Source: a virus
DNA: 64,000 nucleotides
Direction: 5' to 3' (one strand)
Virus record (IMG/VR): IMGVR_UViG_3300025111_000052
Span: 1 to 64,000 of that record
In this document: positions 1-64,000 of the stretch, in pieces
How the letters are laid out: each line of letters starts with the position of its first letter
How positions within the stretch are numbered: the first letter of the stretch is position 1
Position numbers and translations under genes: made by a program
The notes under the pieces: generated by a model
The model's input: the letters and a program-made list of their open reading frames with translations, nothing else
Database searches by the model: none
What the model was told of the DNA's origin: nothing

Positions 1-1838
1 TGGCTGACGGCGGCAACGTGTTTTCTGCGTCCGGCGCACAGGACATCCTTACCAAGCGCAGAAAACAACTAGAAGCCATCATGAAGGAAAATAACCTGGC
101 TGACGGCGGTAGTATACCCATGTTTACAGAGAAGGAGGTATTAACTCTGGCTAAAGCAAGGGCCTCAGTTTTAAATGAAGAGGAACAATTAAGAAAAGGA
201 GTTAAAACTGAAGACTTATTAGGAGCTACTACTTCAAGAGTGTCTTCTGAAGAACAACAACTTATGACTCAAATGGCAGAAAGAAAAACTACTTTTGGTG
301 AATCTTACAATGCAGGAAGAGTGGGCGCCGCCGAAGAGTATTTTACTGCCACGCGAGATATAAAGGAAAACGTTAGACGTTTAGCAGCAAATGATGTGGG
401 CACCGAAAAACAAACAAATACTATGACTTTTACACCTAACTACTTATATAAAGGTGCTAAGATGTCAAGTATGACCGCAGCAGCAGGCCCAGCTTATCCA
501 GAAGTAGAGCAACTTAGAAATTATCTTGAAGATCCAACTATCATGCGTAATGCCTTATCCCATGGTATTGATAAAGAGACAGGTAAGCCTAATGCTGGCT
601 ATCTTCCGGAAGAATATGTATGGCAAGCTAGACAGTCATTAAATAAATTTGATAAATTAGTTACATCTGGTAATACATTACAAAACAGTCCGGCGCTCCG
701 GGCGTTAAGACACGTACTTGCTGATGTAGAGGATCGTATAGCCTTAACCTCCAATATAGGAAGGGTTATAGGACTTAGGGATACTGGTAAATTAGATGCA
801 ATGTTGCCTATGGGCGGTGCTAAAATTAGTGAAACTGATGAGGGCACATTTTGGAATTATGCCGGTAATTTGGCAGCCAAACAAAACATGCCAAAAGAGT
901 TGGAGGGTTTATTAACAACAAATGAATTTAGAGCTCTGGCCGTTAAGAGTATTAGTGAAGGTGACAGCGCACGTGTTAAAACTATTATTGAGGACTATTT
1001 AAAGACACGTAATTTAGATGAAAATAGTAATCTTTTAAGCGACACTTTTAAAGGTAATAAGCAACTTGAAGGTGGAAGATTCATGCCTATTATGCATGAC
1101 GGCGGCGTAACGAGATCTACTGGTCCTCATTATTTAGAGAAAGGTGAGGTAGTATTGCCAAGACGCTTTGCTGATGGTGGCCTTGTTAATAGTGAACTTA
1201 CTACCAATACAATTACTAATGCCCAACAAAAAAGTATTACACTTACTTGGGATGAAAGTAAAAAATTACAGGTAGAAGATAGAGTATTACGTGTAGAGGA
1301 CAAAGAGTTAAAGTTGGCTGATATAGCTCCCTTAAAAGTAGAGGATAAAGTATTTGATGTTAAATTGGACGATAACGGTATTACTGATAAACTAACTTCT
1401 GTAATAAGTAGTATACCAGATAAGATATCTTTGGATTCTTCAAACGTTAAACTAGATACATCTAATCTAGAAACTATGTTTAAGAACCTGGCGGACTCCA
1501 TAAATAATACTAAATCCGTAGGTGCTGATAGTACAATTTTAGATACCGCATTAGAAAGTATAGCTTTTGTTAAAGAGCAAACTGATGAACAAATACACAT
1601 AATAGATTCTAAGTTAACTAATTTACAGGAATCTTTTGGAAAGGATGTACAGGCTGAGATAAATGTACGAATTGCGGAAGTTAAAAAAGATATTTTGAAT
1701 AATAATTCAAAATTAATTGACTCTTATATAAATAGGCAAAGGACCGACATTAGTAAATTAAAGTTTGAACTAACATCTATTGATGGGCAATTAAAACGTT
1801 TAATGACACTAGTGTATGCTAATAGGAATATAGGCTAA
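1..1838 (+). CDS. Tail tape-measure-like protein, C-terminal part (5' end at or beyond window edge)
   Basis: The reading frame is open from the window edge, and the first visible codons read A-D-G-G. An ATG could lie with its A just outside the window, or the gene may simply continue upstream. The phrase L-A-D-G-G recurs about 30 residues later, which favours continuation. Around residues 365-395 is GPHYLEKGEVVLPRRFADGG, the glycine-rich 'GP..L..GE.VLP' type of segment common near the end of tail tape-measure proteins. The last ~200 residues are charged, low in aromatics and predicted coiled-coil by eye. It lies directly upstream of hub-like genes, which fits a tape measure, the ruler that sets tail length. 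The first ~130 bases are richer in G and C than the rest. The call rests on motif and position, not on a full-length match. Confidence 0.5.
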   Translation, partial: ADGGNVFSASGAQDILTKRRKQLEAIMKENNLADGGSIPMFTEKEVLTLAKARASVLNEEEQLRKGVKTEDLLGATTSRVSSEEQQLMTQMAERKTTFGESYNAGRVGAAEEYFTATRDIKENVRRLAANDVGTEKQTNTMTFTPNYLYKGAKMSSMTAAAGPAYPEVEQLRNYLEDPTIMRNALSHGIDKETGKPNAGYLPEEYVWQARQSLNKFDKLVTSGNTLQNSPALRALRHVLADVEDRIALTSNIGRVIGLRDTGKLDAMLPMGGAKISETDEGTFWNYAGNLAAKQNMPKELEGLLTTNEFRALAVKSISEGDSARVKTIIEDYLKTRNLDENSNLLSDTFKGNKQLEGGRFMPIMHDGGVTRSTGPHYLEKGEVVLPRRFADGGLVNSELTTNTITNAQQKSITLTWDESKKLQVEDRVLRVEDKELKLADIAPLKVEDKVFDVKLDDNGITDKLTSVISSIPDKISLDSSNVKLDTSNLETMFKNLADSINNTKSVGADSTILDTALESIAFVKEQTDEQIHIIDSKLTNLQESFGKDVQAEINVRIAEVKKDILNNNSKLIDSYINRQRTDISKLKFELTSIDGQLKRLMTLVYANRNIG

Positions 1839-1842
1839 ATAC

Positions 1843-4026
1843 ATGGCACTTACTGAATATAGAATACCTAATGATGTACATCAAAAGGCCGATGGTACTT
1901 GGACCAATTACCATATAATTAATGGTTTGCCAGTAAATTATGCTGATTTAGATCAAGAGCTTTCTGATTTAATGTCACAACAAAGTACTGGCCCCTTAGT
2001 TAGTACTATCCTTAATACTTTTGGTATACCATCAGATTTATCTGCTTTGGGTATTGATCCTAGTGGGGAACTCCTTGGTGTGGACATCAAAGATGTTGAT
2101 ACAATGTCTGCCATAAAAATGTCATTAATAGAACCCTTTGCTAAGGGATTATATAACAACCCATTAGAGATTGTAGTTACTCCTGAAGGTAATGTTAGTA
2201 TAATAGAAATAGGTTCTATGTCTGGTGGTATAACTGATGTATACACAAGTGTAGTATCCACCACATTTGATGTTCCTGAGATAAGTGTTAAAGTCACAGG
2301 TAAAAAACCCAGATCAAAAAGAGAAGTACGCGACTGGGTAAATTTACTCTATAATGTACAAGAAGTTAATTCCGAAGAAGGTATGTCAATAGAAGAGTCG
2401 GAATACAGCCTAGCTCAGGCTTTGATTTGGGACACTAGTCAAATATCTAGTGATTGCCCGCTAGTCACATACAAAAGACACGCAGTGGTAACATTTAAAG
2501 ATCCTAATTTAAATGCTTGGGCAGTTAATGATGGTGTTGAAAGTATATATGAAGTACAATCTGTTTGGGAAAAAGTAGTCGGTTGGTTATGGTATTTAGA
2601 CCCAGGACCAAAAGTTGATAGACTTACAAAAGTATCGGTCAAACAACAATCCTCAGTGCCATACCTACTTGCAGGTCCCAAAGGAATTATTAGTGCTAAG
2701 GCTGTACCAATAAATAATAATTCGGTTAATATCGGCGTATTAAAAAAACGTGATGTGTGGATTGGACTTCAACCACAATCTACACCAGAAAATGGATGCT
2801 ATGAAGGATTAAGCTACGAAATAAGTTGCGATGGTACAGAAACTATACCTATAAGCTTACCAAATAGTTTAAGATACACGACTGTTAGGAATGTGCAGAC
2901 AGATAATTTAATTAGAGTTTCTAAAATATTTGTAGTCGGGCAAGAGCTGTCCATGTGCAAATCATTCCCTAAAAATGACGAAGTTGTGGCTAATTTTTTA
3001 AAATCCCAAAGTAATGAAGAAAAATTAGAGTTACTAAAACAAACTGAGGTTTTTGTAATAGCTAATGATTTAACTCCAAAAGCTTACGTATTAGAAGAAG
3101 GAGTAGATTATGGTATTGGCTATAATATCGACACAGGTCAATTATGTATTCAGGTAATCAATAATGCACACGCCTATGACTGGGGTACGTATGGAACAGA
3201 TGTTTCCTTTAAGCTGCACCCTAACTGTATTTTAGCTAATGAACCAAACTCTGATCCTGGTGTAGGTAAAGGCACTTTAATACCAAAAGAAGGTGCTGGT
3301 TATTTAGTACAACAACTTTGGGCACAGATTGATTTAAATATACCTTCTGTGGAGATATATGATCCTCACGGCCGCGCACTGGAAATAGCACAAGATTTAC
3401 GTTTAGAAATAGCACCAATTGTTGTTATAGATGATCCAGCCCCAATAGCCATTAATGGTGAGCTAGTAGATCAAGCATCTGCCATAGTAGATTCAGACCC
3501 AACTACTGTACAGGCATTACAAGACAGTGATTATGAAATAAAAATGCGAGCATTAAATGGGACACAAATATTTGAAACAAATATGGCTACTTTATCAGAA
3601 CAAGAAACAATTAATTTTTCTTATAGATTAAAGGAAATACTAAATAGAGATAAGACATTAGAGATAAGTTATGTTTGTGGTCCTAACTGTAACCCACAAT
3701 TAGGTGGTACTGGGCTACAAGGGGGTGTAATTAATAATATAACCTATTCCTATACAGATATGGGTTCTTACACAATATCCGTAACAGAAGGCCCTTATAT
3801 ACCCAACACCGGTTTGATATCTGGGGTAACCGGTGGACAATACACAAAACAAGTTGAGTCTATTACAGAAAATGGTATAGTAATACAAGATGAAGGTAAC
3901 TGCCTTAGATATAAAGTTTTAGTAGCTGGGATAGGCATTGTAACGGCTTACAGCGCTATATCAGATATCATAAGAGTTGGTGATGAAGTAGTAGTAAAAA
4001 TATATAATGTTCCTATGGAATCATAA
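1843..4026 (+). CDS. Large tail/baseplate structural protein, function unassigned
   Basis: A 727-residue protein beginning MALTEYRIPND, four bases after the tape-measure-like stop. It has no transmembrane segment or recognisable enzyme motif. The composition is beta-rich, with many Thr, Ser, Val and Ile and short hydrophobic strands, as in virion proteins. Cysteines occur in scattered pairs, for example CGPNCNP near residue 610. Its position right after the tape measure and before two hub-like genes suggests a tail-tip, hub or baseplate component. That is inference from gene order only; I do not recognise the family. Confidence 0.55.
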   Translation: MALTEYRIPNDVHQKADGTWTNYHIINGLPVNYADLDQELSDLMSQQSTGPLVSTILNTFGIPSDLSALGIDPSGELLGVDIKDVDTMSAIKMSLIEPFAKGLYNNPLEIVVTPEGNVSIIEIGSMSGGITDVYTSVVSTTFDVPEISVKVTGKKPRSKREVRDWVNLLYNVQEVNSEEGMSIEESEYSLAQALIWDTSQISSDCPLVTYKRHAVVTFKDPNLNAWAVNDGVESIYEVQSVWEKVVGWLWYLDPGPKVDRLTKVSVKQQSSVPYLLAGPKGIISAKAVPINNNSVNIGVLKKRDVWIGLQPQSTPENGCYEGLSYEISCDGTETIPISLPNSLRYTTVRNVQTDNLIRVSKIFVVGQELSMCKSFPKNDEVVANFLKSQSNEEKLELLKQTEVFVIANDLTPKAYVLEEGVDYGIGYNIDTGQLCIQVINNAHAYDWGTYGTDVSFKLHPNCILANEPNSDPGVGKGTLIPKEGAGYLVQQLWAQIDLNIPSVEIYDPHGRALEIAQDLRLEIAPIVVIDDPAPIAINGELVDQASAIVDSDPTTVQALQDSDYEIKMRALNGTQIFETNMATLSEQETINFSYRLKEILNRDKTLEISYVCGPNCNPQLGGTGLQGGVINNITYSYTDMGSYTISVTEGPYIPNTGLISGVTGGQYTKQVESITENGIVIQDEGNCLRYKVLVAGIGIVTAYSAISDIIRVGDEVVVKIYNVPMES

Positions 4027-4037
4027 GGAGAATATAA

Positions 4038-4631
4038 ATGGCCATAGATTTAATTCACATTAGGGCTAAAATAGTTTGTAAAGAGACTGAACTAGAAATA
4101 GTAACTCCTTATATACAATCTTTTAGTATTAATAAAAGCAGAGGCACAACGTCTAATTTTAATGCCTCCTTAAAAGTATTAGGTGAAAATCTAAGTGCGG
4201 TAACTGGAGAAGTAGCCATATATGCTGGAACACAGGATGATATGCCATTAATTTTTACAGGATTCATAAAAAAAGTTGTTCCTTCCCCAGTATGGGATGA
4301 CCCAGCATATTTAATGTTGAATATAAGTGGAACAGATGTTTTATATAGATTAGAGAATAAACGATTTACTAGAAGACAGACCTATTCTGACTCTGCTTGG
4401 GCCACTATTACTTCTGTACGTGATGGGCTTAAAAGCAGTAGATTAAAATATGCGCCACAAGAACCAAGACTAATTCCTACAAAAGAAGGTTTAATAGACG
4501 AAAACACACAAACACTAGCAACCAAGGATAATCCAGCAAAACTATCTACTGATAGAGATATACCTAGTGTTAATATGGAGGCGGTCATTGGTTATACTGA
4601 TTCGTCGGTTGTGGGGCCTGAGGCGGAATAA
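4038..4631 (+). CDS. Baseplate hub-like tail protein
   Basis: A 197-residue protein with a good AAGGAG site 12 bases upstream. The middle has IFTGFIKKV followed by LNISGTDVLYRLENKR. This resembles the pattern in phage hub and late-control-D-like proteins, where a 'GxI' strand precedes 'v.G.D..yrL'. The last ~50 residues are polar and look unstructured. It probably contributes to the tail hub or a baseplate adaptor. The family assignment is tentative because the pattern is short. Its stop overlaps the next start by one base (TAATG), so the two are probably translationally coupled. Confidence 0.45.
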   Translation: MAIDLIHIRAKIVCKETELEIVTPYIQSFSINKSRGTTSNFNASLKVLGENLSAVTGEVAIYAGTQDDMPLIFTGFIKKVVPSPVWDDPAYLMLNISGTDVLYRLENKRFTRRQTYSDSAWATITSVRDGLKSSRLKYAPQEPRLIPTKEGLIDENTQTLATKDNPAKLSTDRDIPSVNMEAVIGYTDSSVVGPEAE

Positions 4632-5038
4632 TGGCTACCATTAATTTAATATCTACAAGTTTAACTCCGGGTATGTATATAGACCTTAAAATCCCGGCTG
4701 TTACTGAAACACAACATCATCCAAACGGCTTATTTCCTGAATTTAGGGAGGTAACTATGACTGGTGGTAAAAAATTACCTATAAGAGGTTTTGTTGTAGA
4801 GAATGAAGCGGTTGGAGAAGTTACCGCAGTAACTTATGATGAAACAAGTGTTAGGTACACACATAATAAACCATATCCAAATAGGATATACTTTTTTGCA
4901 TTAAATGACGCTAATACATATATTGTAAATATAGTAGCAGTACCAATACACGACCACTCTTCTATTGCTCAAGGTGGCCCGGCATATGGTACTTACTTTA
5001 CCGATTATACACCAGCACCTACGGCGGGGAATCCATAA
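4631..5038 (+). CDS. Small tail structural protein with C-terminal HDHSS motif
   Basis: A 135-residue protein whose start overlaps the upstream stop and whose stop overlaps the next start, each by one base. It is beta-rich and has a histidine-bearing C-terminal phrase, PIHDHSSIAQGGPAYGTYF, just before a proline-rich end. A conserved histidine/aspartate cluster could bind a metal, as in some spike or fibre tips, but nothing here proves that. I do not recognise the family. Its place in an overlapping string of small genes marks it as a virion component. Confidence 0.5.
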   Translation: MATINLISTSLTPGMYIDLKIPAVTETQHHPNGLFPEFREVTMTGGKKLPIRGFVVENEAVGEVTAVTYDETSVRYTHNKPYPNRIYFFALNDANTYIVNIVAVPIHDHSSIAQGGPAYGTYFTDYTPAPTAGNP

Positions 5039-5661
5039 TGGCTGATAGTACTTGTTGTAAATTAGTTGGGGCTTTTCCAGGACTAGACAGATGTCTAATA
5101 TCTATTAGCTCCAGAATAAATACAGAAGTATCAAAAGTAGCAGGTAATTTGATAATAGGCCCTACTATCGGTGTGGTATCTATATCAGCGTATATAAATA
5201 ATAACACACACGTAGGTTGTCCTGGTAGAATTAATGTCTCTATTCCATGGCTAAGAAAATATAATTGTGACAAAGACATTATATATTTTTTATACCAAGG
5301 CGAAGGGCAGGCCAGTATAGCAGGCGATGTAGAGGATTTAGGTTTTCTTAATATACCTGCAGTTTCATATAGAACCATTAATGCCTCTGCTTCTTCTGGG
5401 CCGGCGTCTATCTATGAAGATGAGATACAGTATGATGGGTACGGTTTGAGATATATAGGTGCTCCTTGGTCTTTTAATACAAATAACAGCGACACATTAA
5501 TTATAGATACAGGTATAGCTGATTATGGTAATTTAAATTTACAAAGTTTTTCAGCACAATTCCAACCAGGGCAACTACCTACTGCTAACTATGAATTTGT
5601 TTACGCTAATAATTTTTCTGCTAGTTCGAGCGATGTGAAATTTGTAAAATATGATACTTAA
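5038..5661 (+). CDS. Predicted virion protein, unassigned
   Basis: A 207-residue protein starting MADSTCCKL, coupled to the gene upstream by TAATG. Cysteines sit near the N-terminus (C-C at 6-7, then near 19, 61 and 77). The rest alternates hydrophobic and polar residues like a beta-sandwich, and the last 60 residues are rich in Asn, Ser and Tyr. There are no enzyme motifs, signal peptide or membrane span. Context suggests a tail or baseplate component; nothing more specific can be supported. Confidence 0.5.
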   Translation: MADSTCCKLVGAFPGLDRCLISISSRINTEVSKVAGNLIIGPTIGVVSISAYINNNTHVGCPGRINVSIPWLRKYNCDKDIIYFLYQGEGQASIAGDVEDLGFLNIPAVSYRTINASASSGPASIYEDEIQYDGYGLRYIGAPWSFNTNNSDTLIIDTGIADYGNLNLQSFSAQFQPGQLPTANYEFVYANNFSASSSDVKFVKYDT

Positions 5662-5676
5662 TGAGAGGTATTAATC

Positions 5677-6000
5677 ATGAAAGACGGCGCTAGTACAGTT
5701 AAATATACAGGATACACATATAAATTACGTAGTGGATCGCCTATGTCCAAAGGGGCACAAGGGGCAGGGTCGTTTTATGTGCATACTTTTATGGCCGAAA
5801 AAACACAGAATGACACATATTTATATTCAGAATATTTACCAGAGAGTGAAGATTTTAGAGGACAATTTGGAGAACTTACTTCCGCTAGTTTTAATAGACT
5901 AAACGATAGAAGTGGTTCCGTTTTCTCAGGAAAAACCACATTTAATTCAGAGTATGTAGAGGAAGATGAAGCCATTACTGGTAATGTGGGAGATTTTTAA
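5677..6000 (+). CDS. Small predicted virion protein, unassigned
   Basis: A 107-residue protein with a GAGAGG-type ribosome site in the 15-base gap from the previous gene. The first half is basic and rich in Tyr, Gly and Ser. The second half is acidic, ending VEEDEAITGNVGDF. No known domain was recognised. It sits in a row of small structural genes and ends four bases before the next start. Confidence 0.5.
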   Translation: MKDGASTVKYTGYTYKLRSGSPMSKGAQGAGSFYVHTFMAEKTQNDTYLYSEYLPESEDFRGQFGELTSASFNRLNDRSGSVFSGKTTFNSEYVEEDEAITGNVGDF

Positions 6001-6003
6001 TTT

Positions 6004-6255
6004 ATGGCTGAGTACATTGAATTCATAGATTGCACCACTTTATCCATAAGTTATGATGTAATGGGTATAGCTACTGTATCCTATACTTTAATATCAAATT
6101 ATCCAGGTATACGTTATTGGCACCCAATAGACGCAGCTGACCAGACTTTTACTGGGTATGTGGCATCAATAGACATGAATCCGATAGTTGATACAGAGGG
6201 CTTTAATGAAAACCATGTGACATTAATAACAACTACTGATGGAGGTTTTGTTTAA
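6004..6255 (+). CDS. Small predicted virion protein, unassigned
   Basis: An 83-residue, acidic, beta-rich protein starting MAEYIEFIDC. No motif was recognised. It starts three bases after the upstream stop and shares one base (TAATG) with the downstream start, so it is embedded in the same transcript as its neighbours. Conserved packing is the main evidence that it is real. Confidence 0.5.
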   Translation: MAEYIEFIDCTTLSISYDVMGIATVSYTLISNYPGIRYWHPIDAADQTFTGYVASIDMNPIVDTEGFNENHVTLITTTDGGFV

Positions 6256-6461
6256 TGGCTTGCGGCGCTTGTGGTAGAAGACATAATAAAGACAATAATA
6301 TTGAAAAAAGTAAAAGCATTACTGATGGCTATAAATATCTTACGGACAGACAGATTAAAGCCAGGTTAGAAGTTTATAAACGCAGATTTTGTAAAGATTG
6401 CTCTACACGTTATACCTGTGATTATACAGTATACTTTAACTGTTTAGAGAGATTAAAATAA
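6255..6461 (+). CDS. Small cysteine-rich, probable zinc-binding protein
   Basis: A 68-residue basic protein. It opens with MACGACGRRH (CxxC plus a histidine) and has a second cluster, CKDC, near residues 47-50, followed by further cysteines. Two CxxC pairs ~40 residues apart, joined by a charged helix-like segment, fit a small zinc ribbon. A role in virion assembly or regulation is inferred from its place within the tail operon only. The start overlaps the upstream stop by one base. Confidence 0.5.
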   Translation: MACGACGRRHNKDNNIEKSKSITDGYKYLTDRQIKARLEVYKRRFCKDCSTRYTCDYTVYFNCLERLK

Positions 6462-6499
6462 AGTAACCTTTGTAAAAGTAAGTAATAAGGAGGCAGTTT

Positions 6500-7177
6500 A
6501 TGGGTGTTATAATAGGTTTTGGTACAGACATCACAGGTATTTTTTCTGGTGCCTGCGGTGTGTCTGCCCAGTGGGGAGTTAATCCTAATACAACAAGGTT
6601 ATACTGTTTGGGCAGTTTTTCAGCATATAGAACTGTTGAAAAACCGACAGAAACTTTAAATGTTACTGTATATAGTCCGCCAGGGGGTTCTGGTATAGGT
6701 CCTTATAGTGTTACCCCAAGTACCAGTTGTAGTACACCCGCAGGTATTACTGCGGGGGTCAACCCAGCTTCTTGTGATGTTGAAGTTACTAGTTTTTCTT
6801 ATAACGATTGGCAATTAACAAGCTACAGCTACAACAAATCAGACCCACAAATGGTTGGGCAAGAGACGTGGGGATTAACCAGATGGATAGATGGGTCTGA
6901 CCCCAGTGAGTCTCCAGCTCCAACTGTTTTACTGAGGGGCGTTACAGAGGGTTCAGCTAACGTAGCTTTTGGTGTAGCAGACGGCAATATAGTAGGTATA
7001 ACTTTTGATATGGCAAGTGTTCTGGAAAGTATTACTGGCAGCGTGTCTGCCGGTCAACAAGGCACCGCGGATAGAAGTTTTACAGGTGTTGTTACTTCTG
7101 TTGGTAACCCTTCTGCCGGAGCAGGTGATATTTGTTCTGGTAATGCCAACATACCTTTTACTCCACTATGGATATAA
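6500..7177 (+). CDS. Predicted virion protein, glycine/serine-rich
   Basis: A 225-residue protein preceded by a strong AAGGAGG site after a 38-base gap, the first visible pause in the overlapping string of tail genes. It is rich in Gly, Ser, Thr and Val, with cysteines in the first half, and is predicted all-beta. The last ~60 residues read like a repetitive fibre or tube surface, ending in PFTPLWI. No catalytic motif is visible. It may be a tail tube or baseplate-associated protein, but that is not demonstrable here. Confidence 0.5.
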   Translation: MGVIIGFGTDITGIFSGACGVSAQWGVNPNTTRLYCLGSFSAYRTVEKPTETLNVTVYSPPGGSGIGPYSVTPSTSCSTPAGITAGVNPASCDVEVTSFSYNDWQLTSYSYNKSDPQMVGQETWGLTRWIDGSDPSESPAPTVLLRGVTEGSANVAFGVADGNIVGITFDMASVLESITGSVSAGQQGTADRSFTGVVTSVGNPSAGAGDICSGNANIPFTPLWI

Positions 7178-7191
7178 TTAAAGAGGTTTAA

Positions 7192-7620
7192 ATGAAATTT
7201 AGTATTGCAGAAAAATACACATTAGCATTATCTTGGGAAAAAGTTGAATACAAAACCGATGGGGAATGCTTATTGAATAATGCGCGTCTATCAGGGCCTG
7301 CTTTAAGTATAGCCAACAAAATTAACCCCAATGAGTTCATAAAACTAGATTTTTACAAACAATATTTGTTATTTGTAAAAAATGTTTACATAGCTAAACT
7401 GTCTTGGGGTGATGTAGTATATAACAAGAATAACACAGTAACACTCAAAGAGGCCAAAATAGTACATGATACAGAGCTAAATAGAGTGCCACAATTTAAG
7501 CATAATGACTTTATCTTAATAGACACTTCTAATCATGAGGATACAAGACACGCATTTAGTCTTGTTTATACATCATATGTTGTAGATGAGGCTGGAAATT
7601 TATATAATTTTAGAGGATAA
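7192..7620 (+). CDS. Predicted structural protein, unassigned
   Basis: A 142-residue protein with an AAAGAGG site just upstream. It is mixed alpha/beta, Lys- and Asn-rich, and has no known motif. It lies between two other small genes of the tail region with gaps of 14 and 2 bases. No function is proposed. Confidence 0.5.
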   Translation: MKFSIAEKYTLALSWEKVEYKTDGECLLNNARLSGPALSIANKINPNEFIKLDFYKQYLLFVKNVYIAKLSWGDVVYNKNNTVTLKEAKIVHDTELNRVPQFKHNDFILIDTSNHEDTRHAFSLVYTSYVVDEAGNLYNFRG

Positions 7621-7622
7621 CT

Positions 7623-7955
7623 ATGCCAGGATGCACTGTATGCTTAACATTTAGTGGTACCGCACAAGAATTGTGGGAAGTAACTCATGGTACCACTGCT
7701 TATGGCAATTTACCACAGTATAAAAAAGACCAACATGTAGGTAATAAATGGAACCCTTGTCCATACTCTACACAAAGTGACGACTTACGTAGTGCTCATA
7801 GGCTGGGTATTGTACCCACTAAGGTAGACCACACTGACGATGCTGGTAAAGTATACTACATGTCTCCAGATAGAAGAAATTCCTGGGGCTATGCGTGTAC
7901 TTTCGATAATTGCCCATATTTACTAACTAACGGAAGAAGCTATTTTTATAAGTGA
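7623..7955 (+). CDS. Small conserved-looking protein with scattered Cys and His
   Basis: A 110-residue protein starting MPGCTVCLTF (CxxC) with later cysteines near residues 45, 91 and 97. It is rich in Tyr, His and Asp. The cysteine spacing is loose for a classical zinc finger, so metal binding is only possible. It ends immediately before the inserted HNH endonuclease gene, so it marks the left insertion boundary of that element. Confidence 0.45.
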   Translation: MPGCTVCLTFSGTAQELWEVTHGTTAYGNLPQYKKDQHVGNKWNPCPYSTQSDDLRSAHRLGIVPTKVDHTDDAGKVYYMSPDRRNSWGYACTFDNCPYLLTNGRSYFYK

Positions 7956-7960
7956 TTACT

Positions 7961-8851
7961 ATGCCTAAAAAAATAGAATATTGTTTTGTGCGTAATAATT
8001 TTGAAGTTGAGGGATATATACTTATAGATAAGACATATATAAATGCTAAAACCAAGATGCATTACATATGTCCTTTTGGGCATAAAAATAGTATTACCTG
8101 GGGAAATTGGGTTACTGGATATAGATGCCCAGACTGTGCACATAACGCTCCAGTTGCTTTTAAAGAAGTAAAGAAATCTTTTGAGCAAGCGGGCTACCAA
8201 CTACTTACAAAAACATATATTAATGCTAAACAAAAATTACTTTTTATATGTAACAACGGGCATACCTATTCCATGACTTGGGATCGTTGGAAGCAAGGGC
8301 ATAGATGCAGAATCTGCGGCGGAACTTGGAAAGAGGGTATTGGAAAAATACGTTTACCTTTATATAGCACTTATATGAAAAGGCTAGCTCCTTTTCATGA
8401 AATAAAGGAAGTGACTCACGAGGCTGGATTTATCTTATTAGGTGTACATTGCGAGTATTGCAATAAAGTAACTGTACCTAATATAGATGAAATAAATCAT
8501 AGATTGGGTTGCTTAGAAGGGACCAGGCTAGGGGACCAGCGATTTTACTGCTCAGAACAATGCAAAAATGCTTGTTCTATATATAAGCAGCATACATACC
8601 CAAAAGGATTTAAGCCAGCTACTTCCCGTGAAGTACAACCGGCACTAAGAAAATTAGTACTAGAAAGAGACAACTGGACATGCCAAAAATGCGGAAAAAC
8701 TGAGGTTGAATTACACTGTCACCACATCGACCCTGTAATCAACAACCCCATAGAATCTGCCGATGTTGCTAACTGCATAACATTTTGTAAAGACTGCCAT
8801 AAAAAAGCACATAAACTGCCTGGCTGTAATTATTCAGAGTTAAAGTGTTGA
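7961..8851 (+). CDS. Free-standing HNH homing endonuclease
   Basis: A 297-residue protein from the ATG at 7961; an upstream GTG at 7952 is less likely because it overlaps the previous stop. Two N-terminal repeats share the pattern GYxLIxKTYINAKxK...C..GH...W..W..G.RC..C, a zinc-finger-like DNA-recognition module seen in phage HNH proteins. After the second repeat is GTWKEGIGKIRLPLY. Further zinc-type CxxC pairs follow. The C-terminus carries the HNH nuclease motif: CQKCGKTE, then HCHHIDP, then CKDCHKKAH. It probably cuts DNA to spread itself between related phages. It interrupts a run of tail genes and encodes no structural feature. A broken relative with the same module lies at 47588-47939. 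Confidence 0.85.
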   Translation: MPKKIEYCFVRNNFEVEGYILIDKTYINAKTKMHYICPFGHKNSITWGNWVTGYRCPDCAHNAPVAFKEVKKSFEQAGYQLLTKTYINAKQKLLFICNNGHTYSMTWDRWKQGHRCRICGGTWKEGIGKIRLPLYSTYMKRLAPFHEIKEVTHEAGFILLGVHCEYCNKVTVPNIDEINHRLGCLEGTRLGDQRFYCSEQCKNACSIYKQHTYPKGFKPATSREVQPALRKLVLERDNWTCQKCGKTEVELHCHHIDPVINNPIESADVANCITFCKDCHKKAHKLPGCNYSELKC

Positions 8852-8877
8852 AATTATTATAAAAGGAGAAATTTACC

Positions 8878-9858
8878 ATGGCCATTCAAATTGATACACA
8901 GGATATAGATCAATATCCAGGGACAATAAAAAGAGTAACCGTAGATCAAGCAACTATCACCCCAATCGGGTATGATGGTGATGAACAGTTTGTTATAAAA
9001 ATATCGACATCAGCTTATAGCGATAATACTGTTAATACAGCCATTCAGGCGCTATACATAACAGACTTTGATATTGGCTGGTGTAAATCATCTGGTTTAG
9101 CCGGCATTAGTGGTAAGTTCGCATTGGATGCTACCCACAATAAATTACGCATAAAAATGGACAACACTTCTGCAGGTGAGGACGGTTCAGGTTATTACAC
9201 CATTACATTAAATTACGATGCCGGCGGTTTATCTATTAGTGGGGATGTTGTTGCAGAAGATATTGAGGCTAAAATTAGAGCCATCACTTGTGTTACTGCC
9301 GATACAGGCTATCAATTAGCATATAAAAATGCTGCGGTAGAATTTAGAGACGGACGTTTTTGGATAACCTCTGGTACAATAGGTCGTTATTATACAGGGG
9401 ATTATAGATCTGCAGTAAAAGTAGCTCCTGCAACGTCAAACGACTGCTCTGTGCTTTTAGGTTTTAATCTTTCCATTACAAGTGAGGATATTGCATCTAC
9501 TACCGTAGGTGAAACGTTATTAGCCGCCGACTACACTGCTAATACTTCTACAATGACAATAGGTGCCGGAACTGGCGTAAAGAATGGTGATAGCCTAATA
9601 ATAACAGACGGTAATAATTCAGATTACTTTACTGCTATATCTGTGGATATTACAAAAACAGTACTTACTATACCTACTTTGGTTACAAATGGTTTTACTG
9701 GCGTAGCACATAATTATACAACAGCGTCTGGTACTAAATTACAAGTTTTAAAAGAACAAGATCCTGATAATACACCCACAGCTTGGTGTTCCTCAGTTGA
9801 TTCAGTTATTAGATACGGTGTTAAAAATATAATCAATTTGATAGATTATAGTTCATAA
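8878..9858 (+). CDS. Predicted virion structural protein with a shared LGF module
   Basis: A 326-residue, acidic, beta-rich protein with an AAAAGGAG site upstream, directly after the inserted HNH gene. Residues ~100-205 contain a module ending FWITSGTIGRY...VLLGFN. A recognisable version recurs in the proteins at 18602 and 26331 (SGT.G..S.V.V....LGF). This kind of domain occurs in phage tail and flagellar-type surface proteins. The rest is Thr/Ser-rich and probably forms exposed beta structure. The exact role (sheath, fibre or baseplate) is not determined. Confidence 0.5.
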   Translation: MAIQIDTQDIDQYPGTIKRVTVDQATITPIGYDGDEQFVIKISTSAYSDNTVNTAIQALYITDFDIGWCKSSGLAGISGKFALDATHNKLRIKMDNTSAGEDGSGYYTITLNYDAGGLSISGDVVAEDIEAKIRAITCVTADTGYQLAYKNAAVEFRDGRFWITSGTIGRYYTGDYRSAVKVAPATSNDCSVLLGFNLSITSEDIASTTVGETLLAADYTANTSTMTIGAGTGVKNGDSLIITDGNNSDYFTAISVDITKTVLTIPTLVTNGFTGVAHNYTTASGTKLQVLKEQDPDNTPTAWCSSVDSVIRYGVKNIINLIDYSS

Positions 9859-9860
9859 TT

Positions 9861-10358
9861 ATGGCAGAGGTATTTGTAAGACACAGCCTTAATGCTAAAA
9901 AAGGAGTAAAATTTAATTTTACTTTTAAACAGTACACCCTTAAAAACAAAGATGCAGAAGGAGATGCTAAATGGGTATTAGAGGTTGGAACCACTTACCC
10001 CGCCGCTAACGGCGGTAAAGTACCAACAAAAATAGTTTACGGTATCACAGAAAAAACACTAGATGCCGAAATTGAAAAAGCAATAGCTTCTCTTTGTAAA
10101 TATATAGATTGGACAGAATTTGAGCAAGATAAATACGCACCAGAGGTTGTTGATATAACGCCCACTGGTGTTGGTGTATTACCTAACTCGTTAATTTCTT
10201 TTAAGATAAAGGATAGTTTACCTTCTTCTGGTATAGATCTATCATCTATGAAAGTTACACTAAATAACGGCACAGTTGATTTTGATATAACAGATCAAAT
10301 TAGTATTTCAGGCGATCCTTATGAATATTTGATTAGTTGGAAAAATCCTTTTAACTAG
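9861..10358 (+). CDS. Predicted virion protein with Ig-like C-terminal half
   Basis: A 165-residue protein starting two bases after the upstream stop. The N-terminal ~85 residues are Lys-rich, with a helix ending in CKYIDW. The C-terminal half reads PEVVDITPTGVGVLPNSLI followed by F.IKDS..SSGIDLSS. This resembles bacterial Ig-like domains that open with a proline-rich strand and carry an 'S.I.F...D' core. Similar strands end the protein at 15329. It is probably an accessory of the fibre genes that follow. Confidence 0.5.
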   Translation: MAEVFVRHSLNAKKGVKFNFTFKQYTLKNKDAEGDAKWVLEVGTTYPAANGGKVPTKIVYGITEKTLDAEIEKAIASLCKYIDWTEFEQDKYAPEVVDITPTGVGVLPNSLISFKIKDSLPSSGIDLSSMKVTLNNGTVDFDITDQISISGDPYEYLISWKNPFN

Positions 10359-10368
10359 GAGTTTATAG

Positions 10369-12240
10369 ATGGCAGATAATATTAAGTTAAGAAAACCTAA
10401 TTTTACCACATTAGATGGTTATTTTTTAACATTTGATGAAGATCAAGATGCATTGCTACAAAAAACTGATGATGGTAATACTGCTTTTTCTTATCCATTA
10501 GACACTGTATTAACACAAACTATACTTAGCACTGAATACGATGGGCTGTACTTTTGGACTTTGGAATCAAAAGCAGATGGTAGGATAATTAGGCGTTGGC
10601 TAATAGATAATTATGTTTGTAAACTGCAACAAACAATAACTTTAACAAATGACGGCAGTCATACTTATAATGCCAATACTTTTTCTGTCGAACATTATCA
10701 TACAACGCTAACAGCCTCTGTAACATCTGGATCTACTGAAATTTATTTAAATGAATATTCTAATACACCAGAAATAATAAACGGTTGTGTTTTATACATT
10801 GGCCCTAATTCTAATAATGATTATGAGTTAGTTACAGTATCTGGTACTATATTTGGTGGTGTTAGTTTAACTACTCCGCTAGTGTATGGTTATGATTCAA
10901 ATGATGCTGTGGGATTTAATAAATACCTATGGTTACTAAATAACAGTAATGGTGTGGATACCAGTACTGGGGCTTTGTATAAGCTAGACTCACATACAGG
11001 GGCTTATATAACTAAATACGCTGGCGGACAATATAAAGATATTACAGCATGTACTTTTCATAAGATAAGCGCTTTCTCTGCTTATGGCTCTGTGGATACA
11101 TTAGCATATATTAAAGGTACAAACACTTTATTTGTAAATACTTCCTCAAATTTAGCTATGTTATACGATGCTACTGAGTCTAATGACTCTTTTACAGCAG
11201 CCAATGGTTCTGTCCCAGATACAGATAAATGGGATGTACTTTTAGGTACCCCAACAATCCAAAGCAATCAATTATACACAAGTACTGCCTCAGGACAAGA
11301 AAGTATTATTTCTGATTATTATCTAAGAGGTAATTTTGATGTTACTGTTACGGGTTCTTTAAACAGCTATAATACTACTTATTCTGGCGCTAACTACTTT
11401 ACACATATGTTTGGTTTATGGTTTCCAAATGAAACTAATAGATATTGTTATATAGCTAGGGCTAATAATAATGAAACAGCCACCCAATCTGGTATAAATA
11501 ATTTTAATGTCACATCATATAAAGCCACTAAAAATATAGATTACAGTGTCCCAGCCACATATAGTGGGGGTGGTTTAGTTGATAACTATATGTTTAGAGT
11601 TAGTAGGGCTGCGGATAATGTAAGTTTCTACTATAAAAAGGGGGTAGAAGATTGGGGTTTTATGGGTACCGTACAAATGTTCGATACCGAATGCAAACTT
11701 TTGCTCGGTTTAAAAAATACATTAGGTAGTACAGTAACAGCCGCTTTCGATGACCTGGTTTACAACACAGGGGAATCTGTTTGGTATGTAACCGCGACTA
11801 ATTTACCCTTTTACGGGTCTATGGTTATGGAAAACATACAAAGTGATGAAATCACAGTTATCCCCGTATATGATTTAGCAATAGATAATAATAATGTTTA
11901 TAGATTACAAAATATAGAGGACGGTGGTGGTAGTATGTCTGGATATAACTACCAATTGTCGCCACTATCCTCGTTCGTAACTTCTATATCGTTGTCCGCA
12001 TCACCGGCCATAATAGCCGCCAATAATCTAAGTACGTCGGATATCACCGCCTATGTAAAGGACCAGTTTTTGCAACCTATTGCCGGCAGAAGAGTAACTT
12101 TTTCTGAGAACGGAGATGGTGCTATAACAGCAGGGACACAAATTAATACAGACTCCGATGGTATGGCCCAAACAGTATATAGAGCAGGTGTTGTTGCCAG
12201 TGAGGTTACTATAACCGCTGTTGTTGAACAGACCAATTAA
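10369..12240 (+). CDS. Tail fibre/adhesin-like protein, paralogue 1 (lectin-like plus Ig-like domains)
   Basis: A 623-residue protein with three visible parts. Residues ~1-255 form a module starting MADNIKLRKPNF and containing DGLYFWTLES, IRRWLIDN, YIGPNSNN and GALYKLDSHTG, which is repeated in the next two genes. Residues ~265-465 look like a concanavalin/LamG-type beta sandwich (D.W......I...QL, later FDDLVY). Residues ~530-623 form a bacterial Ig-like (Big_1/invasin-type) domain: SLSASPAIIAAN, then AYVKDQFLQPIAGRRVTF. Such domains bind sugars or stiffen adhesins, so a host-recognition fibre is likely. No chaperone or cleavage site is obvious. Confidence 0.6.
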   Translation: MADNIKLRKPNFTTLDGYFLTFDEDQDALLQKTDDGNTAFSYPLDTVLTQTILSTEYDGLYFWTLESKADGRIIRRWLIDNYVCKLQQTITLTNDGSHTYNANTFSVEHYHTTLTASVTSGSTEIYLNEYSNTPEIINGCVLYIGPNSNNDYELVTVSGTIFGGVSLTTPLVYGYDSNDAVGFNKYLWLLNNSNGVDTSTGALYKLDSHTGAYITKYAGGQYKDITACTFHKISAFSAYGSVDTLAYIKGTNTLFVNTSSNLAMLYDATESNDSFTAANGSVPDTDKWDVLLGTPTIQSNQLYTSTASGQESIISDYYLRGNFDVTVTGSLNSYNTTYSGANYFTHMFGLWFPNETNRYCYIARANNNETATQSGINNFNVTSYKATKNIDYSVPATYSGGGLVDNYMFRVSRAADNVSFYYKKGVEDWGFMGTVQMFDTECKLLLGLKNTLGSTVTAAFDDLVYNTGESVWYVTATNLPFYGSMVMENIQSDEITVIPVYDLAIDNNNVYRLQNIEDGGGSMSGYNYQLSPLSSFVTSISLSASPAIIAANNLSTSDITAYVKDQFLQPIAGRRVTFSENGDGAITAGTQINTDSDGMAQTVYRAGVVASEVTITAVVEQTN

Positions 12241-12251
12241 AGAGGCCTGTA

Positions 12252-15200
12252 ATGGCATATGAAAACATCAAGTTATCAAAAGCTAACTTTGTAGTAATAG
12301 ATGGCTATTTCTATTTTTTAGACTATATAAAAAACAGTTTAATATGTAAAGTAGACGACGGTTCTACCGCTTTTGAGTATCCCACCGATACTATAATAGG
12401 TACTGCAGTTAAAAGTTTACAGTACGACGGTTATTACTTGTGGTCTTTACAAAACCATCCATCAGGTGGTTTATTATTTAAAAAATGGGCAATTATAAAT
12501 TTTATATGTGTATTGATAGATTCTTTTGAATATATAAGCAATACGGTATATACTTATTCCGCGGAAGCTTTTGGAGTAGAGTATTATAAAACATATATAA
12601 CATCAATAGCCAACACACACACCAATGTTTTATATATAAATGAATATTATGATAGTGTAATAACCGTAGGTACTAAATTAATACTTGGGCCAAATAGCTA
12701 CCAACAGCGTGAAGAAGTGGAAGTAGCCACCGTTATAGGCGGGCAAATAACATTAACTGACAGTACACTGTATAAATATAATAATGACGATTTAGTGTGT
12801 TTGTGTAATAGCTTTTTTGTGTTTAATAATTATGATGGTGTAGACCCACTAAAAGGCACTTTATTTAGATTCGATTCTTATTCCGGCCATCTTTTATCTG
12901 CTGCAGTTGATTTAGACTATAAAGACGTAACTGCAGCCACCTTTTATAGACTTCAAAATGTGCTTCCTGATCATCCTGACGCACATACGCTGGTCTATGT
13001 TAAAAATACCAATGCTAAATTATTGGATATGTCTAACCTCGTTAATTTAACAGCTGCGTCCAGCTTTAATGATAATTTTAATGGTGTTGACCATTCAGAT
13101 CCAAACAGCTCTTTATGGTCTATTACTAATGGTTCCCCAGAAATACTAAATAATATGTTATCTTGTAGTACCTCGGCTAATGGCCATAGTTCTATTGAGT
13201 CTAATTATTATTTAATGGGTGATTTTGAAGTTCAAGTTAGTGGTACTGTTGGAAGTTTAACCACTTTTTCAGGAACACCTGGTTATTTAGAGCACTATGT
13301 TGAAATAGATAGCTCATCTAATAATACGTATAATTTTGGTGTGGTTCAGGAAATTAATTATTTAGACACCATATTTAAAGATAATTTTTTATCTGGTGGT
13401 GTAAATTGGCAAAATGTAACTGGCACCGCCGACTATTCCTTAGGATATCTTAAACAAACCACTGATGGGGCACTAACTAGGACCATAGAAGAAATAGTCT
13501 ACGGTACTAATTACAATGTGCTTTTTATGTTTAAAAATGCCGGGCGGGGAATAGGAGATTCAACCTATATTGTAAATCCACTATACATCGACGTTAATAA
13601 TCGTTTGTCTGTAATTATGTATAATTACAGTTCTACTACATATAATGTGGAATTAATTAAAATAATAGGGGGCGGTAGTACTTCCTTATATAAAGATCAA
13701 AAATATAATTATTATGATTTGTATGGTACTTGGTTTTACGTTAGATTGCTAGTAACTAATGGTAAAATATATTTTAGGGTTTGGATGGCAGGTGTTACTG
13801 AGCCTGTTATTTGGGATTACATCAGTGATAGTACTGTGGCCTCAAATTTGCCTAGCCAAAGCCGTTTTTATTCTTGGGCACAATACACATCAATAAATGG
13901 CACAGGTCTTGATAATGTATACATATCAAATTTAGTTACTACTGATGCAACTACTAATGTATTTAATGACGATTTTTCTTTATCTAACGCACAGTGGACA
14001 GACACTATACCTACAACTGTGTATACCGCTGGGTACATGAACCACATCACAGACGGTGCTACATCTATCACTAATGACACTGTTTACTACGGTACAAAGT
14101 GGGAAGTATTCTTTAAATTTAAGAACCACGGTAGAGGAGTTAATGCTGATCAATACATAGTATCCCCAATTTACTTTGATGCTAATAATAAATTATACGT
14201 ATATATGAACACTAATTCATATTTAACAGGTACTAATTACATTAGTCTAAATAAATCTATTAGCGGTGTAGTAACCACAATATACACCAGTTATAAATAT
14301 AATTATTATATATATTACGGTTATTGGTATAATATACGTATAGCTCGTTCAGACGATTTCATATATTTTAAGGTATGGATAGATGGTAGTTTAGAGCCCA
14401 CTAATTGGGATTACATAGGTCCAGCTGCTGGTGCAGATTTGCCAGTAGAGGCTTATTTACAATCGCAAGCCGTGTATACAGGAGATGCTGGTACTGGGTT
14501 GGATAACATAAGTATAAAAACATATGAGGTGGTAGATTATTCTGAGGCACCTTATGAAAATATTTATGCTTATATTAAAACTAATGATACCTTAATTGAA
14601 AAAACGCATCTGTACTCTGGTTTAACTACGTACCCTACTTATTTATTAAAAATAAATAAAAATGGTGCTAATTTGGCTTTTGAGTATAAAACTACTACCT
14701 CAGGCATATACAACGATACTTGGAATTCATTACATATTGCAACTGACTATGGTAGCCAAGCTACATTAGCTTTGGGTGCGGAAGCTGTTTCTATGATAAA
14801 TAGTGCTGTTTATTTCGATGATTTAATATATACATCTGGCAAAGGCTACGTGGGAGAGTTAACCACAGAACTATTTGGTGTTATGAATATGGACAACGTA
14901 AGGGCTGATCAGGTAACTAATATAGCCATTTATGACTTAGCTATAAATAAGGACACTATGTATAGATTACAATTAGAAGCCACCTATTATGGGGTTGATA
15001 ATAGTTGGGCTACATACAATTACCAAACATCTCCTATAAGACCTTTTGTAGATTTTATATCACTAGGCGCAAACCCGTTAATACTTCCGGCAGATGGTAA
15101 AAGCGTTTCCGTAATAACTGCCATTGTTCAAGATCAGTACGGTAATGGTATGATTAATAAACCGGTATCATTTACAGATAACAACACCATAGGCTATATA

Positions 15201-15320
15201 ACTACACCACAAGTCTATACAGATCAATACTATAATACAGGAAAAGCAGTAACAGTTTATAAATCAGGAACTGATGTAACACCTGTAATTATAGAAGGTA
15301 CAGCCACCCAATATGACTGA
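12252..15320 (+). CDS. Tail fibre/adhesin-like protein, paralogue 2 with duplicated inserted domain
   Basis: A 1022-residue protein with the same plan as its upstream neighbour. The N-terminal module opens MAYENIKLSKANF, with DGYYLWSL and LILGPNS. A lectin-like domain follows, and the C-terminus is a Big_1-type Ig domain (SLGANPLILPADGKS, IVQDQYGNGMINKPVSF). The lectin-like domain is split. Between NFGVVQEI (about residue 370) and YENIYAYIK (about residue 770) lie two tandem copies of a ~195-residue beta-rich domain. Each copy runs from F.D.F to GTGLDN.YIS or GTGLDNISI. The insertion accounts for most of the size difference from paralogue 1. A receptor-binding role is inferred. Confidence 0.6.
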   Translation: MAYENIKLSKANFVVIDGYFYFLDYIKNSLICKVDDGSTAFEYPTDTIIGTAVKSLQYDGYYLWSLQNHPSGGLLFKKWAIINFICVLIDSFEYISNTVYTYSAEAFGVEYYKTYITSIANTHTNVLYINEYYDSVITVGTKLILGPNSYQQREEVEVATVIGGQITLTDSTLYKYNNDDLVCLCNSFFVFNNYDGVDPLKGTLFRFDSYSGHLLSAAVDLDYKDVTAATFYRLQNVLPDHPDAHTLVYVKNTNAKLLDMSNLVNLTAASSFNDNFNGVDHSDPNSSLWSITNGSPEILNNMLSCSTSANGHSSIESNYYLMGDFEVQVSGTVGSLTTFSGTPGYLEHYVEIDSSSNNTYNFGVVQEINYLDTIFKDNFLSGGVNWQNVTGTADYSLGYLKQTTDGALTRTIEEIVYGTNYNVLFMFKNAGRGIGDSTYIVNPLYIDVNNRLSVIMYNYSSTTYNVELIKIIGGGSTSLYKDQKYNYYDLYGTWFYVRLLVTNGKIYFRVWMAGVTEPVIWDYISDSTVASNLPSQSRFYSWAQYTSINGTGLDNVYISNLVTTDATTNVFNDDFSLSNAQWTDTIPTTVYTAGYMNHITDGATSITNDTVYYGTKWEVFFKFKNHGRGVNADQYIVSPIYFDANNKLYVYMNTNSYLTGTNYISLNKSISGVVTTIYTSYKYNYYIYYGYWYNIRIARSDDFIYFKVWIDGSLEPTNWDYIGPAAGADLPVEAYLQSQAVYTGDAGTGLDNISIKTYEVVDYSEAPYENIYAYIKTNDTLIEKTHLYSGLTTYPTYLLKINKNGANLAFEYKTTTSGIYNDTWNSLHIATDYGSQATLALGAEAVSMINSAVYFDDLIYTSGKGYVGELTTELFGVMNMDNVRADQVTNIAIYDLAINKDTMYRLQLEATYYGVDNSWATYNYQTSPIRPFVDFISLGANPLILPADGKSVSVITAIVQDQYGNGMINKPVSFTDNNTIGYITTPQVYTDQYYNTGKAVTVYKSGTDVTPVIIEGTATQYD
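13362..14535 (+). repeat. Tandem domain duplication inside a fibre gene
   Basis: Two consecutive ~590-base units (about 13362-13950 and 13951-14535) encode related domains. Shared landmarks in order: F.D.F....W; G...TDGA......Y(G)T; F.FKN.GRG......YIV.P.Y.D.NN.L; KYNYY..YG.W(F/Y)..R; I(Y)F.VW..G..EP..WDYI; and a final GTGLDN. The DNA copies have diverged, so the duplication is old or was imported as a pair. Confidence 0.7.
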
Positions 15321-15328
15321 GGCAATTT

Positions 15329-17935
15329 ATGGCTTATGAAAATATATATTTTAAGTATGGTAACTTTTGTATAGCACCCATCATTAATACTTTTGGCAGT
15401 ATTGATACCACTAATGCTGCGGCCGTTCTGCAAATACGTAATTCATCCGGCGCTGTACAAGGAAACTATACTTTAAATCCTACCATACCACAAAATTCCA
15501 CTGTTGATTCTCTTATTTATACAGGGCCTATAAATACTTCAATATTAGCAGATGGTATGCCTTTTTTTACATTACAGCATACTGATGTCTCTAATTGTGT
15601 TATAAAGCGATGGGAATTAAATAATACCTCTAATAGATTAGATTTAGTGCAAACATTAAATATAACAGATAGCGGCTCTGACAATTTTGATTGTTACACA
15701 GCGTCTTTGGAACATTATACTACTACGTTTTCTGCCGCCACCGCTTCTGGAACTGGATATATAAATGTATCAAGTACTGCACGTATGGTTGCTGGTGATA
15801 TACTTTATTTAGGTCCAAGTAGCCATGCTAATAATATAAACGCTTTTGAACTGGCCTTGGTAACTGCTGTATCAGGTACAAGGGTTGATATAGTACCCAC
15901 TATATCTGGTGCGCCGACACCTCCCAATAATTATTACAATTCTTCTGATGCTGTAACGTACTATAAAGATATATTACTTTTTAGTAATTTAGGAGAATCA
16001 GGGGATGTAACCAAAGGCACACTATTTAGATTGGACTCAATTTCAGGAAGTATAATAGATAGACATAGGAGTGGTTTATACAAAGATATTATAGCATCTA
16101 GGTATGGTGTGCCTTATACTAATACAGTAGCATTTATTAAAGGTAATAACATACTATATGTAGATATAGATGACTTTGAGGTTAAAAAATCACAATCTAT
16201 ATTAAATGTTAAAGCGGATGGTATGACATCAATAACCACATATGATATAGAGTTTACAAACACTGTTATATATAGACTACAAAAAGAGACTACTTTAAGA
16301 AATGACGATGGTACACAATCTGACTACACATGGGCAAACTATAATTATCAACAAGACAGTGTGATACCATATGTGGATTCATTAGCTATGTGGGCGGCAC
16401 CATCAAGCACGCTACACAACCAAGAACAGACAACTATGTATGCATTAGTTAGAGACCAGTATGGCAACGCTTTATCTGGAATAGTGGTGTATTTTGATAA
16501 AGTCTCTGGTGATTCGAATGGTAACTACGACGATATAAACAAACAAGATACCACGGATAGTAATGGTTTAGCCTCGTTGACCTATACTAGTGGTTGGTAT
16601 GATCCTAATATTGCAGATTCTTGTTGTGATATAATAAGTCTAACCACAAAAGTTTCGGGAGCAAGCACTTATACAGGCAGTCAATATGTTTGGGGCATTA
16701 TGTCCTTGGACTTATTAAAAAAATATATTCATATGACTTACCCTGGTATAATAACACAGAAGCTTGATACCATTGAAAATAATACCATTTTAAAACAATT
16801 AGTAGATCTTTATATAACTTATGTTTTAAAGTCTTTGAGCAAATTTTGGTTTCCTGGTGGAGATGGTGATCAGCCATCGCCGCCTGGTAATGCTCCGCTT
16901 ATAAAACAAATTTTGGATTTTACAAGCAAAGCTGACTTTGTGCAAGCGGCTAATTTTGAAAGTGATCTATTGTTAGATCAATTATCTCCTAAAACAGATA
17001 CATTGCAGCTTAGTCAAACTTACATAAGTAGGCACATGTCTTCTGGGCATAAAGATGATGTAACAATAAATCAATTTAGATTTTTAATAGACGCCGTGCC
17101 TAAATTCTGGTCAGAGAAAAATAGTGTTGATACTACAATATGGCTTAGACTGGCACCGTTTGGTTATGATCTTGATGCGGCCACGCTATCTTTTAAAGTC
17201 AGAGAAGTATCTTACGCAGGTGACACAGGACTGGTAGAGTACGCCAACACCGCTAATATAGTAGTAAATACTTACGACGCCGGTAGTGGGCTGCTTGGAC
17301 TGGATATAACAGTCACACCAATAAATTTTTTCCACTCGAACGCAGTTGTTTATGTATTCGTTGTTGTATATGATAAAGCACCAATACCAAATAAGATAAT
17401 GTTGGATTATTGGTTTAAAACAATTGCTGACTACAAAGCACCTTTTATCATTAATGAGTACCCCGCCAGAGAAGCGCTAGATGTACCTGTGGATACAGAG
17501 ATAGAATTTGATTTACTTGATATTAATGTAGGAGTAGATATAAACAGTTTAGAGTTCTATGTTAATAATAGAAAAAAGCTTCCAATAATAAATACCATCA
17601 CTCAGGGTTATCATATTAAGTATATACCAGAGGTAGATTTTCACTTCGGCCAAACAGTAGAAATAACTGTACGTGTTAAAGACGCATCAGACCAAGCTAA
17701 TTACTTATTTGATACTTATCGTTTTTACTGTATAGCTAGTAGCGGTCCTTGGTTTGATTTGGAATCACTCTCTCCCTCCGAGTGTAAATCAGGTGTATTT
17801 AGAAAATTAGGTGAGGTGTCACTTAATGTATATGCAATAGATGACGCTGGAATAGATAGACAAAGTATTACCTTAGATGTAGATAGGCATCGTGTTACTA
17901 TAACCACCAAGCCTATATTACTACGAATAATGTAA
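15329..17935 (+). CDS. Tail fibre/adhesin-like protein, paralogue 3 with Ig-like domains
   Basis: An 868-residue protein opening MAYENIYFKYGNF. It shares the N-terminal module of the two upstream genes (FFTLQHTD, IKRWELNN, YLGPSS, GTLFRLDSISG) but lacks their lectin-like part. A Big_1-type domain is visible at ~365-450 (VRDQYGNALSGIVVYFDK). The middle (~460-560) is helical and includes LLDQLSPKTD. The C-terminal ~250 residues hold Ig-like strands, including PAREALDVPVDTEIEFDL. It probably attaches to the tail in the same way as its paralogues. The last residues (KPILLRIM) look abrupt, but no convincing frameshift was found. Confidence 0.6.
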   Translation: MAYENIYFKYGNFCIAPIINTFGSIDTTNAAAVLQIRNSSGAVQGNYTLNPTIPQNSTVDSLIYTGPINTSILADGMPFFTLQHTDVSNCVIKRWELNNTSNRLDLVQTLNITDSGSDNFDCYTASLEHYTTTFSAATASGTGYINVSSTARMVAGDILYLGPSSHANNINAFELALVTAVSGTRVDIVPTISGAPTPPNNYYNSSDAVTYYKDILLFSNLGESGDVTKGTLFRLDSISGSIIDRHRSGLYKDIIASRYGVPYTNTVAFIKGNNILYVDIDDFEVKKSQSILNVKADGMTSITTYDIEFTNTVIYRLQKETTLRNDDGTQSDYTWANYNYQQDSVIPYVDSLAMWAAPSSTLHNQEQTTMYALVRDQYGNALSGIVVYFDKVSGDSNGNYDDINKQDTTDSNGLASLTYTSGWYDPNIADSCCDIISLTTKVSGASTYTGSQYVWGIMSLDLLKKYIHMTYPGIITQKLDTIENNTILKQLVDLYITYVLKSLSKFWFPGGDGDQPSPPGNAPLIKQILDFTSKADFVQAANFESDLLLDQLSPKTDTLQLSQTYISRHMSSGHKDDVTINQFRFLIDAVPKFWSEKNSVDTTIWLRLAPFGYDLDAATLSFKVREVSYAGDTGLVEYANTANIVVNTYDAGSGLLGLDITVTPINFFHSNAVVYVFVVVYDKAPIPNKIMLDYWFKTIADYKAPFIINEYPAREALDVPVDTEIEFDLLDINVGVDINSLEFYVNNRKKLPIINTITQGYHIKYIPEVDFHFGQTVEITVRVKDASDQANYLFDTYRFYCIASSGPWFDLESLSPSECKSGVFRKLGEVSLNVYAIDDAGIDRQSITLDVDRHRVTITTKPILLRIM

Positions 17936-17959
17936 CTATCTAAATAATAGAGGGATTAG

Positions 17960-18574
17960 ATGGCTATAACAATAATGGATTTTGCAATAAGTCTTAATGA
18001 TTGGGTATATATAGAAGACCCCATAGCATTTTCGTCTACTGTTTACGATACTACAACATCAGGCATAAACCCATTAAATACTTATTATATATTTAATGAT
18101 GTTATTTTGCCTACTAGTGTATCAGGTCTGGGTGCTGGTTACTATATAATAGAAACATTCCCTCTAAGTGTAAGTGGTGCCGTAGATTTAACATTACATA
18201 TATCAAACTATGACGCTGAAGCTTTGGAGGAGAATTATTCCTTTTTGTTTGGGTATCATATTTTATATAAAGATCCTAATAAAGATTGGGGCGCAGACAA
18301 GGAGATATTAATATCGGCAGCAGCAACAAACACCGCTATATGTCCAAATTCAGAAAGAGTCACAACTTACTTTACAACAAAAGAATACGACCACTACGAC
18401 TTGGCTTCCAGTATAGTTCCGACAGGCTGGGCAAATCTTGGTGCTGAGATAAAACCGCAAACAATGCAATACTTTTATGGGCATACATATACCGTAACAG
18501 TTAGTGGTATAAAGGATTATAACGGCAATCAATTGCCTGCATTTAGTTGGTATTTTACGATAATCAGTAATTAA
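17960..18574 (+). CDS. Predicted fibre-associated beta-rich protein
   Basis: A 204-residue protein with a GAGGGA site upstream. It is all-beta by composition, rich in Tyr, Thr and Ser, with aromatic phrases such as NPLNTYYIFND. The C-terminal strand GHTYTVTVSGIKDYNGN resembles the end of Ig-like domains of the kind closing the gene upstream ('Y.vtv.g..D..GN'). It may therefore be a detached continuation of that fibre. No enzyme motif is present. Confidence 0.5.
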   Translation: MAITIMDFAISLNDWVYIEDPIAFSSTVYDTTTSGINPLNTYYIFNDVILPTSVSGLGAGYYIIETFPLSVSGAVDLTLHISNYDAEALEENYSFLFGYHILYKDPNKDWGADKEILISAAATNTAICPNSERVTTYFTTKEYDHYDLASSIVPTGWANLGAEIKPQTMQYFYGHTYTVTVSGIKDYNGNQLPAFSWYFTIISN

Positions 18575-18601
18575 TATGTTAATATTTAAGGAGGAATTAA
18601 T

Positions 18602-20155
18602 ATGTGTGCTGCAATAACTAGATGGGTAGAACTAGATCCGTCCACAGCAGGAGATTATGGTGACGGTAGAGGAGCCGGCTGTAAAGGCACCCGTGCCTCA
18701 TCTACTGCTACAGCTGCTGTAGGAGACACATTTACCATAGGGCCCGCTAATAATAGGCTTTACTTATCTATGGATGGTGACCCTGCACCATACATAACCC
18801 TTTATTCTGGAACAAGCCTTGACCCTAGATTTGTGGCCAGGGATATTACAGAGAAAATGCATGATCTAGGTAAAAGTGACGAACGTTGGGACAAAGCTGT
18901 CTGTGAATGGACTAATACAGCTGGACAAGGTAATTGTTTTCAAATTTACTCTGGTACTATGGGAGTAGCATCAACTGTCGCTGTTATAAGTGGTACAAAC
19001 ACAGTGCATGCCACATTAGGGTTTAGTACTAGAAGTGAAGTGGGTGGTTTAGCCACAACCAACAACTTCGCTGGAACAGTAACAATCTCCGGAACGTATA
19101 AAGGTTTCTTTGATGAAACGTACAAAGTAGTCATAACTAATGATAATGATGCTGCAAGAGGAATAGGTACAGCCTCAAAAGTTATTACCTACGGGGGTAT
19201 TATGACTACCGGTGGTGTGTATAATTATAGTGCCGATACAACATACACTATAACAATAGACATAACTAATGGCACAACTATGGGTGGTGGGACGGGTAAT
19301 GTACCTATGATGACTTGGTCAGCATCTCCTTCCGCAGACAATTCCACCGTAGCCACAGAGCTTTTATATGCAAATCATTGGTATAAGATAGGCACCCGTG
19401 GGCTTATGATTAAGTTTACAGATGCTGTTTTCTCAGCAGGCTATTGGACAGTACCTTGCTATAAACCTGACTATACTAGTGGCACTAATGTTACAGACCC
19501 AGCAGGTTCTGCTATGTTTGCTTACTCATCCACAAGAGGGGACATGGGGGCAGCCGCCCCGACCCCAGCAGAGGGTAATTGGGCACGATTAGGTACAAGA
19601 GGCTTATATATTAAATTTGAGCCCACAGGGCCTACTGATTACCTAGGAATACGCGATGAGTTCACTATTTTATGTTCAGGTCCTAAACCAAAGTCCTATG
19701 ATATAACCAGTCTTAATTATGGAAATGTCACTGTGTCTACCGAGAGTCCAGTCAAATGTGTCATGTTTGAAATTGTTTCCGGCGCCGTGCAGTCAAGCTC
19801 TATAAAATTTGGGTTACAGAGCCACGGTAGTTTTTCTCACCATGAAGCGGGTAACAATGATACCTATTTTAGATTTGGCACCGTAGGCCCAGGCAGTAAC
19901 GCCGGTATAGCCCCAGAAAATGGTATAGAATGGTATCCAGGTATAACCGCCGCTGATATAGACAGCAACACGCCTCCTGCGTACTTATATCACACTGTAG
20001 CTAATATGTTGGTTGTAGCCACAGCAGATGATAGTGAGAGTGTAGGAAATATTGGCTTGACAAGCGACCCAATATTTGTTAACATACGTTTAGGCGCAAG
20101 TGAGACAGGGGCGAATTCTACTATTAATCAAAGAACTTTTTTTGATTTTAGTTAA
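18602..20155 (+). CDS. Predicted virion protein with shared LGF module
   Basis: A 517-residue, Gly/Thr/Ser-rich protein with an AAGGAGG site. Residues ~40-145 contain RLYLSMDGDPAPYITLYSG, then CFQIYSGTMGVAST and ATLGFS. This is the same domain pattern (NN.L.L.(V/M)DG.....I.L..G ... I.SGT.G..S.V ... LGF) found at 8878 and 26331. The rest is beta-rich and has two similar phrases, WYKIGTRGLMIKF and WARLGTRGLYIKFE, suggesting an internal repeat. It is the last gene before a predicted transcription terminator. Confidence 0.55.
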   Translation: MCAAITRWVELDPSTAGDYGDGRGAGCKGTRASSTATAAVGDTFTIGPANNRLYLSMDGDPAPYITLYSGTSLDPRFVARDITEKMHDLGKSDERWDKAVCEWTNTAGQGNCFQIYSGTMGVASTVAVISGTNTVHATLGFSTRSEVGGLATTNNFAGTVTISGTYKGFFDETYKVVITNDNDAARGIGTASKVITYGGIMTTGGVYNYSADTTYTITIDITNGTTMGGGTGNVPMMTWSASPSADNSTVATELLYANHWYKIGTRGLMIKFTDAVFSAGYWTVPCYKPDYTSGTNVTDPAGSAMFAYSSTRGDMGAAAPTPAEGNWARLGTRGLYIKFEPTGPTDYLGIRDEFTILCSGPKPKSYDITSLNYGNVTVSTESPVKCVMFEIVSGAVQSSSIKFGLQSHGSFSHHEAGNNDTYFRFGTVGPGSNAGIAPENGIEWYPGITAADIDSNTPPAYLYHTVANMLVVATADDSESVGNIGLTSDPIFVNIRLGASETGANSTINQRTFFDFS

Positions 20156-20174
20156 ATAAGGCTTGAAGGTTAAT

Positions 20175-20208
20175 GGTAAGATACTAACGTATCTTACCTT
20201 GTTTTATT
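20175..20208 (+). terminator. Rho-independent terminator
   Basis: A perfect 10-bp inverted repeat, GGTAAGATAC and GTATCTTACC, with a TAAC loop is followed by the T-rich tail TTGTTTTATT. It lies between the stop at 20155 and the next start at 20232, so it would end or attenuate the transcript of the fibre block upstream. Confidence 0.8.
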
Positions 20209-20231
20209 ATTAAAAGGAAAAGGAACCAATC

Positions 20232-20540
20232 ATGTCAATTAGAAGAGGTTGGGAAGTAGAACTACAAGATGGTACTACTATAAATGAAAAGCAATCTTCT
20301 TGGGCTTCTATACCAAAAACACAGATAAAATGTCTATCCTTACATTATGATGGAAGAAGTTGGCACTTAGAAAATAAAGAAGCCTACTTTATCAATACTC
20401 GTGCGTCTATGGTACCTGGTAATCAAGCCTCTTTTCAAGTGGAGCAGCGTACAATAGGTTTTTATGAGGGCGCTACAAAAGTACATTATACTATTGATGA
20501 GTTTACTGGTAAATTTAATGTAAAGGTCGTAAATGGCTAA
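20232..20540 (+). CDS. Small predicted virion protein upstream of giant cysteine-rich protein
   Basis: A 102-residue protein with an AAAGGAAAAGGA ribosome site, first in the transcript after the terminator at 20175-20208. Tryptophans are unusually frequent in the first half (GWEVEL, SSWASIP, GRSWHLE), followed by beta strands. No family was recognised. It overlaps the start of the giant gene downstream by eight bases, suggesting coupled expression and perhaps interaction. Confidence 0.5.
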   Translation: MSIRRGWEVELQDGTTINEKQSSWASIPKTQIKCLSLHYDGRSWHLENKEAYFINTRASMVPGNQASFQVEQRTIGFYEGATKVHYTIDEFTGKFNVKVVNG

Positions 20541-23500
20541 AAATCCATGCCAATATTGGTCAACTATTGAACCCGCTATATGTGCACATTGGGATAATAG
20601 CAAAACCATATGTTTATACAAAGCTACGAATGATCAAGGGACTCTTGTAAGAGCCACCATGGCTCCTTATTGTAATCTTCTTGGCACCGCGGATTATATT
20701 TGTAAACAATATGAGCCTGGTGAAGCATCATCAGCCAGATGTGTCTTACCTGATCCTTCGAGACATGTCACTAACAAAGTTACATGCGAAAAATGGGTGC
20801 ATACTGTAGCTAGCGGTTCTGGTATAGCAGATATAGACAAACCAGTCTATTTGTACGATTCTGAGCTAAATCCAATAACAATATCTGGCGTTAGCGGTTA
20901 TTGGTCATTTAAAGCAATCAATGAATATAATGATGGGCAATGTGATGGTTACGGGACAGCCACAACCTGTTCTGGTTACGCCCCATTTATTATGGCCTTC
21001 GGTAAACTTAAACCAAAAGAATTTGGTTCTGAGGACACTACTCCATATGCCTTAGAAGGATGTTATACCAAACAGCAGTTAGGTTACAGAATACCGTTGC
21101 CTTATTTAGTGTTTAATGTTAGAGCAAAACTAAGTAAGTGTTATTGGTGGGCAGCAGCTTCAGAGAATTTTTCTATTAATACCGTAAACGGGGAAGCCAA
21201 TGAAATAACTACGTATTGCACTTGTTCAGACGATAACGTAAAAGAGTTTTGGGAATACAAATACGATGATTCCTATGGCTACATTGCTCCATGTAATGGT
21301 GCTAAACCAGAGTGTCCTCATTATACAGGAGTTTGTTGGAGGTACTGTATTGATGATAAAATGGGTGAAGGGGATAAAGTATTAGCAGAGCAATTATTAG
21401 AGCTTAGATACTATATAAGAAGAGAACGTTGGGCAGACTTAGTAGTAACCACCAATTCCTTAGGTGCTACTATTAAACAACCTATATACTATCTATCTTT
21501 TGATAATCCAGACTTATATGCTTGGTTGGGCACATACACATTATTTATTAATCCAAAAGTATACTCTACCTCAGCCTTAATTCATGCTGCTAGGAATTAT
21601 TTTAGTCATTTTGATTACTTTGATGTGTCTTATGATAGTACTACATTAACTGATGGAATACCTACTGAAACACAAGAAACAAGTTTTCCTACTTTAATAA
21701 AAGAAATCAAAGAGCCCAATCTTAGACCTATAATAAGAAATGTTTTTGATCAAGTTACAGAAACAATATCAGAGGGGGACGAAGACACCTCACCCATAGT
21801 AAATAAGCATAATGTATTCGAGGTAGGAGATCTTAACCATGAGTATTTGATTATTTGGGGCGACTCCTTTTCGTATAATGCAGATATCTATGCTATAAAT
21901 TTAAGTGATCCGGATATAAATAAACGATTACCGTCAACAGTAAAGGTAGGATTGCTTGAATATGTCAGTAGTTACGCTATCTCTAAGGCTAAAAGTGCTG
22001 ACTCATATGATGCTTGGAAAAAGCAACTAAATCTAATTGTTGATAATCTTATTACATTTATGCCAGACAGCATTGCCGGTAATGAATTACCAAAAAATGA
22101 AAACTCTTTTTATATTAGAACGAAAACTTTTTTTGGTGATAATAAAATACTGGTAATGGTAAAAACAGAAGATTCTTGGGAATTTGATACAGTAGACTTT
22201 AAAAAAGAATACTGTGGTGGCATTATAGCTCAAACAGCCTTTTACATAGAAGGTGACGGTGGTACTGTTGCTAAACTACCAAACTATGAAAGCCGTTTTG
22301 CCTCCAACATTAACGACAATGGTATCATTAAATTTAAATTTCTCAGTTTAAGAAAAGATAAAGTTCATGGTGATGTGGCCTACATCTATAATGATACCAA
22401 TAGTGATGATATTACAAGTTTTATACTATACAAAGTAACCGCATTTGCAGATCTAACACTGACCGAAGAAAATATAAAGTTTTTTGGTAACAGCGGTAAA
22501 GCACTGGTGATACTGCCCGATACAGACCCCAATTTAAATTATATCCATAGCCCTTTTGAAATAGAAGGTAAGTTAACGTTAGATGTTATAGACGTTGATG
22601 GCAAACATAAAGCTGTTTCTATGGAGATAATGGATTGGTGTAATGACGCCCTTGAAGTTAATCAGTTTTTTATTAAGCCAAAAGAGGTCTTTGATTTTAT
22701 AAGACCTTGTTCGTTTCAACTTAATATACCAAAACTATGTTATTATCAAAAGAGAAGTTTTAATGAAACACCCGAAGGATCTTTTGAAAAAATAACAGCC
22801 GGGGCATTAACTGACCCCTTAGAATTAAATATAGCAAATATGAATGATGGTGAATCCATAGAATATGAATTAAGTAAATTCGATGCTACCAGCATACTAA
22901 TATCTGCTGCCTATAAGAGCACAGGAGGTAGGGTTAAAGGGGCAACCAGAACAAAACCAATCATGTGGGTTAAACAACCCTATTGTCAGGATGTTGAAAT
23001 TATGTATAGTTGGAAAGCTAGCTACACGACCTATACGTTACATCCAATAGGGCTGTGCTACGGTAAAAGATACTCAACAATATTAGAAACCGGTATTATG
23101 GGTGGGGTAGCACCTCCCTGCGGTGATCACGACCTTCCAACATATGCGAGAGCAAGTTTTATGTGGTACCCTTATAGTGCTTGCGACGAAACTATGAGCT
23201 ACACAGAAGTATCCAGCGCCCATATCTCTGATAGAAATATTATGGAAGTATTTACAGATGAAGAATCAAATCATGGATCACATGACATGCGCATGCTAGG
23301 GCCAGTAGAGTCTTATGGTTTTGAGGAGTCACACGCACAATTATGGAATTGTACTTGCGACTTTTTTTACTATAATGGTAAAAAAACATCAGAAAATATA
23401 TTTAACGGTCAAAGTTATTATAGAGGTGGGCTTGATGATGTAGCACTCGAATTTTGTTTAAGAAATGGAGGCTCTCCTCCAAAATTTGGGGACGTTGTTC

Positions 23501-25911
23501 GTGGACAATTAAACTCTTATCGTACTATGGATTGTGTTACTTACTATGATACATCCACCGGCGCATCCGTAGGAGCAAAACGTTGGATGCCAATAGCACT
23601 ACATTATACCATATCTGACATATCATTGCCTGCCGATTACTATAATATTGATTTGATAACTGATGATTATGCGTCTCCTTTTATACATCAACTTGGTTTA
23701 CTTAAAATGAGTTCAATTGATGATGTGGAGATATCAGAAACTGTCGATGATACAAACAGATTTAAATTTAGTACTATATTTAGAGCAAATGCCAGCCCTA
23801 ATGCTGTATACCCAAAACCAAGGCCCCAGTTTTTTGTTACTGAAAATCTGGACCCAGTATGTTCTTGGTATACTTATTACGACTACCCTATGGATGAAAC
23901 TAAATCTATTCAGTGGGTATGGCAAGAAAAATGGGCTGAGGTAGATAGATCTGAAACTTTACGAGACGACATACTAAGCGTAGAGGACTTAAATATTAAT
24001 TACTCATTGCCATATGAAAGTGGCCATGGTAGACATGTGTTTATTAATATAGAGCATCCTGATTATATATTTGATTATAAAAAAATAGAACACCAGATAG
24101 TGTGTTCTGAGGGTAATCATTACATAACAATAGTACCATCCAAAAATAAAGATGAATCTGATCCTGCAGACAATTATTTCCTTATACAGTTGGATAATGG
24201 TCCGCCAAGAGTGTTTGATATAGATGGTAATCTAATAGAAGACCTTCCAACAACATGGATATTTTTTGATACAATTGAATTTGTAGGTTATGACTCAACA
24301 TATATAAAAGATTCATTAGATCTATATAAAATATGTTTAGAAACCCCGTGGGTTACAACAGCAACATTATTTGATTCCACCACTTATGTATCCACAGATG
24401 AGGAGGCATTAAAAAATGCCGCGGTAGCTGATGATAGAACATATTCTCTACTTGATTCTTATGGTGACTTTGTAGCATACTACTATAATAGGGGTTTATC
24501 TATATCGTTAATTAGTTCTATGTTTTATTATTTACCAAAATTTACACAGGCATTGGAAGCTGGTGCTTATAATTGGGCGTTTAATGCACCGTCTTTATTA
24601 CCTCCCTATGACTCTGTGGAGGTGGGCGAATATTACCCCGCTCAAATAGCCCCGGACTTGTTATATAACCCAAACATCCTTAATGCCTCAATTATAGATA
24701 TTGATTTCATTCCAGCCAATAAGTCTATTTATAAAAATAGGTTTATAACAAGAATAGAGATAACATATAAATTTGGCATAGAAGTGGCCGAAGAAGAAGA
24801 GGATCTTGATACATTTTACCATATACCTAAAATAACAGTATACAAAAGTGACGAAAGTGGTTTTATACAAATATATCAAGAAAATAGACAAATAACCACA
24901 GAGAGCTCTGATGTAGTAGGTGTAAAAACTTTATCCTATGAAATATCATATTCTATTGAGGATATGCGTAGATTCTATAAAAATTTAAAATTAGAGTTTG
25001 ATTTTAATATAACAGAAGAGGAGTTAATTTCCTCTGGTTTAGGTGATTATTATGATTTATATAATCATAGAATTAATATAAAATCAATAACTTTATATGA
25101 TACAAGTTTTATAACTGCAACAGAAGATTTTAAAACAAGTGAACGTAAATATTATGTTTCTTATGGGGATCATGCTGATTTCCCAACGTATGGTAATAAC
25201 TCCACAGGTAGTGTAGTACATCCTCCCATAGAGGAGATGTCCACTCCAATGCAAACAGACACAGTTTTTGGTATTTTAGGTGTACCTAATAGCGAACAAG
25301 AATTTGTAACAATGCATAAAACGTCTGGTAGATTTTTAGATAAGTGTGTTGCTGATAGGACCAGAGTGCCAGGTAACAGTGTCTATGCTTTTGAAAAAGA
25401 GCAAAAAAATATATTTGATACAGCTATGCGTAAAGGTTCTGAAAGTTTTTCGGCCTCATCTATATGTCCGCCAGGACTAAAAAGTATATTGGACGTATTA
25501 AACTTAAAATTTCCAGTATGGACTTGTAGTTTTGATAATACTTTAAATTATGAACTAACTTCCGTTTTAGCAAAAAACACGTATAGCCCTTGTGGGCATG
25601 AGTGGAATGCATTTGTAACAACGCCAAGAATAGCATATAATTGTTCTACCGGTAGTGCTTTTGGTAGAATCACTGTTCCAGATTTATTTTCATGGCAATA
25701 TATAAATCCATGTACATATGAAAGTTTTGGTGGCTATGACTGGATAGAATCACAATACAACGCAGCAATAAATAGATTTGAATATGGCGCTTGGTCAGCT
25801 GTATTTAGCGCATTATCTGGCGGTATTTGGAACCCATTAGTAGTTGAATATACAGTAGGTACAGCCTCTACCGTGGATGAGGATTCAAAAACATCTCAAT
25901 ATGTTCCATAA
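20533..25911 (+). CDS. Giant cysteine-rich virion protein (1792 aa)
   Basis: No family was recognised. The first ~280 residues contain 17 cysteines by my count, with aromatic residues close by (PCQYW, CTCSDD, CWRYC). This suggests a disulfide- or metal-stabilised head domain. The remainder is Tyr/Asp-rich, mostly beta, with more cysteines around residues 835-1030 and in the last 150. There is no signal peptide and no catalytic signature. Its size and its place among fibre genes suggest a long tail fibre, whisker or baseplate wedge. It starts within the preceding gene (8-base overlap). Confidence 0.55.
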   Translation: MAKNPCQYWSTIEPAICAHWDNSKTICLYKATNDQGTLVRATMAPYCNLLGTADYICKQYEPGEASSARCVLPDPSRHVTNKVTCEKWVHTVASGSGIADIDKPVYLYDSELNPITISGVSGYWSFKAINEYNDGQCDGYGTATTCSGYAPFIMAFGKLKPKEFGSEDTTPYALEGCYTKQQLGYRIPLPYLVFNVRAKLSKCYWWAAASENFSINTVNGEANEITTYCTCSDDNVKEFWEYKYDDSYGYIAPCNGAKPECPHYTGVCWRYCIDDKMGEGDKVLAEQLLELRYYIRRERWADLVVTTNSLGATIKQPIYYLSFDNPDLYAWLGTYTLFINPKVYSTSALIHAARNYFSHFDYFDVSYDSTTLTDGIPTETQETSFPTLIKEIKEPNLRPIIRNVFDQVTETISEGDEDTSPIVNKHNVFEVGDLNHEYLIIWGDSFSYNADIYAINLSDPDINKRLPSTVKVGLLEYVSSYAISKAKSADSYDAWKKQLNLIVDNLITFMPDSIAGNELPKNENSFYIRTKTFFGDNKILVMVKTEDSWEFDTVDFKKEYCGGIIAQTAFYIEGDGGTVAKLPNYESRFASNINDNGIIKFKFLSLRKDKVHGDVAYIYNDTNSDDITSFILYKVTAFADLTLTEENIKFFGNSGKALVILPDTDPNLNYIHSPFEIEGKLTLDVIDVDGKHKAVSMEIMDWCNDALEVNQFFIKPKEVFDFIRPCSFQLNIPKLCYYQKRSFNETPEGSFEKITAGALTDPLELNIANMNDGESIEYELSKFDATSILISAAYKSTGGRVKGATRTKPIMWVKQPYCQDVEIMYSWKASYTTYTLHPIGLCYGKRYSTILETGIMGGVAPPCGDHDLPTYARASFMWYPYSACDETMSYTEVSSAHISDRNIMEVFTDEESNHGSHDMRMLGPVESYGFEESHAQLWNCTCDFFYYNGKKTSENIFNGQSYYRGGLDDVALEFCLRNGGSPPKFGDVVRGQLNSYRTMDCVTYYDTSTGASVGAKRWMPIALHYTISDISLPADYYNIDLITDDYASPFIHQLGLLKMSSIDDVEISETVDDTNRFKFSTIFRANASPNAVYPKPRPQFFVTENLDPVCSWYTYYDYPMDETKSIQWVWQEKWAEVDRSETLRDDILSVEDLNINYSLPYESGHGRHVFINIEHPDYIFDYKKIEHQIVCSEGNHYITIVPSKNKDESDPADNYFLIQLDNGPPRVFDIDGNLIEDLPTTWIFFDTIEFVGYDSTYIKDSLDLYKICLETPWVTTATLFDSTTYVSTDEEALKNAAVADDRTYSLLDSYGDFVAYYYNRGLSISLISSMFYYLPKFTQALEAGAYNWAFNAPSLLPPYDSVEVGEYYPAQIAPDLLYNPNILNASIIDIDFIPANKSIYKNRFITRIEITYKFGIEVAEEEEDLDTFYHIPKITVYKSDESGFIQIYQENRQITTESSDVVGVKTLSYEISYSIEDMRRFYKNLKLEFDFNITEEELISSGLGDYYDLYNHRINIKSITLYDTSFITATEDFKTSERKYYVSYGDHADFPTYGNNSTGSVVHPPIEEMSTPMQTDTVFGILGVPNSEQEFVTMHKTSGRFLDKCVADRTRVPGNSVYAFEKEQKNIFDTAMRKGSESFSASSICPPGLKSILDVLNLKFPVWTCSFDNTLNYELTSVLAKNTYSPCGHEWNAFVTTPRIAYNCSTGSAFGRITVPDLFSWQYINPCTYESFGGYDWIESQYNAAINRFEYGAWSAVFSALSGGIWNPLVVEYTVGTASTVDEDSKTSQYVP

Positions 25912-25933
25912 TTAAAATAAAGGTGGTTTATTT

Positions 25934-26341
25934 ATGTATGATATAAAATGTACAGAATGTAAAGGTTTGCTAATAGTGGATATGGAATTATCCAGAGAAC
26001 ACTTGTGGACTTCTGATAAAGTTATGTACACCAATACAGGGGTACTAATCGAAGAAACAATAAATTCTGAGTTAGTATATAGATGCATAAATTGTGAAAA
26101 ATTATTTAATTTGACATATAAAGATTGGGAATCGCAAATTAGAAAACAGTTGGCTGAGGAAATAATGCATTTAAAGAGACGTATATCTTTTAGAAGTTTG
26201 GACCCGTATATAATAGACCCAGACAACGGTTTAACATTCTGTGGTCAATGCCCTGGTTATGATAATTTAGGTAACTGCTTTTTAGATATAGTAACAAGAT
26301 GTGAATTAAGAAAACAAAAGTTGGATAAAAATGGCCTATAA
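25934..26341 (+). CDS. Zinc-ribbon protein in the fibre operon
   Basis: A 135-residue protein starting MYDIKCTECKGLL (CxxC), with a second CxxC pair (CINCEKLF) about 50 residues later and a third cluster, CGQCPG...C. The first two pairs form a classical zinc-ribbon layout. It has a helix-rich middle (RKQLAEEIMHLKRR). It overlaps the next, 2266-residue gene by 11 bases, so the two are coupled. A role as assembly chaperone or adaptor for the huge neighbour is possible but not shown. Confidence 0.6.
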   Translation: MYDIKCTECKGLLIVDMELSREHLWTSDKVMYTNTGVLIEETINSELVYRCINCEKLFNLTYKDWESQIRKQLAEEIMHLKRRISFRSLDPYIIDPDNGLTFCGQCPGYDNLGNCFLDIVTRCELRKQKLDKNGL

Positions 26342-29300
26342 TTTTTTAAATACTGCCCATAAAATAAGCAATGATTTAAGTTGTGTATACGATAATTCTA
26401 ACGCGTATATTACCGACTTTTCTACTAACGGTAACGTAGGTGGATGGGACGTTTATTATAATGTGTACTTTTACGGTTGCTGGCATAATGTCCTGTTTGG
26501 TACCGCTGCCGATAGATCCTGTTATATTGGTAGAACAGATAACATGCTACCTATTACAGCAGAAGATTATTATTATGTAAAAATAATGTTGAAAATTACT
26601 AATAATAATAAAGATAAACGTAATCAAGGTTTAACAAAAGGTAAATTACGTTGGATAACATTAACCGATGACATTTGGGACAGCAATAAAGAGTTTGAGT
26701 TTGATCTCATTGTAGACGATCAATGGCATTTATATGTATTAAATTTAGGCCCCAGCAAATACTGGGTTGGGGACATTTGTAATCTACGTGTATACCCTTT
26801 TATAGACGGTTGGGAGAAAGATCAATTTGCTATAAAATATATAACTATAAGCTCATCAGATAAGTTTAAATGTGTTAATACACAATGCTCTTATTACCAA
26901 AATTATACACATCCATGTCCTGGTGCCGGAGAACGTGGGTATTGTGTGGCTGGGCAAGGGTATGAACAATATACAACTACGTCTGGTAGTGATATTGTAT
27001 TAATAAATATAGATGGTTATGGTGAAGCTAAATTTCATTTAGGAGATAATTCCAATGTAACTATATATGAAATGGCTCACATATTAAATACTAAATTAGG
27101 TTCTTTAAGTATTGGTGGTTATTGCTACTCCTCTGTTGAAGTAGATCAAGGAAAGTTAAAAATACGCTCTGGTACAACAGGTGCTAATAGTAGTGTTTAT
27201 GTAGCTCATAGTCAAGCCGCTGTGGTGTTAGGTTTTTTTAATGACTCCGCCGCTAACATATCAACCTGTGTCGATGGGACAGACTTTGCTTCTGGTTTTG
27301 ATTATGCTTCAAGTCGCCTGCTAACTGCCACAGAATTAGGTAGTCTGATTGATAGTAATACTAATATCATAGGCTACACACACAATGCACAACAATATAA
27401 CGTAGAAGGAGGTAGATCTGACTATAATGAAATTGGCTACACCTCATCAACCGCATATGTACAAGGGGATGAAGGAGTCACATTAGTAAATAGAGGTAAA
27501 ACTATAATAGATTGGTCTCATCCTTTTAATAGCAACGGTAAAATAAAACATATATACGTATATGCTACAAGATATGACAATGCTAAAATTTTAATTTGCC
27601 GCCCCAAATTAGATGGAACACTTAGCATCATATACTCTTTACCATTTCCACAATTAACAGGTAATTTTTATTCTAACATTAGCTTTACACATTGTATAGA
27701 CTGTGATATACTTGTAAACAAAGGTGATTTGTTAGCTATATACGATGCTGATGTTTCAATAGGCATATCTTTAACAAATAAGCCTGATGCCACATACAGC
27801 CAATTAGATGGAGAGCCGACAGGTACTTTTAATCCAGGTACTGCATATTCTATGGGTGTAGGAGGTTTAGCCATATATGCAAGAAGTGATAAATATCAAA
27901 CAAATACTCTTCTTGATATTGATTTTGGTGATAGGTTGAATATTGAAGAATTTACTATATATGGTAAAGAGTCAGCAGACTACTTTGAATATAATGTGGC
28001 GATGTGTTTAGATGTAAATTGGCGTGTAAATTTACATGGAGGTAGTCATAAGCATACAATATGGACCGCCACAACCTCTTATACAGTTACGCACACTAAT
28101 ATAGCTTATGGGTTAGAGTCTCTTTCTGATGGAAAAATAATTGCTGAAAATAATATAGCTGGACAATCATACACAACTGATACAACTGGTTTAGTCACTG
28201 CTGGAACACACTCATACTTTTACGTTAATGGTGACGCTGAATGGTTACAACCAGAGGAATTTGGTCCTACGGTAATGGCCAATGTGTACGAATTTGTAGA
28301 AGATCCAGTAACATTAACTTTGGTTTTTCCTACCAATAAATCGTGTGAAATACATAAATCTATAATATATTTTAAAGAAGAAGATAATTTTAGAAGTTTT
28401 GCCTTATATACTGGTTTAGGTGTATATGGATACAACGGTGATTACGTTGATGCACAACACAAACTAATACCAAAATATAATTATATAAAAATAGACGGCA
28501 TAAACTATGATTATACAAACAATGAAGATATAGAGGCTTACCTATTTAGTAATCCTTGTTCTATTGATATATTGCATGATGGCGATGGTTACATGGTCGA
28601 TACAGACAACTTTTTTGCGGCAAACGCAGCCTATTGGACCGTGCTAGAACATGGTTTTGATCCTATTAATAGTTTCGACTTTAATATAAGGTGTAATTAC
28701 CATAATAGTACTAAAATAACTGAAATAGAAGTTTATAGTAGGATGTACTTTGAACCGTCAATAATTGATAATGTGTCACTTATTTATTCTACTTATGGTG
28801 AAGAATGGAAAGATGCTGTATTTAATGTAGAAGAAGCAGACATAATAAGTGCTTTTATAGGTGGCGCCCCAAGATACATGAAGCTATCATTACAAACCAC
28901 CACTTCTTTTAGTGTTAATGAACTTTTTTGTAAAACAGGGGATCAAGTAAAAACTTCAAAATGTGATGACAGCATATTATTGGACGATGCTAAAAATGGT
29001 GTTGTTAATAATAGTAAACTTTACTATGTAGAAAATATTTATGATAGGCCTTTTGATCTTATAGTTGATATACCAAAAACAACCAATGTAGATACTTCTG
29101 GTATAGTATTTTGGAGTAAATTAAACAAACAAGAGGATATCGATAATCCTGATATTGGGCCGCCGGCCATATTAAGAAAAGCAGAAGATTTTATATTAAA
29201 CACTGATAGTGGACAATGTGCTATTAATACTCCGTGTTATGGTTTGAATAATCTAATTAATAATAAAGAAGCTTACTACTCCTGTAATGAACACGATTGG

Positions 29301-32300
29301 TTTTCGTATGACACTCTAATTTCGGGTACAAGTTTAAACTTTAATTTAGATGGTTATTTAAATACTCAAATTACTGAAATAACCGTTCCAGAAGTCTCCG
29401 CTACTTATTGGAAATTACAATTAGACTCTATTAGTAAAGACTGTATTTTAAAGGATATATTAGCTTTTTATGATGATGTCCGTGTACCAATAGAACTTGT
29501 TTATTTAAATCAAACCATTGGTACTACCTCCATGACTAATGCGCTATTAAGTAATGGTGTAGATATTGATGTACCAACACTCGTAACTGGTAATGACACC
29601 TTTGACGGTATAGACGGGGCTAACTATAATACTTATCTATGGCAGGATAATATGCTTTTTGATGATTCAGCCTCTTACTGCCATATAGTTAGTAATAAAT
29701 TACAGTTGAATCTGACTACTTCTGAGGATGGCACTTACGTGCTTAATTATATACCTATAATAGACTCAGATTTTTCGGCGGAAGTGAGTGTACTTATATC
29801 TTTTCCAAGTCAAGCAGACAGACTTAGTGTAGGCCTAGGTATTAGAGGAGAACGTGGGGGCTTTGTCGGTATAAGAAAGCATATATACAGTAGTTCAGGA
29901 AGGTACTATAATTTCGATAAAGATGCTTGGTATAGTTCTGTAAATTACATTTACAATGCTATATTAAACTTTGACTTAAAAATAACAAAAGTTGGAACAT
30001 TGATATCTTGTTATTTTAGAACCACGGGTGTATCCACTTGGACTACTCTATCTTCTGGCTATAATTATGACGGTTTTACTAATGATAGATTAAAAATTGA
30101 ACTCTATACTCATATATTACTAGCATTTCCTAATGTAGTAGTTACATTTGATAATTTTATTTTAACGGCCACAAATATACTTTATCCGGCTTTAATATAT
30201 TCTTCTAATTATGCTTTGGGGTTTAAAACTATAACCAATGATCCTATTAATAAAATAAAATTAGTACATGGTGCATCAACGTTACAAAACCCAGAATTGC
30301 TTATTAGCTATAATAATATTAATTATTTCACAATAGGCAACTATACAAGCACCACGTCAAACCATTCTGTGCATTTAGCAATAGATTTATTAAAAAGACA
30401 TAATTTAAACATAATACGTAATTATGGTGTGTTAGATAATAAGTTATTTTTATCAACTGATTTAAATGTAGATTATGCTAATACTAATACCACACTCCCA
30501 ACTAATGTTACTTTTAATAATAGTAATAAAACAGATGCTCGTTGGGTACGAATTAATATATCCGCGTCAGATACCACATTAAAGGTTATAGATAAATTGG
30601 GTATATATCCTAATATAGCAGCGACCTATTGTATAGATGGTGGCTATAATTGTGAATGGTCTTCTCTTGGGACTACACTTTCTGATTATAGTTTACCCAG
30701 TAATGTAGCATATGGATCATCTGTTGAAGCAACTAATTATATAGATTACATGACCCCTGATAAAGCAGTAGATGGTAAATACTCTTCTGGTAATACAGAG
30801 GATTGTTGGGCTTTTGATGGAATAAGTCCGCACATAGATATATTATTTAATAATGATTATGTAGTAAATAAAGCAAGAATACACCACTCATTTAGTGTGG
30901 ATGATTCCAATTTTATAAATAGTGCTTTTACTGGTTATATATCTACAACAATTTCAGGAGAAAATTTTATACAGGTATTTAATACATCCAGTAATATGTC
31001 CAATGAAACCACCCACTATTTTGATCCTGTTACTGCACGTAGATTTAGACTTGTGATAGACTCTTATACTAATACACCTATTTATTTAGGGGATGGCTCC
31101 TATTTTACTGGTAGTTTTTTAAGAGAAATTGAAATTTACACTGCCATGCAAACTACTTACATCGATAGTGAGCGCTTTCCCATAGTTTGTATGAATTTAA
31201 AAGACAGTTTCACCGTAATAGGGCATGAATTAATCAGCAACGATCCTAATAATTTAGATATAGCATGGAATAATTCAAATGAGTTTTTTAAATACTCTGA
31301 AAGTTTGTCAGATGACCCTAAAAAAGTATCTTTTAATTTAGACGGCGATTATACTCTTATATACTATACTGCAGAAGACTCTGGAGATCAAGCAGGTTCA
31401 TTGGAGTACTTATTAGAGAGCTCTTTATACTTAGATAAAGGACCTTATGTTGTACGATGGCAGGGATATGATTTGACCTCCGAAGGAGAAAGTGGTGTAC
31501 GTTTGGAAGGTAACAGCGTAATTGATGCTCCTGGCGCTAACACAGGTGTTGCTATATGGGTAGATCAAGAAGTGTCAATAACAATACTCGACAGTGGCTA
31601 CTATACAGTAAAGGGATATCAGTTCATAAATACCGATGAAAGTTGGGGTATTAGAAATGTAGGTATATACAGAATATCAGATTATTCAAGATGGTTGGCT
31701 ATTACCCGTGATACGGCCACAAATTACGCCTACGACAATATTACTTCCGAAGAGGGTGTAGATACACTTAGCCTAATAAAAGTGTATGGCGAAGGTTCTT
31801 ATGCCCCTACTGCGTACTCCTGGTGGTGGACATCCACCATTAGCACATTAAGTAATGATTTACAGTTTGTAAAAGATTCTAATAAGTCACTAAAAATTGC
31901 ATATCCTGCTTCTACTGAGGAGGATACTGTGGTGTTTATCCCTGGGGATAACCTTGGTATTGATGATAAATGGTCCATTAAAGACTTATTTACTTTTCAA
32001 TTATATGTTTCGGACGCAAGCAAAATAGATAGCTCTTTTGGTGATATAACATTAGGTATAGCTAATACAAATAAAGAAAACTATTATAGATGGTCTTTAA
32101 ATGACATTACCTTAGTAACAGGATGGAATAGTATAAGACTTAAATTTGAGGATTACAGTTCATTATACCCATTGAACGATAACTCTTTTTATAACCTAAT
32201 AAATCAAGATCTTAATTTTGCATACGCGGAGGAAGGATTTAATTATGTTATGCTTAGATATAGAGGCACCGGGCAAGCTGTAACACTTTATATGACCTCG

Positions 32301-33131
32301 CTAAAAATAGAACGAAATTGTTTTGATGACGTAGTTAAGTTTAATAATGGGCTTTATTTAAACAACAGGGATTTTTTACAGATACCAGTTAGTGGTCTTA
32401 ATTTAACTAAGGGTACAATTGAATTTTGGCTTAAAACTTATTATGACTCCTATGGTAGAGACATATTTGATAAATTGCATTCAAGAACACTATTTTCAAT
32501 AGTAAACAATGATAATAACATAGTATCCCTTGGTATTAAATCAGGACATTGGTTTGAGCTTGCCGCGGGGCATATCAGACGTAATATAAATTTAGTTAAT
32601 GCAGATGCTTCCTTTGCTCTATCAGGCTACTTCGATATTAATACTTTAATGCACGTGGCTGTTGTATGGGATAACAACGGTATTACTACTGATAATAACG
32701 ATACCATTAGATTATATATTAATAATGTTCTTATATACAGTGGTAAAACCACGTGGGAAATCAAGGATACAAAGGATTTAATTATACGTTTGGCTGGTGG
32801 TAACACGCCCTTAGCTTATAACTATGATTCCCCTTCTGGCGGGGGTGTGTACGAGAACCTTAAACTTTATAATTATTGTAAAACAACTTTTGATATAAAT
32901 AAACAGGATATAAGTACGGATATAGCTTATGATCCAAACGACTACATGGAGATATCCTCCGATAATATAACCTTCTATAATATAGGTAGTGCCGAACTAC
33001 CCATAACTTTTACTCAGGTGCCTGTCGGCGAGAAAAGGGCTATTTATATAAGAGCCAATAAAACAAAAGGCAATTTTAATAATAGCGGAAAGACAGGACA
33101 ATTATTAATATCTTGGCTAACCACGGTGTAA
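26331..33131 (+). CDS. Very large fibre/adhesin-like protein (2266 aa) with multiple sugar-binding-type modules
   Basis: A mosaic protein. Residues ~185-215 hold a cysteine cluster. Residues ~220-325 carry the shared module (VLINIDGYGEAKFHLG, IRSGTTGANSSVYV, VLGFF). Residues ~1085-1280 look like a concanavalin/LamG-type sandwich. Residues ~1470-1610 resemble an F5/8-type C (discoidin) domain, with DKAVDGKYSS, CWAFDG, then ARRFRLVIDS and LREIEIY. Residues ~2000-2190 form a second LamG-type domain (TKGTIEFWLKT, HVAVVWDNN, IRLYINNVLIYSG). These families commonly bind glycans or other surfaces, so host-surface binding is inferred. No hydrolase catalytic motif was noticed. Confidence 0.6.
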   Translation: MAYNFLNTAHKISNDLSCVYDNSNAYITDFSTNGNVGGWDVYYNVYFYGCWHNVLFGTAADRSCYIGRTDNMLPITAEDYYYVKIMLKITNNNKDKRNQGLTKGKLRWITLTDDIWDSNKEFEFDLIVDDQWHLYVLNLGPSKYWVGDICNLRVYPFIDGWEKDQFAIKYITISSSDKFKCVNTQCSYYQNYTHPCPGAGERGYCVAGQGYEQYTTTSGSDIVLINIDGYGEAKFHLGDNSNVTIYEMAHILNTKLGSLSIGGYCYSSVEVDQGKLKIRSGTTGANSSVYVAHSQAAVVLGFFNDSAANISTCVDGTDFASGFDYASSRLLTATELGSLIDSNTNIIGYTHNAQQYNVEGGRSDYNEIGYTSSTAYVQGDEGVTLVNRGKTIIDWSHPFNSNGKIKHIYVYATRYDNAKILICRPKLDGTLSIIYSLPFPQLTGNFYSNISFTHCIDCDILVNKGDLLAIYDADVSIGISLTNKPDATYSQLDGEPTGTFNPGTAYSMGVGGLAIYARSDKYQTNTLLDIDFGDRLNIEEFTIYGKESADYFEYNVAMCLDVNWRVNLHGGSHKHTIWTATTSYTVTHTNIAYGLESLSDGKIIAENNIAGQSYTTDTTGLVTAGTHSYFYVNGDAEWLQPEEFGPTVMANVYEFVEDPVTLTLVFPTNKSCEIHKSIIYFKEEDNFRSFALYTGLGVYGYNGDYVDAQHKLIPKYNYIKIDGINYDYTNNEDIEAYLFSNPCSIDILHDGDGYMVDTDNFFAANAAYWTVLEHGFDPINSFDFNIRCNYHNSTKITEIEVYSRMYFEPSIIDNVSLIYSTYGEEWKDAVFNVEEADIISAFIGGAPRYMKLSLQTTTSFSVNELFCKTGDQVKTSKCDDSILLDDAKNGVVNNSKLYYVENIYDRPFDLIVDIPKTTNVDTSGIVFWSKLNKQEDIDNPDIGPPAILRKAEDFILNTDSGQCAINTPCYGLNNLINNKEAYYSCNEHDWFSYDTLISGTSLNFNLDGYLNTQITEITVPEVSATYWKLQLDSISKDCILKDILAFYDDVRVPIELVYLNQTIGTTSMTNALLSNGVDIDVPTLVTGNDTFDGIDGANYNTYLWQDNMLFDDSASYCHIVSNKLQLNLTTSEDGTYVLNYIPIIDSDFSAEVSVLISFPSQADRLSVGLGIRGERGGFVGIRKHIYSSSGRYYNFDKDAWYSSVNYIYNAILNFDLKITKVGTLISCYFRTTGVSTWTTLSSGYNYDGFTNDRLKIELYTHILLAFPNVVVTFDNFILTATNILYPALIYSSNYALGFKTITNDPINKIKLVHGASTLQNPELLISYNNINYFTIGNYTSTTSNHSVHLAIDLLKRHNLNIIRNYGVLDNKLFLSTDLNVDYANTNTTLPTNVTFNNSNKTDARWVRINISASDTTLKVIDKLGIYPNIAATYCIDGGYNCEWSSLGTTLSDYSLPSNVAYGSSVEATNYIDYMTPDKAVDGKYSSGNTEDCWAFDGISPHIDILFNNDYVVNKARIHHSFSVDDSNFINSAFTGYISTTISGENFIQVFNTSSNMSNETTHYFDPVTARRFRLVIDSYTNTPIYLGDGSYFTGSFLREIEIYTAMQTTYIDSERFPIVCMNLKDSFTVIGHELISNDPNNLDIAWNNSNEFFKYSESLSDDPKKVSFNLDGDYTLIYYTAEDSGDQAGSLEYLLESSLYLDKGPYVVRWQGYDLTSEGESGVRLEGNSVIDAPGANTGVAIWVDQEVSITILDSGYYTVKGYQFINTDESWGIRNVGIYRISDYSRWLAITRDTATNYAYDNITSEEGVDTLSLIKVYGEGSYAPTAYSWWWTSTISTLSNDLQFVKDSNKSLKIAYPASTEEDTVVFIPGDNLGIDDKWSIKDLFTFQLYVSDASKIDSSFGDITLGIANTNKENYYRWSLNDITLVTGWNSIRLKFEDYSSLYPLNDNSFYNLINQDLNFAYAEEGFNYVMLRYRGTGQAVTLYMTSLKIERNCFDDVVKFNNGLYLNNRDFLQIPVSGLNLTKGTIEFWLKTYYDSYGRDIFDKLHSRTLFSIVNNDNNIVSLGIKSGHWFELAAGHIRRNINLVNADASFALSGYFDINTLMHVAVVWDNNGITTDNNDTIRLYINNVLIYSGKTTWEIKDTKDLIIRLAGGNTPLAYNYDSPSGGGVYENLKLYNYCKTTFDINKQDISTDIAYDPNDYMEISSDNITFYNIGSAELPITFTQVPVGEKRAIYIRANKTKGNFNNSGKTGQLLISWLTTV

Positions 33132-33140
33132 GAAACATAA

Positions 33141-36100
33141 ATGGCAAAGTATAATTTAATAAATAATGGTATAGTATACACATTAACCGGAGCTGGTACC
33201 GGTAATAAAGTGTTAACAAACAGTCAATTAGCCACACTAATAGATGGTACAACTACTTCTGGTGGCGTAATTCTAACTTCCACAGACGTACTTTATTTAG
33301 AAGCGGATTTATCCGCAAGAATAAAGACAGATGAAATTAGGTTGTATGCCGATGATTTAACCGCGTTAAACGATATCGATTTTTACTATAAAAACACAAC
33401 AGAAGATTCTTACACTGTTTGTAGTAAAGGGGTTACAACAGACTATTACTATGCTACAATACCGGGATTATCGGCGCCAAGGTATGTTTTAACCACAATC
33501 AGTGGTATGGATGCTACACTACATGAGTACATTGTTTATAACGACGACTACATTATAGGTTTTGGTGATGATGGTTCAGCCTCAGCTGTATATTTAGACA
33601 GCGCACCCGTAGGAGAAGACAGTGCTGCATACCCTGTAACTATATTTAATAATTCAACAATACAATATCCAGCTGATGCTTATGTTATAATAGACTATAC
33701 AGGTAACGCATCAGACTATTACGTAAAAATATCTGAAACAGAAAACGGGCCCTATTATGATATAACTGATGGGTTTATATTAACAGATGATAACACCTCT
33801 TCTAAATACCGTTGGTCACAAGGAACATTAAGTAATATAGAAATTGTTAACAATGACTATATACAGATAGATTCAATAGTAGGCACACCTGGTAAATTAG
33901 GTGATATTCCAGCAGTGTTTGTAGGAACAAGCGGCACCCCTTGGCTATACGACAACACAGCTAATGTGATATACTCTATACATTACGATGGAACACTTAA
34001 GCTATACAAATATGATTTAAATACATATAGTTGGACCTACATAAGCTGGCTACCAACATATAGCCTCGGGTTTAATGTAAATTTAGTTACAATGGCCAAA
34101 GCAGCTAATTATATATATCTTACTTTTTCTGCTAATTATAGCAATGTTAATTGGTTTGGTAGATACGATCTAACAGGGGCTCAAGGTAATTTTACCTGGC
34201 TTGCTTCCTCTCCTGTTGTTATGGTATTACAAGCAGGCGGAGTAAGTATGGTTTACGGTGAAAATGGATTTATATACTTTGGTGTTGGTGGTGCCTATTC
34301 AGTAAGTTATTTACTTAGCTACTCAATAGCTTCCAACACGTGGACTCAACTTGCTGCCCCCTTACCTTACTTTTCTGCCTCCGGTAATATAAGAGCTACT
34401 TTATTGTTGGATTCAACAAGAAATTGTTTATACTTTTTAACTGGCAGAGGTACCATCGGGCAATACGTACAGCGTTACGATATAGCAATCAATTTTTGGA
34501 ATACTACATGGTTTGATCATTATAATAGGTTGGGCACTATTTTTAATTACTTGAATATGACATACTATAATAATAAGTTATACTTTGCGGAAAACAGTTA
34601 TGGTAATATTATCTACACGTATGACATTACAACAGACACAGTAGATCATATAAGTACAGGCTATACAATGGCTACCACAGAAGATCCTAATATAATAGCT
34701 ATTCCGCCACAAAGGCCTCTTGATCCAGAAGTAACATTATTTTTAAGTAATATATCAGGGGATATATTGGGTCTTTACGGCTATAATGTTGATTCTTCTA
34801 TGAGTATTTTAGAAGACAATATAGGTTATTATACAACGCCTATTTTTGATGTGGAGAATAAAGATAATTCCAGTTATTTTATAGTAGACGAAACTACTGT
34901 TGAAGGTATGTCCTTTATATCCAAAGATGAATCAGTTGCTAATGGTACAATAGAAGTTAGAAGCAGTGATATTGCGCCTAAACCAATAATAAAAATATAT
35001 TGGCCACATAATATAGATGGGTACTATTCAACACGTTTTAATGAGTATGACATAGTAGCAAATACAGTAAGCACCTTTACTATTACCACAACAACTCCTT
35101 CAGTGACATCCAAAGCATTAGCTGTTAATCCTATAAAGGGCAATAAATATTTGTCCATTGATAGAAACCTCACCGTCACGTACGACAATCTGCTGGCGCT
35201 AGTTAGTATTAACAATGTGACACTTTACACAACTTCTGATGGTTTCGCGGATTATACAAATAGTCATTTTAGTAAATTAGTAGAATTTACTTACGATGAT
35301 AAACTTTGGGGGTATACTGGCGGTAATTACTTAGCTCACTTGTCTATCAATTATTCACCTTATTCCCTTAATATACTACTACATACAGCTGTTGCAAACA
35401 TAATAAGTTTATCTGCTGAGTATGATGGGACAGGAGTGTGGTACGTCGATGATGATTTATCCAGAGTTATACATTTATCGGGCAGTCACGCGCAGCTTGC
35501 ATCTGTTTATACTCTTACAACACCCTATCAAGTAGCCTCATCTACCGGCGGCACTGCTTGGGCATCAGATATAGGTACTTCAAAAGTTCATTTGTTGGAC
35601 ACAAACGGTGCTATATTAAAAACAGTTACTACTCCTAAGCCTTTGTATGAAATGACGCGTGATTATCGGGGTGGTTTTTTTGCTGCCGCCGAAAGTTCAG
35701 AAGGCGATATATACCACTATGCAGCAGATGGTGCTATGGATATGCATATAACGGCACAATTTGCCGTTAGTGGTATGAAGGGGTGTCCTTACGGTTGTGT
35801 TTTATATTTCGATACATCTAAAACAATAAAGTATGTTGATCTGGCTACAAGCAGTATATTAAGAACATATAGTTTAACCTCCAATTATGTCAGTTATCCA
35901 GATATATTTTGGTGCGACTTAGCTTCATCACAGACAAACTTTGAGAGTCAAGGATCTATATTAATACCACAAACTGCTGATCCTGTTTGGTCAACATTGG
36001 CTTGGACGGAAGTACCAAAAAATGGTTATTTTTTACCAAAAAGTAGGTACCATCAAGCAAGACTGACCTTACAATCCAACTATTCGGCAATAAATGCTAA

Positions 36101-36254
36101 GGTCAATTCTATTAGTATGCAAAAACCTATAAAGATATCCAGTATACAACCAAATAGTGGGCAAGATATGTATATTAAAACAACCATTCCAAGTGATGCT
36201 GTATTGGACGACTATTCAGCCAAACTCAAAACTTGGTGGGATATACAAGAATAA
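33141..36254 (+). CDS. Beta-propeller-like virion protein (1037 aa)
   Basis: After an N-terminal domain of ~240 residues the sequence turns into a series of ~45-60-residue units rich in Y-D-L/I-x-T/N, W and G. Examples are YKYDLNTYSWTYIS, SYSIASNTWTQLA and YTYDITTDTV. These resemble kelch or NHL/WD-type propeller blades. A second series appears around residues 690-900 (VWYVDDDLSRVIHL, AWASDIGTSKVHLLD). Propellers usually bind partners or sugars. With the flanking fibre genes, a receptor-recognition or baseplate role is inferred. The exact propeller class needs structure prediction. Confidence 0.55.
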   Translation: MAKYNLINNGIVYTLTGAGTGNKVLTNSQLATLIDGTTTSGGVILTSTDVLYLEADLSARIKTDEIRLYADDLTALNDIDFYYKNTTEDSYTVCSKGVTTDYYYATIPGLSAPRYVLTTISGMDATLHEYIVYNDDYIIGFGDDGSASAVYLDSAPVGEDSAAYPVTIFNNSTIQYPADAYVIIDYTGNASDYYVKISETENGPYYDITDGFILTDDNTSSKYRWSQGTLSNIEIVNNDYIQIDSIVGTPGKLGDIPAVFVGTSGTPWLYDNTANVIYSIHYDGTLKLYKYDLNTYSWTYISWLPTYSLGFNVNLVTMAKAANYIYLTFSANYSNVNWFGRYDLTGAQGNFTWLASSPVVMVLQAGGVSMVYGENGFIYFGVGGAYSVSYLLSYSIASNTWTQLAAPLPYFSASGNIRATLLLDSTRNCLYFLTGRGTIGQYVQRYDIAINFWNTTWFDHYNRLGTIFNYLNMTYYNNKLYFAENSYGNIIYTYDITTDTVDHISTGYTMATTEDPNIIAIPPQRPLDPEVTLFLSNISGDILGLYGYNVDSSMSILEDNIGYYTTPIFDVENKDNSSYFIVDETTVEGMSFISKDESVANGTIEVRSSDIAPKPIIKIYWPHNIDGYYSTRFNEYDIVANTVSTFTITTTTPSVTSKALAVNPIKGNKYLSIDRNLTVTYDNLLALVSINNVTLYTTSDGFADYTNSHFSKLVEFTYDDKLWGYTGGNYLAHLSINYSPYSLNILLHTAVANIISLSAEYDGTGVWYVDDDLSRVIHLSGSHAQLASVYTLTTPYQVASSTGGTAWASDIGTSKVHLLDTNGAILKTVTTPKPLYEMTRDYRGGFFAAAESSEGDIYHYAADGAMDMHITAQFAVSGMKGCPYGCVLYFDTSKTIKYVDLATSSILRTYSLTSNYVSYPDIFWCDLASSQTNFESQGSILIPQTADPVWSTLAWTEVPKNGYFLPKSRYHQARLTLQSNYSAINAKVNSISMQKPIKISSIQPNSGQDMYIKTTIPSDAVLDDYSAKLKTWWDIQE

Positions 36255-36269
36255 ATATATAGGGCTCTA

Positions 36270-37589
36270 ATGGCAAATTTGGATTTAAACTCTATAATAA
36301 GACCCAACGTTACAAGGGATCTATACAGCGCTATAAATGCGGGGTACTTTGGTATTACAAAGGATTTGCCAGCCTATGTAAATGCTATAATACCCACTAA
36401 TCTAAACTCAGTAATACATGGTTTTGATATAAGAGATTTACCAGCAACAATTAATGCTGTTTATGGTCCCAACGACATACAATCCACAATAAACCCAATA
36501 CCCTCCTTAGATCTAAAAAGTAGTATTTCTGGATTTAAAGCACTGAATGCTACCTATAATTTGCACTCTGTGATAGAAGGTTACTATACCTTTAATTTAA
36601 CAAGTACAATAAAACCTATTATACCCAAAGATTTAAATTCATATATAAATTCTATTGGTAAAACAACTGATCTGAGATCTTCTATAATACCTATGACCAT
36701 ACTAATGAGCAAGGTATTTAATGTGTCCTTGCTTGAATATAAAGAGTTACCTTCATTCATAAATTGTGGTTGTAGACAATCTGGTTATAGTGATTTAAAT
36801 TCCAATCTATATGCATTAATGAAACTGGACTTACAGAGTTACATCATAGGATGGTTCGGTGACTACGCTAAAAATATTAGAGATTTGAAGTCTTATATAA
36901 ATGCTGGAAGTGCTTTTGTAATAGATACATTAGATATTCATTTTAATGTGGAGAAGCCCCATACACAATTAAACTTAGTAGTAAATCCAAATAAAACCCT
37001 GTATAAAGTTATTGACATTTTGACGGCCGCTTTCTCAAATAAAGCATATGCTACATTAGGTGCATCTATTTATGGTCACCCAACTTCTAAAAATCTAAGC
37101 TCATATATTAATGCCCAAGTACAATCTAATTTTAATCCAACCCCTGAATGGATTAAACCCAAAACAACAGAGGTGTTTATAAATTTAACACGGTTTGAAC
37201 AACGTTGGCAGCGATTTGTTGATTTAATGTTTGGTTCTGGCATTAACGGTGAACATTATTATTTTTACGTTGCGGGCGATGAAAAAATATATAAAGTAGA
37301 TAAGAATCAGCAATGGACCTTGTGGGTAACAGGCTATGACAAAGACCCTGATAATATGGTAGAGCGCATAAATATTAAACGTAAATTTATATTTAATTTA
37401 AGTAAATATAGTTCAATGGATCAAGCCATAAAAGACATGATGTCCAGAGTCGCAGAACCACGCGTAACTAATTTAAATACTTCCATAACAGGAATTCTAC
37501 CGGTACACGCTGAGTTGACCTCAGAAATCCACCCCATAGTAAAATATACCTGGACAAAAAATCTCAATAGTAATATAATAGCAAATTAA
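36270..37589 (+). CDS. Protein built of short D-L-x-S-x-I-N repeats
   Basis: A 439-residue protein, last in the virion module. Residues 1-150 and parts of the rest consist of units of about 11-17 residues with the pattern (D/N)-L-x-(S/A)-x-(I/V)-(N/x)-(A/P/G). Examples are DLYSAINAGYFG, DLPAYVNAII, NLNSVIHGF, DLPATINAVYG and DLKSSISGF. The units return near residues 185-215, 275 and at the end (NLNTSITG, NLNSNIIAN). A non-repeat domain occupies ~300-400, containing RFEQRWQRFVDLMFG and YYFYVAGDEKIYKV. I know no name for the repeat; a stacked beta structure is a reasonable guess. It starts 15 bases after the propeller gene. Confidence 0.6.
   Translation: MANLDLNSIIRPNVTRDLYSAINAGYFGITKDLPAYVNAIIPTNLNSVIHGFDIRDLPATINAVYGPNDIQSTINPIPSLDLKSSISGFKALNATYNLHSVIEGYYTFNLTSTIKPIIPKDLNSYINSIGKTTDLRSSIIPMTILMSKVFNVSLLEYKELPSFINCGCRQSGYSDLNSNLYALMKLDLQSYIIGWFGDYAKNIRDLKSYINAGSAFVIDTLDIHFNVEKPHTQLNLVVNPNKTLYKVIDILTAAFSNKAYATLGASIYGHPTSKNLSSYINAQVQSNFNPTPEWIKPKTTEVFINLTRFEQRWQRFVDLMFGSGINGEHYYFYVAGDEKIYKVDKNQQWTLWVTGYDKDPDNMVERINIKRKFIFNLSKYSSMDQAIKDMMSRVAEPRVTNLNTSITGILPVHAELTSEIHPIVKYTWTKNLNSNIIAN
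36273..36710 (+). repeat. Protein-level tandem repeat, unit 11-17 codons
   Basis: This stretch encodes about eleven consecutive D-L-x-S-x-I type units. The DNA is not obviously repetitive because the units have diverged. Conserved positions are the acidic residue, Leu, Ser/Ala, Ile/Val and often Asn. Confidence 0.65.
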
Positions 37590-37618
37590 CAGCACATTAA
37601 TTACTTTATATAAAATTA

Positions 37619-37647
37619 TTGACATAAAATAATAATAGTGGTATATT
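37619..37647 (+). promoter_or_regulatory. Sigma70-type promoter, distal of a tandem pair
   Basis: TTGACA at 37619-37624, a 17-base spacer and TATATT at 37642-37647 form a near-consensus bacterial promoter (11 of 12 positions). It sits in the 181-base gene-free gap before the clamp gene, so it would start the replication transcript with host RNA polymerase. Confidence 0.75.
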
Positions 37648-37684
37648 TACAATAATTAATACCTAAAACTAAAAATTATTTTTG

Positions 37685-37713
37685 TTGACAATGACGGTTT
37701 TAATTGTTATAGT
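37685..37713 (+). promoter_or_regulatory. Sigma70-type promoter, proximal of a tandem pair
   Basis: TTGACA at 37685-37690, a 17-base spacer and TATAGT at 37708-37713 match the sigma70 consensus at 11 of 12 positions. It lies 66 bases downstream of the first promoter, in the same helical orientation. The clamp start codon follows after 57 bases. The rest of the gap (37590-37770) is A+T-rich with no gene; it could also hold control sites or an origin, for which I see no direct evidence. Confidence 0.78.
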
Positions 37714-37770
37714 GTCATTACTATAATTATGGGGTAACAAGAATTAAACAATAGAATTAAAGGAGAAGTT

Positions 37771-38907
37771 ATGGAATTTTTTATTGAAACACAGGAACTA
37801 CAAAAGATAGTTAACCAATTAGGTGTATCTGCAAAAGCAAACGCCACTGATAACTCTGGAAGGATTTTAGTGGAAGTGTCAAAGTCTGAGGGTGTTTTAT
37901 TCACAGTGGTCGGCCCGTCCACGTCACTAACTATTGTCGCCGAGAAAGTAGACATCATGGAAGAAGGATCGGTAGCACTTCTTTATAGTAAATTGAAGTC
38001 TTCTATAAACCCTTTTATTTCATGGGACGGTGAAACAGGAACAAAAGGTTTTCAATTTAAATTAACCGGGTCTGACTTAATTGTCAAAGTTAAGACTGTA
38101 CACATCGGTGGTAAGGCCTCCTCTGGTAGAATCAAATTTGATACGTTTCAAACATATACAATTGCTAAACCAGCGGCATTTAACGATGCAACTTTTACAC
38201 TAAATTCTAATATGCTAAAAACAGCAATTGGTAAAGTATTGTACTCAATAAATCCCGCAGAAAGCAGAATACCTTTACGTGGTATGTGCCTTACATTCAG
38301 CGACAATAAAATTGCTTTTGCTGGTACAGATGGTATGCGATTGTCAGAATATATAACTGATAACACAACTAAAATTTCAGAAGGCACTTATATAATAAGC
38401 CATGATTATATTATGGGCATCAGACGCCTTCTTTCAGAAGAAACACATATAGCTTTTGCAATTAATGATGGTAAAATAGCAACTAAGTTCGATAACATAA
38501 CATATTGGGGCAAACTAATAATAGGACACGATTATCCAATATATGAAAAAGAATTTGCAAAATTTAACCATACATTGCTTATAAATAAAGAAGTTCTCAT
38601 GAATAGTTTACGACCTTTCATGGGAATCTTAAATGCTGAAGATCACAACAGGTTAACCTTAGATATTAATGATCATAAATTAACTTTATATAATGACTAC
38701 GCCAATTTTGTTTGCGCAGAAGAATTAGAGGTAGACGCTAATTTATCAATAGATTTAAATGGTGTGTTTATAGCACAAACCATAGATGCTATAAATGATG
38801 ATAAGTTGCTGCTAAAATTTTCAAATGCTAAGGGGTCGTTAATTATAGATGGCGGTACTTTTGGGGATCAGAAATCCTTAGTTACTTATATAGAAAAAAG
38901 GACTTAA
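37771..38907 (+). CDS. dnaN: DNA polymerase sliding clamp (beta subunit type)
   Basis: A 378-residue protein, the usual length of bacterial beta clamps (~370). It forms a ring on DNA that tethers the polymerase. The most telling motif is FAGTDGMRLS near residue 185, equivalent to the conserved 'A.DG.RL' strand between domains. The opening (FFIETQELQKIV) and the three-domain beta/alpha rhythm also fit. An AAAGGAGAAG site precedes the ATG. It is the first gene after the tandem promoters and partners the DnaX-like loader (59807) and family A polymerase (60890). A bacterial-type clamp with its own loader is uncommon in phages. Confidence 0.88.
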   Translation: MEFFIETQELQKIVNQLGVSAKANATDNSGRILVEVSKSEGVLFTVVGPSTSLTIVAEKVDIMEEGSVALLYSKLKSSINPFISWDGETGTKGFQFKLTGSDLIVKVKTVHIGGKASSGRIKFDTFQTYTIAKPAAFNDATFTLNSNMLKTAIGKVLYSINPAESRIPLRGMCLTFSDNKIAFAGTDGMRLSEYITDNTTKISEGTYIISHDYIMGIRRLLSEETHIAFAINDGKIATKFDNITYWGKLIIGHDYPIYEKEFAKFNHTLLINKEVLMNSLRPFMGILNAEDHNRLTLDINDHKLTLYNDYANFVCAEELEVDANLSIDLNGVFIAQTIDAINDDKLLLKFSNAKGSLIIDGGTFGDQKSLVTYIEKRT

Positions 38908-38909
38908 TT

Positions 38910-39497
38910 ATGGACGAGCTACTTAATAATCTAAATAATTCTTTAATTGACTATGCTCAAAATGATTTTTTATCATCAACTGAAATTAAGCTAGACAAAA
39001 TATTGAACTGTTGCATTGCGCTGCTCCGTGCTAATGGGTATAAAGTAGCATCACCAGAGTTAAAAAAAGACTTAAAAATTAGTACTTACAAAGATTTACT
39101 GCAATATTTTAATAATCTGGTAGCTATACACTATGGTCCAGAGTTTGTATATTATAGAAATGATAGACATATAGCTGGACCTATAAAGAATTTTATTAAT
39201 AAACGCATGAAAACAACAGGTTTAAGTCTTAAAGCTGCTAAACAAGAGTGCGCTCTAATAATAGAAGTTCTTTTTGATAATCTAAATGAGTTTAATTTCA
39301 AAACCCCACCAAGCGTATCAATTTTTGATAATGCAAAATGTTCATGGATTATAGATAAAGTGCTTGGTATTATAAACAACAAAGTAATGAAAACAAGTGC
39401 TGATGAGTACATGCGTTTAGTAGATTCTGTTGGTAATTCTTATGAACAAGGCAGCGGTTTATTAGATCTGGATGCTTTATTGGCTGATGCTGATTAA
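38910..39497 (+). CDS. Hypothetical protein between clamp and RecA
   Basis: A 195-residue, mostly helical, Lys/Asn-rich protein starting two bases after the clamp stop. Its acidic C-terminus, GLLDLDALLADAD, could in principle be a clamp- or SSB-binding tail, but it does not match the standard clamp motif (QxxLF). No known domain was recognised. Its position between dnaN and recA suggests a replication or recombination accessory. Confidence 0.55.
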   Translation: MDELLNNLNNSLIDYAQNDFLSSTEIKLDKILNCCIALLRANGYKVASPELKKDLKISTYKDLLQYFNNLVAIHYGPEFVYYRNDRHIAGPIKNFINKRMKTTGLSLKAAKQECALIIEVLFDNLNEFNFKTPPSVSIFDNAKCSWIIDKVLGIINNKVMKTSADEYMRLVDSVGNSYEQGSGLLDLDALLADAD

Positions 39498-39509
39498 GGA
39501 GATATATTT

Positions 39510-40550
39510 ATGGCAAGTAAAAAAGCAGTTGTAGAGGAAAAAACACCAAGTTCCTTAGACGTAGCTAGAAAAGCTATACAGAAAAAATATGGTGATGTAA
39601 TAACAACTATGGGTGAAAAAAGTGATGCCCCTCCCCCTACAATTTCTACCGGTAGTTTAGGTTTAGACAGTGCTTTGGGTTGTGGCGGGTTTGTTAAAGG
39701 ACGTGTGTATGAAGTCTATGGTCATCCGTCGGGCGGCAAAACTACCTTGACTATGAGCATAATTGCTCAGGCACAAAAACGTGGTATGACTTGTTGTTTT
39801 GTAGACGCGGAAAGAGCAGCAGATCCTAAGCTATTTAAAGCTATGGGGGTAGACATAAATAAGTTAATTGTTGTTGAGGCCTTTACTGGTGATGAAAATT
39901 TAGATGTTTTAGAAAGTCTAATTAGAACCGGTGAGATAGACGTAGCGGTGGTAGACAGTGTTTCTGCCCTAATACCCAAAGCGGAGGCTACCGCGGATAT
40001 GGAAGATCAGTTTATGGGTTTATTAGCGCGTCTTATGAGTAAGGCCATGCGCAAGTTCGTTCCCCTGGCCGGCGAAACAGATACTTTATTGATATTTATC
40101 AATCAAGTTAGGAATAAGATCGGGGCATACGGTGATCCTGAGACTACAACAGGTGGTGTAGCATTAGATTTTAGTGCCACCGGTAGAATAAAGGTTTCTG
40201 GCGGTGAAGCAAAATCATCTCGTATAGAAGATGCCTCCGGGGAAGTTATAGGTCACCACACTTCTTTTTTAATAAAAAAGAATAAGTTTGGTAAGCCTTA
40301 TAGAAAGGCAATGGTTCCTTTAATCTATGGAGTTGGTTATGACATATATTGGGAGTGTCTAAATTTAGCATTAGATTTAGGTATTTTAGAACGGGCCGGC
40401 GCATGGTATAAGTATAATGGCAACAATATTGGTCAAGGTGAAATAAATGCTTTGGCTTTTTTAAGAGAAAATGAAATTGTGTTTAATGAAATACGTGATT
40501 GCATTATAATTGCGTTAGGGTTAAATGTGTACTATGAGCAAAATAGCTGA
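39510..40550 (+). CDS. recA: RecA recombinase
   Basis: A 346-residue protein close to bacterial RecA length. It forms filaments on single-stranded DNA and drives strand exchange and recombination-dependent replication. The Walker A motif is GHPSGGKTT (~71-79). Also visible are the ATP-site glutamate region (FVDAERAAD), Walker B (VAVVDSVSALIPKAE), the L2-flanking FINQVRNKIG.YG.PETTTGG and the sensor-like GRIKV. The N-terminus has the typical RK-rich helix with 'I...YG' and the C-terminus is helical. An AAGGAGAT site precedes the start. It resembles bacterial RecA rather than T4 UvsX. Its end overlaps the nuclease gene that follows. Confidence 0.92.
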   Translation: MASKKAVVEEKTPSSLDVARKAIQKKYGDVITTMGEKSDAPPPTISTGSLGLDSALGCGGFVKGRVYEVYGHPSGGKTTLTMSIIAQAQKRGMTCCFVDAERAADPKLFKAMGVDINKLIVVEAFTGDENLDVLESLIRTGEIDVAVVDSVSALIPKAEATADMEDQFMGLLARLMSKAMRKFVPLAGETDTLLIFINQVRNKIGAYGDPETTTGGVALDFSATGRIKVSGGEAKSSRIEDASGEVIGHHTSFLIKKNKFGKPYRKAMVPLIYGVGYDIYWECLNLALDLGILERAGAWYKYNGNNIGQGEINALAFLRENEIVFNEIRDCIIIALGLNVYYEQNS

Positions 40551-40890
40551 CGACGTACATAGTGTGCTCAAACAATTGTTCCCTTATGATGATGTGGTGT
40601 CTGAACATTATGTCTATTATAAGGGAACACGCTTATTTTTTGATTTTTATTTAAGGAAACTAAGTATATTATTTGAAGTTCAGGGCGCACAGCACACTAA
40701 ATACATACGCCATTTTCATGGTAGTGTTGAAATGTTTAGGGAGCAGAAGCGTAGAGATAATCTTAAATTAGAGTACGTAGCCAACACACCGCCCTTGACA
40801 TTAGTATACTTTTATGATAAACTGGATAAAATAACAAAAGAGTTAGTAATGCAACGTATATATAAAGCACAGCAGGGGGTAACTAAATGA
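40534..40890 (+). CDS. PD-(D/E)XK-like (Vsr/homing-type) endonuclease
   Basis: A 118-residue protein; an in-frame ATG at 40525 is an alternative start. The core FFDFYLRKLSILFEVQGAQH has the D-x(n)-E-x-Q spacing of phage PD-(D/E)XK enzymes, with Gln in place of the usual Lys. It is followed by F.EQKRRDNLKLEY, a pattern I associate with Vsr-like and homing nucleases. It may process recombination intermediates or be a selfish endonuclease beside recA. Its start lies inside the recA 3' end (17-base overlap), and its stop overlaps the next start (ATGA). Nuclease type is confident, biological role not. Confidence 0.7.
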   Translation: MSKIADDVHSVLKQLFPYDDVVSEHYVYYKGTRLFFDFYLRKLSILFEVQGAQHTKYIRHFHGSVEMFREQKRRDNLKLEYVANTPPLTLVYFYDKLDKITKELVMQRIYKAQQGVTK

Positions 40891-41150
40891 GTAATATTAT
40901 AATCCCAGGAGATGTAAATCCATTAAAACGTGGTAAAGACTGTGAAGACTTCGTACCTCTAGATGACGGTAGTCGTTCAGGGGATGCCAAATACTGTGAT
41001 AAAAGTTTTGATTGTAGACAAATTGGTATGAAGTCTGATCGAGCTGAGATAGTAGATTTGAAATCAGGCAAAGTAACTTCTATTGATTACCTATGTCAAG
41101 GGATATATCATAAAATGGGTGAAATGGACCCAGATGAACTTGCAAAATAA
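40887..41150 (+). CDS. Small hypothetical protein with Cys/Asp-rich centre
   Basis: An 87-residue protein coupled to the nuclease by an ATGA overlap. It is acidic, with cysteines at CEDFVPLDDG, KYCDKSFDC and DYLCQG. No recognised fold. It lies in the replication operon between the nuclease and a coiled-coil protein, so a regulatory or DNA-metabolism role is likely but unproven. Confidence 0.5.
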   Translation: MSNIIIPGDVNPLKRGKDCEDFVPLDDGSRSGDAKYCDKSFDCRQIGMKSDRAEIVDLKSGKVTSIDYLCQGIYHKMGEMDPDELAK

Positions 41151-41167
41151 CTTAGGATAATTCTTTT

Positions 41168-41623
41168 ATGCAAAAAGATTTAAATGCCTCAACCCATATT
41201 AATGTAGATAAAGATTTTATAGATAGTATTTTTGCCTATAATGTACGTAATTTAGAAATTACTGATAGTCTTATATTAAGTCAATATGTTATAGCTTTGT
41301 CACAATACTTAATATATTTTAAAAGCAAACTAAATGAAAATAAAGTTGAGATTCGCCGAAAGCAGCGTTTTATTGATAACACTATTAATCAGCTCTTAAC
41401 AAAGGAATTAATAAAAGAATACAAGACTAAGAAAGATGCCTCCGCTTATTTAATAGATAACACCGAAAATTTATATAAAATACAGGTTGAAATGGATGAT
41501 CTTAAAGATCAAGAATTTTTATTGGATGGTGTTGATAAAACAATATCTGAATTAATAGCTTCATTCAAAAGAGAACTAACCCGTCGGGAGAACGAACAAT
41601 GGCAGACACGCAAGGAAAGATGA
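41168..41623 (+). CDS. Coiled-coil protein in the replication operon, possible recombination mediator
   Basis: A 151-residue, strongly helical protein. Residues 35-70 and 85-150 have heptad-like hydrophobic spacing, and the end is highly charged (FKRELTRRENEQW). Size, helical content and location between recA and dnaB are reminiscent of phage recombination mediators such as T4 UvsY, but I see no diagnostic sequence match. A helicase-loading accessory is equally possible. It overlaps the dnaB start by 25 bases. Confidence 0.5.
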   Translation: MQKDLNASTHINVDKDFIDSIFAYNVRNLEITDSLILSQYVIALSQYLIYFKSKLNENKVEIRRKQRFIDNTINQLLTKELIKEYKTKKDASAYLIDNTENLYKIQVEMDDLKDQEFLLDGVDKTISELIASFKRELTRRENEQWQTRKER

Positions 41624-43038
41624 TGAGTTTACACGCCGCCAAAGAACATTTTTGTTCTTATATGGATGAGCGCATTTTATTGTCATTGGCTATGAACAAC
41701 ATAGACTGTTTATATACATTAGAGTCCCGTTTAGATAAAACAGATTTTCTTAGTCCTGAACATTCTACCCTATACACTATATTAAGATATATGGTTAGTA
41801 GTATGGATATAAAATCCTTTGATATTCCTGCTGTCATTGATTGTGCTAAAAATAATCAAGCATTAGACATGCTTGGTGGTAGTAAATACTTATATGCGTT
41901 ACATAGTATGGCTTTAAATCCTCAGAATTTAAATGCGCATATAGAAAAAGTTCTAGACGCTAGCGGTAAATACAAACTATATAGCAGTGTATGTCATGCT
42001 AACGATTTACTGATGGCTAATAATTCTCTGGCTGTAGATCTTGTAGCTAAAATTGAGGCTGATATTTTAGACTTAGTAACAGGTCCTTCATTAAATGAAC
42101 CACATGATTTAGCCGAAGGTGTGGTAGATTTCCTAGCAGATCGTAAAGAAAATCCTGTAACTCAAACTGGTTTAAGTACAGGCTTTCCCATTTTGGATAG
42201 ACAGATCGATGGTTTAACTAATGGTGCTCTGCATGTGATCGCGGCTAGAAAGAAGATGGGTAAAAGTGCTTTTTTAGCCGCCATAGCCAGATATGTTGCT
42301 TTTACTTTAAAATTACCTGTCTTATATGTGGACACGGAGTTATCTTTTGAAGAATGGCGTACACGTAATATAGCAGGGCTTTCAAGGGTGGAAGAGCGTA
42401 AAATAAAACATGGTAGTTGGAATGACTCGGAAGGCATGTTATTGGACAAAGCTGGTCGTATCATGGAAAAGAATAAATTATTTCATGTATACATGCCTGG
42501 GTATAGCGTTGATAAGCTTATAGCCTTATATAAAAAATTTAAATTAAAGCACAATATAGCTCTGGCAATTTTTGACTACATAAAAGAACCTGACTTAAAA
42601 AGCGTTAATGGGGAGCGTAAAGAGTATCAAATACTTGGTGATGTAACAACCAAATTAAAGGATATGGCCGGGCAGCTTAACATACCAGTGTTAACCGCAG
42701 TGCAATTAAACAGAGCTGCCGATATAGCAGACAGTGATAAAATAGCACGTTACGCCGATATTGTAGCCTATTGGGACATGAGGGATCAAAAAATATTAGA
42801 ACAGGAAAAAATTGAATTTGGCGAAGACAAAACTCGTGGTAATTTTAAATTGGTCATTAAAGATACGCGAAGAGGCGGCGCCACCCCTGATGAAGGTATA
42901 ACATACTTCTTTAAAAAACAAAATCTTGTAATTACAGAGACCTTAGCTCCTATGCAGCCAGTAGACTACACAAAAAATATAGTTAACTTTGGTTCAACCA
43001 CCACAGGAAATATAAATGACGACGACACACTCGTTTGA
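41599..43038 (+). CDS. dnaB: Replicative DNA helicase, DnaB family
   Basis: A 479-residue protein of normal DnaB length. It is the ring helicase that unwinds the fork. The N-terminal ~110 residues match the DnaB N-domain style (ERILLSLAMNN...DFLSPEHSTLYTIL). The C-terminal RecA-like motor has Walker A ARKKMGKSAF (~216-225), then LYVDTELSFEEW, and Walker B AIFDYIKEP near 325. The downstream LTAVQLNRA and RGG motifs belong to the nucleotide-binding core. The start at 41599 has a GGGAGA site; ATGs at 41620 and 41623 are alternatives. It overlaps the primase start by 23 bases, so helicase and primase are co-translated. Confidence 0.9.
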   Translation: MADTQGKMMSLHAAKEHFCSYMDERILLSLAMNNIDCLYTLESRLDKTDFLSPEHSTLYTILRYMVSSMDIKSFDIPAVIDCAKNNQALDMLGGSKYLYALHSMALNPQNLNAHIEKVLDASGKYKLYSSVCHANDLLMANNSLAVDLVAKIEADILDLVTGPSLNEPHDLAEGVVDFLADRKENPVTQTGLSTGFPILDRQIDGLTNGALHVIAARKKMGKSAFLAAIARYVAFTLKLPVLYVDTELSFEEWRTRNIAGLSRVEERKIKHGSWNDSEGMLLDKAGRIMEKNKLFHVYMPGYSVDKLIALYKKFKLKHNIALAIFDYIKEPDLKSVNGERKEYQILGDVTTKLKDMAGQLNIPVLTAVQLNRAADIADSDKIARYADIVAYWDMRDQKILEQEKIEFGEDKTRGNFKLVIKDTRRGGATPDEGITYFFKKQNLVITETLAPMQPVDYTKNIVNFGSTTTGNINDDDTLV

Positions 43039-44059
43039 AAATAGTTTTAAAGATAAATTGCAGTATATTAAAGCAACAGTTGATCCACAATTTTTATTAG
43101 AACATTTAGGATTTAAAGTATTTAATAAAAATAGACATGAGCTACGCTGTGCCTGTAAAGTCCATGGTGGGGACAATGAAACTTCTTTTAGATTTAATCT
43201 GGAAACACGTACCTGGGTATGTTTTAGTCATAAATGTCATGATATTTATGGTAATGATATTATAGGCTTAATTAAAGCAACCAACGGCTGTAATTTTATG
43301 GCCGCGGTAGAGTATTTAAAAAATATGGTTGGTGGTATTGATGACTTTGATACTAAAATAGTTGCTTATAAATACCGTAAGCAGCGAGAAGATCACACAG
43401 CAACTTTTTTTCCAGAAAGACATGTGCCTGCTATTGTATCCGAAAGTAACTTATTAAAATTTAAACAATTCAGATCTGATCGTTTCATAAAAGACGGTTT
43501 TAAACAAGAAACATTGGATTATTTTGAAATAGCAGGTGGCTATACTGATAAGAATGATCCGTATATAAGAGACATAATTCCTATCAGAGATTCTGATGGT
43601 TACCTTGTAGCTTATAGTCTTAGAGATATACGTGATGACGTTAGCGACAATAAGAAAAAATATAGGTTAACACCAGACTTTGATAAGGACAGTGTTTTAT
43701 ATAATTTAAACAATATTAAAGATTTATTGTTAATTAAACCTTTAATACTGGTTGAAGGTTTCAAAAGTGTTTGGCGTCTGTATGAGTATGGTATTCATAA
43801 TGTAGCCGCTGTTATAGGATCTAGCGTTACTATTGGTCAATTAAATCTTATTATGTCTTTTGCTTACCAAGGCTGCGTGTTATTTTTTGATAATGACCCT
43901 GCGGGTATTCTATGTACTTCTAAGGCCTGTGAAGATTTAAATGGTAAAATAAAAGTCATCCCTCAATTTATAACAGAAATTGACGAAAAAGGTAAAGGGT
44001 TAGATCCATCAGATCTTACAAAAGAACAAGTACACACTTATTTAAATGGGTTATTTTAA
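43016..44059 (+). CDS. dnaG: DNA primase, DnaG/CHC2-Toprim type, short form
   Basis: A 347-residue primase that makes RNA primers for lagging-strand synthesis. Residues ~44-64 form a CHC2-type zinc finger (CACKVHGGDN ... WVCFSHKC). The Toprim domain at ~240-305 has ILVEGFKSVW and the metal-binding LFFDNDPAG. It lacks the long helicase-binding C-terminal domain of bacterial DnaG (~580 aa), as in many phage primases. The start lies inside dnaB and its stop overlaps the next start by one base. Confidence 0.87.
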   Translation: MTTTHSFENSFKDKLQYIKATVDPQFLLEHLGFKVFNKNRHELRCACKVHGGDNETSFRFNLETRTWVCFSHKCHDIYGNDIIGLIKATNGCNFMAAVEYLKNMVGGIDDFDTKIVAYKYRKQREDHTATFFPERHVPAIVSESNLLKFKQFRSDRFIKDGFKQETLDYFEIAGGYTDKNDPYIRDIIPIRDSDGYLVAYSLRDIRDDVSDNKKKYRLTPDFDKDSVLYNLNNIKDLLLIKPLILVEGFKSVWRLYEYGIHNVAAVIGSSVTIGQLNLIMSFAYQGCVLFFDNDPAGILCTSKACEDLNGKIKVIPQFITEIDEKGKGLDPSDLTKEQVHTYLNGLF

Positions 44060-44388
44060 TGGATGCTTATATTGGGGAAAATTTTGTTAGTTTGGTGGGT
44101 AAGATAACTAAACCTAATTTTAAAGAATTAGACAATAATAACTTTATGTTTAAAGCCTCTTTGGCACTACCAGCAGCGGATAGCCCAGGTTATCAGTATA
44201 TAAAAATCTGTGCTTGGGGTAGCATGGCTGAGGCTTTAAATGAAGTAGTGCCAAAAACGTTTGTAAAGATACATGGTCACATTGAAGAAAGTAGTTATAA
44301 TGGACAATGTAGGCATTGTGGTGGTTTTGACAAGAAGTATTGGACAGAAGTTATAGTAGATAATTTTATAGTATTAAAAGGAGATTAA
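44059..44388 (+). CDS. ssb: Single-stranded DNA-binding protein, OB-fold
   Basis: A 109-residue protein with an SSB-like strand pattern: NFVSLVGKITKPNFKE, then FMFKASLALP, YIKICAWGSMAE and KTFVKIHGHIEE.SY. It would coat single-stranded DNA at the fork. It is short and has no acidic C-terminal tip. It carries an unusual CRHCGG insertion where many SSBs have the last loop; those cysteines might bind zinc. Its place between primase and a string of replication genes supports the call. Confidence 0.7.
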   Translation: MDAYIGENFVSLVGKITKPNFKELDNNNFMFKASLALPAADSPGYQYIKICAWGSMAEALNEVVPKTFVKIHGHIEESSYNGQCRHCGGFDKKYWTEVIVDNFIVLKGD

Positions 44389-44389
44389 T

Positions 44390-44788
44390 ATGGTAAATAG
44401 ATTAGATGTAGATCCCATATCTTTGGTAGATTGGGCGGTAGAATCAAAACAAGTGGGTACGCCTACAATAGCTTTATTACCGGCAAGAAATTACTATTTC
44501 AAAGTTTATGGTAAGCATAAAATAACCATACCACGTAAAGGCAGTTATTATGAATTAGCACCAGATTTTTTTTCTGAATCTGATGGGGAATTTAATTTAT
44601 TGGATGAAAAAAACGCTGTTATGTATCTACCAGCGATATCAAAAGTCCTTTTTGCTACGGCACAATATCCCGATCTAAAAGAAGGTGAATTGTTTGCGCC
44701 AATAGCTTTAAAATTTAATGAGAGCACCGTGGATATTTATGGGCAAATTATCAGTATGTTAGCACCTACAGGAGGGGATCAATTATGA
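44390..44788 (+). CDS. Hypothetical protein of the replication operon
   Basis: A 132-residue mixed alpha/beta protein starting one base after the SSB stop, with an AAAGGAG site inside the ssb end. It contains an acidic centre (DGEFNLLDEKNAVMYLP) and a hydrophobic C-terminal helix. No domain was recognised. It overlaps the next start (ATGA). Confidence 0.5.
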   Translation: MVNRLDVDPISLVDWAVESKQVGTPTIALLPARNYYFKVYGKHKITIPRKGSYYELAPDFFSESDGEFNLLDEKNAVMYLPAISKVLFATAQYPDLKEGELFAPIALKFNESTVDIYGQIISMLAPTGGDQL

Positions 44789-45153
44789 GTTGTGTTAAAT
44801 GCAATTATACAGGAGAAACAGTTTTTTTTAAAGAGGAGTATCCGTGTAAATGTGGTGATACTGTTATTGTTGACTACAATATATGTCCGGAATGTGGTAG
44901 TTTCTGGCGTAATTGCGGCGACACTCTTTTAGATGAGGTTGACATTATTGCTGATGTCGAATTAAGAGACATGATGCTGGCAATAGAAGGTATTGAAACC
45001 CTTTTAGGATTAGATGAAGATATCCCAACCAACACCATGGCGGATTGTATAACTCGTTGTGTAAAATGTAATTCTGTTTCTTATAAAATGACTGAAAATA
45101 AATATAAATGTCCTGTTTGCTCTACTGAATGGGAGGTATTAGCAGGTGTCTAA
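44785..45153 (+). CDS. Multi-zinc-ribbon protein
   Basis: A 122-residue protein with four cysteine pairs. They are CVKC at the start, then CKCG, CPECG (like the YgiT/MqsA zinc domain), and a C-terminal ribbon CVKCNS...KCPVCSTEW. An acidic helix separates the halves. Such proteins bind nucleic acid or RNA polymerase, or act as adaptors. I cannot assign the target. Its coding end overlaps the dnaJ start by 8 bases. Confidence 0.6.
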
Positions 45154-45895
45154 TCATTACAAAATATTAGGTGTTTCTAATGGAGCGACTACGGATGAAA
45201 TTAAAAAAGCCTACCGTAAATTAGCTAAGTTACATCATCCTGATAAGAATCAAAATGACCCCACAGCAGAGGAAAATTTTAAGCGTATAAACGAAGCTTA
45301 TGAGATTTTATCAGATGAAAATAAACGACGTAATTACGACAATTCCCTTAATGGATATACTAATGCTTTTGATATGCTGTTTAGAAACGCACGTCCTCAG
45401 CCAGACAGGCCTACACAAGGGCAAGATTTAAGATATGTCGTTGATATACCCTTGTATGCTTTTATATTAGGAGCGGAAAGATCCATACAAGTATCCTACC
45501 CTGATCCTTGCCCTGCGTGTAATGGTACAGGGGCCGCTAGTTTTGCTACATGTACTCCTTGTAATGGGGCTGGGCGTTTAACTAAAATACAAGAAGCTCA
45601 AGGTATGAGAATGCATTCAACTACTACATGTAATCACTGCCGTGGTAAAGGTAGAATTATTAAAGATCAATGTGTAACTTGTGATGGCCTTGGTATGACG
45701 ATGGTGGATAATGTTGATATCCCTTTTGTTGTACCACCCGGCGCCAAAGATAAAGATATTGTAAAATTATATGGGCAAGGACCAAAAGGCACTTTTGGAG
45801 GGCCTGCTGGCAATATCTTTATTCAGCTGCGGATGAAACTGCCAAGCAAAGAAACGCTGACGGCAGAACAAGAGGAGGTTCTTAGATCTATATGA
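45146..45895 (+). CDS. dnaJ: DnaJ (Hsp40) co-chaperone, C-terminally shortened
   Basis: A 249-residue DnaJ that starts with GTG after a GGGAGG site. The J domain (residues 1-65) has the essential HPD (LHHPDKNQ) that stimulates Hsp70 ATPase. A short linker follows, then four zinc-binding CxxCxGxG units: [24 protein letters not shown] and CVTCDGLG. The client-binding C-terminal region is cut to about 50 residues, against ~375 for full-length DnaJ. So it may recruit host DnaK but hold clients differently. In lambda, host DnaJ/DnaK remodels the helicase complex; a similar role is inferred here from its place among replication genes. Confidence 0.88.
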
Positions 45896-46431
45896 ATATA
45901 CTAAGCTTGGATGTTTCCGCCGCCTCCACTGGTTGGTGTGTATTGCAGGACACAGGTATATATTTTGGGGTCATAAAAACAAACGCTAAATTGCAAAATA
46001 CAGAAAGATTGTTGACATTTAAAACAGAATTGTGTAAAATATTAAAAACGTATAAACCTACAAACATAGTTATTGAAGACATATTTGTAGGACTTAATGC
46101 TTCTACTATAAAAGTGCTTGCTGAATTTGCCGGTGTTGCTAAACTTACATGTAAAGAGGTGGTTAATATAGTACCATACATAATAAGTACCAATACGGTA
46201 AAAGCCTACTATAAAGCTAAAAAGAAAGAAATGATTTTTAATTTTATGCTGGATATTTTAGAACAGCATTGGGAATATAAACACTATAATGACATAGTAG
46301 ATGCCTTAGCACAAGTCATATGCTATACTGATATAGTACTTAATCTTAAAGCATTTAGATTTACGGAAGAGTATGGTTATTTTTATAAAATTGAAGATCC
46401 TCTTCACAATCATTTAATTCGGGGTGTATAA
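45892..46431 (+). CDS. RuvC-like Holliday junction resolvase
   Basis: A 179-residue RNase-H-fold protein. Acidic residues sit at the expected places: D7 in [14 protein letters not shown]62 in IVIEDIFVG, and the C-terminal D in [13 protein letters not shown] (~134). RuvC enzymes cut four-way junctions produced by recombination; phages use them to clear branched DNA before packaging. The gene overlaps dnaJ upstream by four bases and its stop shares one base with the nuclease start downstream. Confidence 0.78.
46012..46040 (+). promoter_or_regulatory. Possible internal sigma70-type promoter
   Basis: TTGACA (46012-46017), 17 bases and TAAAAT (46035-46040) lie within the RuvC-like gene. Because the region is A+T-rich and the site is in coding sequence, it could be a chance match. 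It could raise expression of the nuclease and the intron-bearing gene. Confidence 0.25.
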
Positions 46432-47591
46432 TGGTAAATAATGAGGGCATTAAAATAAGTGCTACACGCATAAGTACTTTTTTGCAATGTAAGCAGAAAT
46501 ACTGGTTTAACTATTATGATAAATTACCTAAAATAGATAATCCGGTATTTAAATTAGGTACAGCTGTTCACATTGCCTTGGAGTTGGCTGGAAATATCTG
46601 GCGGGAAAAAGAGAAGTTCACTAAAAAAGATAAAGAAACTATTATTAATAAGTTTAAAGAAGTCTCTGTAAAAGAAGGAATTGATGATTTTTCCGTACAC
46701 CAAACAGGTATAGAATTAGTAACTAATAGAATAAATGATTTTATACATGAAGGGCACAAAATAATAAGCTTAGAAACTCCCTTTGGTTATAAAGGTGGTG
46801 TAGATGTAATCACCAAAGAAGGTGTGCCGTTGTTGGGCGCTATTGATAAAGTATTACAGGTAGATGAAGACACCATTCTAATTGTGGACTATAAAACATC
46901 TAAAACTGCACCTACACCGGATCAACTAAAAACAGACAAACAGTTGTCTATGTATGATTTGGTAGCCAGTATATTGTGGCCTGGAAAGCGTATTATAGTT
47001 AGCCTTGACTTGTTAAAACATGAGATGTTATATTCTTATCGTACACCAGAAGAACGGGCTGCTTTTTCTGAATATCTTAGATTAGTGTACGATTCCATGC
47101 TTTCCTTGAAAGAGCAGGATGTAAAAGCCACAATAAACACATTTTGTCCTTGGTGTGATTTTAGAGAATATTGTAATGCGTATAAAGAGGCATATACAAA
47201 TTCGAACGGCAAATTTCAAGAAGCGTATCGTTTAGATAACAGTGCTTTGGTCGATGAGTGGCAACAAGTTAAAAAGATGAAAAAAATATATGAAATGCGC
47301 GAGAAAGAACTATCTTTACTTCTTATGGATCGTATAAAAACTACTGGTATAAATGTACAAGTAGACGACAAAGAAGTTTATGTTAGACAAAATAGTAGAG
47401 CAACTTACGATATTAGCGCGGTTAAACAAATAGTACCACAAGAGTATCTATTGAATATGGTATCTTTAAATAAATCAGATATTGAAAAATATATGGATAA
47501 GAACCCCGCAGCCAAGGCTAAAATAGTAGATAGCATGACTGTGAATTTTACAACACCTTTTTTAGATGTACGTAAAATAAAAAATAAATGA
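46431..47591 (+). CDS. PD-(D/E)XK nuclease of the Cas4/RecB type with probable 4Fe-4S cluster
   Basis: A 386-residue protein. The nuclease core shows an N-terminal helix with ISTFLQCKQKYWFNYY, a GTAVHIALE segment, the active-site Asp in LGAIDKV (~137) and IVDYKTSK (~152) with catalytic Asp and Lys. One cysteine at residue ~20 and three in CPWCDFREYC (~239-248) match the four-cysteine iron-sulfur pattern of Cas4/AddB-type nucleases. The last ~120 residues form a helical extension. A role in DNA end resection or recombination beside RecA and RuvC is inferred. No CRISPR array is present. Confidence 0.8.
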   Translation: MVNNEGIKISATRISTFLQCKQKYWFNYYDKLPKIDNPVFKLGTAVHIALELAGNIWREKEKFTKKDKETIINKFKEVSVKEGIDDFSVHQTGIELVTNRINDFIHEGHKIISLETPFGYKGGVDVITKEGVPLLGAIDKVLQVDEDTILIVDYKTSKTAPTPDQLKTDKQLSMYDLVASILWPGKRIIVSLDLLKHEMLYSYRTPEERAAFSEYLRLVYDSMLSLKEQDVKATINTFCPWCDFREYCNAYKEAYTNSNGKFQEAYRLDNSALVDEWQQVKKMKKIYEMREKELSLLLMDRIKTTGINVQVDDKEVYVRQNSRATYDISAVKQIVPQEYLLNMVSLNKSDIEKYMDKNPAAKAKIVDSMTVNFTTPFLDVRKIKNK

Positions 47592-47939
47592 AAAGACATA
47601 CAATTGACTTTATAAAAGCACAGTTTGAAAAGTATGGTTACACACTTATTGATGACATTTATATAAACGCAAGCACTAAATTGTGGTGCCTGGAAAGATA
47701 AGATTTATAAAGAATCGATAAAATATAGAGATAATAACGTTTGTAGAAATCCTTACTGTTTTGGTATAACTAAGGAGTTAACTATCCATCATATAAATTA
47801 TGACAAGGAGGATTGCAGACCTATTAATTTAATAACTCTATGTAGAAGTTGTAATTCTCGTGCTAATACTGATAGAATTTGGCACGAGAACTGGTATTCA
47901 ATTTTAATGCGTAATCGTGGAAGATTACTAAACAATTAA
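47588..47939 (+). pseudogene. Broken HNH homing endonuclease
   Basis: The ATG at 47588 overlaps the upstream stop. It opens a 37-codon frame with the same module as the intact endonuclease at 7961 (YGYTLIDDIYINASTK), and ends at a TAA at 47699. In another frame, from about 47685 to 47939, lies the C-terminal part: GAWKDKIYKES, then CRNPYCFG, IHHINYDKED and LCRSCNSRAN, an HNH nuclease motif. Compared with 7961, the second zinc repeat and the linker are missing and the frame shifts. This looks like an internal deletion. It lies just upstream of an intron-bearing gene, a typical position for a homing nuclease. Confidence 0.8.
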
Positions 47940-47948
47940 GGAGTTTCT

Positions 47949-49499
47949 ATGGGAAAAAAGATTAAAATTTTATGTTATATGGACACCCCCTCCTGTAAAT
48001 AATGTGCAGCTTTACATAGCAATATGTACCGAATAACTACGAGAATTCAGGGGAACTCCTAACGTCAAGTCGAGGACAATCCTGAGCCAAGCCTCTTTAT
48101 AGAGGAAGGTGCAACGACTATTCCATATAAGGAAGTACACCCAAGCGGGTGGAAGCACGTAGCATCCCAAGTGGATGATGATATAGTCTCAACTTGCATG
48201 GAAACATGCAGCAGCCCAAGAAGCGGTATAAGAAGTAGCGTTCTTATATGAAGATATTTGGCAACAGGTTTTGCAACAGTCAGCCGTAATGTTTTAGAAG
48301 CGTTGTATAAAACGGGTAGATATGACATCGAAGTGTTGGGTATAAATTACTGGGGAGATCCACATGATTTTCCATATAAGATTTGGCCGGTAGGTAATAA
48401 TGCGGAAAGAGATCCCTACGGTCGTAAAAAGATAGTTAATATGATTCCTAAAATGGATTTTGATATTCTATTTTTTATGCAGGACAGTTTTATTTTGGAT
48501 TTTTTACCTGAGTTGATTCCACATCTTAAAAAGAATAGGGAGACGCCGTTTAAATCCGTGGTGTATTTTCCCATTGATGGTACACCTAAGCCAGAGTGGA
48601 TAAAAAATGTTAGTTTCTGTGATGAAGTAATTACTTTCGCTAACTTTGGTAGAAAGCTATGTCAGGAAACATACCCAATTGTGGGTGATATGTCTGTAAT
48701 TCCTCATGGGGTTAATATCAATGAATACAAACCATTACCTAAGGATGAAGTAGCTGATTTTAGAAAACGTTACTTTGGTCGTCATGCTGATAAATTTATT
48801 TACATGAACCTAAATAGAAATCAGCAACGTAAGGATATTCCTAGGACTATCCAAGCATTCCATGAGTTACGTAAAAAAGAACCAAATACTTTATTATATC
48901 TGCATATGGCTAAACAAGATCAGGGATGGAATCTGCCAGAAGTATGTAGAGCGTATGATTTTAGTTTAACCGATGACGTCATATTTCCTCAAAATTTTGG
49001 GCCTAATCAAGGCTATCCGAGAGAAATAGTTAATATGCTGTATAACTGTGTTGATTGCGTTGTTAGCGCAAGTCTTGGTGAAGGGTGGGGGCTTTCATGG
49101 ATAGAAGCAATGGCCGCTAAAACACCCGTTATTATGCCCAGAAACACAGCAATGATAGAAAATATTACTGAGGATGTGGGCTACCTTGTAAAAAGCGGTA
49201 CTAACCCCAGTCTATGGACAGTACTTCCTTATGACAACGAAGTAAGACGCCCATTAGTTGATGTAGAAGATCTAATCGACAAGATGCTACATGTGTATAA
49301 TAATTATGAAGAGGCCATGACTAAGGCCGAGCAGGCGTATAAATTTGTTACAGGTACCCTAGATTGGCAAACAGCAGTTGGTAATACTTGGGTTAAAACT
49401 TTTGACGCTGTATCTAAATCAATGCTTGAACAAAAAAGTAAAGTGGCAGAAATGTTAGCAACACAGACCACCAACGTCATAAACTCAGAAACTTTTTAA
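47949..49499 (+). CDS. Glycosyltransferase (GT4-like), split by a group I intron
   Basis: The coding sequence is best read as exon 1 (47949-47996, 16 codons, ending MDTPSC) joined to exon 2 (48261-49499), giving 428 residues. An AAGGAG site precedes the ATG. The join restores the N-terminal phrase MDTPSC-ATGFATVSRNVL, the 'TGF..V' loop typical of GT4-like enzymes. Exon 2 carries MNLNRNQQRKDIP and SLGEGWGLSWIEAMAA, the E-x7-E-type nucleotide-sugar site. Unspliced reading stops two codons into the intron, so expression of the full enzyme needs splicing. The sugar and acceptor are unknown. A TTG at 48258, at the intron end, is not a plausible independent start. Confidence 0.85.
47997..48260 (+). 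ncRNA. Group I self-splicing intron, IA-like, without ORF
   Basis: 264 nt. P1: exon CTGT pairs with GCAG (48006-48009), with the U.G pair at the 5' site. P2: TACATA/TATGTA with a GCAA loop (48013-48028). P3: CTACG (48037-48041) with CGTAG (48158-48162). P4: TCAGG (48047-48051) with CCTGA (48081-48085). P6: CCTCT/AGAGG (48092-48105). P7: GACTA (48116-48120) with TAGTC (48184-48188). Hairpins P7.1 (48121-48134) and P7.2 (48138-48151) are typical of subgroup IA. P8: CATCC/GGATG (48163-48177). P9: TGCATG/CATGCA with a GAAA loop (48195-48210). A further stem lies at 48227-48248. The last intron base is G (48260). GGGGAAC and GACAATCCTGAGCC resemble phage td-type cores. Confidence 0.9.
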
Positions 49500-49503
49500 T
49501 AAC

Positions 49504-49527
49504 AAAGAGGGGCTTAGTCCCCTTTTT
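49504..49527 (+). terminator. Rho-independent terminator
   Basis: AAAGAGGGG (49504-49512), loop CTTAGT and CCCCTTTTT form a strong GC stem ending directly in a T run. It lies four bases after the glycosyltransferase stop and would end the long replication transcript that starts at 37619. Confidence 0.85.
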
Positions 49528-49552
49528 GCTGCTTAGCTATAAGGATAGTAAA

Positions 49553-49714
49553 ATGGAAGAAATGCTTATACTTAAACCGGAGCAAGTACAAATTGATGAA
49601 AAAGAAATAGAAGAAGCATATAGCAACACAACCGTAGAGTACGCGTGTGATCTTTGTAAAAGACTATATTCTAAAAGTTTAAAATTTTGCCCATTCTGTG
49701 GTTTTGGTGGATAG
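49553..49714 (+). CDS. Small zinc-ribbon protein
   Basis: A 53-residue protein from the ATG at 49553, chosen because AAGGA lies seven bases upstream; an earlier in-frame start at 49526 falls in the terminator T run. The N-terminal half is acidic and helical. The C-terminal half has CDLCKRLYS and CPFCGFGG, two CxxC pairs 14 residues apart, which form a compact zinc ribbon. It is first in its transcript, before thyX. Confidence 0.55.
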   Translation: MEEMLILKPEQVQIDEKEIEEAYSNTTVEYACDLCKRLYSKSLKFCPFCGFGG

Positions 49715-49724
49715 AGGTGACACT

Positions 49725-50519
49725 ATGTTAAGAGTTAAACTACTAGATGTTTCAGCTAATGCTGAGAAATTACTATTTGCTGCCGGTAGACAGTGTTACT
49801 CCGAAGGATGGGTAGGAGACTCCTGGCAAGAAGACGAGGACGGCTTTGTGTCTATTACAGATAACAAAGATGGTCATTTGTGTACGGACAAAGAAATAGA
49901 GGGGTTGATAAACCACTTATTTAAATCAGGTCACACAAGTGTTCTCGAACATGTAAAATTTACATTTGCTATTGACGGTATATCCCGCGCGGATAGCCAT
50001 CAACATGTACGTCACCGCATGGCTAGCTATTCCCAGCAGTCCCAACGGTATGTGGCTAATGGTGGAGAGTTTGATATCAATAATTTTGTCATTCCACCCT
50101 CTATAAATAAGCATGCTGTTGCTAAGCAAATTTATATCGATGCCTTGGAGTATATACAGCAAGCATATAATGAACTCAAAGAATTGAGCATCAAGAGTGA
50201 GGATGCGCGTTACCTTATGCCTAATGCTGCTATCACAAGATTAGTGACAACTAAAAATTGTGTGAGCTTAATACATTTTTTCGGTTTACGCTGCTGTACA
50301 TTAGCGCAATGGGAAATTCGTAATGTAGCCAATGAGATGCTGGCTTTATGTAAGGAAGCACTACCAGTAGTTTTTAAAAATGTTGGTCCTAAATGTCAAC
50401 AAGCCGGCTACTGTTCAGAAAATAAAGCACGTAGTTGTGGTAAATACCCCACCAAAGAGGAGGTCCTCGCTGGTTACACTATGTGGAAAACTTCTTTGGA
50501 GAAACAAGATGAAGAATAG
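49725..50519 (+). CDS. thyX: Flavin-dependent thymidylate synthase
   Basis: A 264-residue enzyme that makes dTMP from dUMP using FAD, NADPH and methylene-tetrahydrofolate. The ThyX signature RHRMASYSQQSQR is at ~96-108. HTSVLEHVKFTF lies upstream, and RLVTTKNC.SL.HFFGLR..  AQWEIR, near 165-200, is the substrate region. It starts at 49725 after a GAGGTGA site rather than at the in-frame ORF start 27 bases earlier. With dUTPase (63018) and ribonucleotide reductase (63512) it supplies dTTP to the phage polymerase. The cysteine-rich end (CQQAGYC...SCGKYP) may bind metal. Confidence 0.93.
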   Translation: MLRVKLLDVSANAEKLLFAAGRQCYSEGWVGDSWQEDEDGFVSITDNKDGHLCTDKEIEGLINHLFKSGHTSVLEHVKFTFAIDGISRADSHQHVRHRMASYSQQSQRYVANGGEFDINNFVIPPSINKHAVAKQIYIDALEYIQQAYNELKELSIKSEDARYLMPNAAITRLVTTKNCVSLIHFFGLRCCTLAQWEIRNVANEMLALCKEALPVVFKNVGPKCQQAGYCSENKARSCGKYPTKEEVLAGYTMWKTSLEKQDEE

Positions 50520-50685
50520 TAAAAAAAAGCAAAATAGACTTTATTGGTATCTATTTCATCATGCAGTTTGTCCTGTTTGTGGTGATGAAGATCATTGGAA
50601 AGAACGCATCTACGATCGTCCTAAACCTAAATCTGTTGTTAAAAGGCACAACTACTCTTATATGAGCTGTTACTGTATGTATTAA
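50509..50685 (+). CDS. Small basic zinc-finger-like protein
   Basis: A 58-residue, very basic protein whose ATG at 50509 overlaps the thyX end; the frame is open further upstream but only in the shadow of thyX. It contains CPVCGDEDHWKER and ends in SCYCMY, so a zinc knuckle with C-C pairs is likely. No further function can be assigned. Confidence 0.5.
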   Translation: MKNSKKKQNRLYWYLFHHAVCPVCGDEDHWKERIYDRPKPKSVVKRHNYSYMSCYCMY

Positions 50686-50699
50686 GTCAACGAGATACA

Positions 50700-50951
50700 A
50701 TGATGTTTGAAACATACTATCGTGGAACTAATAATCCACACGAGCCAAACATAATAGCCTCAGGTAATATAAAGCCATCTATAAATCATTTAACAGGTAA
50801 AGTGGAGATTGGGTTATCTGTTTCAAAAGAGATATTGACTTTGTGCAATTATTTTGCTATAATATACAAAGTTACTGGTGAAGAATTACAAACCAGCGGT
50901 TCCGATGGTGAAATTTTGTTAGATATAACCACCGTCCGCTTAGCACTATAA
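50700..50951 (+). CDS. Small hypothetical protein
   Basis: An 83-residue protein that may start at either of two adjacent ATGs (50700 or 50703). No strong ribosome site is visible. It has YYRGTNNPHE near the start and IGLSVSKEI in the middle. An early Arg and a later S-x-S are a loose echo of ADP-ribosyltransferase-like phage proteins, but this is too weak to name it. A consensus promoter lies inside its 3' half. Confidence 0.45.
   Translation: MMFETYYRGTNNPHEPNIIASGNIKPSINHLTGKVEIGLSVSKEILTLCNYFAIIYKVTGEELQTSGSDGEILLDITTVRLAL
50835..50863 (+). promoter_or_regulatory. Sigma70-type promoter inside a gene
   Basis: TTGACT (50835-50840), 17 bases and a perfect TATAAT (50858-50863) match the consensus at 11 of 12 positions. 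It would start a transcript just ahead of the small genes at 50985 and 51315, and, past a weak terminator, the sugar-modification island. Confidence 0.55.
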
Positions 50952-50984
50952 TATATTATAGCAGTATTTAAATGGGGGATTATT

Positions 50985-51260
50985 ATGTTTGATAAAATTA
51001 TTAAATTATTTAATAAGCTTTTTACTAACACTAAGACATATTTTGTACGCCCATATGTTGTTATCTACTTAACATCAATAGGCGCATGGACAATTTTAGA
51101 AAGTGAGTATAGGTGTTTTGCTTGTTGTAAATATCACGCGTATTTACAATTCATAAAGGACACCAAAGATGAATATAACCATTATTCTGCCCGAGAAAAT
51201 AGAACACCCCTTACTTATCATCTTTGGAAAGAGGATATAAAAGAAGACACATGGAAGTAA
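50985..51260 (+). CDS. Small hypothetical protein with hydrophobic segment
   Basis: A 91-residue protein with a GGGGGA site upstream. Residues ~20-37 are hydrophobic (VRPYVVIYLTSIGAWTIL) and may form a short membrane or buried segment. A CFACC cluster follows, then a charged C-terminus. No family was recognised. It is the first gene downstream of the internal promoter at 50835. Confidence 0.5.
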   Translation: MFDKIIKLFNKLFTNTKTYFVRPYVVIYLTSIGAWTILESEYRCFACCKYHAYLQFIKDTKDEYNHYSARENRTPLTYHLWKEDIKEDTWK

Positions 51261-51314
51261 AATAATCAGAGTTGTATGTAAAACATTAACAATTAGATTT
51301 ACAGGAGCATTATT

Positions 51315-51578
51315 ATGAGAGAAGCTAAGTTTACTAACGGTGATTTATTAAAAGACAAAGTAACAGGTTTAGATGGTGTTGCAATGGTTGTAGCCTTCTA
51401 TTCTACTGGTTGTATTCATTATGGACTGCAGCCACAGAGAATAAACACGGATGGAAGTATCCCTGACTGGACATGGCTGGATGAGAGTCGTTTGGTTAAA
51501 TCAGAGACTGCAAGAGTATCCTTTGATGTTAGTCCCGATAGCGCTAGTGGTCCTATGCCCTCTGGTCCACAAATGTAA
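51315..51578 (+). CDS. Conserved phage protein of unknown function
   Basis: An 87-residue protein after an ACAGGAG site and a 54-base gap in which I see nothing more. FTNGDLLKDKVTGLDGVAMV, then FYSTGCIHYGLQPQ and DWTWLDESRLV, match a small beta-barrel-like family I recall as common in tailed phages. It is usually annotated as hypothetical and has no known role. The C-terminus is a flexible Ser/Pro/Gly tail. Confidence 0.65.
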   Translation: MREAKFTNGDLLKDKVTGLDGVAMVVAFYSTGCIHYGLQPQRINTDGSIPDWTWLDESRLVKSETARVSFDVSPDSASGPMPSGPQM

Positions 51579-51617
51579 GTATAAAAACAGGTTTCCTGGA
51601 ATCATATTGTATTTAAT

Positions 51618-51646
51618 AGTGTCTACCAGGATTAGGCACTTTTCTA
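51618..51646 (+). terminator. Possible weak terminator or attenuator
   Basis: AGTGTCT (51618-51624) pairs with AGGCACT (51634-51640), with one G.T pair and a 9-base loop, followed by TTTTCTAT. The loop sequence CCAGGA is complementary to TCCTGG at 51594-51599, giving an alternative fold. It sits just before the first gene of the sugar-modification island, so it may regulate read-through. Confidence 0.45.
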
Positions 51647-51658
51647 TAAGGTTTAGAA

Positions 51659-52777
51659 ATGACAATTAAAGGTATAAAATATATAGGGCCAATTCTAGAC
51701 AATTCAGGTTATGCAAAAGCCTGTCGTGGTAATATTCTGGCACTCCATTCACTTGGTGTACCTATAACGTTAGATCCAATTTCTTTTGAAAAGTCAAAAC
51801 CAGACTTAGGTGCTGATGGGGTTCTTTTAACAAAGTTAATGGATGCTAAGGTGGACTACGATACAGTAATTATACACACGACACCTGAATTCTGGTCTAG
51901 ATACAGAGAAAAAGACAAGAAAAATGTTGGTTACACTATATGGGAAACAGATCTATTGCATCCAGACTGGAAGAGCTACATTAATAGTACTGTTGATAAA
52001 GTTTTAGTTGGTTGTGAATGGAACAAAGAGGTGTTTAAACACAGTGGTGTTACAATCCCTATTGGTGTAGTGCCTCATTGTATGGATTTAAGTCATGTAG
52101 CCACATCTACTCCTTTTGATGTAAAAGGAGTATCCAAAGATACCTATATGTTTTATGCTATATTTCAATGGACTGAAAGAAAACATCCGACAGCATTAAT
52201 AAAGGCATACTGGCATGCGTTTCAGAATAATGAAGATGTGGCTCTTGTATTAAAAACTTATCGTAGTGATTACAGCGAGGAAGAAAAAGATGCCATAAGA
52301 ATTACCATAAGAAAACTAAAAGCTATTACTCCTATGGACAAATATCCACCCATTTATTTATTACCAGACATGCTAACAGAAGATGAAGTTAATGGATTAC
52401 ATAAAAGAGGTGATTGTTACGCCTCATTAGACCGCGGTGAGGGTTTTGGTATTGGGCCTTTTATGGCCGGAGCTTTTGGTAATCCCATAGTAGTTACAGG
52501 GTTTGGCGGCGTGACAGAATATGCCAAACAAGATAATAGCTATTTAGTAAATTACACACTAACACCCGTTTATGGTATGCCATGGAGTCCATGGTATAGA
52601 GGTGATCAACTTTGGGCAGAGCCTGATGTGAAAAATGGCGCTGACTTAATGAAGTTTGTTTATGACAATAAAGAGGCCGCCAAAACAACAGGGCAAAGAT
52701 TAAAGCAGTATATAAATACTAATTTTTCTTTAACCACCATTGGTACAAAATTACTTAAAGAACTTGAATTAAAATAA
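51659..52777 (+). CDS. Glycosyltransferase, GT4-like
   Basis: A 372-residue enzyme, the first gene of the sugar island. It has an N-terminal Rossmann half (YIGPILDNSGYAKACRGN, VGYTIWETD) and a C-terminal half with YAIFQWTERKHPTALIKAYW, then SLDRGEGFGIGPFMAGAFGNPIVVTG. That last segment is the nucleotide-sugar-binding region with two acidic residues seen in GT4 retaining enzymes. It is distantly similar in plan to the intron-bearing enzyme at 47949. Donor and acceptor are unknown. It ends six bases before a methyltransferase gene. Confidence 0.82.
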   Translation: MTIKGIKYIGPILDNSGYAKACRGNILALHSLGVPITLDPISFEKSKPDLGADGVLLTKLMDAKVDYDTVIIHTTPEFWSRYREKDKKNVGYTIWETDLLHPDWKSYINSTVDKVLVGCEWNKEVFKHSGVTIPIGVVPHCMDLSHVATSTPFDVKGVSKDTYMFYAIFQWTERKHPTALIKAYWHAFQNNEDVALVLKTYRSDYSEEEKDAIRITIRKLKAITPMDKYPPIYLLPDMLTEDEVNGLHKRGDCYASLDRGEGFGIGPFMAGAFGNPIVVTGFGGVTEYAKQDNSYLVNYTLTPVYGMPWSPWYRGDQLWAEPDVKNGADLMKFVYDNKEAAKTTGQRLKQYINTNFSLTTIGTKLLKELELK

Positions 52778-52783
52778 TATATT

Positions 52784-53266
52784 ATGACTAAAAAAACTTT
52801 AAACATTGGTTGTGGCAACCGCATATATAAAGAATATCCCAAAGGGTATACGTGTGTAAACTTAGATATACGCCCCTTAGAAGGTGTTGATATAGTAGGT
52901 AATGTTGAGGCAGTAGACCTGCCCAATGAGCAGTTTGATTATATACTTGCGAGCGATATAATAGAACATTTCCCAATAAGCAAAACTATTGGTCTACTTA
53001 AAGAATGGGCCAGATTATTAAAGCATGGCGGTGTAATGGAAATTCGTACACCAAATATGCAATGGGCTGTGGAATATTATAGACAAACAGGTGATGCTAA
53101 GTTTGTTTCTTACCATATGTTTGGTGGACAAGATTACCCAGGTAACTTTCACTTTGTTATGTTTGATGTCAAATGGCTATCTAATTTATGTATAGCTGCT
53201 AATTTAATACCTTCAAATCATAGCTTTGAAGGATCTAATTTTATATTGGAAGTATATAAAAAATGA
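52784..53266 (+). CDS. SAM-dependent methyltransferase, class I
   Basis: A 160-residue protein with motif I LNIGCGNRIY (residues ~6-15), an acidic motif II (VNLDIRP) and the post-I segment FDYILASDIIEHFP, typical of the small Methyltransf_11-type fold. A long helix and HGGVMEIRTPN (motif III) follow. It likely methylates a small molecule or sugar; nearest neighbours are glycosyltransferases on both sides. It has no target-recognition domain of a DNA methylase. Confidence 0.82.
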   Translation: MTKKTLNIGCGNRIYKEYPKGYTCVNLDIRPLEGVDIVGNVEAVDLPNEQFDYILASDIIEHFPISKTIGLLKEWARLLKHGGVMEIRTPNMQWAVEYYRQTGDAKFVSYHMFGGQDYPGNFHFVMFDVKWLSNLCIAANLIPSNHSFEGSNFILEVYKK

Positions 53267-53275
53267 GGTAAGTAG

Positions 53276-54166
53276 ATGAATGGGTGTATATTAAGGGCTG
53301 TATATAATAGACCAGAGATGCTTTATCTGTCTATGGAGTATGAAATAAAAGCACGTAAGCAACTAAGTACAGACAATTATAGTACTTTATTTGCATTAGA
53401 ACACAACGCTGATCCTAAATGTGTTGAGCTAATTCAAGATTATTATCCTTTTGAAAAAACAGTTGTTACAAGATCATTTAGGCATTTTGGTTGGGGTAAT
53501 ATTTTAGAAGGGTTTAAGCAGGCTTTTTTTGAAGGCGCAGATTATGTATTAAACATAGAAGATGATTGTTTGCTGCATGAAACTTACTTTACATATATGA
53601 ATACAGCATTAAACTTATTAAAGGGTAATAAATTTTCTGTTATTAATGCTAGTCGTAGATTAGTGCCTAATACAAGTATAACTGGTGTGCAAGCTACAAA
53701 CCTATTTGAAGCGCCGGCCTGTTTAATGAACGGATATTTTTTTAATAAGTATGTAAGGCCTTATGCCACATATGATTATTATACTAATAGAGAGACCATC
53801 ATCCATTTGGTTAATAAACGCAATGGGGATGACAAAAGATCTAAATACAGGGCGGAGCGTAAAAATTTATTTCAGCATATTGGTTGGGACGGTCTTGTTA
53901 ATAGACTAATAGATACTGCTTTTATTGAAGAAGGTTTAAGATCTTATTCTCCTATGTGCGACAGACAAATACACATAGGATTTTATGGTCAAAACAGGAT
54001 TGGTAAACTACCTTTTAAGCACCCGGAGTTCGCAGATCGTGTCGAGGCTTTGAGAGATACTGCATTAAACGCAGCCAAAATGATGCAATTAGATCCTAAC
54101 TATAAAGATTATGTAGATTTTGCATCGCAATTAGACGCTTGGTCTGGGGAACTTACCTTAATATAA
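53276..54166 (+). CDS. Glycosyltransferase-like protein, GT-A type
   Basis: A 296-residue protein. The start CILRAVYNRPEML is the beta-alpha beginning of GT-A enzymes. YVLNIEDDCLLHE near residue 95 supplies the D-x-D-like metal site. Further on are phrases rich in aromatics and His. It resembles the GT2-like and capsule-type transferase group, though the family is not certain. It begins 10 bases after the methyltransferase and ends ahead of a strong AAGGAG site for the next gene. Confidence 0.65.
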   Translation: MNGCILRAVYNRPEMLYLSMEYEIKARKQLSTDNYSTLFALEHNADPKCVELIQDYYPFEKTVVTRSFRHFGWGNILEGFKQAFFEGADYVLNIEDDCLLHETYFTYMNTALNLLKGNKFSVINASRRLVPNTSITGVQATNLFEAPACLMNGYFFNKYVRPYATYDYYTNRETIIHLVNKRNGDDKRSKYRAERKNLFQHIGWDGLVNRLIDTAFIEEGLRSYSPMCDRQIHIGFYGQNRIGKLPFKHPEFADRVEALRDTALNAAKMMQLDPNYKDYVDFASQLDAWSGELTLI

Positions 54167-54178
54167 GGAGTAATTTAA

Positions 54179-54952
54179 TTGAAAACAATAGAACAAACAA
54201 GTAATCATTTAGACACATTGATAAATGGGGGTTCCCCATTTTACTTTGTAAGGTTTGGTGATGGAGATTTAACTCTTATACAAGGAGCACCTAATGAACA
54301 AAGGCATAGAAATAGTGTTAAACTACGACAGGAATTAAGGGAAGCTTTACAAATATTCGATCTAAATTATGTAGTAGCTAGTACTGCCGGTTCCTTTGAA
54401 GATGGGAGCGGTAGTTATTTTTGGATAAAAAATAGAGTACAGCAGCAAATTCTGGATGGGCAGCTTAGACATATTTGGAAGTTACTACGAGGTAACCCAG
54501 ACGAAGGTTATCATGCGTTAATATTTCAATATGCTTTTGAACATAAATTAGAGTGGTTTGTAAAATTTATTGATACTATGTTCTATGATAAAAAAGTATT
54601 ATTGGTAGCCGGCGAACCTTTGTGTAATAGTAACCTTATAGAAAAGATGTTTAATATTAAACACACAGTATCTTTTACAGGGGTGGACAATGCTTATTAT
54701 GCCTTAGATCGTAAAATGGAAGAAATACTTGACAAACTACAAACTTGTGATATAATTCTTCCTGTAATAGGTATGGCTACACGTGTATTAGCCAAACGCT
54801 TATGGAAAGATCATAATATAAGAAACAAAAGTTTAATTGATATAGGTGTTACTATGGACGCTTTGGCTGAGGCCCCACATAGAGGTTGGACCCAACGTGT
54901 AATAAATGAAGGGGTCATAGAAAAATACAAAAAATACTATGAGGTGCTTTAA
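54179..54952 (+). CDS. GT-D-type glycosyltransferase (DUF1792-like)
   Basis: A 257-residue protein with a TTG start eight bases after AAGGAG; no better ATG exists nearby. FYFVRFGDGDLTLI near residue 22 is the signature of the GT-D fold family (DUF1792), where a G-D-G-E/D motif holds the donor and metal. The family's C-terminal phrase is also present: CDIILPVIGMATRVLAK ... SLIDIGVTMDAL. These enzymes add sugars in glycoprotein and surface glycan assembly in bacteria. Its stop shares one base with the next start. A consensus promoter sits in its 3' part. Confidence 0.72.
   Translation: MKTIEQTSNHLDTLINGGSPFYFVRFGDGDLTLIQGAPNEQRHRNSVKLRQELREALQIFDLNYVVASTAGSFEDGSGSYFWIKNRVQQQILDGQLRHIWKLLRGNPDEGYHALIFQYAFEHKLEWFVKFIDTMFYDKKVLLVAGEPLCNSNLIEKMFNIKHTVSFTGVDNAYYALDRKMEEILDKLQTCDIILPVIGMATRVLAKRLWKDHNIRNKSLIDIGVTMDALAEAPHRGWTQRVINEGVIEKYKKYYEVL
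54729..54756 (+). promoter_or_regulatory. Perfect sigma70-consensus promoter inside a gene
   Basis: TTGACA (54729-54734), a 16-base spacer and TATAAT (54751-54756) match the consensus at all 12 positions. It lies 196 bases before the first sulfotransferase-like gene and could drive the second half of the sugar island. Confidence 0.55.
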
Positions 54953-55596
54953 TGAAACAACTTATTTTTGGTCTTGGTACAGGTAGATGCGGTACTGTAT
55001 CTCTTAAAGAATTGTTAGGTCTGCAGAACGACTTTACTTCAACTCATGAGTTAGTAATAACTCCATGGCAGTTTAGCAAAGGACACATAGATAAAACCAT
55101 TGCGTATATGCAAAATAGGCCCTGGGGCTTTTCGTCATGTGATGTATCTTTTTGGCATTTACCTTATGTTATATACATATTGGATAAATTCCCAAACTCA
55201 AAATTTATTTGTCTTAAACGAACTAAAAAAGACACTGTTGCTAGCTATATTAAAAAGACCGCTGCTAACACTAAAACAGGGCTAAAAGAACGAAACCATT
55301 GGACAGCTAGGGATAGTATTTATTGGGACAGTAACTTGTGGCGCCTTGATCCAATTTATGATAATTGTTATCCAAAATATAATCTACCAAAAATAGATGC
55401 AATAGAACAATATTGGGACGACTATTATAATTTAGCAGCAGAATATGCTGCAGCGTTTAAAGACAATTTTATGTTATTTAATACGGAAGAAGTATTGAAT
55501 GATGAAACCACACAATCTAAGTTATTAACTTTTTTAAATATACCTTTGTCCAATAGAGTTATTAATACCCAAATAAATGAAAATAAAGGAGCATAA
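54952..55596 (+). CDS. Sulfotransferase-like protein 1
   Basis: A 214-residue protein. FGLGTGRCGTVSLKELL at the N-terminus matches the PAPS 5'-phosphosulfate loop style of sulfotransferases ('G..RSGTT.L..LL'). FPNSKFICLKRTKKDTVASY near residue 80 fits the 3'-phosphate-binding segment (R-x4-DTVASY). Such enzymes move sulfate from PAPS to a hydroxyl, typically on sugars or lipids. There is no signal peptide, so it would act in the cytoplasm. Some related P-loop proteins are not sulfotransferases, so the activity is probable rather than certain. It is coupled to GT-D upstream and overlaps the preferred start of the next frame only marginally. Confidence 0.7.
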   Translation: MKQLIFGLGTGRCGTVSLKELLGLQNDFTSTHELVITPWQFSKGHIDKTIAYMQNRPWGFSSCDVSFWHLPYVIYILDKFPNSKFICLKRTKKDTVASYIKKTAANTKTGLKERNHWTARDSIYWDSNLWRLDPIYDNCYPKYNLPKIDAIEQYWDDYYNLAAEYAAAFKDNFMLFNTEEVLNDETTQSKLLTFLNIPLSNRVINTQINENKGA

Positions 55597-55597
55597 C

Positions 55598-56128
55598 ATG
55601 CCAACATCGAGACCCTACCCCATAGCACACATAGCTTCCAGAATCATCGACTTACAACCAAAAACCGTATTAGACATAGGGATTGGGTTTGGAAAATATG
55701 GTTTCTTAGCCAGAGAATACACAGATATTTGGAACAATCGTTTTAGAAAACCTGAGACTGTTATACATGGCATAGAAGTATATGAAGAGTACATCACTGA
55801 AATACATAGACAAATATACAATAAAATTTTTATTGGCAATGCACTTGATATATTACCTACATTAGGTAACTATGATTTAATTACTTTTTGCGATGTTGTA
55901 GAGCATTTTGAAAAAGAAGATGGCATTAAAATGATGAATCTGGTCCGGGATAAATGTAAGAATGCCTTTATAACTACCCCTACTTTAAATAGATTTCAAA
56001 AACGTGGTGGTGTTGCGGGTAACCCTTATGAACAACATGTTTATGGTTGGAGTACAGAAGATTTGAAGGCTTGGGGTAAAGTAACCACATTTAATAATTT
56101 TGTTAATCTATTGGAGATTGTAAAATGA
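55598..56128 (+). CDS. SAM-dependent methyltransferase, class I
   Basis: A 176-residue protein starting at 55598 because AAAGGAG lies just upstream; the in-frame ATG at 55577 is inside the sulfotransferase gene. Motif I is VLDIGIGFGKYG, motif II HGIEVYEEY, and the post-I segment YDLITFCDVVEHFEKED. The end TTPTLNRFQKRGG...YEQHVYGW is typical of small-molecule or sugar methylases. It overlaps the next gene by four bases. Confidence 0.8.
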   Translation: MPTSRPYPIAHIASRIIDLQPKTVLDIGIGFGKYGFLAREYTDIWNNRFRKPETVIHGIEVYEEYITEIHRQIYNKIFIGNALDILPTLGNYDLITFCDVVEHFEKEDGIKMMNLVRDKCKNAFITTPTLNRFQKRGGVAGNPYEQHVYGWSTEDLKAWGKVTTFNNFVNLLEIVK

Positions 56129-56736
56129 ACGCAAATAAAAAAATAGCTACGGCATTGTGGAAAGATAATTGCAAGATTAATTTACCTTGCGGTATTGGAT
56201 CTGCAGTTAGTGTTACTACTAAAATTAGGGAATTTATCGGAGACCAACTAAAAAATTATAATATTAGAAGCATTAGTGACGCCGGTTGTGGGGATTTTGC
56301 TTGGATGAACTTAGTAGATTTAGGTACTGCTACATATGTAGGTTACGATATAAACAAAGAAATGTTAGATGTCAATAAAACAAAATATCCTAAGGTTTCT
56401 TTTATTGAATTTGATTTAGTTAATCAGCCATTACCTAGGACTGATTTAATTATTTGTAGAGATTGTTTATTTCATTTACCTGATGCTTCTGTAATTAAAG
56501 CTTTAAAATTATTTAAAGCCAGTGGTTCACCTTATTTAATGACCACCTCATATAGAAATGTGATCAGCAATACACCGACATCCTCTGAAAAATTTACGAG
56601 CAAGCGATCACTATACACATCTGAATATGGGTTTAGAGAAATTAATTTAGAAAAAGATCCATTTAATTTATCAGCTCCACTAACTTTTATTGAAGAGTCC
56701 GGGTTTAAACGGATTTTTGGTTTATGGAGGCTTTAA
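56125..56736 (+). CDS. SAM-dependent methyltransferase, class I
   Basis: A 203-residue protein with SISDAGCGDFAWMN as motif I, TYVGYDINKEML as motif II and TDLIICRDCLFHLPD as the post-I segment. The C-terminus holds LYTSEYGFREINLEKDPFNL, a pattern I have seen in sugar-associated methylases. It is the third methyltransferase in the island and abuts the GT32-like gene with no gap, so the products likely act on the same substrate. Confidence 0.8.
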   Translation: MNANKKIATALWKDNCKINLPCGIGSAVSVTTKIREFIGDQLKNYNIRSISDAGCGDFAWMNLVDLGTATYVGYDINKEMLDVNKTKYPKVSFIEFDLVNQPLPRTDLIICRDCLFHLPDASVIKALKLFKASGSPYLMTTSYRNVISNTPTSSEKFTSKRSLYTSEYGFREINLEKDPFNLSAPLTFIEESGFKRIFGLWRL

Positions 56737-57474
56737 ATGCAAATTCCTATTACTGTTTGGACTTATTGGGAAAACCCCGCCGGCTTAAAAACACCATCAT
56801 ACTTAGAATTATGTTTTGATTCTATGGATAAATATTGTAATACAGATAACTTTGTATTTAAACTTGTAGATAACTTAAATATACACGACTTAATACCTGA
56901 ATTAAGAACAGATTTAAATAAATTAAAAGTGTCCAATAATCCCAGAGAGAACATTAGTATTAAAGCGGATTATATTAGAGCTAAACTTTTACAAAAGTAT
57001 GGCGGTATATGGCTCGATGCTGATACAATTGTTATGCGTTCTCCCGATGAACTTGTACCTTTATTAAATAGAAAAGATTTTTTATATAGAACCCAGCATG
57101 AAGGCCTTGCATCAGTAGGTGTAATGGCAAGCATACCTAACGGTGTATTAATCAATGAGTATATAGAACAACAAGATACACTTATCGATACTAAAAAAAC
57201 ATTAAGTTGGGGGGAAAATGGCTCACGTATACTCACACCATTGGTGCGTAAACATTCTGCCATAACCCAATCACTTGGATTAGTTGGTTCTATACCTTTT
57301 TCACATTGGCAACAATACTTTACTAATGTTCTGTATGAGCACGATAAAACGGTTTGGTGTTACCAGCTGTATAATAAAGTATTTCCAGAATGGTTTAAAC
57401 AGCAAAATAAGGAAATTATTTTAAAAGATACCACGGTGATATCGCAGCTTTTTAGGATTTCTTTGGGGGTTTAA
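56737..57474 (+). CDS. Glycosyltransferase, GT32-like (DXD sugar transferase)
   Basis: A 245-residue protein. The start IPITVWTYWENP and the segment KADYIRAKLLQKYGGIWLDADTIV are the hallmark of the GT32/Gly_transf_sug family, whose DxD (D-A-D) binds the metal-nucleotide sugar. HEGLASVGVMAS and WGENGSRILTP follow in the expected order. Retaining transferases of this kind build capsule or O-antigen units. It begins one base after the methyltransferase stop and ends two bases before the SQD1-like gene. Confidence 0.82.
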   Translation: MQIPITVWTYWENPAGLKTPSYLELCFDSMDKYCNTDNFVFKLVDNLNIHDLIPELRTDLNKLKVSNNPRENISIKADYIRAKLLQKYGGIWLDADTIVMRSPDELVPLLNRKDFLYRTQHEGLASVGVMASIPNGVLINEYIEQQDTLIDTKKTLSWGENGSRILTPLVRKHSAITQSLGLVGSIPFSHWQQYFTNVLYEHDKTVWCYQLYNKVFPEWFKQQNKEIILKDTTVISQLFRISLGV

Positions 57475-57475
57475 T

Positions 57476-58645
57476 ATGAATAACACAGTTTTACTTTTAG
57501 GGTGCGATGGTTACATTGGCAATGCTTTAACACAACGTTTGTTAAATAAGGGATTTAAAGTAATTGGTGTAGATAACTTTTTACGAAGATATTGGATACA
57601 AGATCTAATGACCTCTAAGTCTGCTACACCTGTTTTACCCATGGTAGAAAAGATTAGTAAATTTAGTGTTTTGGGAGATTTTATATTTTATGCTATTGAC
57701 TTATTACAAGATAGTAACAAAGTAGAGGAACTGTTTGTTACGTATAAACCAGACACTATCATTAATTTGGCACACATACCCTCTGCCCCATTCAGTCAGA
57801 TCTCACAAGAGAAGGCTGAATTTACTTTGAGGAATAATATAATACCTACAAATAATTTGTTGTGGTATATGAAGGCACATACACCAGATGCGCATTATAT
57901 TACCATAGGAACAACAGGTGAATATGATCATTATAGTAATATAGATATCGAAGAGGGTTACATTAAGATTAATCATAAGGGCAGGATGTCCAATGAAATG
58001 ATTTACCCTAGAAGGCCGGGATCATTATATCATTGTTCAAAAACCGCTTCTACTTATATAATAGATTTTTTAACGCGCACTTGGGGGTTGAGATGCACCG
58101 ACGTACAACAGTCTGTTGTTTTCGGATCGTATACGGATGAAATAGATAAAACTAAGGTATATAGTAGACTTGATAGCGACGAAGCAGGAGGCACTGTCAT
58201 TAATCGCTTTATTGTACAAACACTGTTAGGTATCCCAATGACTGTTTATGGAGAGGGGCTACACCAAAGAGGGTTTATATCATTAAATGATAGTGTGCAG
58301 GCATTAGAGATAGCTGTAAACAATCCACCAGCGGCGGGCAAAGTACAGGTATGGAATCAGTTATCTGAGTGGCATTCAATAATTGATATAACTAAATTTG
58401 TAGAAGAAGTAGCTACTAAATTAGGGATACCCAGCTCTACACAGCATATCCCTTCTCCAAGAAATGAGTATACAGGAGAACATTACTACAACTATGTTGT
58501 TGACATTTTACCTAGTTTAGGTTATACTCCTACAAGAAGTATAAAACAAGAGATAGAATATACAATGGTCACTATTAAAGACATAGTACCAAAAGAGTTG
58601 AAATCAGTTGTTATGCCAAAGATATTATGGGAGCATAAAAAATGA
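57476..58645 (+). CDS. UDP-sulfoquinovose synthase (SQD1)-like short-chain dehydrogenase
   Basis: A 389-residue extended SDR protein. The NAD-binding loop is GCDGYIG (9-15). It follows plant SQD1 through many landmarks: VDNFLRR, SAPFSQI, IGTTGEYD, NIDIEEGYI..NHKGR, SLYHCSK, TDEI, RLDSDEAGGTVINRF, MTVYGEG.HQRG and PSPRNEYTGEHYYNY. Thr146, Tyr185, His186 and Lys189 line up with SQD1 Thr145, Tyr182, His183 and Lys186. That enzyme joins sulfite to UDP-glucose to give UDP-sulfoquinovose. The Arg before SAPYS in SQD1 is Pro here, so substrate or sulfur donor may differ. An ordinary UDP-sugar epimerase is the alternative, but the whole-length pattern favours SQD1. It is coupled to its neighbours by ATGA overlap. 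Confidence 0.78.
   Translation: MNNTVLLLGCDGYIGNALTQRLLNKGFKVIGVDNFLRRYWIQDLMTSKSATPVLPMVEKISKFSVLGDFIFYAIDLLQDSNKVEELFVTYKPDTIINLAHIPSAPFSQISQEKAEFTLRNNIIPTNNLLWYMKAHTPDAHYITIGTTGEYDHYSNIDIEEGYIKINHKGRMSNEMIYPRRPGSLYHCSKTASTYIIDFLTRTWGLRCTDVQQSVVFGSYTDEIDKTKVYSRLDSDEAGGTVINRFIVQTLLGIPMTVYGEGLHQRGFISLNDSVQALEIAVNNPPAAGKVQVWNQLSEWHSIIDITKFVEEVATKLGIPSSTQHIPSPRNEYTGEHYYNYVVDILPSLGYTPTRSIKQEIEYTMVTIKDIVPKELKSVVMPKILWEHKK
58500..58528 (+). promoter_or_regulatory. Sigma70-type promoter inside a gene
   Basis: TTGACA (58500-58505), 17 bases and TATACT (58523-58528) match 11 of 12 consensus positions. It could boost expression of the second sulfotransferase and the DnaX/polymerase genes downstream. 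Confidence 0.45.
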
Positions 58646-59301
58646 GTAAGAACATAAATAGAGTTTTTTGTCATAGAAAATCAGGCGCCTCTTATGTTGT
58701 TAGAAGTATAATGGCTAATTACTATTGTAATGATTTCGACAAAAATCACTGGCATTTTTCAGATAGTATGGTGAAAGCTATTGCGGATAGTGACATAGCT
58801 CTATATGTTGTAAGGGATGGCAGAGACGTGTTATATGATTGCTATGAATATTGGAAGCAACAACCTGGCACAAAAAAACATTTCGAAGGTAAAACTTTTA
58901 GACAGTACATTATGGGATATATAGAGGCTTATAGTGATAAGGATTTATTTGAAAAAACTGCTGAAACTAAAAATCCCCTAGATCCAAGAATGTTTTCGGA
59001 CCCAGTACAGTACTGGGTAGATCATGTGCAAGGGTTTATTAATAGTAACTTAGAAAAGATGTACTTTGTTAACTACGATATGATGCTTATTGATGGCGCT
59101 GCTATGTTAATGCACATTGGAGATTACTTTAAATTAGAACCAAGAAATAAACTCATAGAGCCTTTGGAAGATCTAACTTTGTATAAACCATTGTTTAAAG
59201 ATGTGGGTGTGTGGCGTTTAGTTTTTGGTCAAAAAGACTTAGAGTATTTCTGGGGCCGCGCAGAAGATACAATGATTAAATTAAAGTTTTCTTATAATTA
59301 A
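58642..59301 (+). CDS. Sulfotransferase-like protein 2
   Basis: A 219-residue protein. VFCHRKSGASYVVRSIM matches the PAPS-binding 'P.KSGTTW....i' loop. LYVVRDGRDVLYDCYEYW is the classical 3'-phosphate motif (R-D-x-R-D-V). The end DVGVWRLVFGQKDLEYFWGR resembles the 'G.WK..ft......f' region that closes the PAPS pocket. This is the more convincing of the two sulfotransferases in the island. It overlaps the SQD1-like gene by four bases (ATGA). The acceptor is unknown; a sugar made by the neighbouring transferases is the obvious guess. Confidence 0.8.
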   Translation: MSKNINRVFCHRKSGASYVVRSIMANYYCNDFDKNHWHFSDSMVKAIADSDIALYVVRDGRDVLYDCYEYWKQQPGTKKHFEGKTFRQYIMGYIEAYSDKDLFEKTAETKNPLDPRMFSDPVQYWVDHVQGFINSNLEKMYFVNYDMMLIDGAAMLMHIGDYFKLEPRNKLIEPLEDLTLYKPLFKDVGVWRLVFGQKDLEYFWGRAEDTMIKLKFSYN

Positions 59302-59312
59302 TAGGATTAGAT

Positions 59313-59813
59313 ATGATTAACATAGATGAATACTTAGTTAAATTGAAAGTTATAGTGAGTGAGGTCGATGGTGTAATAACGGACGGGTTAATCACTTATG
59401 ATGAACTTGGTAATGTACCATTTAAATCATTCAATATGCAAGATTTAGATATTGTAAATGAGTTAAAGAAAACCTTTAAATTTACTTTTTTAGCCAAAGA
59501 TCAGTATGTAAATTACAACTTATTCAGACGCAAGAATATTCCTTTTTACTGGGCAGAAAAAGAAAAAGTGGAATTTGTTACTAAGATACTACATCGTTAT
59601 GAAGTAACATTAGATGAAATACTTTATATTGGTTTTGGGTATAGTGACGTACCATGCATTAATAGAATACCTTTTTCTATGTGTCCAAGTAATGCTAATA
59701 AAGAGGTTAAAAACAAAGTAGCCGTTTGCTTGAATACTTCTTCTGGCGATGGTGTTTTATATGAAGTTTATGAATTACTTAAAAACGAAATTGACCGGAG
59801 ACGTCTATGTTAA
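59313..59813 (+). CDS. KdsC-like HAD protein with replaced catalytic residues
   Basis: A 166-residue protein matching the length and order of KdsC-type sugar phosphatases: VDGVITDGLITYDELG, then F..K.FNMQD. Active-site positions are changed. The nucleophile Asp of DVDG is Glu (SEVDG). The Ser/Thr of the 'IITG' strand is Ala (FLAKDQ). The acidic pair of the final 'GDD..D' is F-G (IGFGYSD). The general fold looks kept, so it is probably a non-catalytic relative that binds a sugar phosphate or a partner, or a degraded enzyme. It overlaps the clamp-loader gene by seven bases. Confidence 0.72.
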   Translation: MINIDEYLVKLKVIVSEVDGVITDGLITYDELGNVPFKSFNMQDLDIVNELKKTFKFTFLAKDQYVNYNLFRRKNIPFYWAEKEKVEFVTKILHRYEVTLDEILYIGFGYSDVPCINRIPFSMCPSNANKEVKNKVAVCLNTSSGDGVLYEVYELLKNEIDRRRLC

Positions 59814-60886
59814 TAAAGAGAATATCAAAAAATAGAAGTAATAGCTTACAAACAGCATATAGACCCTGTACTATCGATGAATTTGTGGGCAACAACATCA
59901 GTAAAACAATACTAAAAAACTACCTGGATAATAGTAAATTACCCCACACTTTACTGTTTAGTGGTCCGGCGGGTACAGGTAAAACCACAGCAGCCCGTAT
60001 AGTAGCTATGGGGTTAAATTGTGAGTCAGTAGCCTCCTCTACATCTCAGCCTTGTTTAAAGTGTAATTCATGTCTTTCTATATTTAATGGCAGTAGCATG
60101 GATGTTACAGAGCATAACGTAGGAAAGGATGGTGGTAAATCAGACATGAGTGATATCGTGGATACTTTACCATTCGCACCTTTTAATTCAAGAAACAAGG
60201 TTATCATTTTTGATGAAGCGCACATGCTTACTGCCGCGGCAAAAGATTTGTTATTAAAGGATGCTGAAGATGGCTACTCATATATTTATTTTATATTCTG
60301 TACAAACAGACCAGAAGAATTACAAAGTAAGAAAGAAGGTGGTAATGCCTTTTTAAGTCGTTGTACAAAAGTGGCTTTTGATGCTTTACCACAAGATCAA
60401 TTATATGCTATTTTAACAAATGTTTTAGAATTTGAGGGAACTGTTTATAATGAGGAAGTTTTAAACTTCATCATATCTGAAACAAAGGGCATTCCCAGGG
60501 ATGCTCTTGTGGCTTTGGATTCTATTATTACTGAAGGCTCCTGGACGCTAGATTCCGCAAGTGCTATTTTAGGAGGTATAGCAGCAGAAAATACTCCTGC
60601 TATAATTGAGTTGAGCAAGTCTTTGCTAGCAGGTAAATGGTTAGAATCTTGTAAACATTATGAGGTTTTAGCTAAAACGGTATCTATCGAACGTATACGG
60701 ATAGCTATATGCGGTTACTTTGTAGGCTGTCTGAAACGTAGTAGTAAGTTTGCCGAAGCACGTAAATTTTCTACAATATTAGATGTAATTATAGATCCTA
60801 TATATACAACAGGCAAACCTGGGGAACAAATATTTTATCACAAAATGTTTAAAATAGTTAATTTAATAAAAGAGTTTAAAGGATAA
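59807..60886 (+). CDS. dnaX: Clamp loader ATPase, DNA polymerase III gamma/tau type
   Basis: A 359-residue AAA+ protein that opens the beta clamp and loads it on primed DNA. RPCTIDEFVGN starts the domain. Walker A is GPAGTGKTTAAR (~53-64), a zinc module (C...CLKCNSC) lies at ~82-91, Walker B is VIIFDEAHML (~131-140), and CTNRPEEL and LSRC provide the sensor and arginine finger. It is as short as the gamma form, without the tau extension. It lies directly before the polymerase gene and partners the clamp at 37771. No separate delta subunit was recognised in this window. Confidence 0.9.
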   Translation: MLIKRISKNRSNSLQTAYRPCTIDEFVGNNISKTILKNYLDNSKLPHTLLFSGPAGTGKTTAARIVAMGLNCESVASSTSQPCLKCNSCLSIFNGSSMDVTEHNVGKDGGKSDMSDIVDTLPFAPFNSRNKVIIFDEAHMLTAAAKDLLLKDAEDGYSYIYFIFCTNRPEELQSKKEGGNAFLSRCTKVAFDALPQDQLYAILTNVLEFEGTVYNEEVLNFIISETKGIPRDALVALDSIITEGSWTLDSASAILGGIAAENTPAIIELSKSLLAGKWLESCKHYEVLAKTVSIERIRIAICGYFVGCLKRSSKFAEARKFSTILDVIIDPIYTTGKPGEQIFYHKMFKIVNLIKEFKG

Positions 60887-60889
60887 ATT

Positions 60890-62806
60890 ATGGGTGTTTT
60901 TGATAAGAATATTGCTAAATTACCTGCCCCTAAATATACATATATTAATAAACTTGCCGACGCTAAGGCAGCCTTAGACTATATAAACCAATTTGATATG
61001 ATAGAGGTGGATACGGAAGGCACTTCCCTGTCACCTTTTGATGGAAAATTAGTTTTGTTACAATTAGGTGTGCAGGGACAGCCTTTTGTTTTTGATGTTA
61101 GAAAAGACATAGGTAAAAGTGAATTTGATGTTTTGTTGTTTAAAGATCTTTTAGAAGATAAAACCAAATTAAAAGTACTTCAAAATGCTTTATATGATGT
61201 TAAAATGATTAAACATCATTATAGTTTCTATATAAACAATATATATGATACAATGCTGACTGAACAGTTGCTAAATTTAGGCAGACCCTATGTTAGATCT
61301 TCTTTATCTGTGTTGGTACAAAAATATCTAGGCTTGTCAATGGACAAAGAGCCACGAGGTACTTTTTCAGACTACGAACAAGAATTTCAAAAGTATCAAC
61401 TTGAATACGCGGCATTAGACGTTTGTACCTTAGGCGTAATACGTGATGCACAACTATTATCAGTGGCTAAACATAAATTAGAGCGAGTGTGTCAATTAGA
61501 ATTCGATTTCGTAAAGCCGATGGCTGAAATGGAGTTAAATGGCATAACAATTAATACCGAGCGCTGGCTTTCAATTATGCAGGAAGTGGCTAAAAAGAAA
61601 GAAGAGCTCCATGTACAAATTACAAAAATACTTGATGCTACCGAAAACCAATCAACTTTATTTGGAGTATCCCTGATAAATATAGATAGTCCTAAGCAAC
61701 TTAAAGAGGCACTTAAAAAATATGGGGTAGAGGTTGAAGGTACTGCTGTCGATGAACTTGAAAAATATGCGGGCGTTCCTGTAATTGATAATATTCTGGC
61801 TTATAGAAAAGCTGAAAAGCTTATTTCAACTTACGGACAACCCTTATTGGATAAAATACATCCAGCCACAGGAAGATTACATACAGATTTTAAACAATTA
61901 ATACAGACTGGTAGATTAAGTAGTTCCCATCCTAATTTACAAAATATACCAGGTAAACAAATATATAGAAGCTGTTTTATAGCAAAAGAAGGATGTGCTT
62001 TAATAACGGCAGATATGTCAGGAGCTGAGTTACGTATTATAGGCAATATGTCCCAAGACCCTGTATTTGTTTCTTGTTATTTGGAAGGAATCGATTTACA
62101 CACCAAATCAGCTGCCGGTGTTTTTAATGTAGAATATGATAAGGTGTCTAAGGAACAACGTAAAGCTTCAAAAGCAATAACTTTCGGTTTAGCATATGGT
62201 CTTTCTAAGTTTGGTTTGGCTCGTAGATTAAAGATATCAGAAAAGAAGGCAGAGCGGTTGATGCTTAATTACTTTACGATGTTTCCTAAAATTAAGCAGT
62301 GGTTAGAGGATTTATCCAATGAAGCTGTAAGAAAAGGATACAGTGAAACTATTATAGGACGTAGACGCTTCTATGACATACCTAAATATGATTCACCAGA
62401 TAGAAAGTTCATAATTAATGGCGTTAAAAGGCAGGCTAAAAACGCACCCATTCAAGGTTCGAATGCTGATACCATTAAACAGGCCATGATTTTTCTTGTA
62501 GAGCGCTTAGAAGTATTGCCCTATTATGTTAAGTTGCTTTTAACTGTGCATGATGAATTAATTGTTGAATGCGACTATGAACACAGATATGAAGTAGCAA
62601 AGATAGTTGAACAAGCAATAAAGGATGGTTTTAATATGTACTTTAAAATTATTCCAATGGAAACGGATGCTCTTATATCTGCTTGCTGGATGAAGGGTAC
62701 ATGTGATAAAGACAAAGGCGGCTGTGGTGGCCAAGAATTTAAATTTGCTGATGGTGGTAAATACGGACAACGTTTGGTTTGTTCTAATTGTGATAAGGAA
62801 CAGTAG
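60890..62806 (+). CDS. polA: Family A DNA polymerase with 3'-5' exonuclease and C-terminal zinc tail
   Basis: A 638-residue replicative polymerase. The DnaQ-like exonuclease has VDTEGTSL (~39-46), NALYDVKMIK (~101) and YAALDV (~174). The polymerase domain has motif A ITADMSGAELRIIG, motif B RKASKAITFGLAYGLSKFG and motif C LLTVHDELIVEC. There is no 5'-3' nuclease domain, as in many phage enzymes. The last ~35 residues form an added segment with paired cysteines (GTCDKDKGGCGG ... LVCSNCDKEQ), likely a zinc ribbon and not part of standard family A enzymes. It works with the clamp, loader, helicase and primase encoded here. Confidence 0.93.
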   Translation: MGVFDKNIAKLPAPKYTYINKLADAKAALDYINQFDMIEVDTEGTSLSPFDGKLVLLQLGVQGQPFVFDVRKDIGKSEFDVLLFKDLLEDKTKLKVLQNALYDVKMIKHHYSFYINNIYDTMLTEQLLNLGRPYVRSSLSVLVQKYLGLSMDKEPRGTFSDYEQEFQKYQLEYAALDVCTLGVIRDAQLLSVAKHKLERVCQLEFDFVKPMAEMELNGITINTERWLSIMQEVAKKKEELHVQITKILDATENQSTLFGVSLINIDSPKQLKEALKKYGVEVEGTAVDELEKYAGVPVIDNILAYRKAEKLISTYGQPLLDKIHPATGRLHTDFKQLIQTGRLSSSHPNLQNIPGKQIYRSCFIAKEGCALITADMSGAELRIIGNMSQDPVFVSCYLEGIDLHTKSAAGVFNVEYDKVSKEQRKASKAITFGLAYGLSKFGLARRLKISEKKAERLMLNYFTMFPKIKQWLEDLSNEAVRKGYSETIIGRRRFYDIPKYDSPDRKFIINGVKRQAKNAPIQGSNADTIKQAMIFLVERLEVLPYYVKLLLTVHDELIVECDYEHRYEVAKIVEQAIKDGFNMYFKIIPMETDALISACWMKGTCDKDKGGCGGQEFKFADGGKYGQRLVCSNCDKEQ

Positions 62807-62809
62807 TGT

Positions 62810-63031
62810 ATGTTTAATAAAAAACGTATAACATTATCTGATATAAACACACTTTGTTGTAATAAACCAATAGTTAAAGGAAATAATATATTACCGGTTT
62901 TTATTGTTACTGGTAAGTATTTAAATAATACAACAATATATAAGGTAATAGACTTATCTACTGGCATCGGTCACGATGTTTTAGAAGATGAATTAATTAA
63001 TAACACGGAGGTATATAATGGCAGCTTGTAA
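62810..63031 (+). CDS. Small hypothetical protein
   Basis: A 73-residue protein between polymerase and dUTPase, with an AAGGA site about ten bases upstream. It is hydrophilic at both ends with a central strand-rich part and a CC pair at ~16-17. No family was recognised. It overlaps the dUTPase start by 14 bases. Confidence 0.5.
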   Translation: MFNKKRITLSDINTLCCNKPIVKGNNILPVFIVTGKYLNNTTIYKVIDLSTGIGHDVLEDELINNTEVYNGSL

Positions 63032-63506
63032 ATGTAATGATAAAGAATTAGTGATTAAAGTTAAATACCATGTAAAAGATTTAATACCCATAACTAAAAT
63101 TGATATAGGGGATTGGATTGACTTACGTGCGGCCGAAGATATAACACTTGAACAAGGGGATTTAAAACTAATCTCCCTTGGTGTTAGTATGAAACTTCCT
63201 GCGGGCTACGAAGCTAATATAGTGCCTAGAAGTTCCACCGCCGCTAAATTTGGCATACTGCAAGCAAACCACTACGGTATTGTTGATAATACCTATTCAG
63301 GTGATAAAGATATTTGGCGTTTTATGGCTTACGCTATAAGAGATACTACCATAAAAATGAATGATAGAATTTGTCAATTTAGGCTAAGCAAGATTCAACC
63401 TAAATTGGTATTTGAGATTGTAGATGCGCTAGAAGATGGTGAAAGAGGTGGTTTTGGGTCTACTGGCACAAACGTTTTTGATACTACTCTTTTTGAGGAG
63501 CAATAA
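63018..63506 (+). CDS. dut: dUTPase, trimeric type
   Basis: A 162-residue enzyme that hydrolyses dUTP to dUMP, keeping uracil out of DNA and feeding ThyX. The five conserved motifs are recognisable: WIDLRAAED, PRSSTAAKFGI, the uracil-binding GIVDNTYSGDKD, NDRICQFRL, and RGGFGSTG near the C-terminus. The last contributes the flexible lid of the trimer. An ACGGAGG site precedes the ATG. Confidence 0.93.
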   Translation: MAACKCNDKELVIKVKYHVKDLIPITKIDIGDWIDLRAAEDITLEQGDLKLISLGVSMKLPAGYEANIVPRSSTAAKFGILQANHYGIVDNTYSGDKDIWRFMAYAIRDTTIKMNDRICQFRLSKIQPKLVFEIVDALEDGERGGFGSTGTNVFDTTLFEEQ

Positions 63507-63511
63507 TACTT

Positions 63512-64000
63512 ATGTACAAACCAACTGTGCAATTCGATGAAGTAAAAAATATTTCTGTTGAAGAATACTTTGCCAATAACTCTTATTCTGTTGACATTTT
63601 TAATGCTAAGTATGCAATGTATAAAGAGGATGGCACAAAAGAAACGCCCGCTGAGGTTTTTTTTCGTATTGCTAATAGTTTGGCAAATATGGAAAAGAAT
63701 TTAGTTAAAGCCTCCTATTATAAAGATGTTTGGTTCTCCTTGATGTGGGAAGGGTGGTTTCGTCCTGGTGGTAGTGTTATGTCTAGCATTGGTTCTAATA
63801 GAAAGAGTTCAATGTGTAATTGTACTACAATTCCTTTGTATGAAGATACCCTAGAATCAATAGCTCAATGCGAATATGATGTTATGAAATGTGCCGCTTA
63901 CAGACAAGGTATAGGCATCGACTTTTCTAACCTACGACCTCGTGGTAGCAAACTTAATAATGCTGCCTGTGAATCAACTGGCGTGGTATCGTGGATGGAT
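63512..64000 (+). CDS. Ribonucleotide reductase large subunit, N-terminal part (runs off the window)
   Basis: The visible 163 residues start with MYKPTVQFDEV. They include FRPGGSVMSS, SSMCNCTTIPLYEDTLESI (with the substrate-side cysteine region), YRQGIGIDFSNLRPRG and ESTGVVSWMD. This order is that of ribonucleotide reductase catalytic chains, which make deoxyribonucleotides. The sequence looks closer to the B12-dependent class II form, but class I cannot be excluded from this part. It completes the nucleotide-supply set with dUTPase and ThyX. Confidence 0.85.
   Translation, partial: MYKPTVQFDEVKNISVEEYFANNSYSVDIFNAKYAMYKEDGTKETPAEVFFRIANSLANMEKNLVKASYYKDVWFSLMWEGWFRPGGSVMSSIGSNRKSSMCNCTTIPLYEDTLESIAQCEYDVMKCAAYRQGIGIDFSNLRPRGSKLNNAACESTGVVSWMD

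Follow-up and report, generated by a model that had tools for sequence, protein, structure and literature searches.

A putative phage glycosylation locus with a conserved core and an exchangeable, sulfotransferase-bearing cassette

We have analyzed a stretch of 64,000 nucleotides (the window; positions 1 to 64,000 of the IMG/VR virus record IMGVR_UViG_3300025111_000052) and found inside its replication block a glycan island made of a small conserved core and a hypervariable cassette. We infer a cytoplasmic glycosylation locus that depends on host PAPS and, most likely, glycosylates a protein of the virion; we give this reading, in which glycan, sulfation and acceptor are all predicted, about an even chance. 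Specifically, the glycosyltransferases (GTs) GT4a and GT4b, usually with the methyltransferase MT1 and often with GTx, would make a common inner glycan that the exchangeable cassette would extend and decorate. In the window cassette, GT-D and GT-sug would add further sugars, MT2 and MT3 would add O-methyl groups, ST1 and probably ST2 would transfer at least one sulfate from host PAPS, and the SQD1-like enzyme would supply a sugar to the glycan. On a virion protein, the cassette would set a serotype-like particle surface.

A previous sequence-only reading had described ten genes at 51659-59813, with four GT-like and two sulfotransferase-like products, three SAM methyltransferases, an SQD1-like synthase and a KdsC-like protein. 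The coordinates, the strand and this content were all borne out, but the genes number 11 (Table 1). All of them are co-directional on one strand; neighbouring genes overlap by a few bases at roughly half of the junctions and are 1-12 bases apart at the others. The left limit was set too short, as GT4a is part of the island unit. The whole is located between a PD-(D/E)XK nuclease on the left and the clamp loader and PolA genes on the right. One record from a different metagenome (L002) is a 100% copy with the same gene order, and another, also from a different metagenome (L003), is an 86-97% relative with the same island order. Since both carry this order, the island is no assembly artefact. 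When compared with INPHARED, a large protein of unknown function (18-1838) and PolA gave no match or only distant ones.

Table 1. Features of the glycan island and its borders in the window (all on the given strand, 5' to 3').
Feature	Position	Strand	Evidence
PD-(D/E)XK nuclease, left border	46431..47591	+	PF12705 1.2e-25; precedes GT4a in 50/50 core loci
GT4a, GT4 glycosyltransferase, core	47949..49499	+	PF00534 1.2e-12; homologues to 1e-185
Group I intron interrupting GT4a	47987..48211	+	RF00028, 83 bits, E 3.8e-20
ThyX, between GT4a and GT4b	49698..50519	+	RHRxxS motif read in sequence
GT4b, GT4-like glycosyltransferase, core	51659..52777	+	phrog_2170 glycosyltransferase 1.7e-19
MT1, SAM methyltransferase, frequent/semi-core	52784..53266	+	Methyltransf_23 (PF13489) 3.2e-9
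GTx, GT-A-like glycosyltransferase, semi-core	53276..54166	+	structure model, Foldseek
GT-D fold glycosyltransferase, cassette	54179..54952	+	PF08759 4.9e-11
ST1, PAPS-type sulfotransferase, cassette	54952..55596	+	PF13469 35.5 bits, cut-off 27
MT2, SAM methyltransferase (weak call), cassette	55577..56128	+	PF13489 1.9e-4, below cut-off
MT3, SAM methyltransferase, cassette	56125..56736	+	phrog_3382 2.6e-38
GT-sug (Caps_synth/Gly_transf_sug glycosyltransferase), cassette	56737..57474	+	PF05704 2e-10, PF04488 4.2e-8
SQD1-like NAD-dependent nucleotide-sugar enzyme, cassette	57476..58645	+	1i24 1.3e-74
ST2, divergent sulfotransferase (probable), cassette	58642..59301	+	PF00685 18.5 bits, cut-off 22
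KdsC-like HAD pseudo-phosphatase (very likely), island right end, core	59313..59813	+	TIGR01670 2e-16
Clamp loader and PolA-type DNA polymerase, right border	59807..62806	+	conserved 3' of HAD gene

We have searched IMG/VR for relatives of this locus. Scans with PolA or with a single GTx sequence returned two near copies only, and alignment queries reached much further. The nuclease border and the GT4a-GT4b core were common to 50 loci, most of them with DnaB-helicase and primase genes preceding the nuclease. In the closed loci the HAD gene ends the locus, and in most the clamp loader and PolA come next (conserved in L003, L069, L073, L074, L115, L126 and L132). GT4a is interrupted by a group I intron, its first exon being MGKKIKILCYMDTPS at 47949 and the post-intron reading frame starting at 48258. 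The slot between GT4a and GT4b contained ThyX in 4 loci, a ThyA-type gene in 9, a second ThyX-like type (ThyX2) in 16 and none of these in 21. GT4b was 47-93% identical in the relatives, and in many of them MT1 follows it on the 3' side. GTx matched no Pfam family, and its model, of modest confidence (pLDDT 61) and thus supporting only, matched GnT-I, TarP, GtrB and SpsA in Foldseek with probability 1.0; 15 viral homologues were found.

The hypervariable cassette is bounded by GT4b and the HAD gene. It goes from 0 genes (L093) to ~26 (L074) and in relatives contains GTs, SAM methyltransferases, epimerases, acyltransferases, an aminotransferase and a deacetylase. A minority of the phages that share the core have the sulfo genes as cargo. 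In L003, the flanks are 83-97% identical to those of the window, while MT2 is only 48% identical, GT-sug has been replaced (35%) and MT3 is absent. As judged from these identities, the comparison shows a recent cassette exchange. It had been proposed that the genes form one pathway, to be abandoned if the gene order were conserved in no relative. A single functional unit is supported by the core, syntenic in ~50 viral loci, and by the SQD1-like genes that recur near sulfotransferases and GTs; one fixed pathway is not, the locus being a small core with an exchangeable cassette.

Neither the sulfotransferase nor the SQD1 calls collapsed to unrelated folds. ST1 exceeds its profile cut-off and carries both PAPS motifs, GRCGT and RTKKDTVAS (RxxxDxxxS); on these motifs it is a canonical PAPS sulfotransferase. 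ST2 falls below its own cut-off but is probably a divergent sulfotransferase, as suggested by its homologue in L033, which passes the PF00685 cut-off (52.2 vs 22 bits, 7.5e-14), and by the profile of its family (A3), which matches SULT structure chains at ~1e-5. The top 50 Foldseek matches of the ST2 model were all sulfotransferases, with weak E-values and from a model of modest confidence (pLDDT 66), so that they are supporting only. Its 3'-phosphate motif, RDGRDVLYD, has Asp at the Ser position, which is Ala in L033. No APS kinase was detected in the 13 records searched, in which the positive control was found. On this result from the 13 records a self-contained sulfate pathway was rejected, and the sulfotransferases would depend on PAPS from the host. 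The KdsC-like protein at the right end belongs to the family proposed, but not with a phosphatase role. The nucleophile Asp of motif I (DxD) has been lost (SEVDG in the window) and is replaced by Glu, or by Ser in L072, in all homologues examined; in all likelihood it has no phosphatase activity, and we discarded that role.

The SQD1-like protein matches Arabidopsis SQD1 (1i24) over its full length (residues 4-386), far above other epimerases. A true UDP-sulfoquinovose synthase would put a sulfonate on the glycan, whatever the target. The fold, the Tyr-xxx-Lys pair (Y182, K186) and the dehydratase pair (E148, Y149), both pairs kept in all viral-clade rows aligned, are shared with SQD1 and Agl3, Ser180 is retained, and the locus of L069 has a second, independent SQD1-type enzyme that groups with a bacterial paralogue. 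However, H96, R101 and M146 (H95, R101 and M145 in Agl3) are changed to N, P/A/N and T/A in every aligned member of the viral clade, with further changes at E99 and Q100, and alanine mutants of Agl3 at each of its three positions were inactive (PMC4388408). Besides, the protein reaches 354 bits against the 575 of the NF041015 equivalog cut-off, and in the tree it falls in a nearly virus-only clade (support 100/100) with a stem branch of 3.15 changes per site. Family homology stands, and the call at face value was dropped after the comparison with the Agl3 mutants. The viral clade having lost these three Agl3-essential residues, UDP-sulfoquinovose synthesis is doubtful, and we would give it about one chance in four. 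The clade was rare in 84,980 prokaryote genomes and recurrent in viral contigs. Other lineages (L017/L071, L021, L033/L034) likewise have SQD1-like genes next to sulfotransferases and GTs, and the neighbouring sulfotransferases of separate lineages are of differing Pfam families (PF03567 in L017, two in L021, others in L033/L034 and L011). The only earlier viral mention that we found is a putative UDP-sulfoquinovose synthase in a Mu-like virus from the Cariaco Basin, interpreted there as an auxiliary metabolic gene (PMC7785012). That is a single virus for which the section consulted describes no island, unlike the window phage, with which it shares an SQD1-type gene.

As for the acceptor, the neighbourhood of the locus and of its relatives points in several directions. 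The location among replication genes, not structural ones, speaks against a virion target and would suit DNA modification. A GT4a relative that adjoins a primase in the phage S-EIV1 also speaks against a virion target. Other GT4a relatives in cultured phages speak for it: in S-CBS4 the gene sits between those for portal and capsid, and in TJE1 it lies upstream of terL and portal. GTs could also work on lipid-linked intermediates of the host, on the cytoplasmic side of the membrane, with no flippase of their own.

If the target were DNA, the GTs would glycosylate modified phage bases against restriction or CRISPR, and cassette variation would reflect an arms race. Virus-encoded DNA GTs with diverse glycans have reportedly been described by Pyle and co-workers in 2024 (as cited in PMC12619734), and the arabinosylation of RB69 DNA is a further reported case (PMC6024577). 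Hypermodification clusters of the T4/RB69 type resemble the window in having GTs near nucleotide and replication genes and variable sugars. The island is flanked by a processivity factor, UvsX, DnaB and primase on one side and by clamp loader, PolA and dUTPase on the other, and three unrelated thymidylate-synthase types occupy the GT4a-GT4b slot. Nevertheless, known hypermodification routes start from a hydroxymethyl pyrimidine and no enzyme for it was found in the window phage. PF00303 (the thymidylate-synthase family, to which a hydroxymethylase would belong) had no homologue in the window phage or L003, and PF00145 (C5 cytosine methyltransferases) none in 11 records, the positive controls being detected in both searches. 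The slot lacks any thymidylate synthase in 21/50 loci, and the ThyX motif of the window is canonical. We consider this reading unlikely, at about one chance in five. A dNMP hydroxymethylase in the slot was rejected, the proteins of L067/L069 keeping the Asn typical of dUMP enzymes and the window having ThyX. A search for TET-type oxygenases (PF12851) gave no match, and its positive control was silent as well.

Slightly less probable still is the remodelling of the host surface, in which precursors of LPS, teichoic acid or capsule would be modified at the inner membrane face to block superinfection or mask receptors. The cassettes of relatives contain GT9 heptosyltransferase-like genes, hexapeptide acyltransferases, a PIG-L deacetylase and a DegT aminotransferase, like bacterial surface loci. 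On the other hand, a hydropathy scan found no TM-like segment in any protein of the window island, and thus no Wzx/Wzy-like flippase or polymerase, GtrA-like or other multi-pass protein; in relatives it found only scattered hydrophobic segments. No signs of lysogeny were seen, so the benefit to the phage would be brief. That unrelated morons came together by chance, with no pathway in common, is very improbable: 46/100 cassette genes had no relative in any other examined cassette, but the borders are fixed and the core ordered in 50 loci, MT1-GTx adjacency is retained in distant lineages and in L034, and glycan enzymes dominate the cassettes.

The claim that such a combination is undescribed in phages agrees with the literature searched, in which we found none. 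Known cases of phage-encoded glycosylation involve small numbers of GT genes. Mycobacteriophage-encoded GTs are said, by Freeman and co-workers in 2023 (as cited in PMC12619734), to decorate capsid and tail-tube subunits; phage-encoded GTs are common to both systems, but theirs involves few genes and no cassette locus in a replication block, and we know of no sulfotransferases or SQD1 relatives in it. Bacterial O-antigen and capsule loci have conserved flanks and exchangeable glycan genes that define the serotype. They share this design with the island, yet they encode a flippase and a polymerase and the island codes for no membrane protein. The chlorovirus PBCV-1, according to the part of PMC4691112 available, resembles the window phage in being a large DNA virus that encodes GTs, methyltransferases and sugar enzymes itself; it glycosylates autonomously, without the host secretory route, and its proven capsid glycan has species-dependent parts. 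It is in contrast a virus of eukaryotes, and that part mentions no swappable cassette at a single locus, sulfotransferase or SQD1-like gene. The window locus would be a bacterial parallel to these core-plus-variable capsid glycans.

Tentatively, we propose a viral serotype locus, that is, a widespread phage group with a conserved glycan-initiating core in which whole cassettes are swapped at one site. Some members would have a sulfated and methylated virion glycan with a sugar supplied by a new, virus-specific, SQD1-derived enzyme that carries out a reaction other than sulfoquinovose synthesis. A sulfated glycan on a phage would, to our knowledge, be without precedent. The SQD1-like clade is a ready target for finding a new nucleotide-sugar reaction. 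If the acceptor is the virion, the locus bears on the adsorption and recognition of the particle. With a fixed locus, a conserved core and cassettes of 0 to ~26 genes over ~50 uncultured phage contigs, phages would, if this is true, diversify a glycan much in the way bacteria diversify their O-antigens.

The island belongs to a wider locus, found by alignment searches of IMG/VR with two of its glycosyltransferases, GTx and GT4b. A PD-DEXK nuclease gene and the glycosyltransferases GT4a and GT4b co-occur in 50 loci, preceded in most by DnaB-type helicase and primase genes; in closed loci the KdsC-like gene comes next, then in most clamp loader and PolA. The genes between GT4b and the KdsC-like gene (the cassette) numbered 0 in L093, 2 each in L115 and L126, 5 in L132, 6 in L107, 9 in the window copy (L091), 8 in the copy from its close relative L003 (L092), 10-12 in L100, L101 and L125, ~16 in L069 and ~26 in L074, counts that are approximate since ORFs were called mechanically and a good number of contigs stop inside the cassette. 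By clustering, 46 of 100 cassette proteins had no relative in the set, and a Pfam scan of 66 gave mostly glycosyltransferases, methyltransferases, epimerases, acyltransferases and sugar enzymes. Because L003 lacks the methyltransferase MT3 and its MT2 and GT-sug are only 48% and 35% identical to those of the window, between flanks at 83-97%, we read these differences as cassette exchange. The gene order is conserved in relatives for the core and not for the cassette content, where the sequence-only reading had suggested a single pathway. We found no published description of a swappable phage glycan locus among open-licence papers.

Features of the locus and of the rest of the virus record (G000, 152,034 bases)
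Feature	Position	Strand	Description
HNH-like remnant	~47763		just upstream of the intron; HNH endonuclease gene here in L003 and other relatives
Group I intron	47987-48211 (region 47949-48261)		inside GT4a gene; RF00028, 83 bits
GT4a	47949-49499
GT4a-GT4b slot	49698-50519
Island	51659-59813	+	11 co-directional genes
GT4b	51659-52777	+
GTx	53276-54166	+	third gene
KdsC-like HAD	59313-59813	+	right island end
Intein-like insertions	L066:5799-8279, L072:5480-7936, L071:1682-3256
tRNA, anticodon CUA	91441-91511 (L025:7441-7511)		ARAGORN call Pyl
NAPRTase, TROVE-domain protein, CCA/poly(A) polymerase-like protein, RuvB	124071-134805 (L027)	minus
RimK-like ATP-grasp protein, phiEco32-like COOH.NH2 ligase, GlmS/glutamine-amidotransferase-like protein	135989-140334 (L027)	minus	possible peptide-ligation system

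Inteins usually sit in indispensable proteins; here intein-like insertions interrupt the EGxGL motif of GT4a in two lineages, and the ThyX-like protein has one too. The slot between GT4a and GT4b holds ThyX, as in the window, in 4 of the 50 loci, a ThyA-type gene in 9, a second ThyX-like family in 16 and nothing in 21, these three thymidylate-synthase types being mutually unrelated. As for the tRNA with anticodon CUA, TAG still serves as stop in this genome.

The ORF listing corrected the initial count of ten island genes, and the enzyme kinds first named were supported by Pfam, PHROGs and NCBIfam: a GT4-like, a GT-D and a Caps_synth/Gly_transf_sug glycosyltransferase, three methyltransferases (MT2 weak), two sulfotransferases (one clear, the other weak), an SDR epimerase-fold protein (SQD1-like) and the KdsC-like HAD. 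GTx had no match in Pfam or PHROG; its predicted model (pLDDT 61) matched the GT-A enzymes GnT-I, TarP, GtrB and SpsA in Foldseek. In the KdsC-like protein, a predicted conserved pseudo-phosphatase, the catalytic Asp is replaced in every homologue read, by Glu or, in L072, by Ser. Of the two proposed sulfotransferases, ST1 stands, above the Pfam cut-off and with both PAPS motifs, and ST2 is a probable one: by itself it falls under the cut-off and its 3-prime phosphate motif is without the usual Ser, but its homologue in L033 (1.6e-9) is above, a three-sequence profile matches human SULT chains (~1e-5), and the top 50 matches shown for its predicted fold were all sulfotransferases, weak (best E 1.8e-3). 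APS kinase went undetected in 13 records (controls positive in 11 of 14 genomes), therefore PAPS must be host-supplied.

The top PDB match of the SQD1-like protein was Arabidopsis SQD1, over its whole length (phmmer, 1.3e-74; next families 1e-9), and the alignment of viral members retains Y182, K186, S180 and the Glu-Tyr pair. Judged by sequence, it operates within the SQD1 scaffold. These features also speak for production of UDP-sulfoquinovose, a one-enzyme claim compatible with any glycan target, which we nevertheless consider doubtful and not supported: H96, E99, Q100, R101 and M146 are substituted, and H96, R101 and M146 correspond to Agl3 H95, R101 and M145, whose alanine mutants are inactive (PMC4388408). 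In addition, the equivalog model scored 354 bits, below its cut-off of 575, and in a tree the 18 viral-type sequences clustered together (100/100), set off by a stem branch of 3.15 changes per site. The SQD1-type gene of L069 fell outside this cluster, beside a Sinorhizobium paralogue. Relatives at 50-100% identity occurred in 22, then 24, IMG/VR loci, none above 24% in INPHARED, and plasmid-borne ones at 25-35%. Among 84,980 prokaryote genomes the scan, whose patterns derive from viral proteins so that distant cellular kin could escape, matched only two short MAG contigs, L033 and L034. Both carry the same block (GTx, ST2-type, SQD1-like, GT2, WecB-like and radical-SAM genes) under different assigned phyla, and for this reason they are probably misbinned viral DNA. 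A putative viral UDP-sulfoquinovose synthase was reported once before, in a Mu-like virus (PMC7785012).

The link between SQD1-like genes and sulfotransferases is recurrent. A Sulfotransfer_2 protein lies two genes away in L017/L071, of the same locus type as the window; two sulfotransferases, a GT-D-like protein and a methyltransferase flank the gene in an unrelated phage (L021); an ST2 homologue adjoins it in L033/L034, and L011 has two sulfotransferase-like matches downstream. It is not universal, since no sulfotransferase was seen nearby in the other SQD1-like loci L004, L006-L010, L012-L014, L018, L019 and L022. Across 11 records that have GTx or the core but no viral-clade SQD1 gene (L065-L070, L072-L076), PF00685 and PF03567 had no match and PF13469 one, sub-threshold.

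As for the target, DNA is unlikely, in spite of a GT4a relative beside a primase in S-EIV1. To our knowledge every route to glycosylated DNA requires a hydroxymethyl pyrimidine, and neither this phage nor L003 has PF00303, while 11 records lack PF00145; PF12851 gave no match but is uninformative, its positive control being equally silent. Decoration of the host surface is quite improbable, as TM-like segments are missing from every island protein, which argues against the phage itself producing and exporting a lipid-linked polysaccharide. Among cultured phages, the GT4a relative of Synechococcus phage S-CBS4 lies between the portal and capsid genes, next to a methyltransferase, and that of Tetrasphaera phage TJE1 is upstream of terL, amid nucleotidyltransferase, epimerase and methyltransferase genes. 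The system closest in how it works is chlorovirus capsid glycosylation (PMC4691112); among phages, the closest precedents are virion glycosylation in mycobacteriophages and the glycosylation of DNA (cited in PMC12619734). Given the lack of TM-like segments and of a PF00303/PF00145 route, and the neighbourhoods of the GT4a relatives, we favour, with about even confidence, a virion protein over DNA and host surface: the island enzymes would glycosylate it in the cytoplasm, drawing PAPS from the host.

Follow-up and report, generated by a model that had tools for sequence, protein, structure and literature searches.

SQD1-type enzymes make the sulfur sugar of sulfolipids in plants and bacteria. 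Bacterial relatives compared here are encoded by S. meliloti pSymB and by Marinovum, at loci that we take to be SqdB, and the S. meliloti gene is presumably required for sulfolipid. Functional residues have been probed in Agl3 of Sulfolobus acidocaldarius, for which the published account (PMC4388408) gives an SDR triad of Thr/Tyr/Lys; alanine mutants of the His or Arg of HFAEQR, or of Met, Tyr or Lys, were inactive, and the Glu147Ala and Tyr148Ala mutants were impaired, with Glu147/Tyr148 mattering for the formation of UDP-glucose-5,6-ene. Thr144Ala retained activity, a sign that the understanding of the mechanism is incomplete. We placed the mutated residues using the mutagenic primers printed in that paper, which also lists haloarchaeal proteins as UDP-sulfoquinovose synthases (cluster IV). 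A viral UDP-sulfoquinovose synthase is already in print, as a putative gene of a Mu-like phage from the Cariaco Basin (PMC7785012); like the gene described below it is phage-borne and annotated to the SQD1 family, a likeness by annotation only. In our literature search this was the single such report, and the available portions of it and of PMC12619734 and PMC11806900 contained no description of the subfamily reported here.

The window analyzed here covers the first 64,000 nucleotides (1-64000) of an IMG/VR virus record that is 152,034 bases long. An ATG-started open reading frame at 57476-58645 on the plus strand is a real gene for an SQD1-family extended SDR of 389 amino acids. The protein aligns to Arabidopsis SQD1 over residues 4-386 (254.6 bits, E 1.3e-74) and matches NF041015, the NCBIfam model for UDP-sulfoquinovose synthase, from end to end (354.1 bits, E 8.6e-106), below the curated cut-off of 575. 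With a score of 332.1, the SqdB-type protein encoded by S. meliloti pSymB likewise falls below 575, so the low phage score does not count against a synthase, and we discarded this cut-off as a membership test because it is non-discriminating. A predicted structure (mean pLDDT 78.5), based on an alignment of 16 viral rows, had SQD1 as its top PDB match at TM 0.89, with the following rows at about 0.6-0.7; superposition on SQD1 gave Z 46.0 across 373 residues, compared with 31.7 for the next fold, and UDP-sugar 4-epimerases were among the next best folds. Searched against viral structures, the model returned nothing closer than general epimerases and dehydratases. The original prediction of an SQD1-like UDP-sulfoquinovose synthase thus holds for the family, in that SQD1-family membership in the broad sense is solidly supported by sequence, predicted fold and tree; membership among the synthases proper is not solid, because two residues essential in Agl3 are replaced in all 17 clade members described below.

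The full-length SQD1 landmarks and the Thr/Tyr/His/Lys set that had been predicted were recovered by alignment: phage T146, Y185, H186 and K189 correspond to T145, Y182, H183 and K186 of Arabidopsis SQD1 (PDB 1i24/1qrr/1i2b), with which the phage protein also shares the fold and the NIDIEEG and HYYN segments. These four residues lie in TTGEYDHY (residues 146-153, 57911-57934, plus strand), which keeps the catalytic Thr146 and a Glu/Tyr pair, and in YHCSK (residues 185-189, 58028-58042, plus strand), a YxxxK catalytic motif with His186. The pair, E149/Y150, corresponds to E147/Y148 of Agl3, so that the phage protein resembles Agl3 in both this pair and YxxxK, and both members are invariant in the 16-row alignment. 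The kept landmark residues are probably SDR-catalytic rather than sulfite-specific and hence do not demonstrate UDP-sulfoquinovose synthase activity. The [ST]D[EK] acid/base motif of RmlB-type 4,6-dehydratases, the classical dehydratase motif (PMC8987622), is absent from the phage gene, which has TTGEY.

Around this conserved core the pocket differs from that of SQD1. Relative to SQD1, His96, Glu99, Gln100, Arg101, Met146, Gly150, Asp189 and Gln261 are replaced in the phage protein. Four of these changes fall in NLAHIPSAP (residues 97-105, 57764-57790, plus strand; HFGEQRSAP in SQD1), where the position of SQD1 His96 is occupied by Asn97, while SQD1 TMGEYGT reads TTGEYDH, the Gly-Thr after the Glu/Tyr pair having become Asp-His, and Gln261 is His. 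The arginine preceding SAPYS had been predicted to be proline, and it is (SQD1 R101, phage P102), but not as a lone change given the replacement of His96, Glu99, Gln100, Gln261 and others. When 17 clade members were compared with 66 R-type rows, 25 columns were fixed differently (at least 90% one residue within each group), including H96N, E99H, R101P, G150D, D189S and Q261H. The His and Arg of HF[AG]EQR are absent in 17/17 clade rows, with His replaced by Asn in all 17 and Arg by Pro in 16 and by Ala in one; they correspond to His95 and Arg101 of Agl3, both essential there, and are Asn and Pro in the phage. The SqdB-type proteins of S. meliloti pSymB and Marinovum belong to the same family, and there the gene is followed by a glycosyltransferase-type gene; unlike the phage protein, they retain H[FL]AEQR and TMGVYG and lie in another clade.

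Several single residues were considered as subfamily markers and set aside. Proline at the place of Arg101 also occurs in the two haloarchaeal proteins examined and in 9/9 members of a group carrying HYAEQP (the WOR-3 MAG protein L036 and the viral L112-L115, L117, L118, L122 and L123), so Arg101 alone was discarded. As the change is shared by the HYAEQP proteins and by these two members of the haloarchaeal group, a group listed as UDP-sulfoquinovose synthases, proline by itself is not diagnostic. The HYAEQP group is also of the SQD1 family; it differs from the phage clade in keeping His96, Glu99 and Met146 and forms a separate clade (99/95). The Agl3 residues Met145 and Glu147 were discarded too, since R-type rows are variable at both. 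The Met145 place is Thr or Ala in several R-type viral relatives, yet Met145 is essential in Agl3, indicating that the mutant data are not transferable residue by residue.

A scan of viral records with the phage protein gave 22 loci, to which a scan with the alignment added a divergent one (L026), for a total of 23 viral loci. Among 84,980 species, represented by one genome each and scanned with the alignment and the peptides WNQLSEW and DGYIGNAL, two loci were found (L024 and L025); the pattern scan demands exact short peptides, such that distant cellular members could escape it. The contigs that carry these two loci are 11,449 and 11,273 bases long and were assigned to a Parcubacteria MAG and a WOR-3 MAG; because the loci are alike in their match to the query (66%) and in their score against the alignment (both 690.7 bits) while sitting in MAGs of two phyla, they are likely one misbinned phage contig. 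Matches at E <= 1e-50 occurred in 1/147 Parcubacteria and 2/286 WOR-3 genomes, those other than the L024/L025 contig being L036, of the HYAEQP type, and L041, of the SqdB type. The clade is known here only from viral contigs and from a single phage-like contig that was assigned to two MAGs. Named phages contained no close copy, with 2 of 50,697 phage records matching at 23-24% identity. Our literature search found no assay of any clade member, and we know of no activity for any of them.

A further viral scan with SQD1, SqdB and relatives returned 95 encoding stretches, from which 79 loci were kept; seven were dropped from the residue table for reading frames below 330 or above 480 amino acids. 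In the remaining 72 rows, position 101 is Arg in 60, Lys in 2 and Pro in 10, and thus viruses carry R-type proteins as well as the N/H/P clade. Our clade alignments omit the near copies L002, L007-L009, L014 and L025 along with two loci of unusual structure. In one of these (L017:5968-7147) the SQD1-like gene is split over two reading frames, through sequencing error or decay. The other (L023:6001-8292) bears an in-frame intein at the conserved DSDE/GTxxNRF segment, recognized by a LAGLIDADG_3 match above cut-off and by Hint_2/intein-splicing matches below theirs.

In a 62-row tree, the 17 clade rows formed one branch (support 99/99), joined by the divergent L026 at 98/99; ordinary epimerases and dehydratases formed a separate branch (100/100), and SQD1, SqdB and the HYAEQP group another (99/97). 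The clade was again a single branch (99/98) in a 57-row tree with a shorter outgroup; both trees left out Agl3 and cyanobacterial SqdB. The best trees placed the clade outside the R-type synthases, with an AU p of 0.131 when it was held with all R-type rows; holding it with SQD1 and L110 (p 0.287) or with the HYAEQP group (p 0.126) was not rejected either, and the AU tests are thus compatible with several branching orders within the SQD1 family. A grouping with one haloarchaeal epimerase pair was 38 lnL units worse and was rejected (AU p 0.0011). Phylogenetic placement had been proposed as a check on the original prediction, and as far as tested, with this one pair, the clade does not lie among ordinary epimerases. 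Nei-Gojobori dN/dS for five pairs was 0.059, 0.149, 0.110, 0.122 and 0.108, the first pair having a dS of 1.49 that is near saturation; these values, which reflect purifying selection, indicate that the enzyme has been kept functional.

The gene lies in a run of plus-strand genes at 51659-59813 that contains glycosyltransferase-like, methyltransferase, GT-D, sulfotransferase, Caps_synth-like, SQD1-like, sulfotransferase-like and HAD genes. The run begins with a glycosyltransferase (51659-52777; phrog_2170, 71.2 bits, with PF00534 below cut-off) and a SAM methyltransferase (52784-53266; PF13489, PF08241), followed by a protein without a Pfam match (53276-54166) that is also found near the SQD1-like gene in the loci L003 (87% identity) and L024 (53%). 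This protein had no match among named phages and its predicted model was too poor for use (pLDDT 45); its EDD motif makes it a candidate glycosyltransferase. Next come a GT-D fold glycosyltransferase (54179-54952; PF08759, 43.3 bits), a sulfotransferase (54952-55596; PF13469, 35.5 bits against a cut-off of 27), a probable SAM methyltransferase (55577-56128; PF13489, 21.7 bits, below the cut-off of 27) and another SAM methyltransferase (56125-56736; phrog_3382, 132 bits). A glycosyltransferase of the Caps_synth/Gly_transf_sug kind (56737-57474; PF05704 41 bits, PF04488 34.2 bits) is directly upstream of the SQD1-like gene, the stop codon of which overlaps the start codon of a sulfotransferase-like gene (58642-59301; PF00685, 18.5 bits against a cut-off of 22). 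A relative of the latter product in L024 (positions 1086-1757; 23% identity) reaches 52.2 bits with PF00685. A small HAD phosphatase-like protein (59313-59813; PF08282, 30 bits against a cut-off of 20.9) completes the run.

Other viruses also have the SQD1-like gene among a recurrent gene set. Nearly the whole gene order is kept in L003, where most genes are 83-97% identical and two 35-48%, and a small protein of our family 4 lies within the locus in 7/20 loci, as the immediate next gene in L012. Nearby sulfotransferases, as originally predicted, are present in the window (one above the Pfam cut-off and one sulfotransferase-like) and recur elsewhere, beside distant relatives: they flank the SQD1-like gene in L021 (269 amino acids upstream, 219 downstream), one is directly upstream in L024, and two lie downstream in L011. 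PF13469 matched in 6/18 records. A sulfotransferase HMM matched in 6/20 clade loci and in 5/79 loci of the canonical-relative scan, a comparison for which we claim no significance given that the eight proteins underlying the HMM came from records of the clade itself, which biases it, and that locus lengths vary. Sulfotransferases form sulfate esters from PAPS and supply no sulfite, and their presence is consequently no evidence for sulfonated sugars. Virus-supplied sulfite was considered and rejected, as the PAPS-reductase family PF01507 had no match in any of 17 records. APS-kinase-like matches (PF01583) occurred in 2/17 records (G006 and G013), and there was none in the record of the window. 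Two such genes, at L131:1678-2073 (131 amino acids, 63 bits) and L130:1421-1795 (124 amino acids, 79 bits), belong to viruses with an SQD1-like gene and may represent a virus-borne PAPS supply; that of L131 adjoins a protein which, judged by eye, resembles the family-4 protein of L012.

The explanation of these observations that we prefer, and consider reasonably probable although with ample room for doubt, is that the gene encodes a virus-borne, NAD-dependent enzyme of the SQD1 family with a rebuilt pocket, the modified NDP-hexose product of which serves a virus-encoded sulfated glycan. A tightly bound NAD would oxidize the substrate, probably UDP-glucose or a closely related NDP-hexose, at C4 through Thr146/Tyr185/Lys189; Glu149/Tyr150 would then assist in the loss of the C6 hydroxyl or act at C5. 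Return of the hydride would yield an NDP-sugar that is either epimerized or dehydrated (of the 5,6-ene or 6-deoxy type), with dehydration being the outcome we would favor. The replaced residues may line the C5/C6 region of the sugar, and sulfite addition seems unlikely given that the synthase His96 and Arg101 are gone. A neighboring glycosyltransferase would transfer the sugar to a glycan carried by the virion or by the infected cell, and the neighboring sulfotransferases, using PAPS, would then sulfate that glycan; counting against the proposal, most clade loci are without a sulfotransferase (6/20 have one). One may postulate instead a pure UDP-sugar 4-epimerase, with a GalE-like outcome on an SQD1 scaffold and no C6 chemistry. 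Such an enzyme is a serious if doubtful possibility: the C4 oxidation machinery is kept, 4-epimerases follow SQD1 among the best folds, and TTGEY stands in place of the classical dehydratase motif, whereas the invariance of Glu149/Tyr150, tied to dehydration in Agl3, speaks for more than epimerization, and the poor likelihood inside one epimerase pair bears on descent only.

A genuine UDP-sulfoquinovose synthase whose pocket has diverged, making sulfoquinovose for viral glycans or lipids, would account for the full-length SQD1 match, the kept catalytic residues and the retained counterparts of Agl3 Glu147/Tyr148; the NF041015 shortfall is shared with the S. meliloti protein, and a tree grouping with SQD1 was not rejected. 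The replacement of His96 and Arg101 across the entire clade and the 25 fixed differences are harder to reconcile with it, as are the retention of Arg in 60/72 viral relatives and the lack of a PAPS-reductase match in 17 records, though a host could supply sulfite. We consider this unlikely, and the product is probably not UDP-sulfoquinovose; the idea is kept alive by the haloarchaeal proteins, P-type in the two examined, that PMC4388408 lists as synthases and by our having found no assay of the clade. Still more speculative, and quite improbable in our estimation, is that this virus-specific branch has replaced its sulfite site by one for a different nucleophile, whereby a non-sulfite addition to the 4-keto-5,6-ene would supply phage glycans with a novel NDP-sugar modified at C6; the newly invariant His100, His152, His263 and Asp151, possibly near C6, would be its marks. 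That the gene is foreign to the virus, whether as contamination, host DNA or a decayed passenger, might be entertained because few of the window's large ORFs match a PHROG; we regard it as extremely improbable, given the same gene in 23 viral loci, many with common neighbor families, dN/dS of 0.06-0.15, and phage-type replication genes in the window.

Should a modified NDP-hexose for a phage glycan indeed be the product, annotation pipelines would label this gene a UDP-sulfoquinovose synthase and so credit the virus with sulfolipid chemistry that it probably lacks. A conserved group of phages would then produce an activated sugar themselves, from islands in which sulfotransferases can also be present, and this would be relevant to the way in which virions or infected cells are decorated by phages. 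As both the R-type and N/H/P-type subfamilies are viral, the role of His96/Arg101 in sulfite use is directly testable.

The remainder of the window carries UvsX-, DnaB-, primase- and exonuclease-type genes. Among the large, apparently structural ORFs that we scanned, the majority did not match any PHROG, and one large ORF had no named match. A tRNA scan of the window found none and the DNA polymerase had distant named matches only; the tRNA scan and the polymerase and large-ORF matches did not reveal a host. An HNH endonuclease-type gene (7952-8851) lies among unrecognized ORFs. Large proteins encoded at 10369-12240, 12252-15320 and 26331-33131, the first two without a PHROG match, contain Ig-like (Big_1; the second below cut-off) or F5/8 type C domains, which suggest that all three are likely virion surface proteins.
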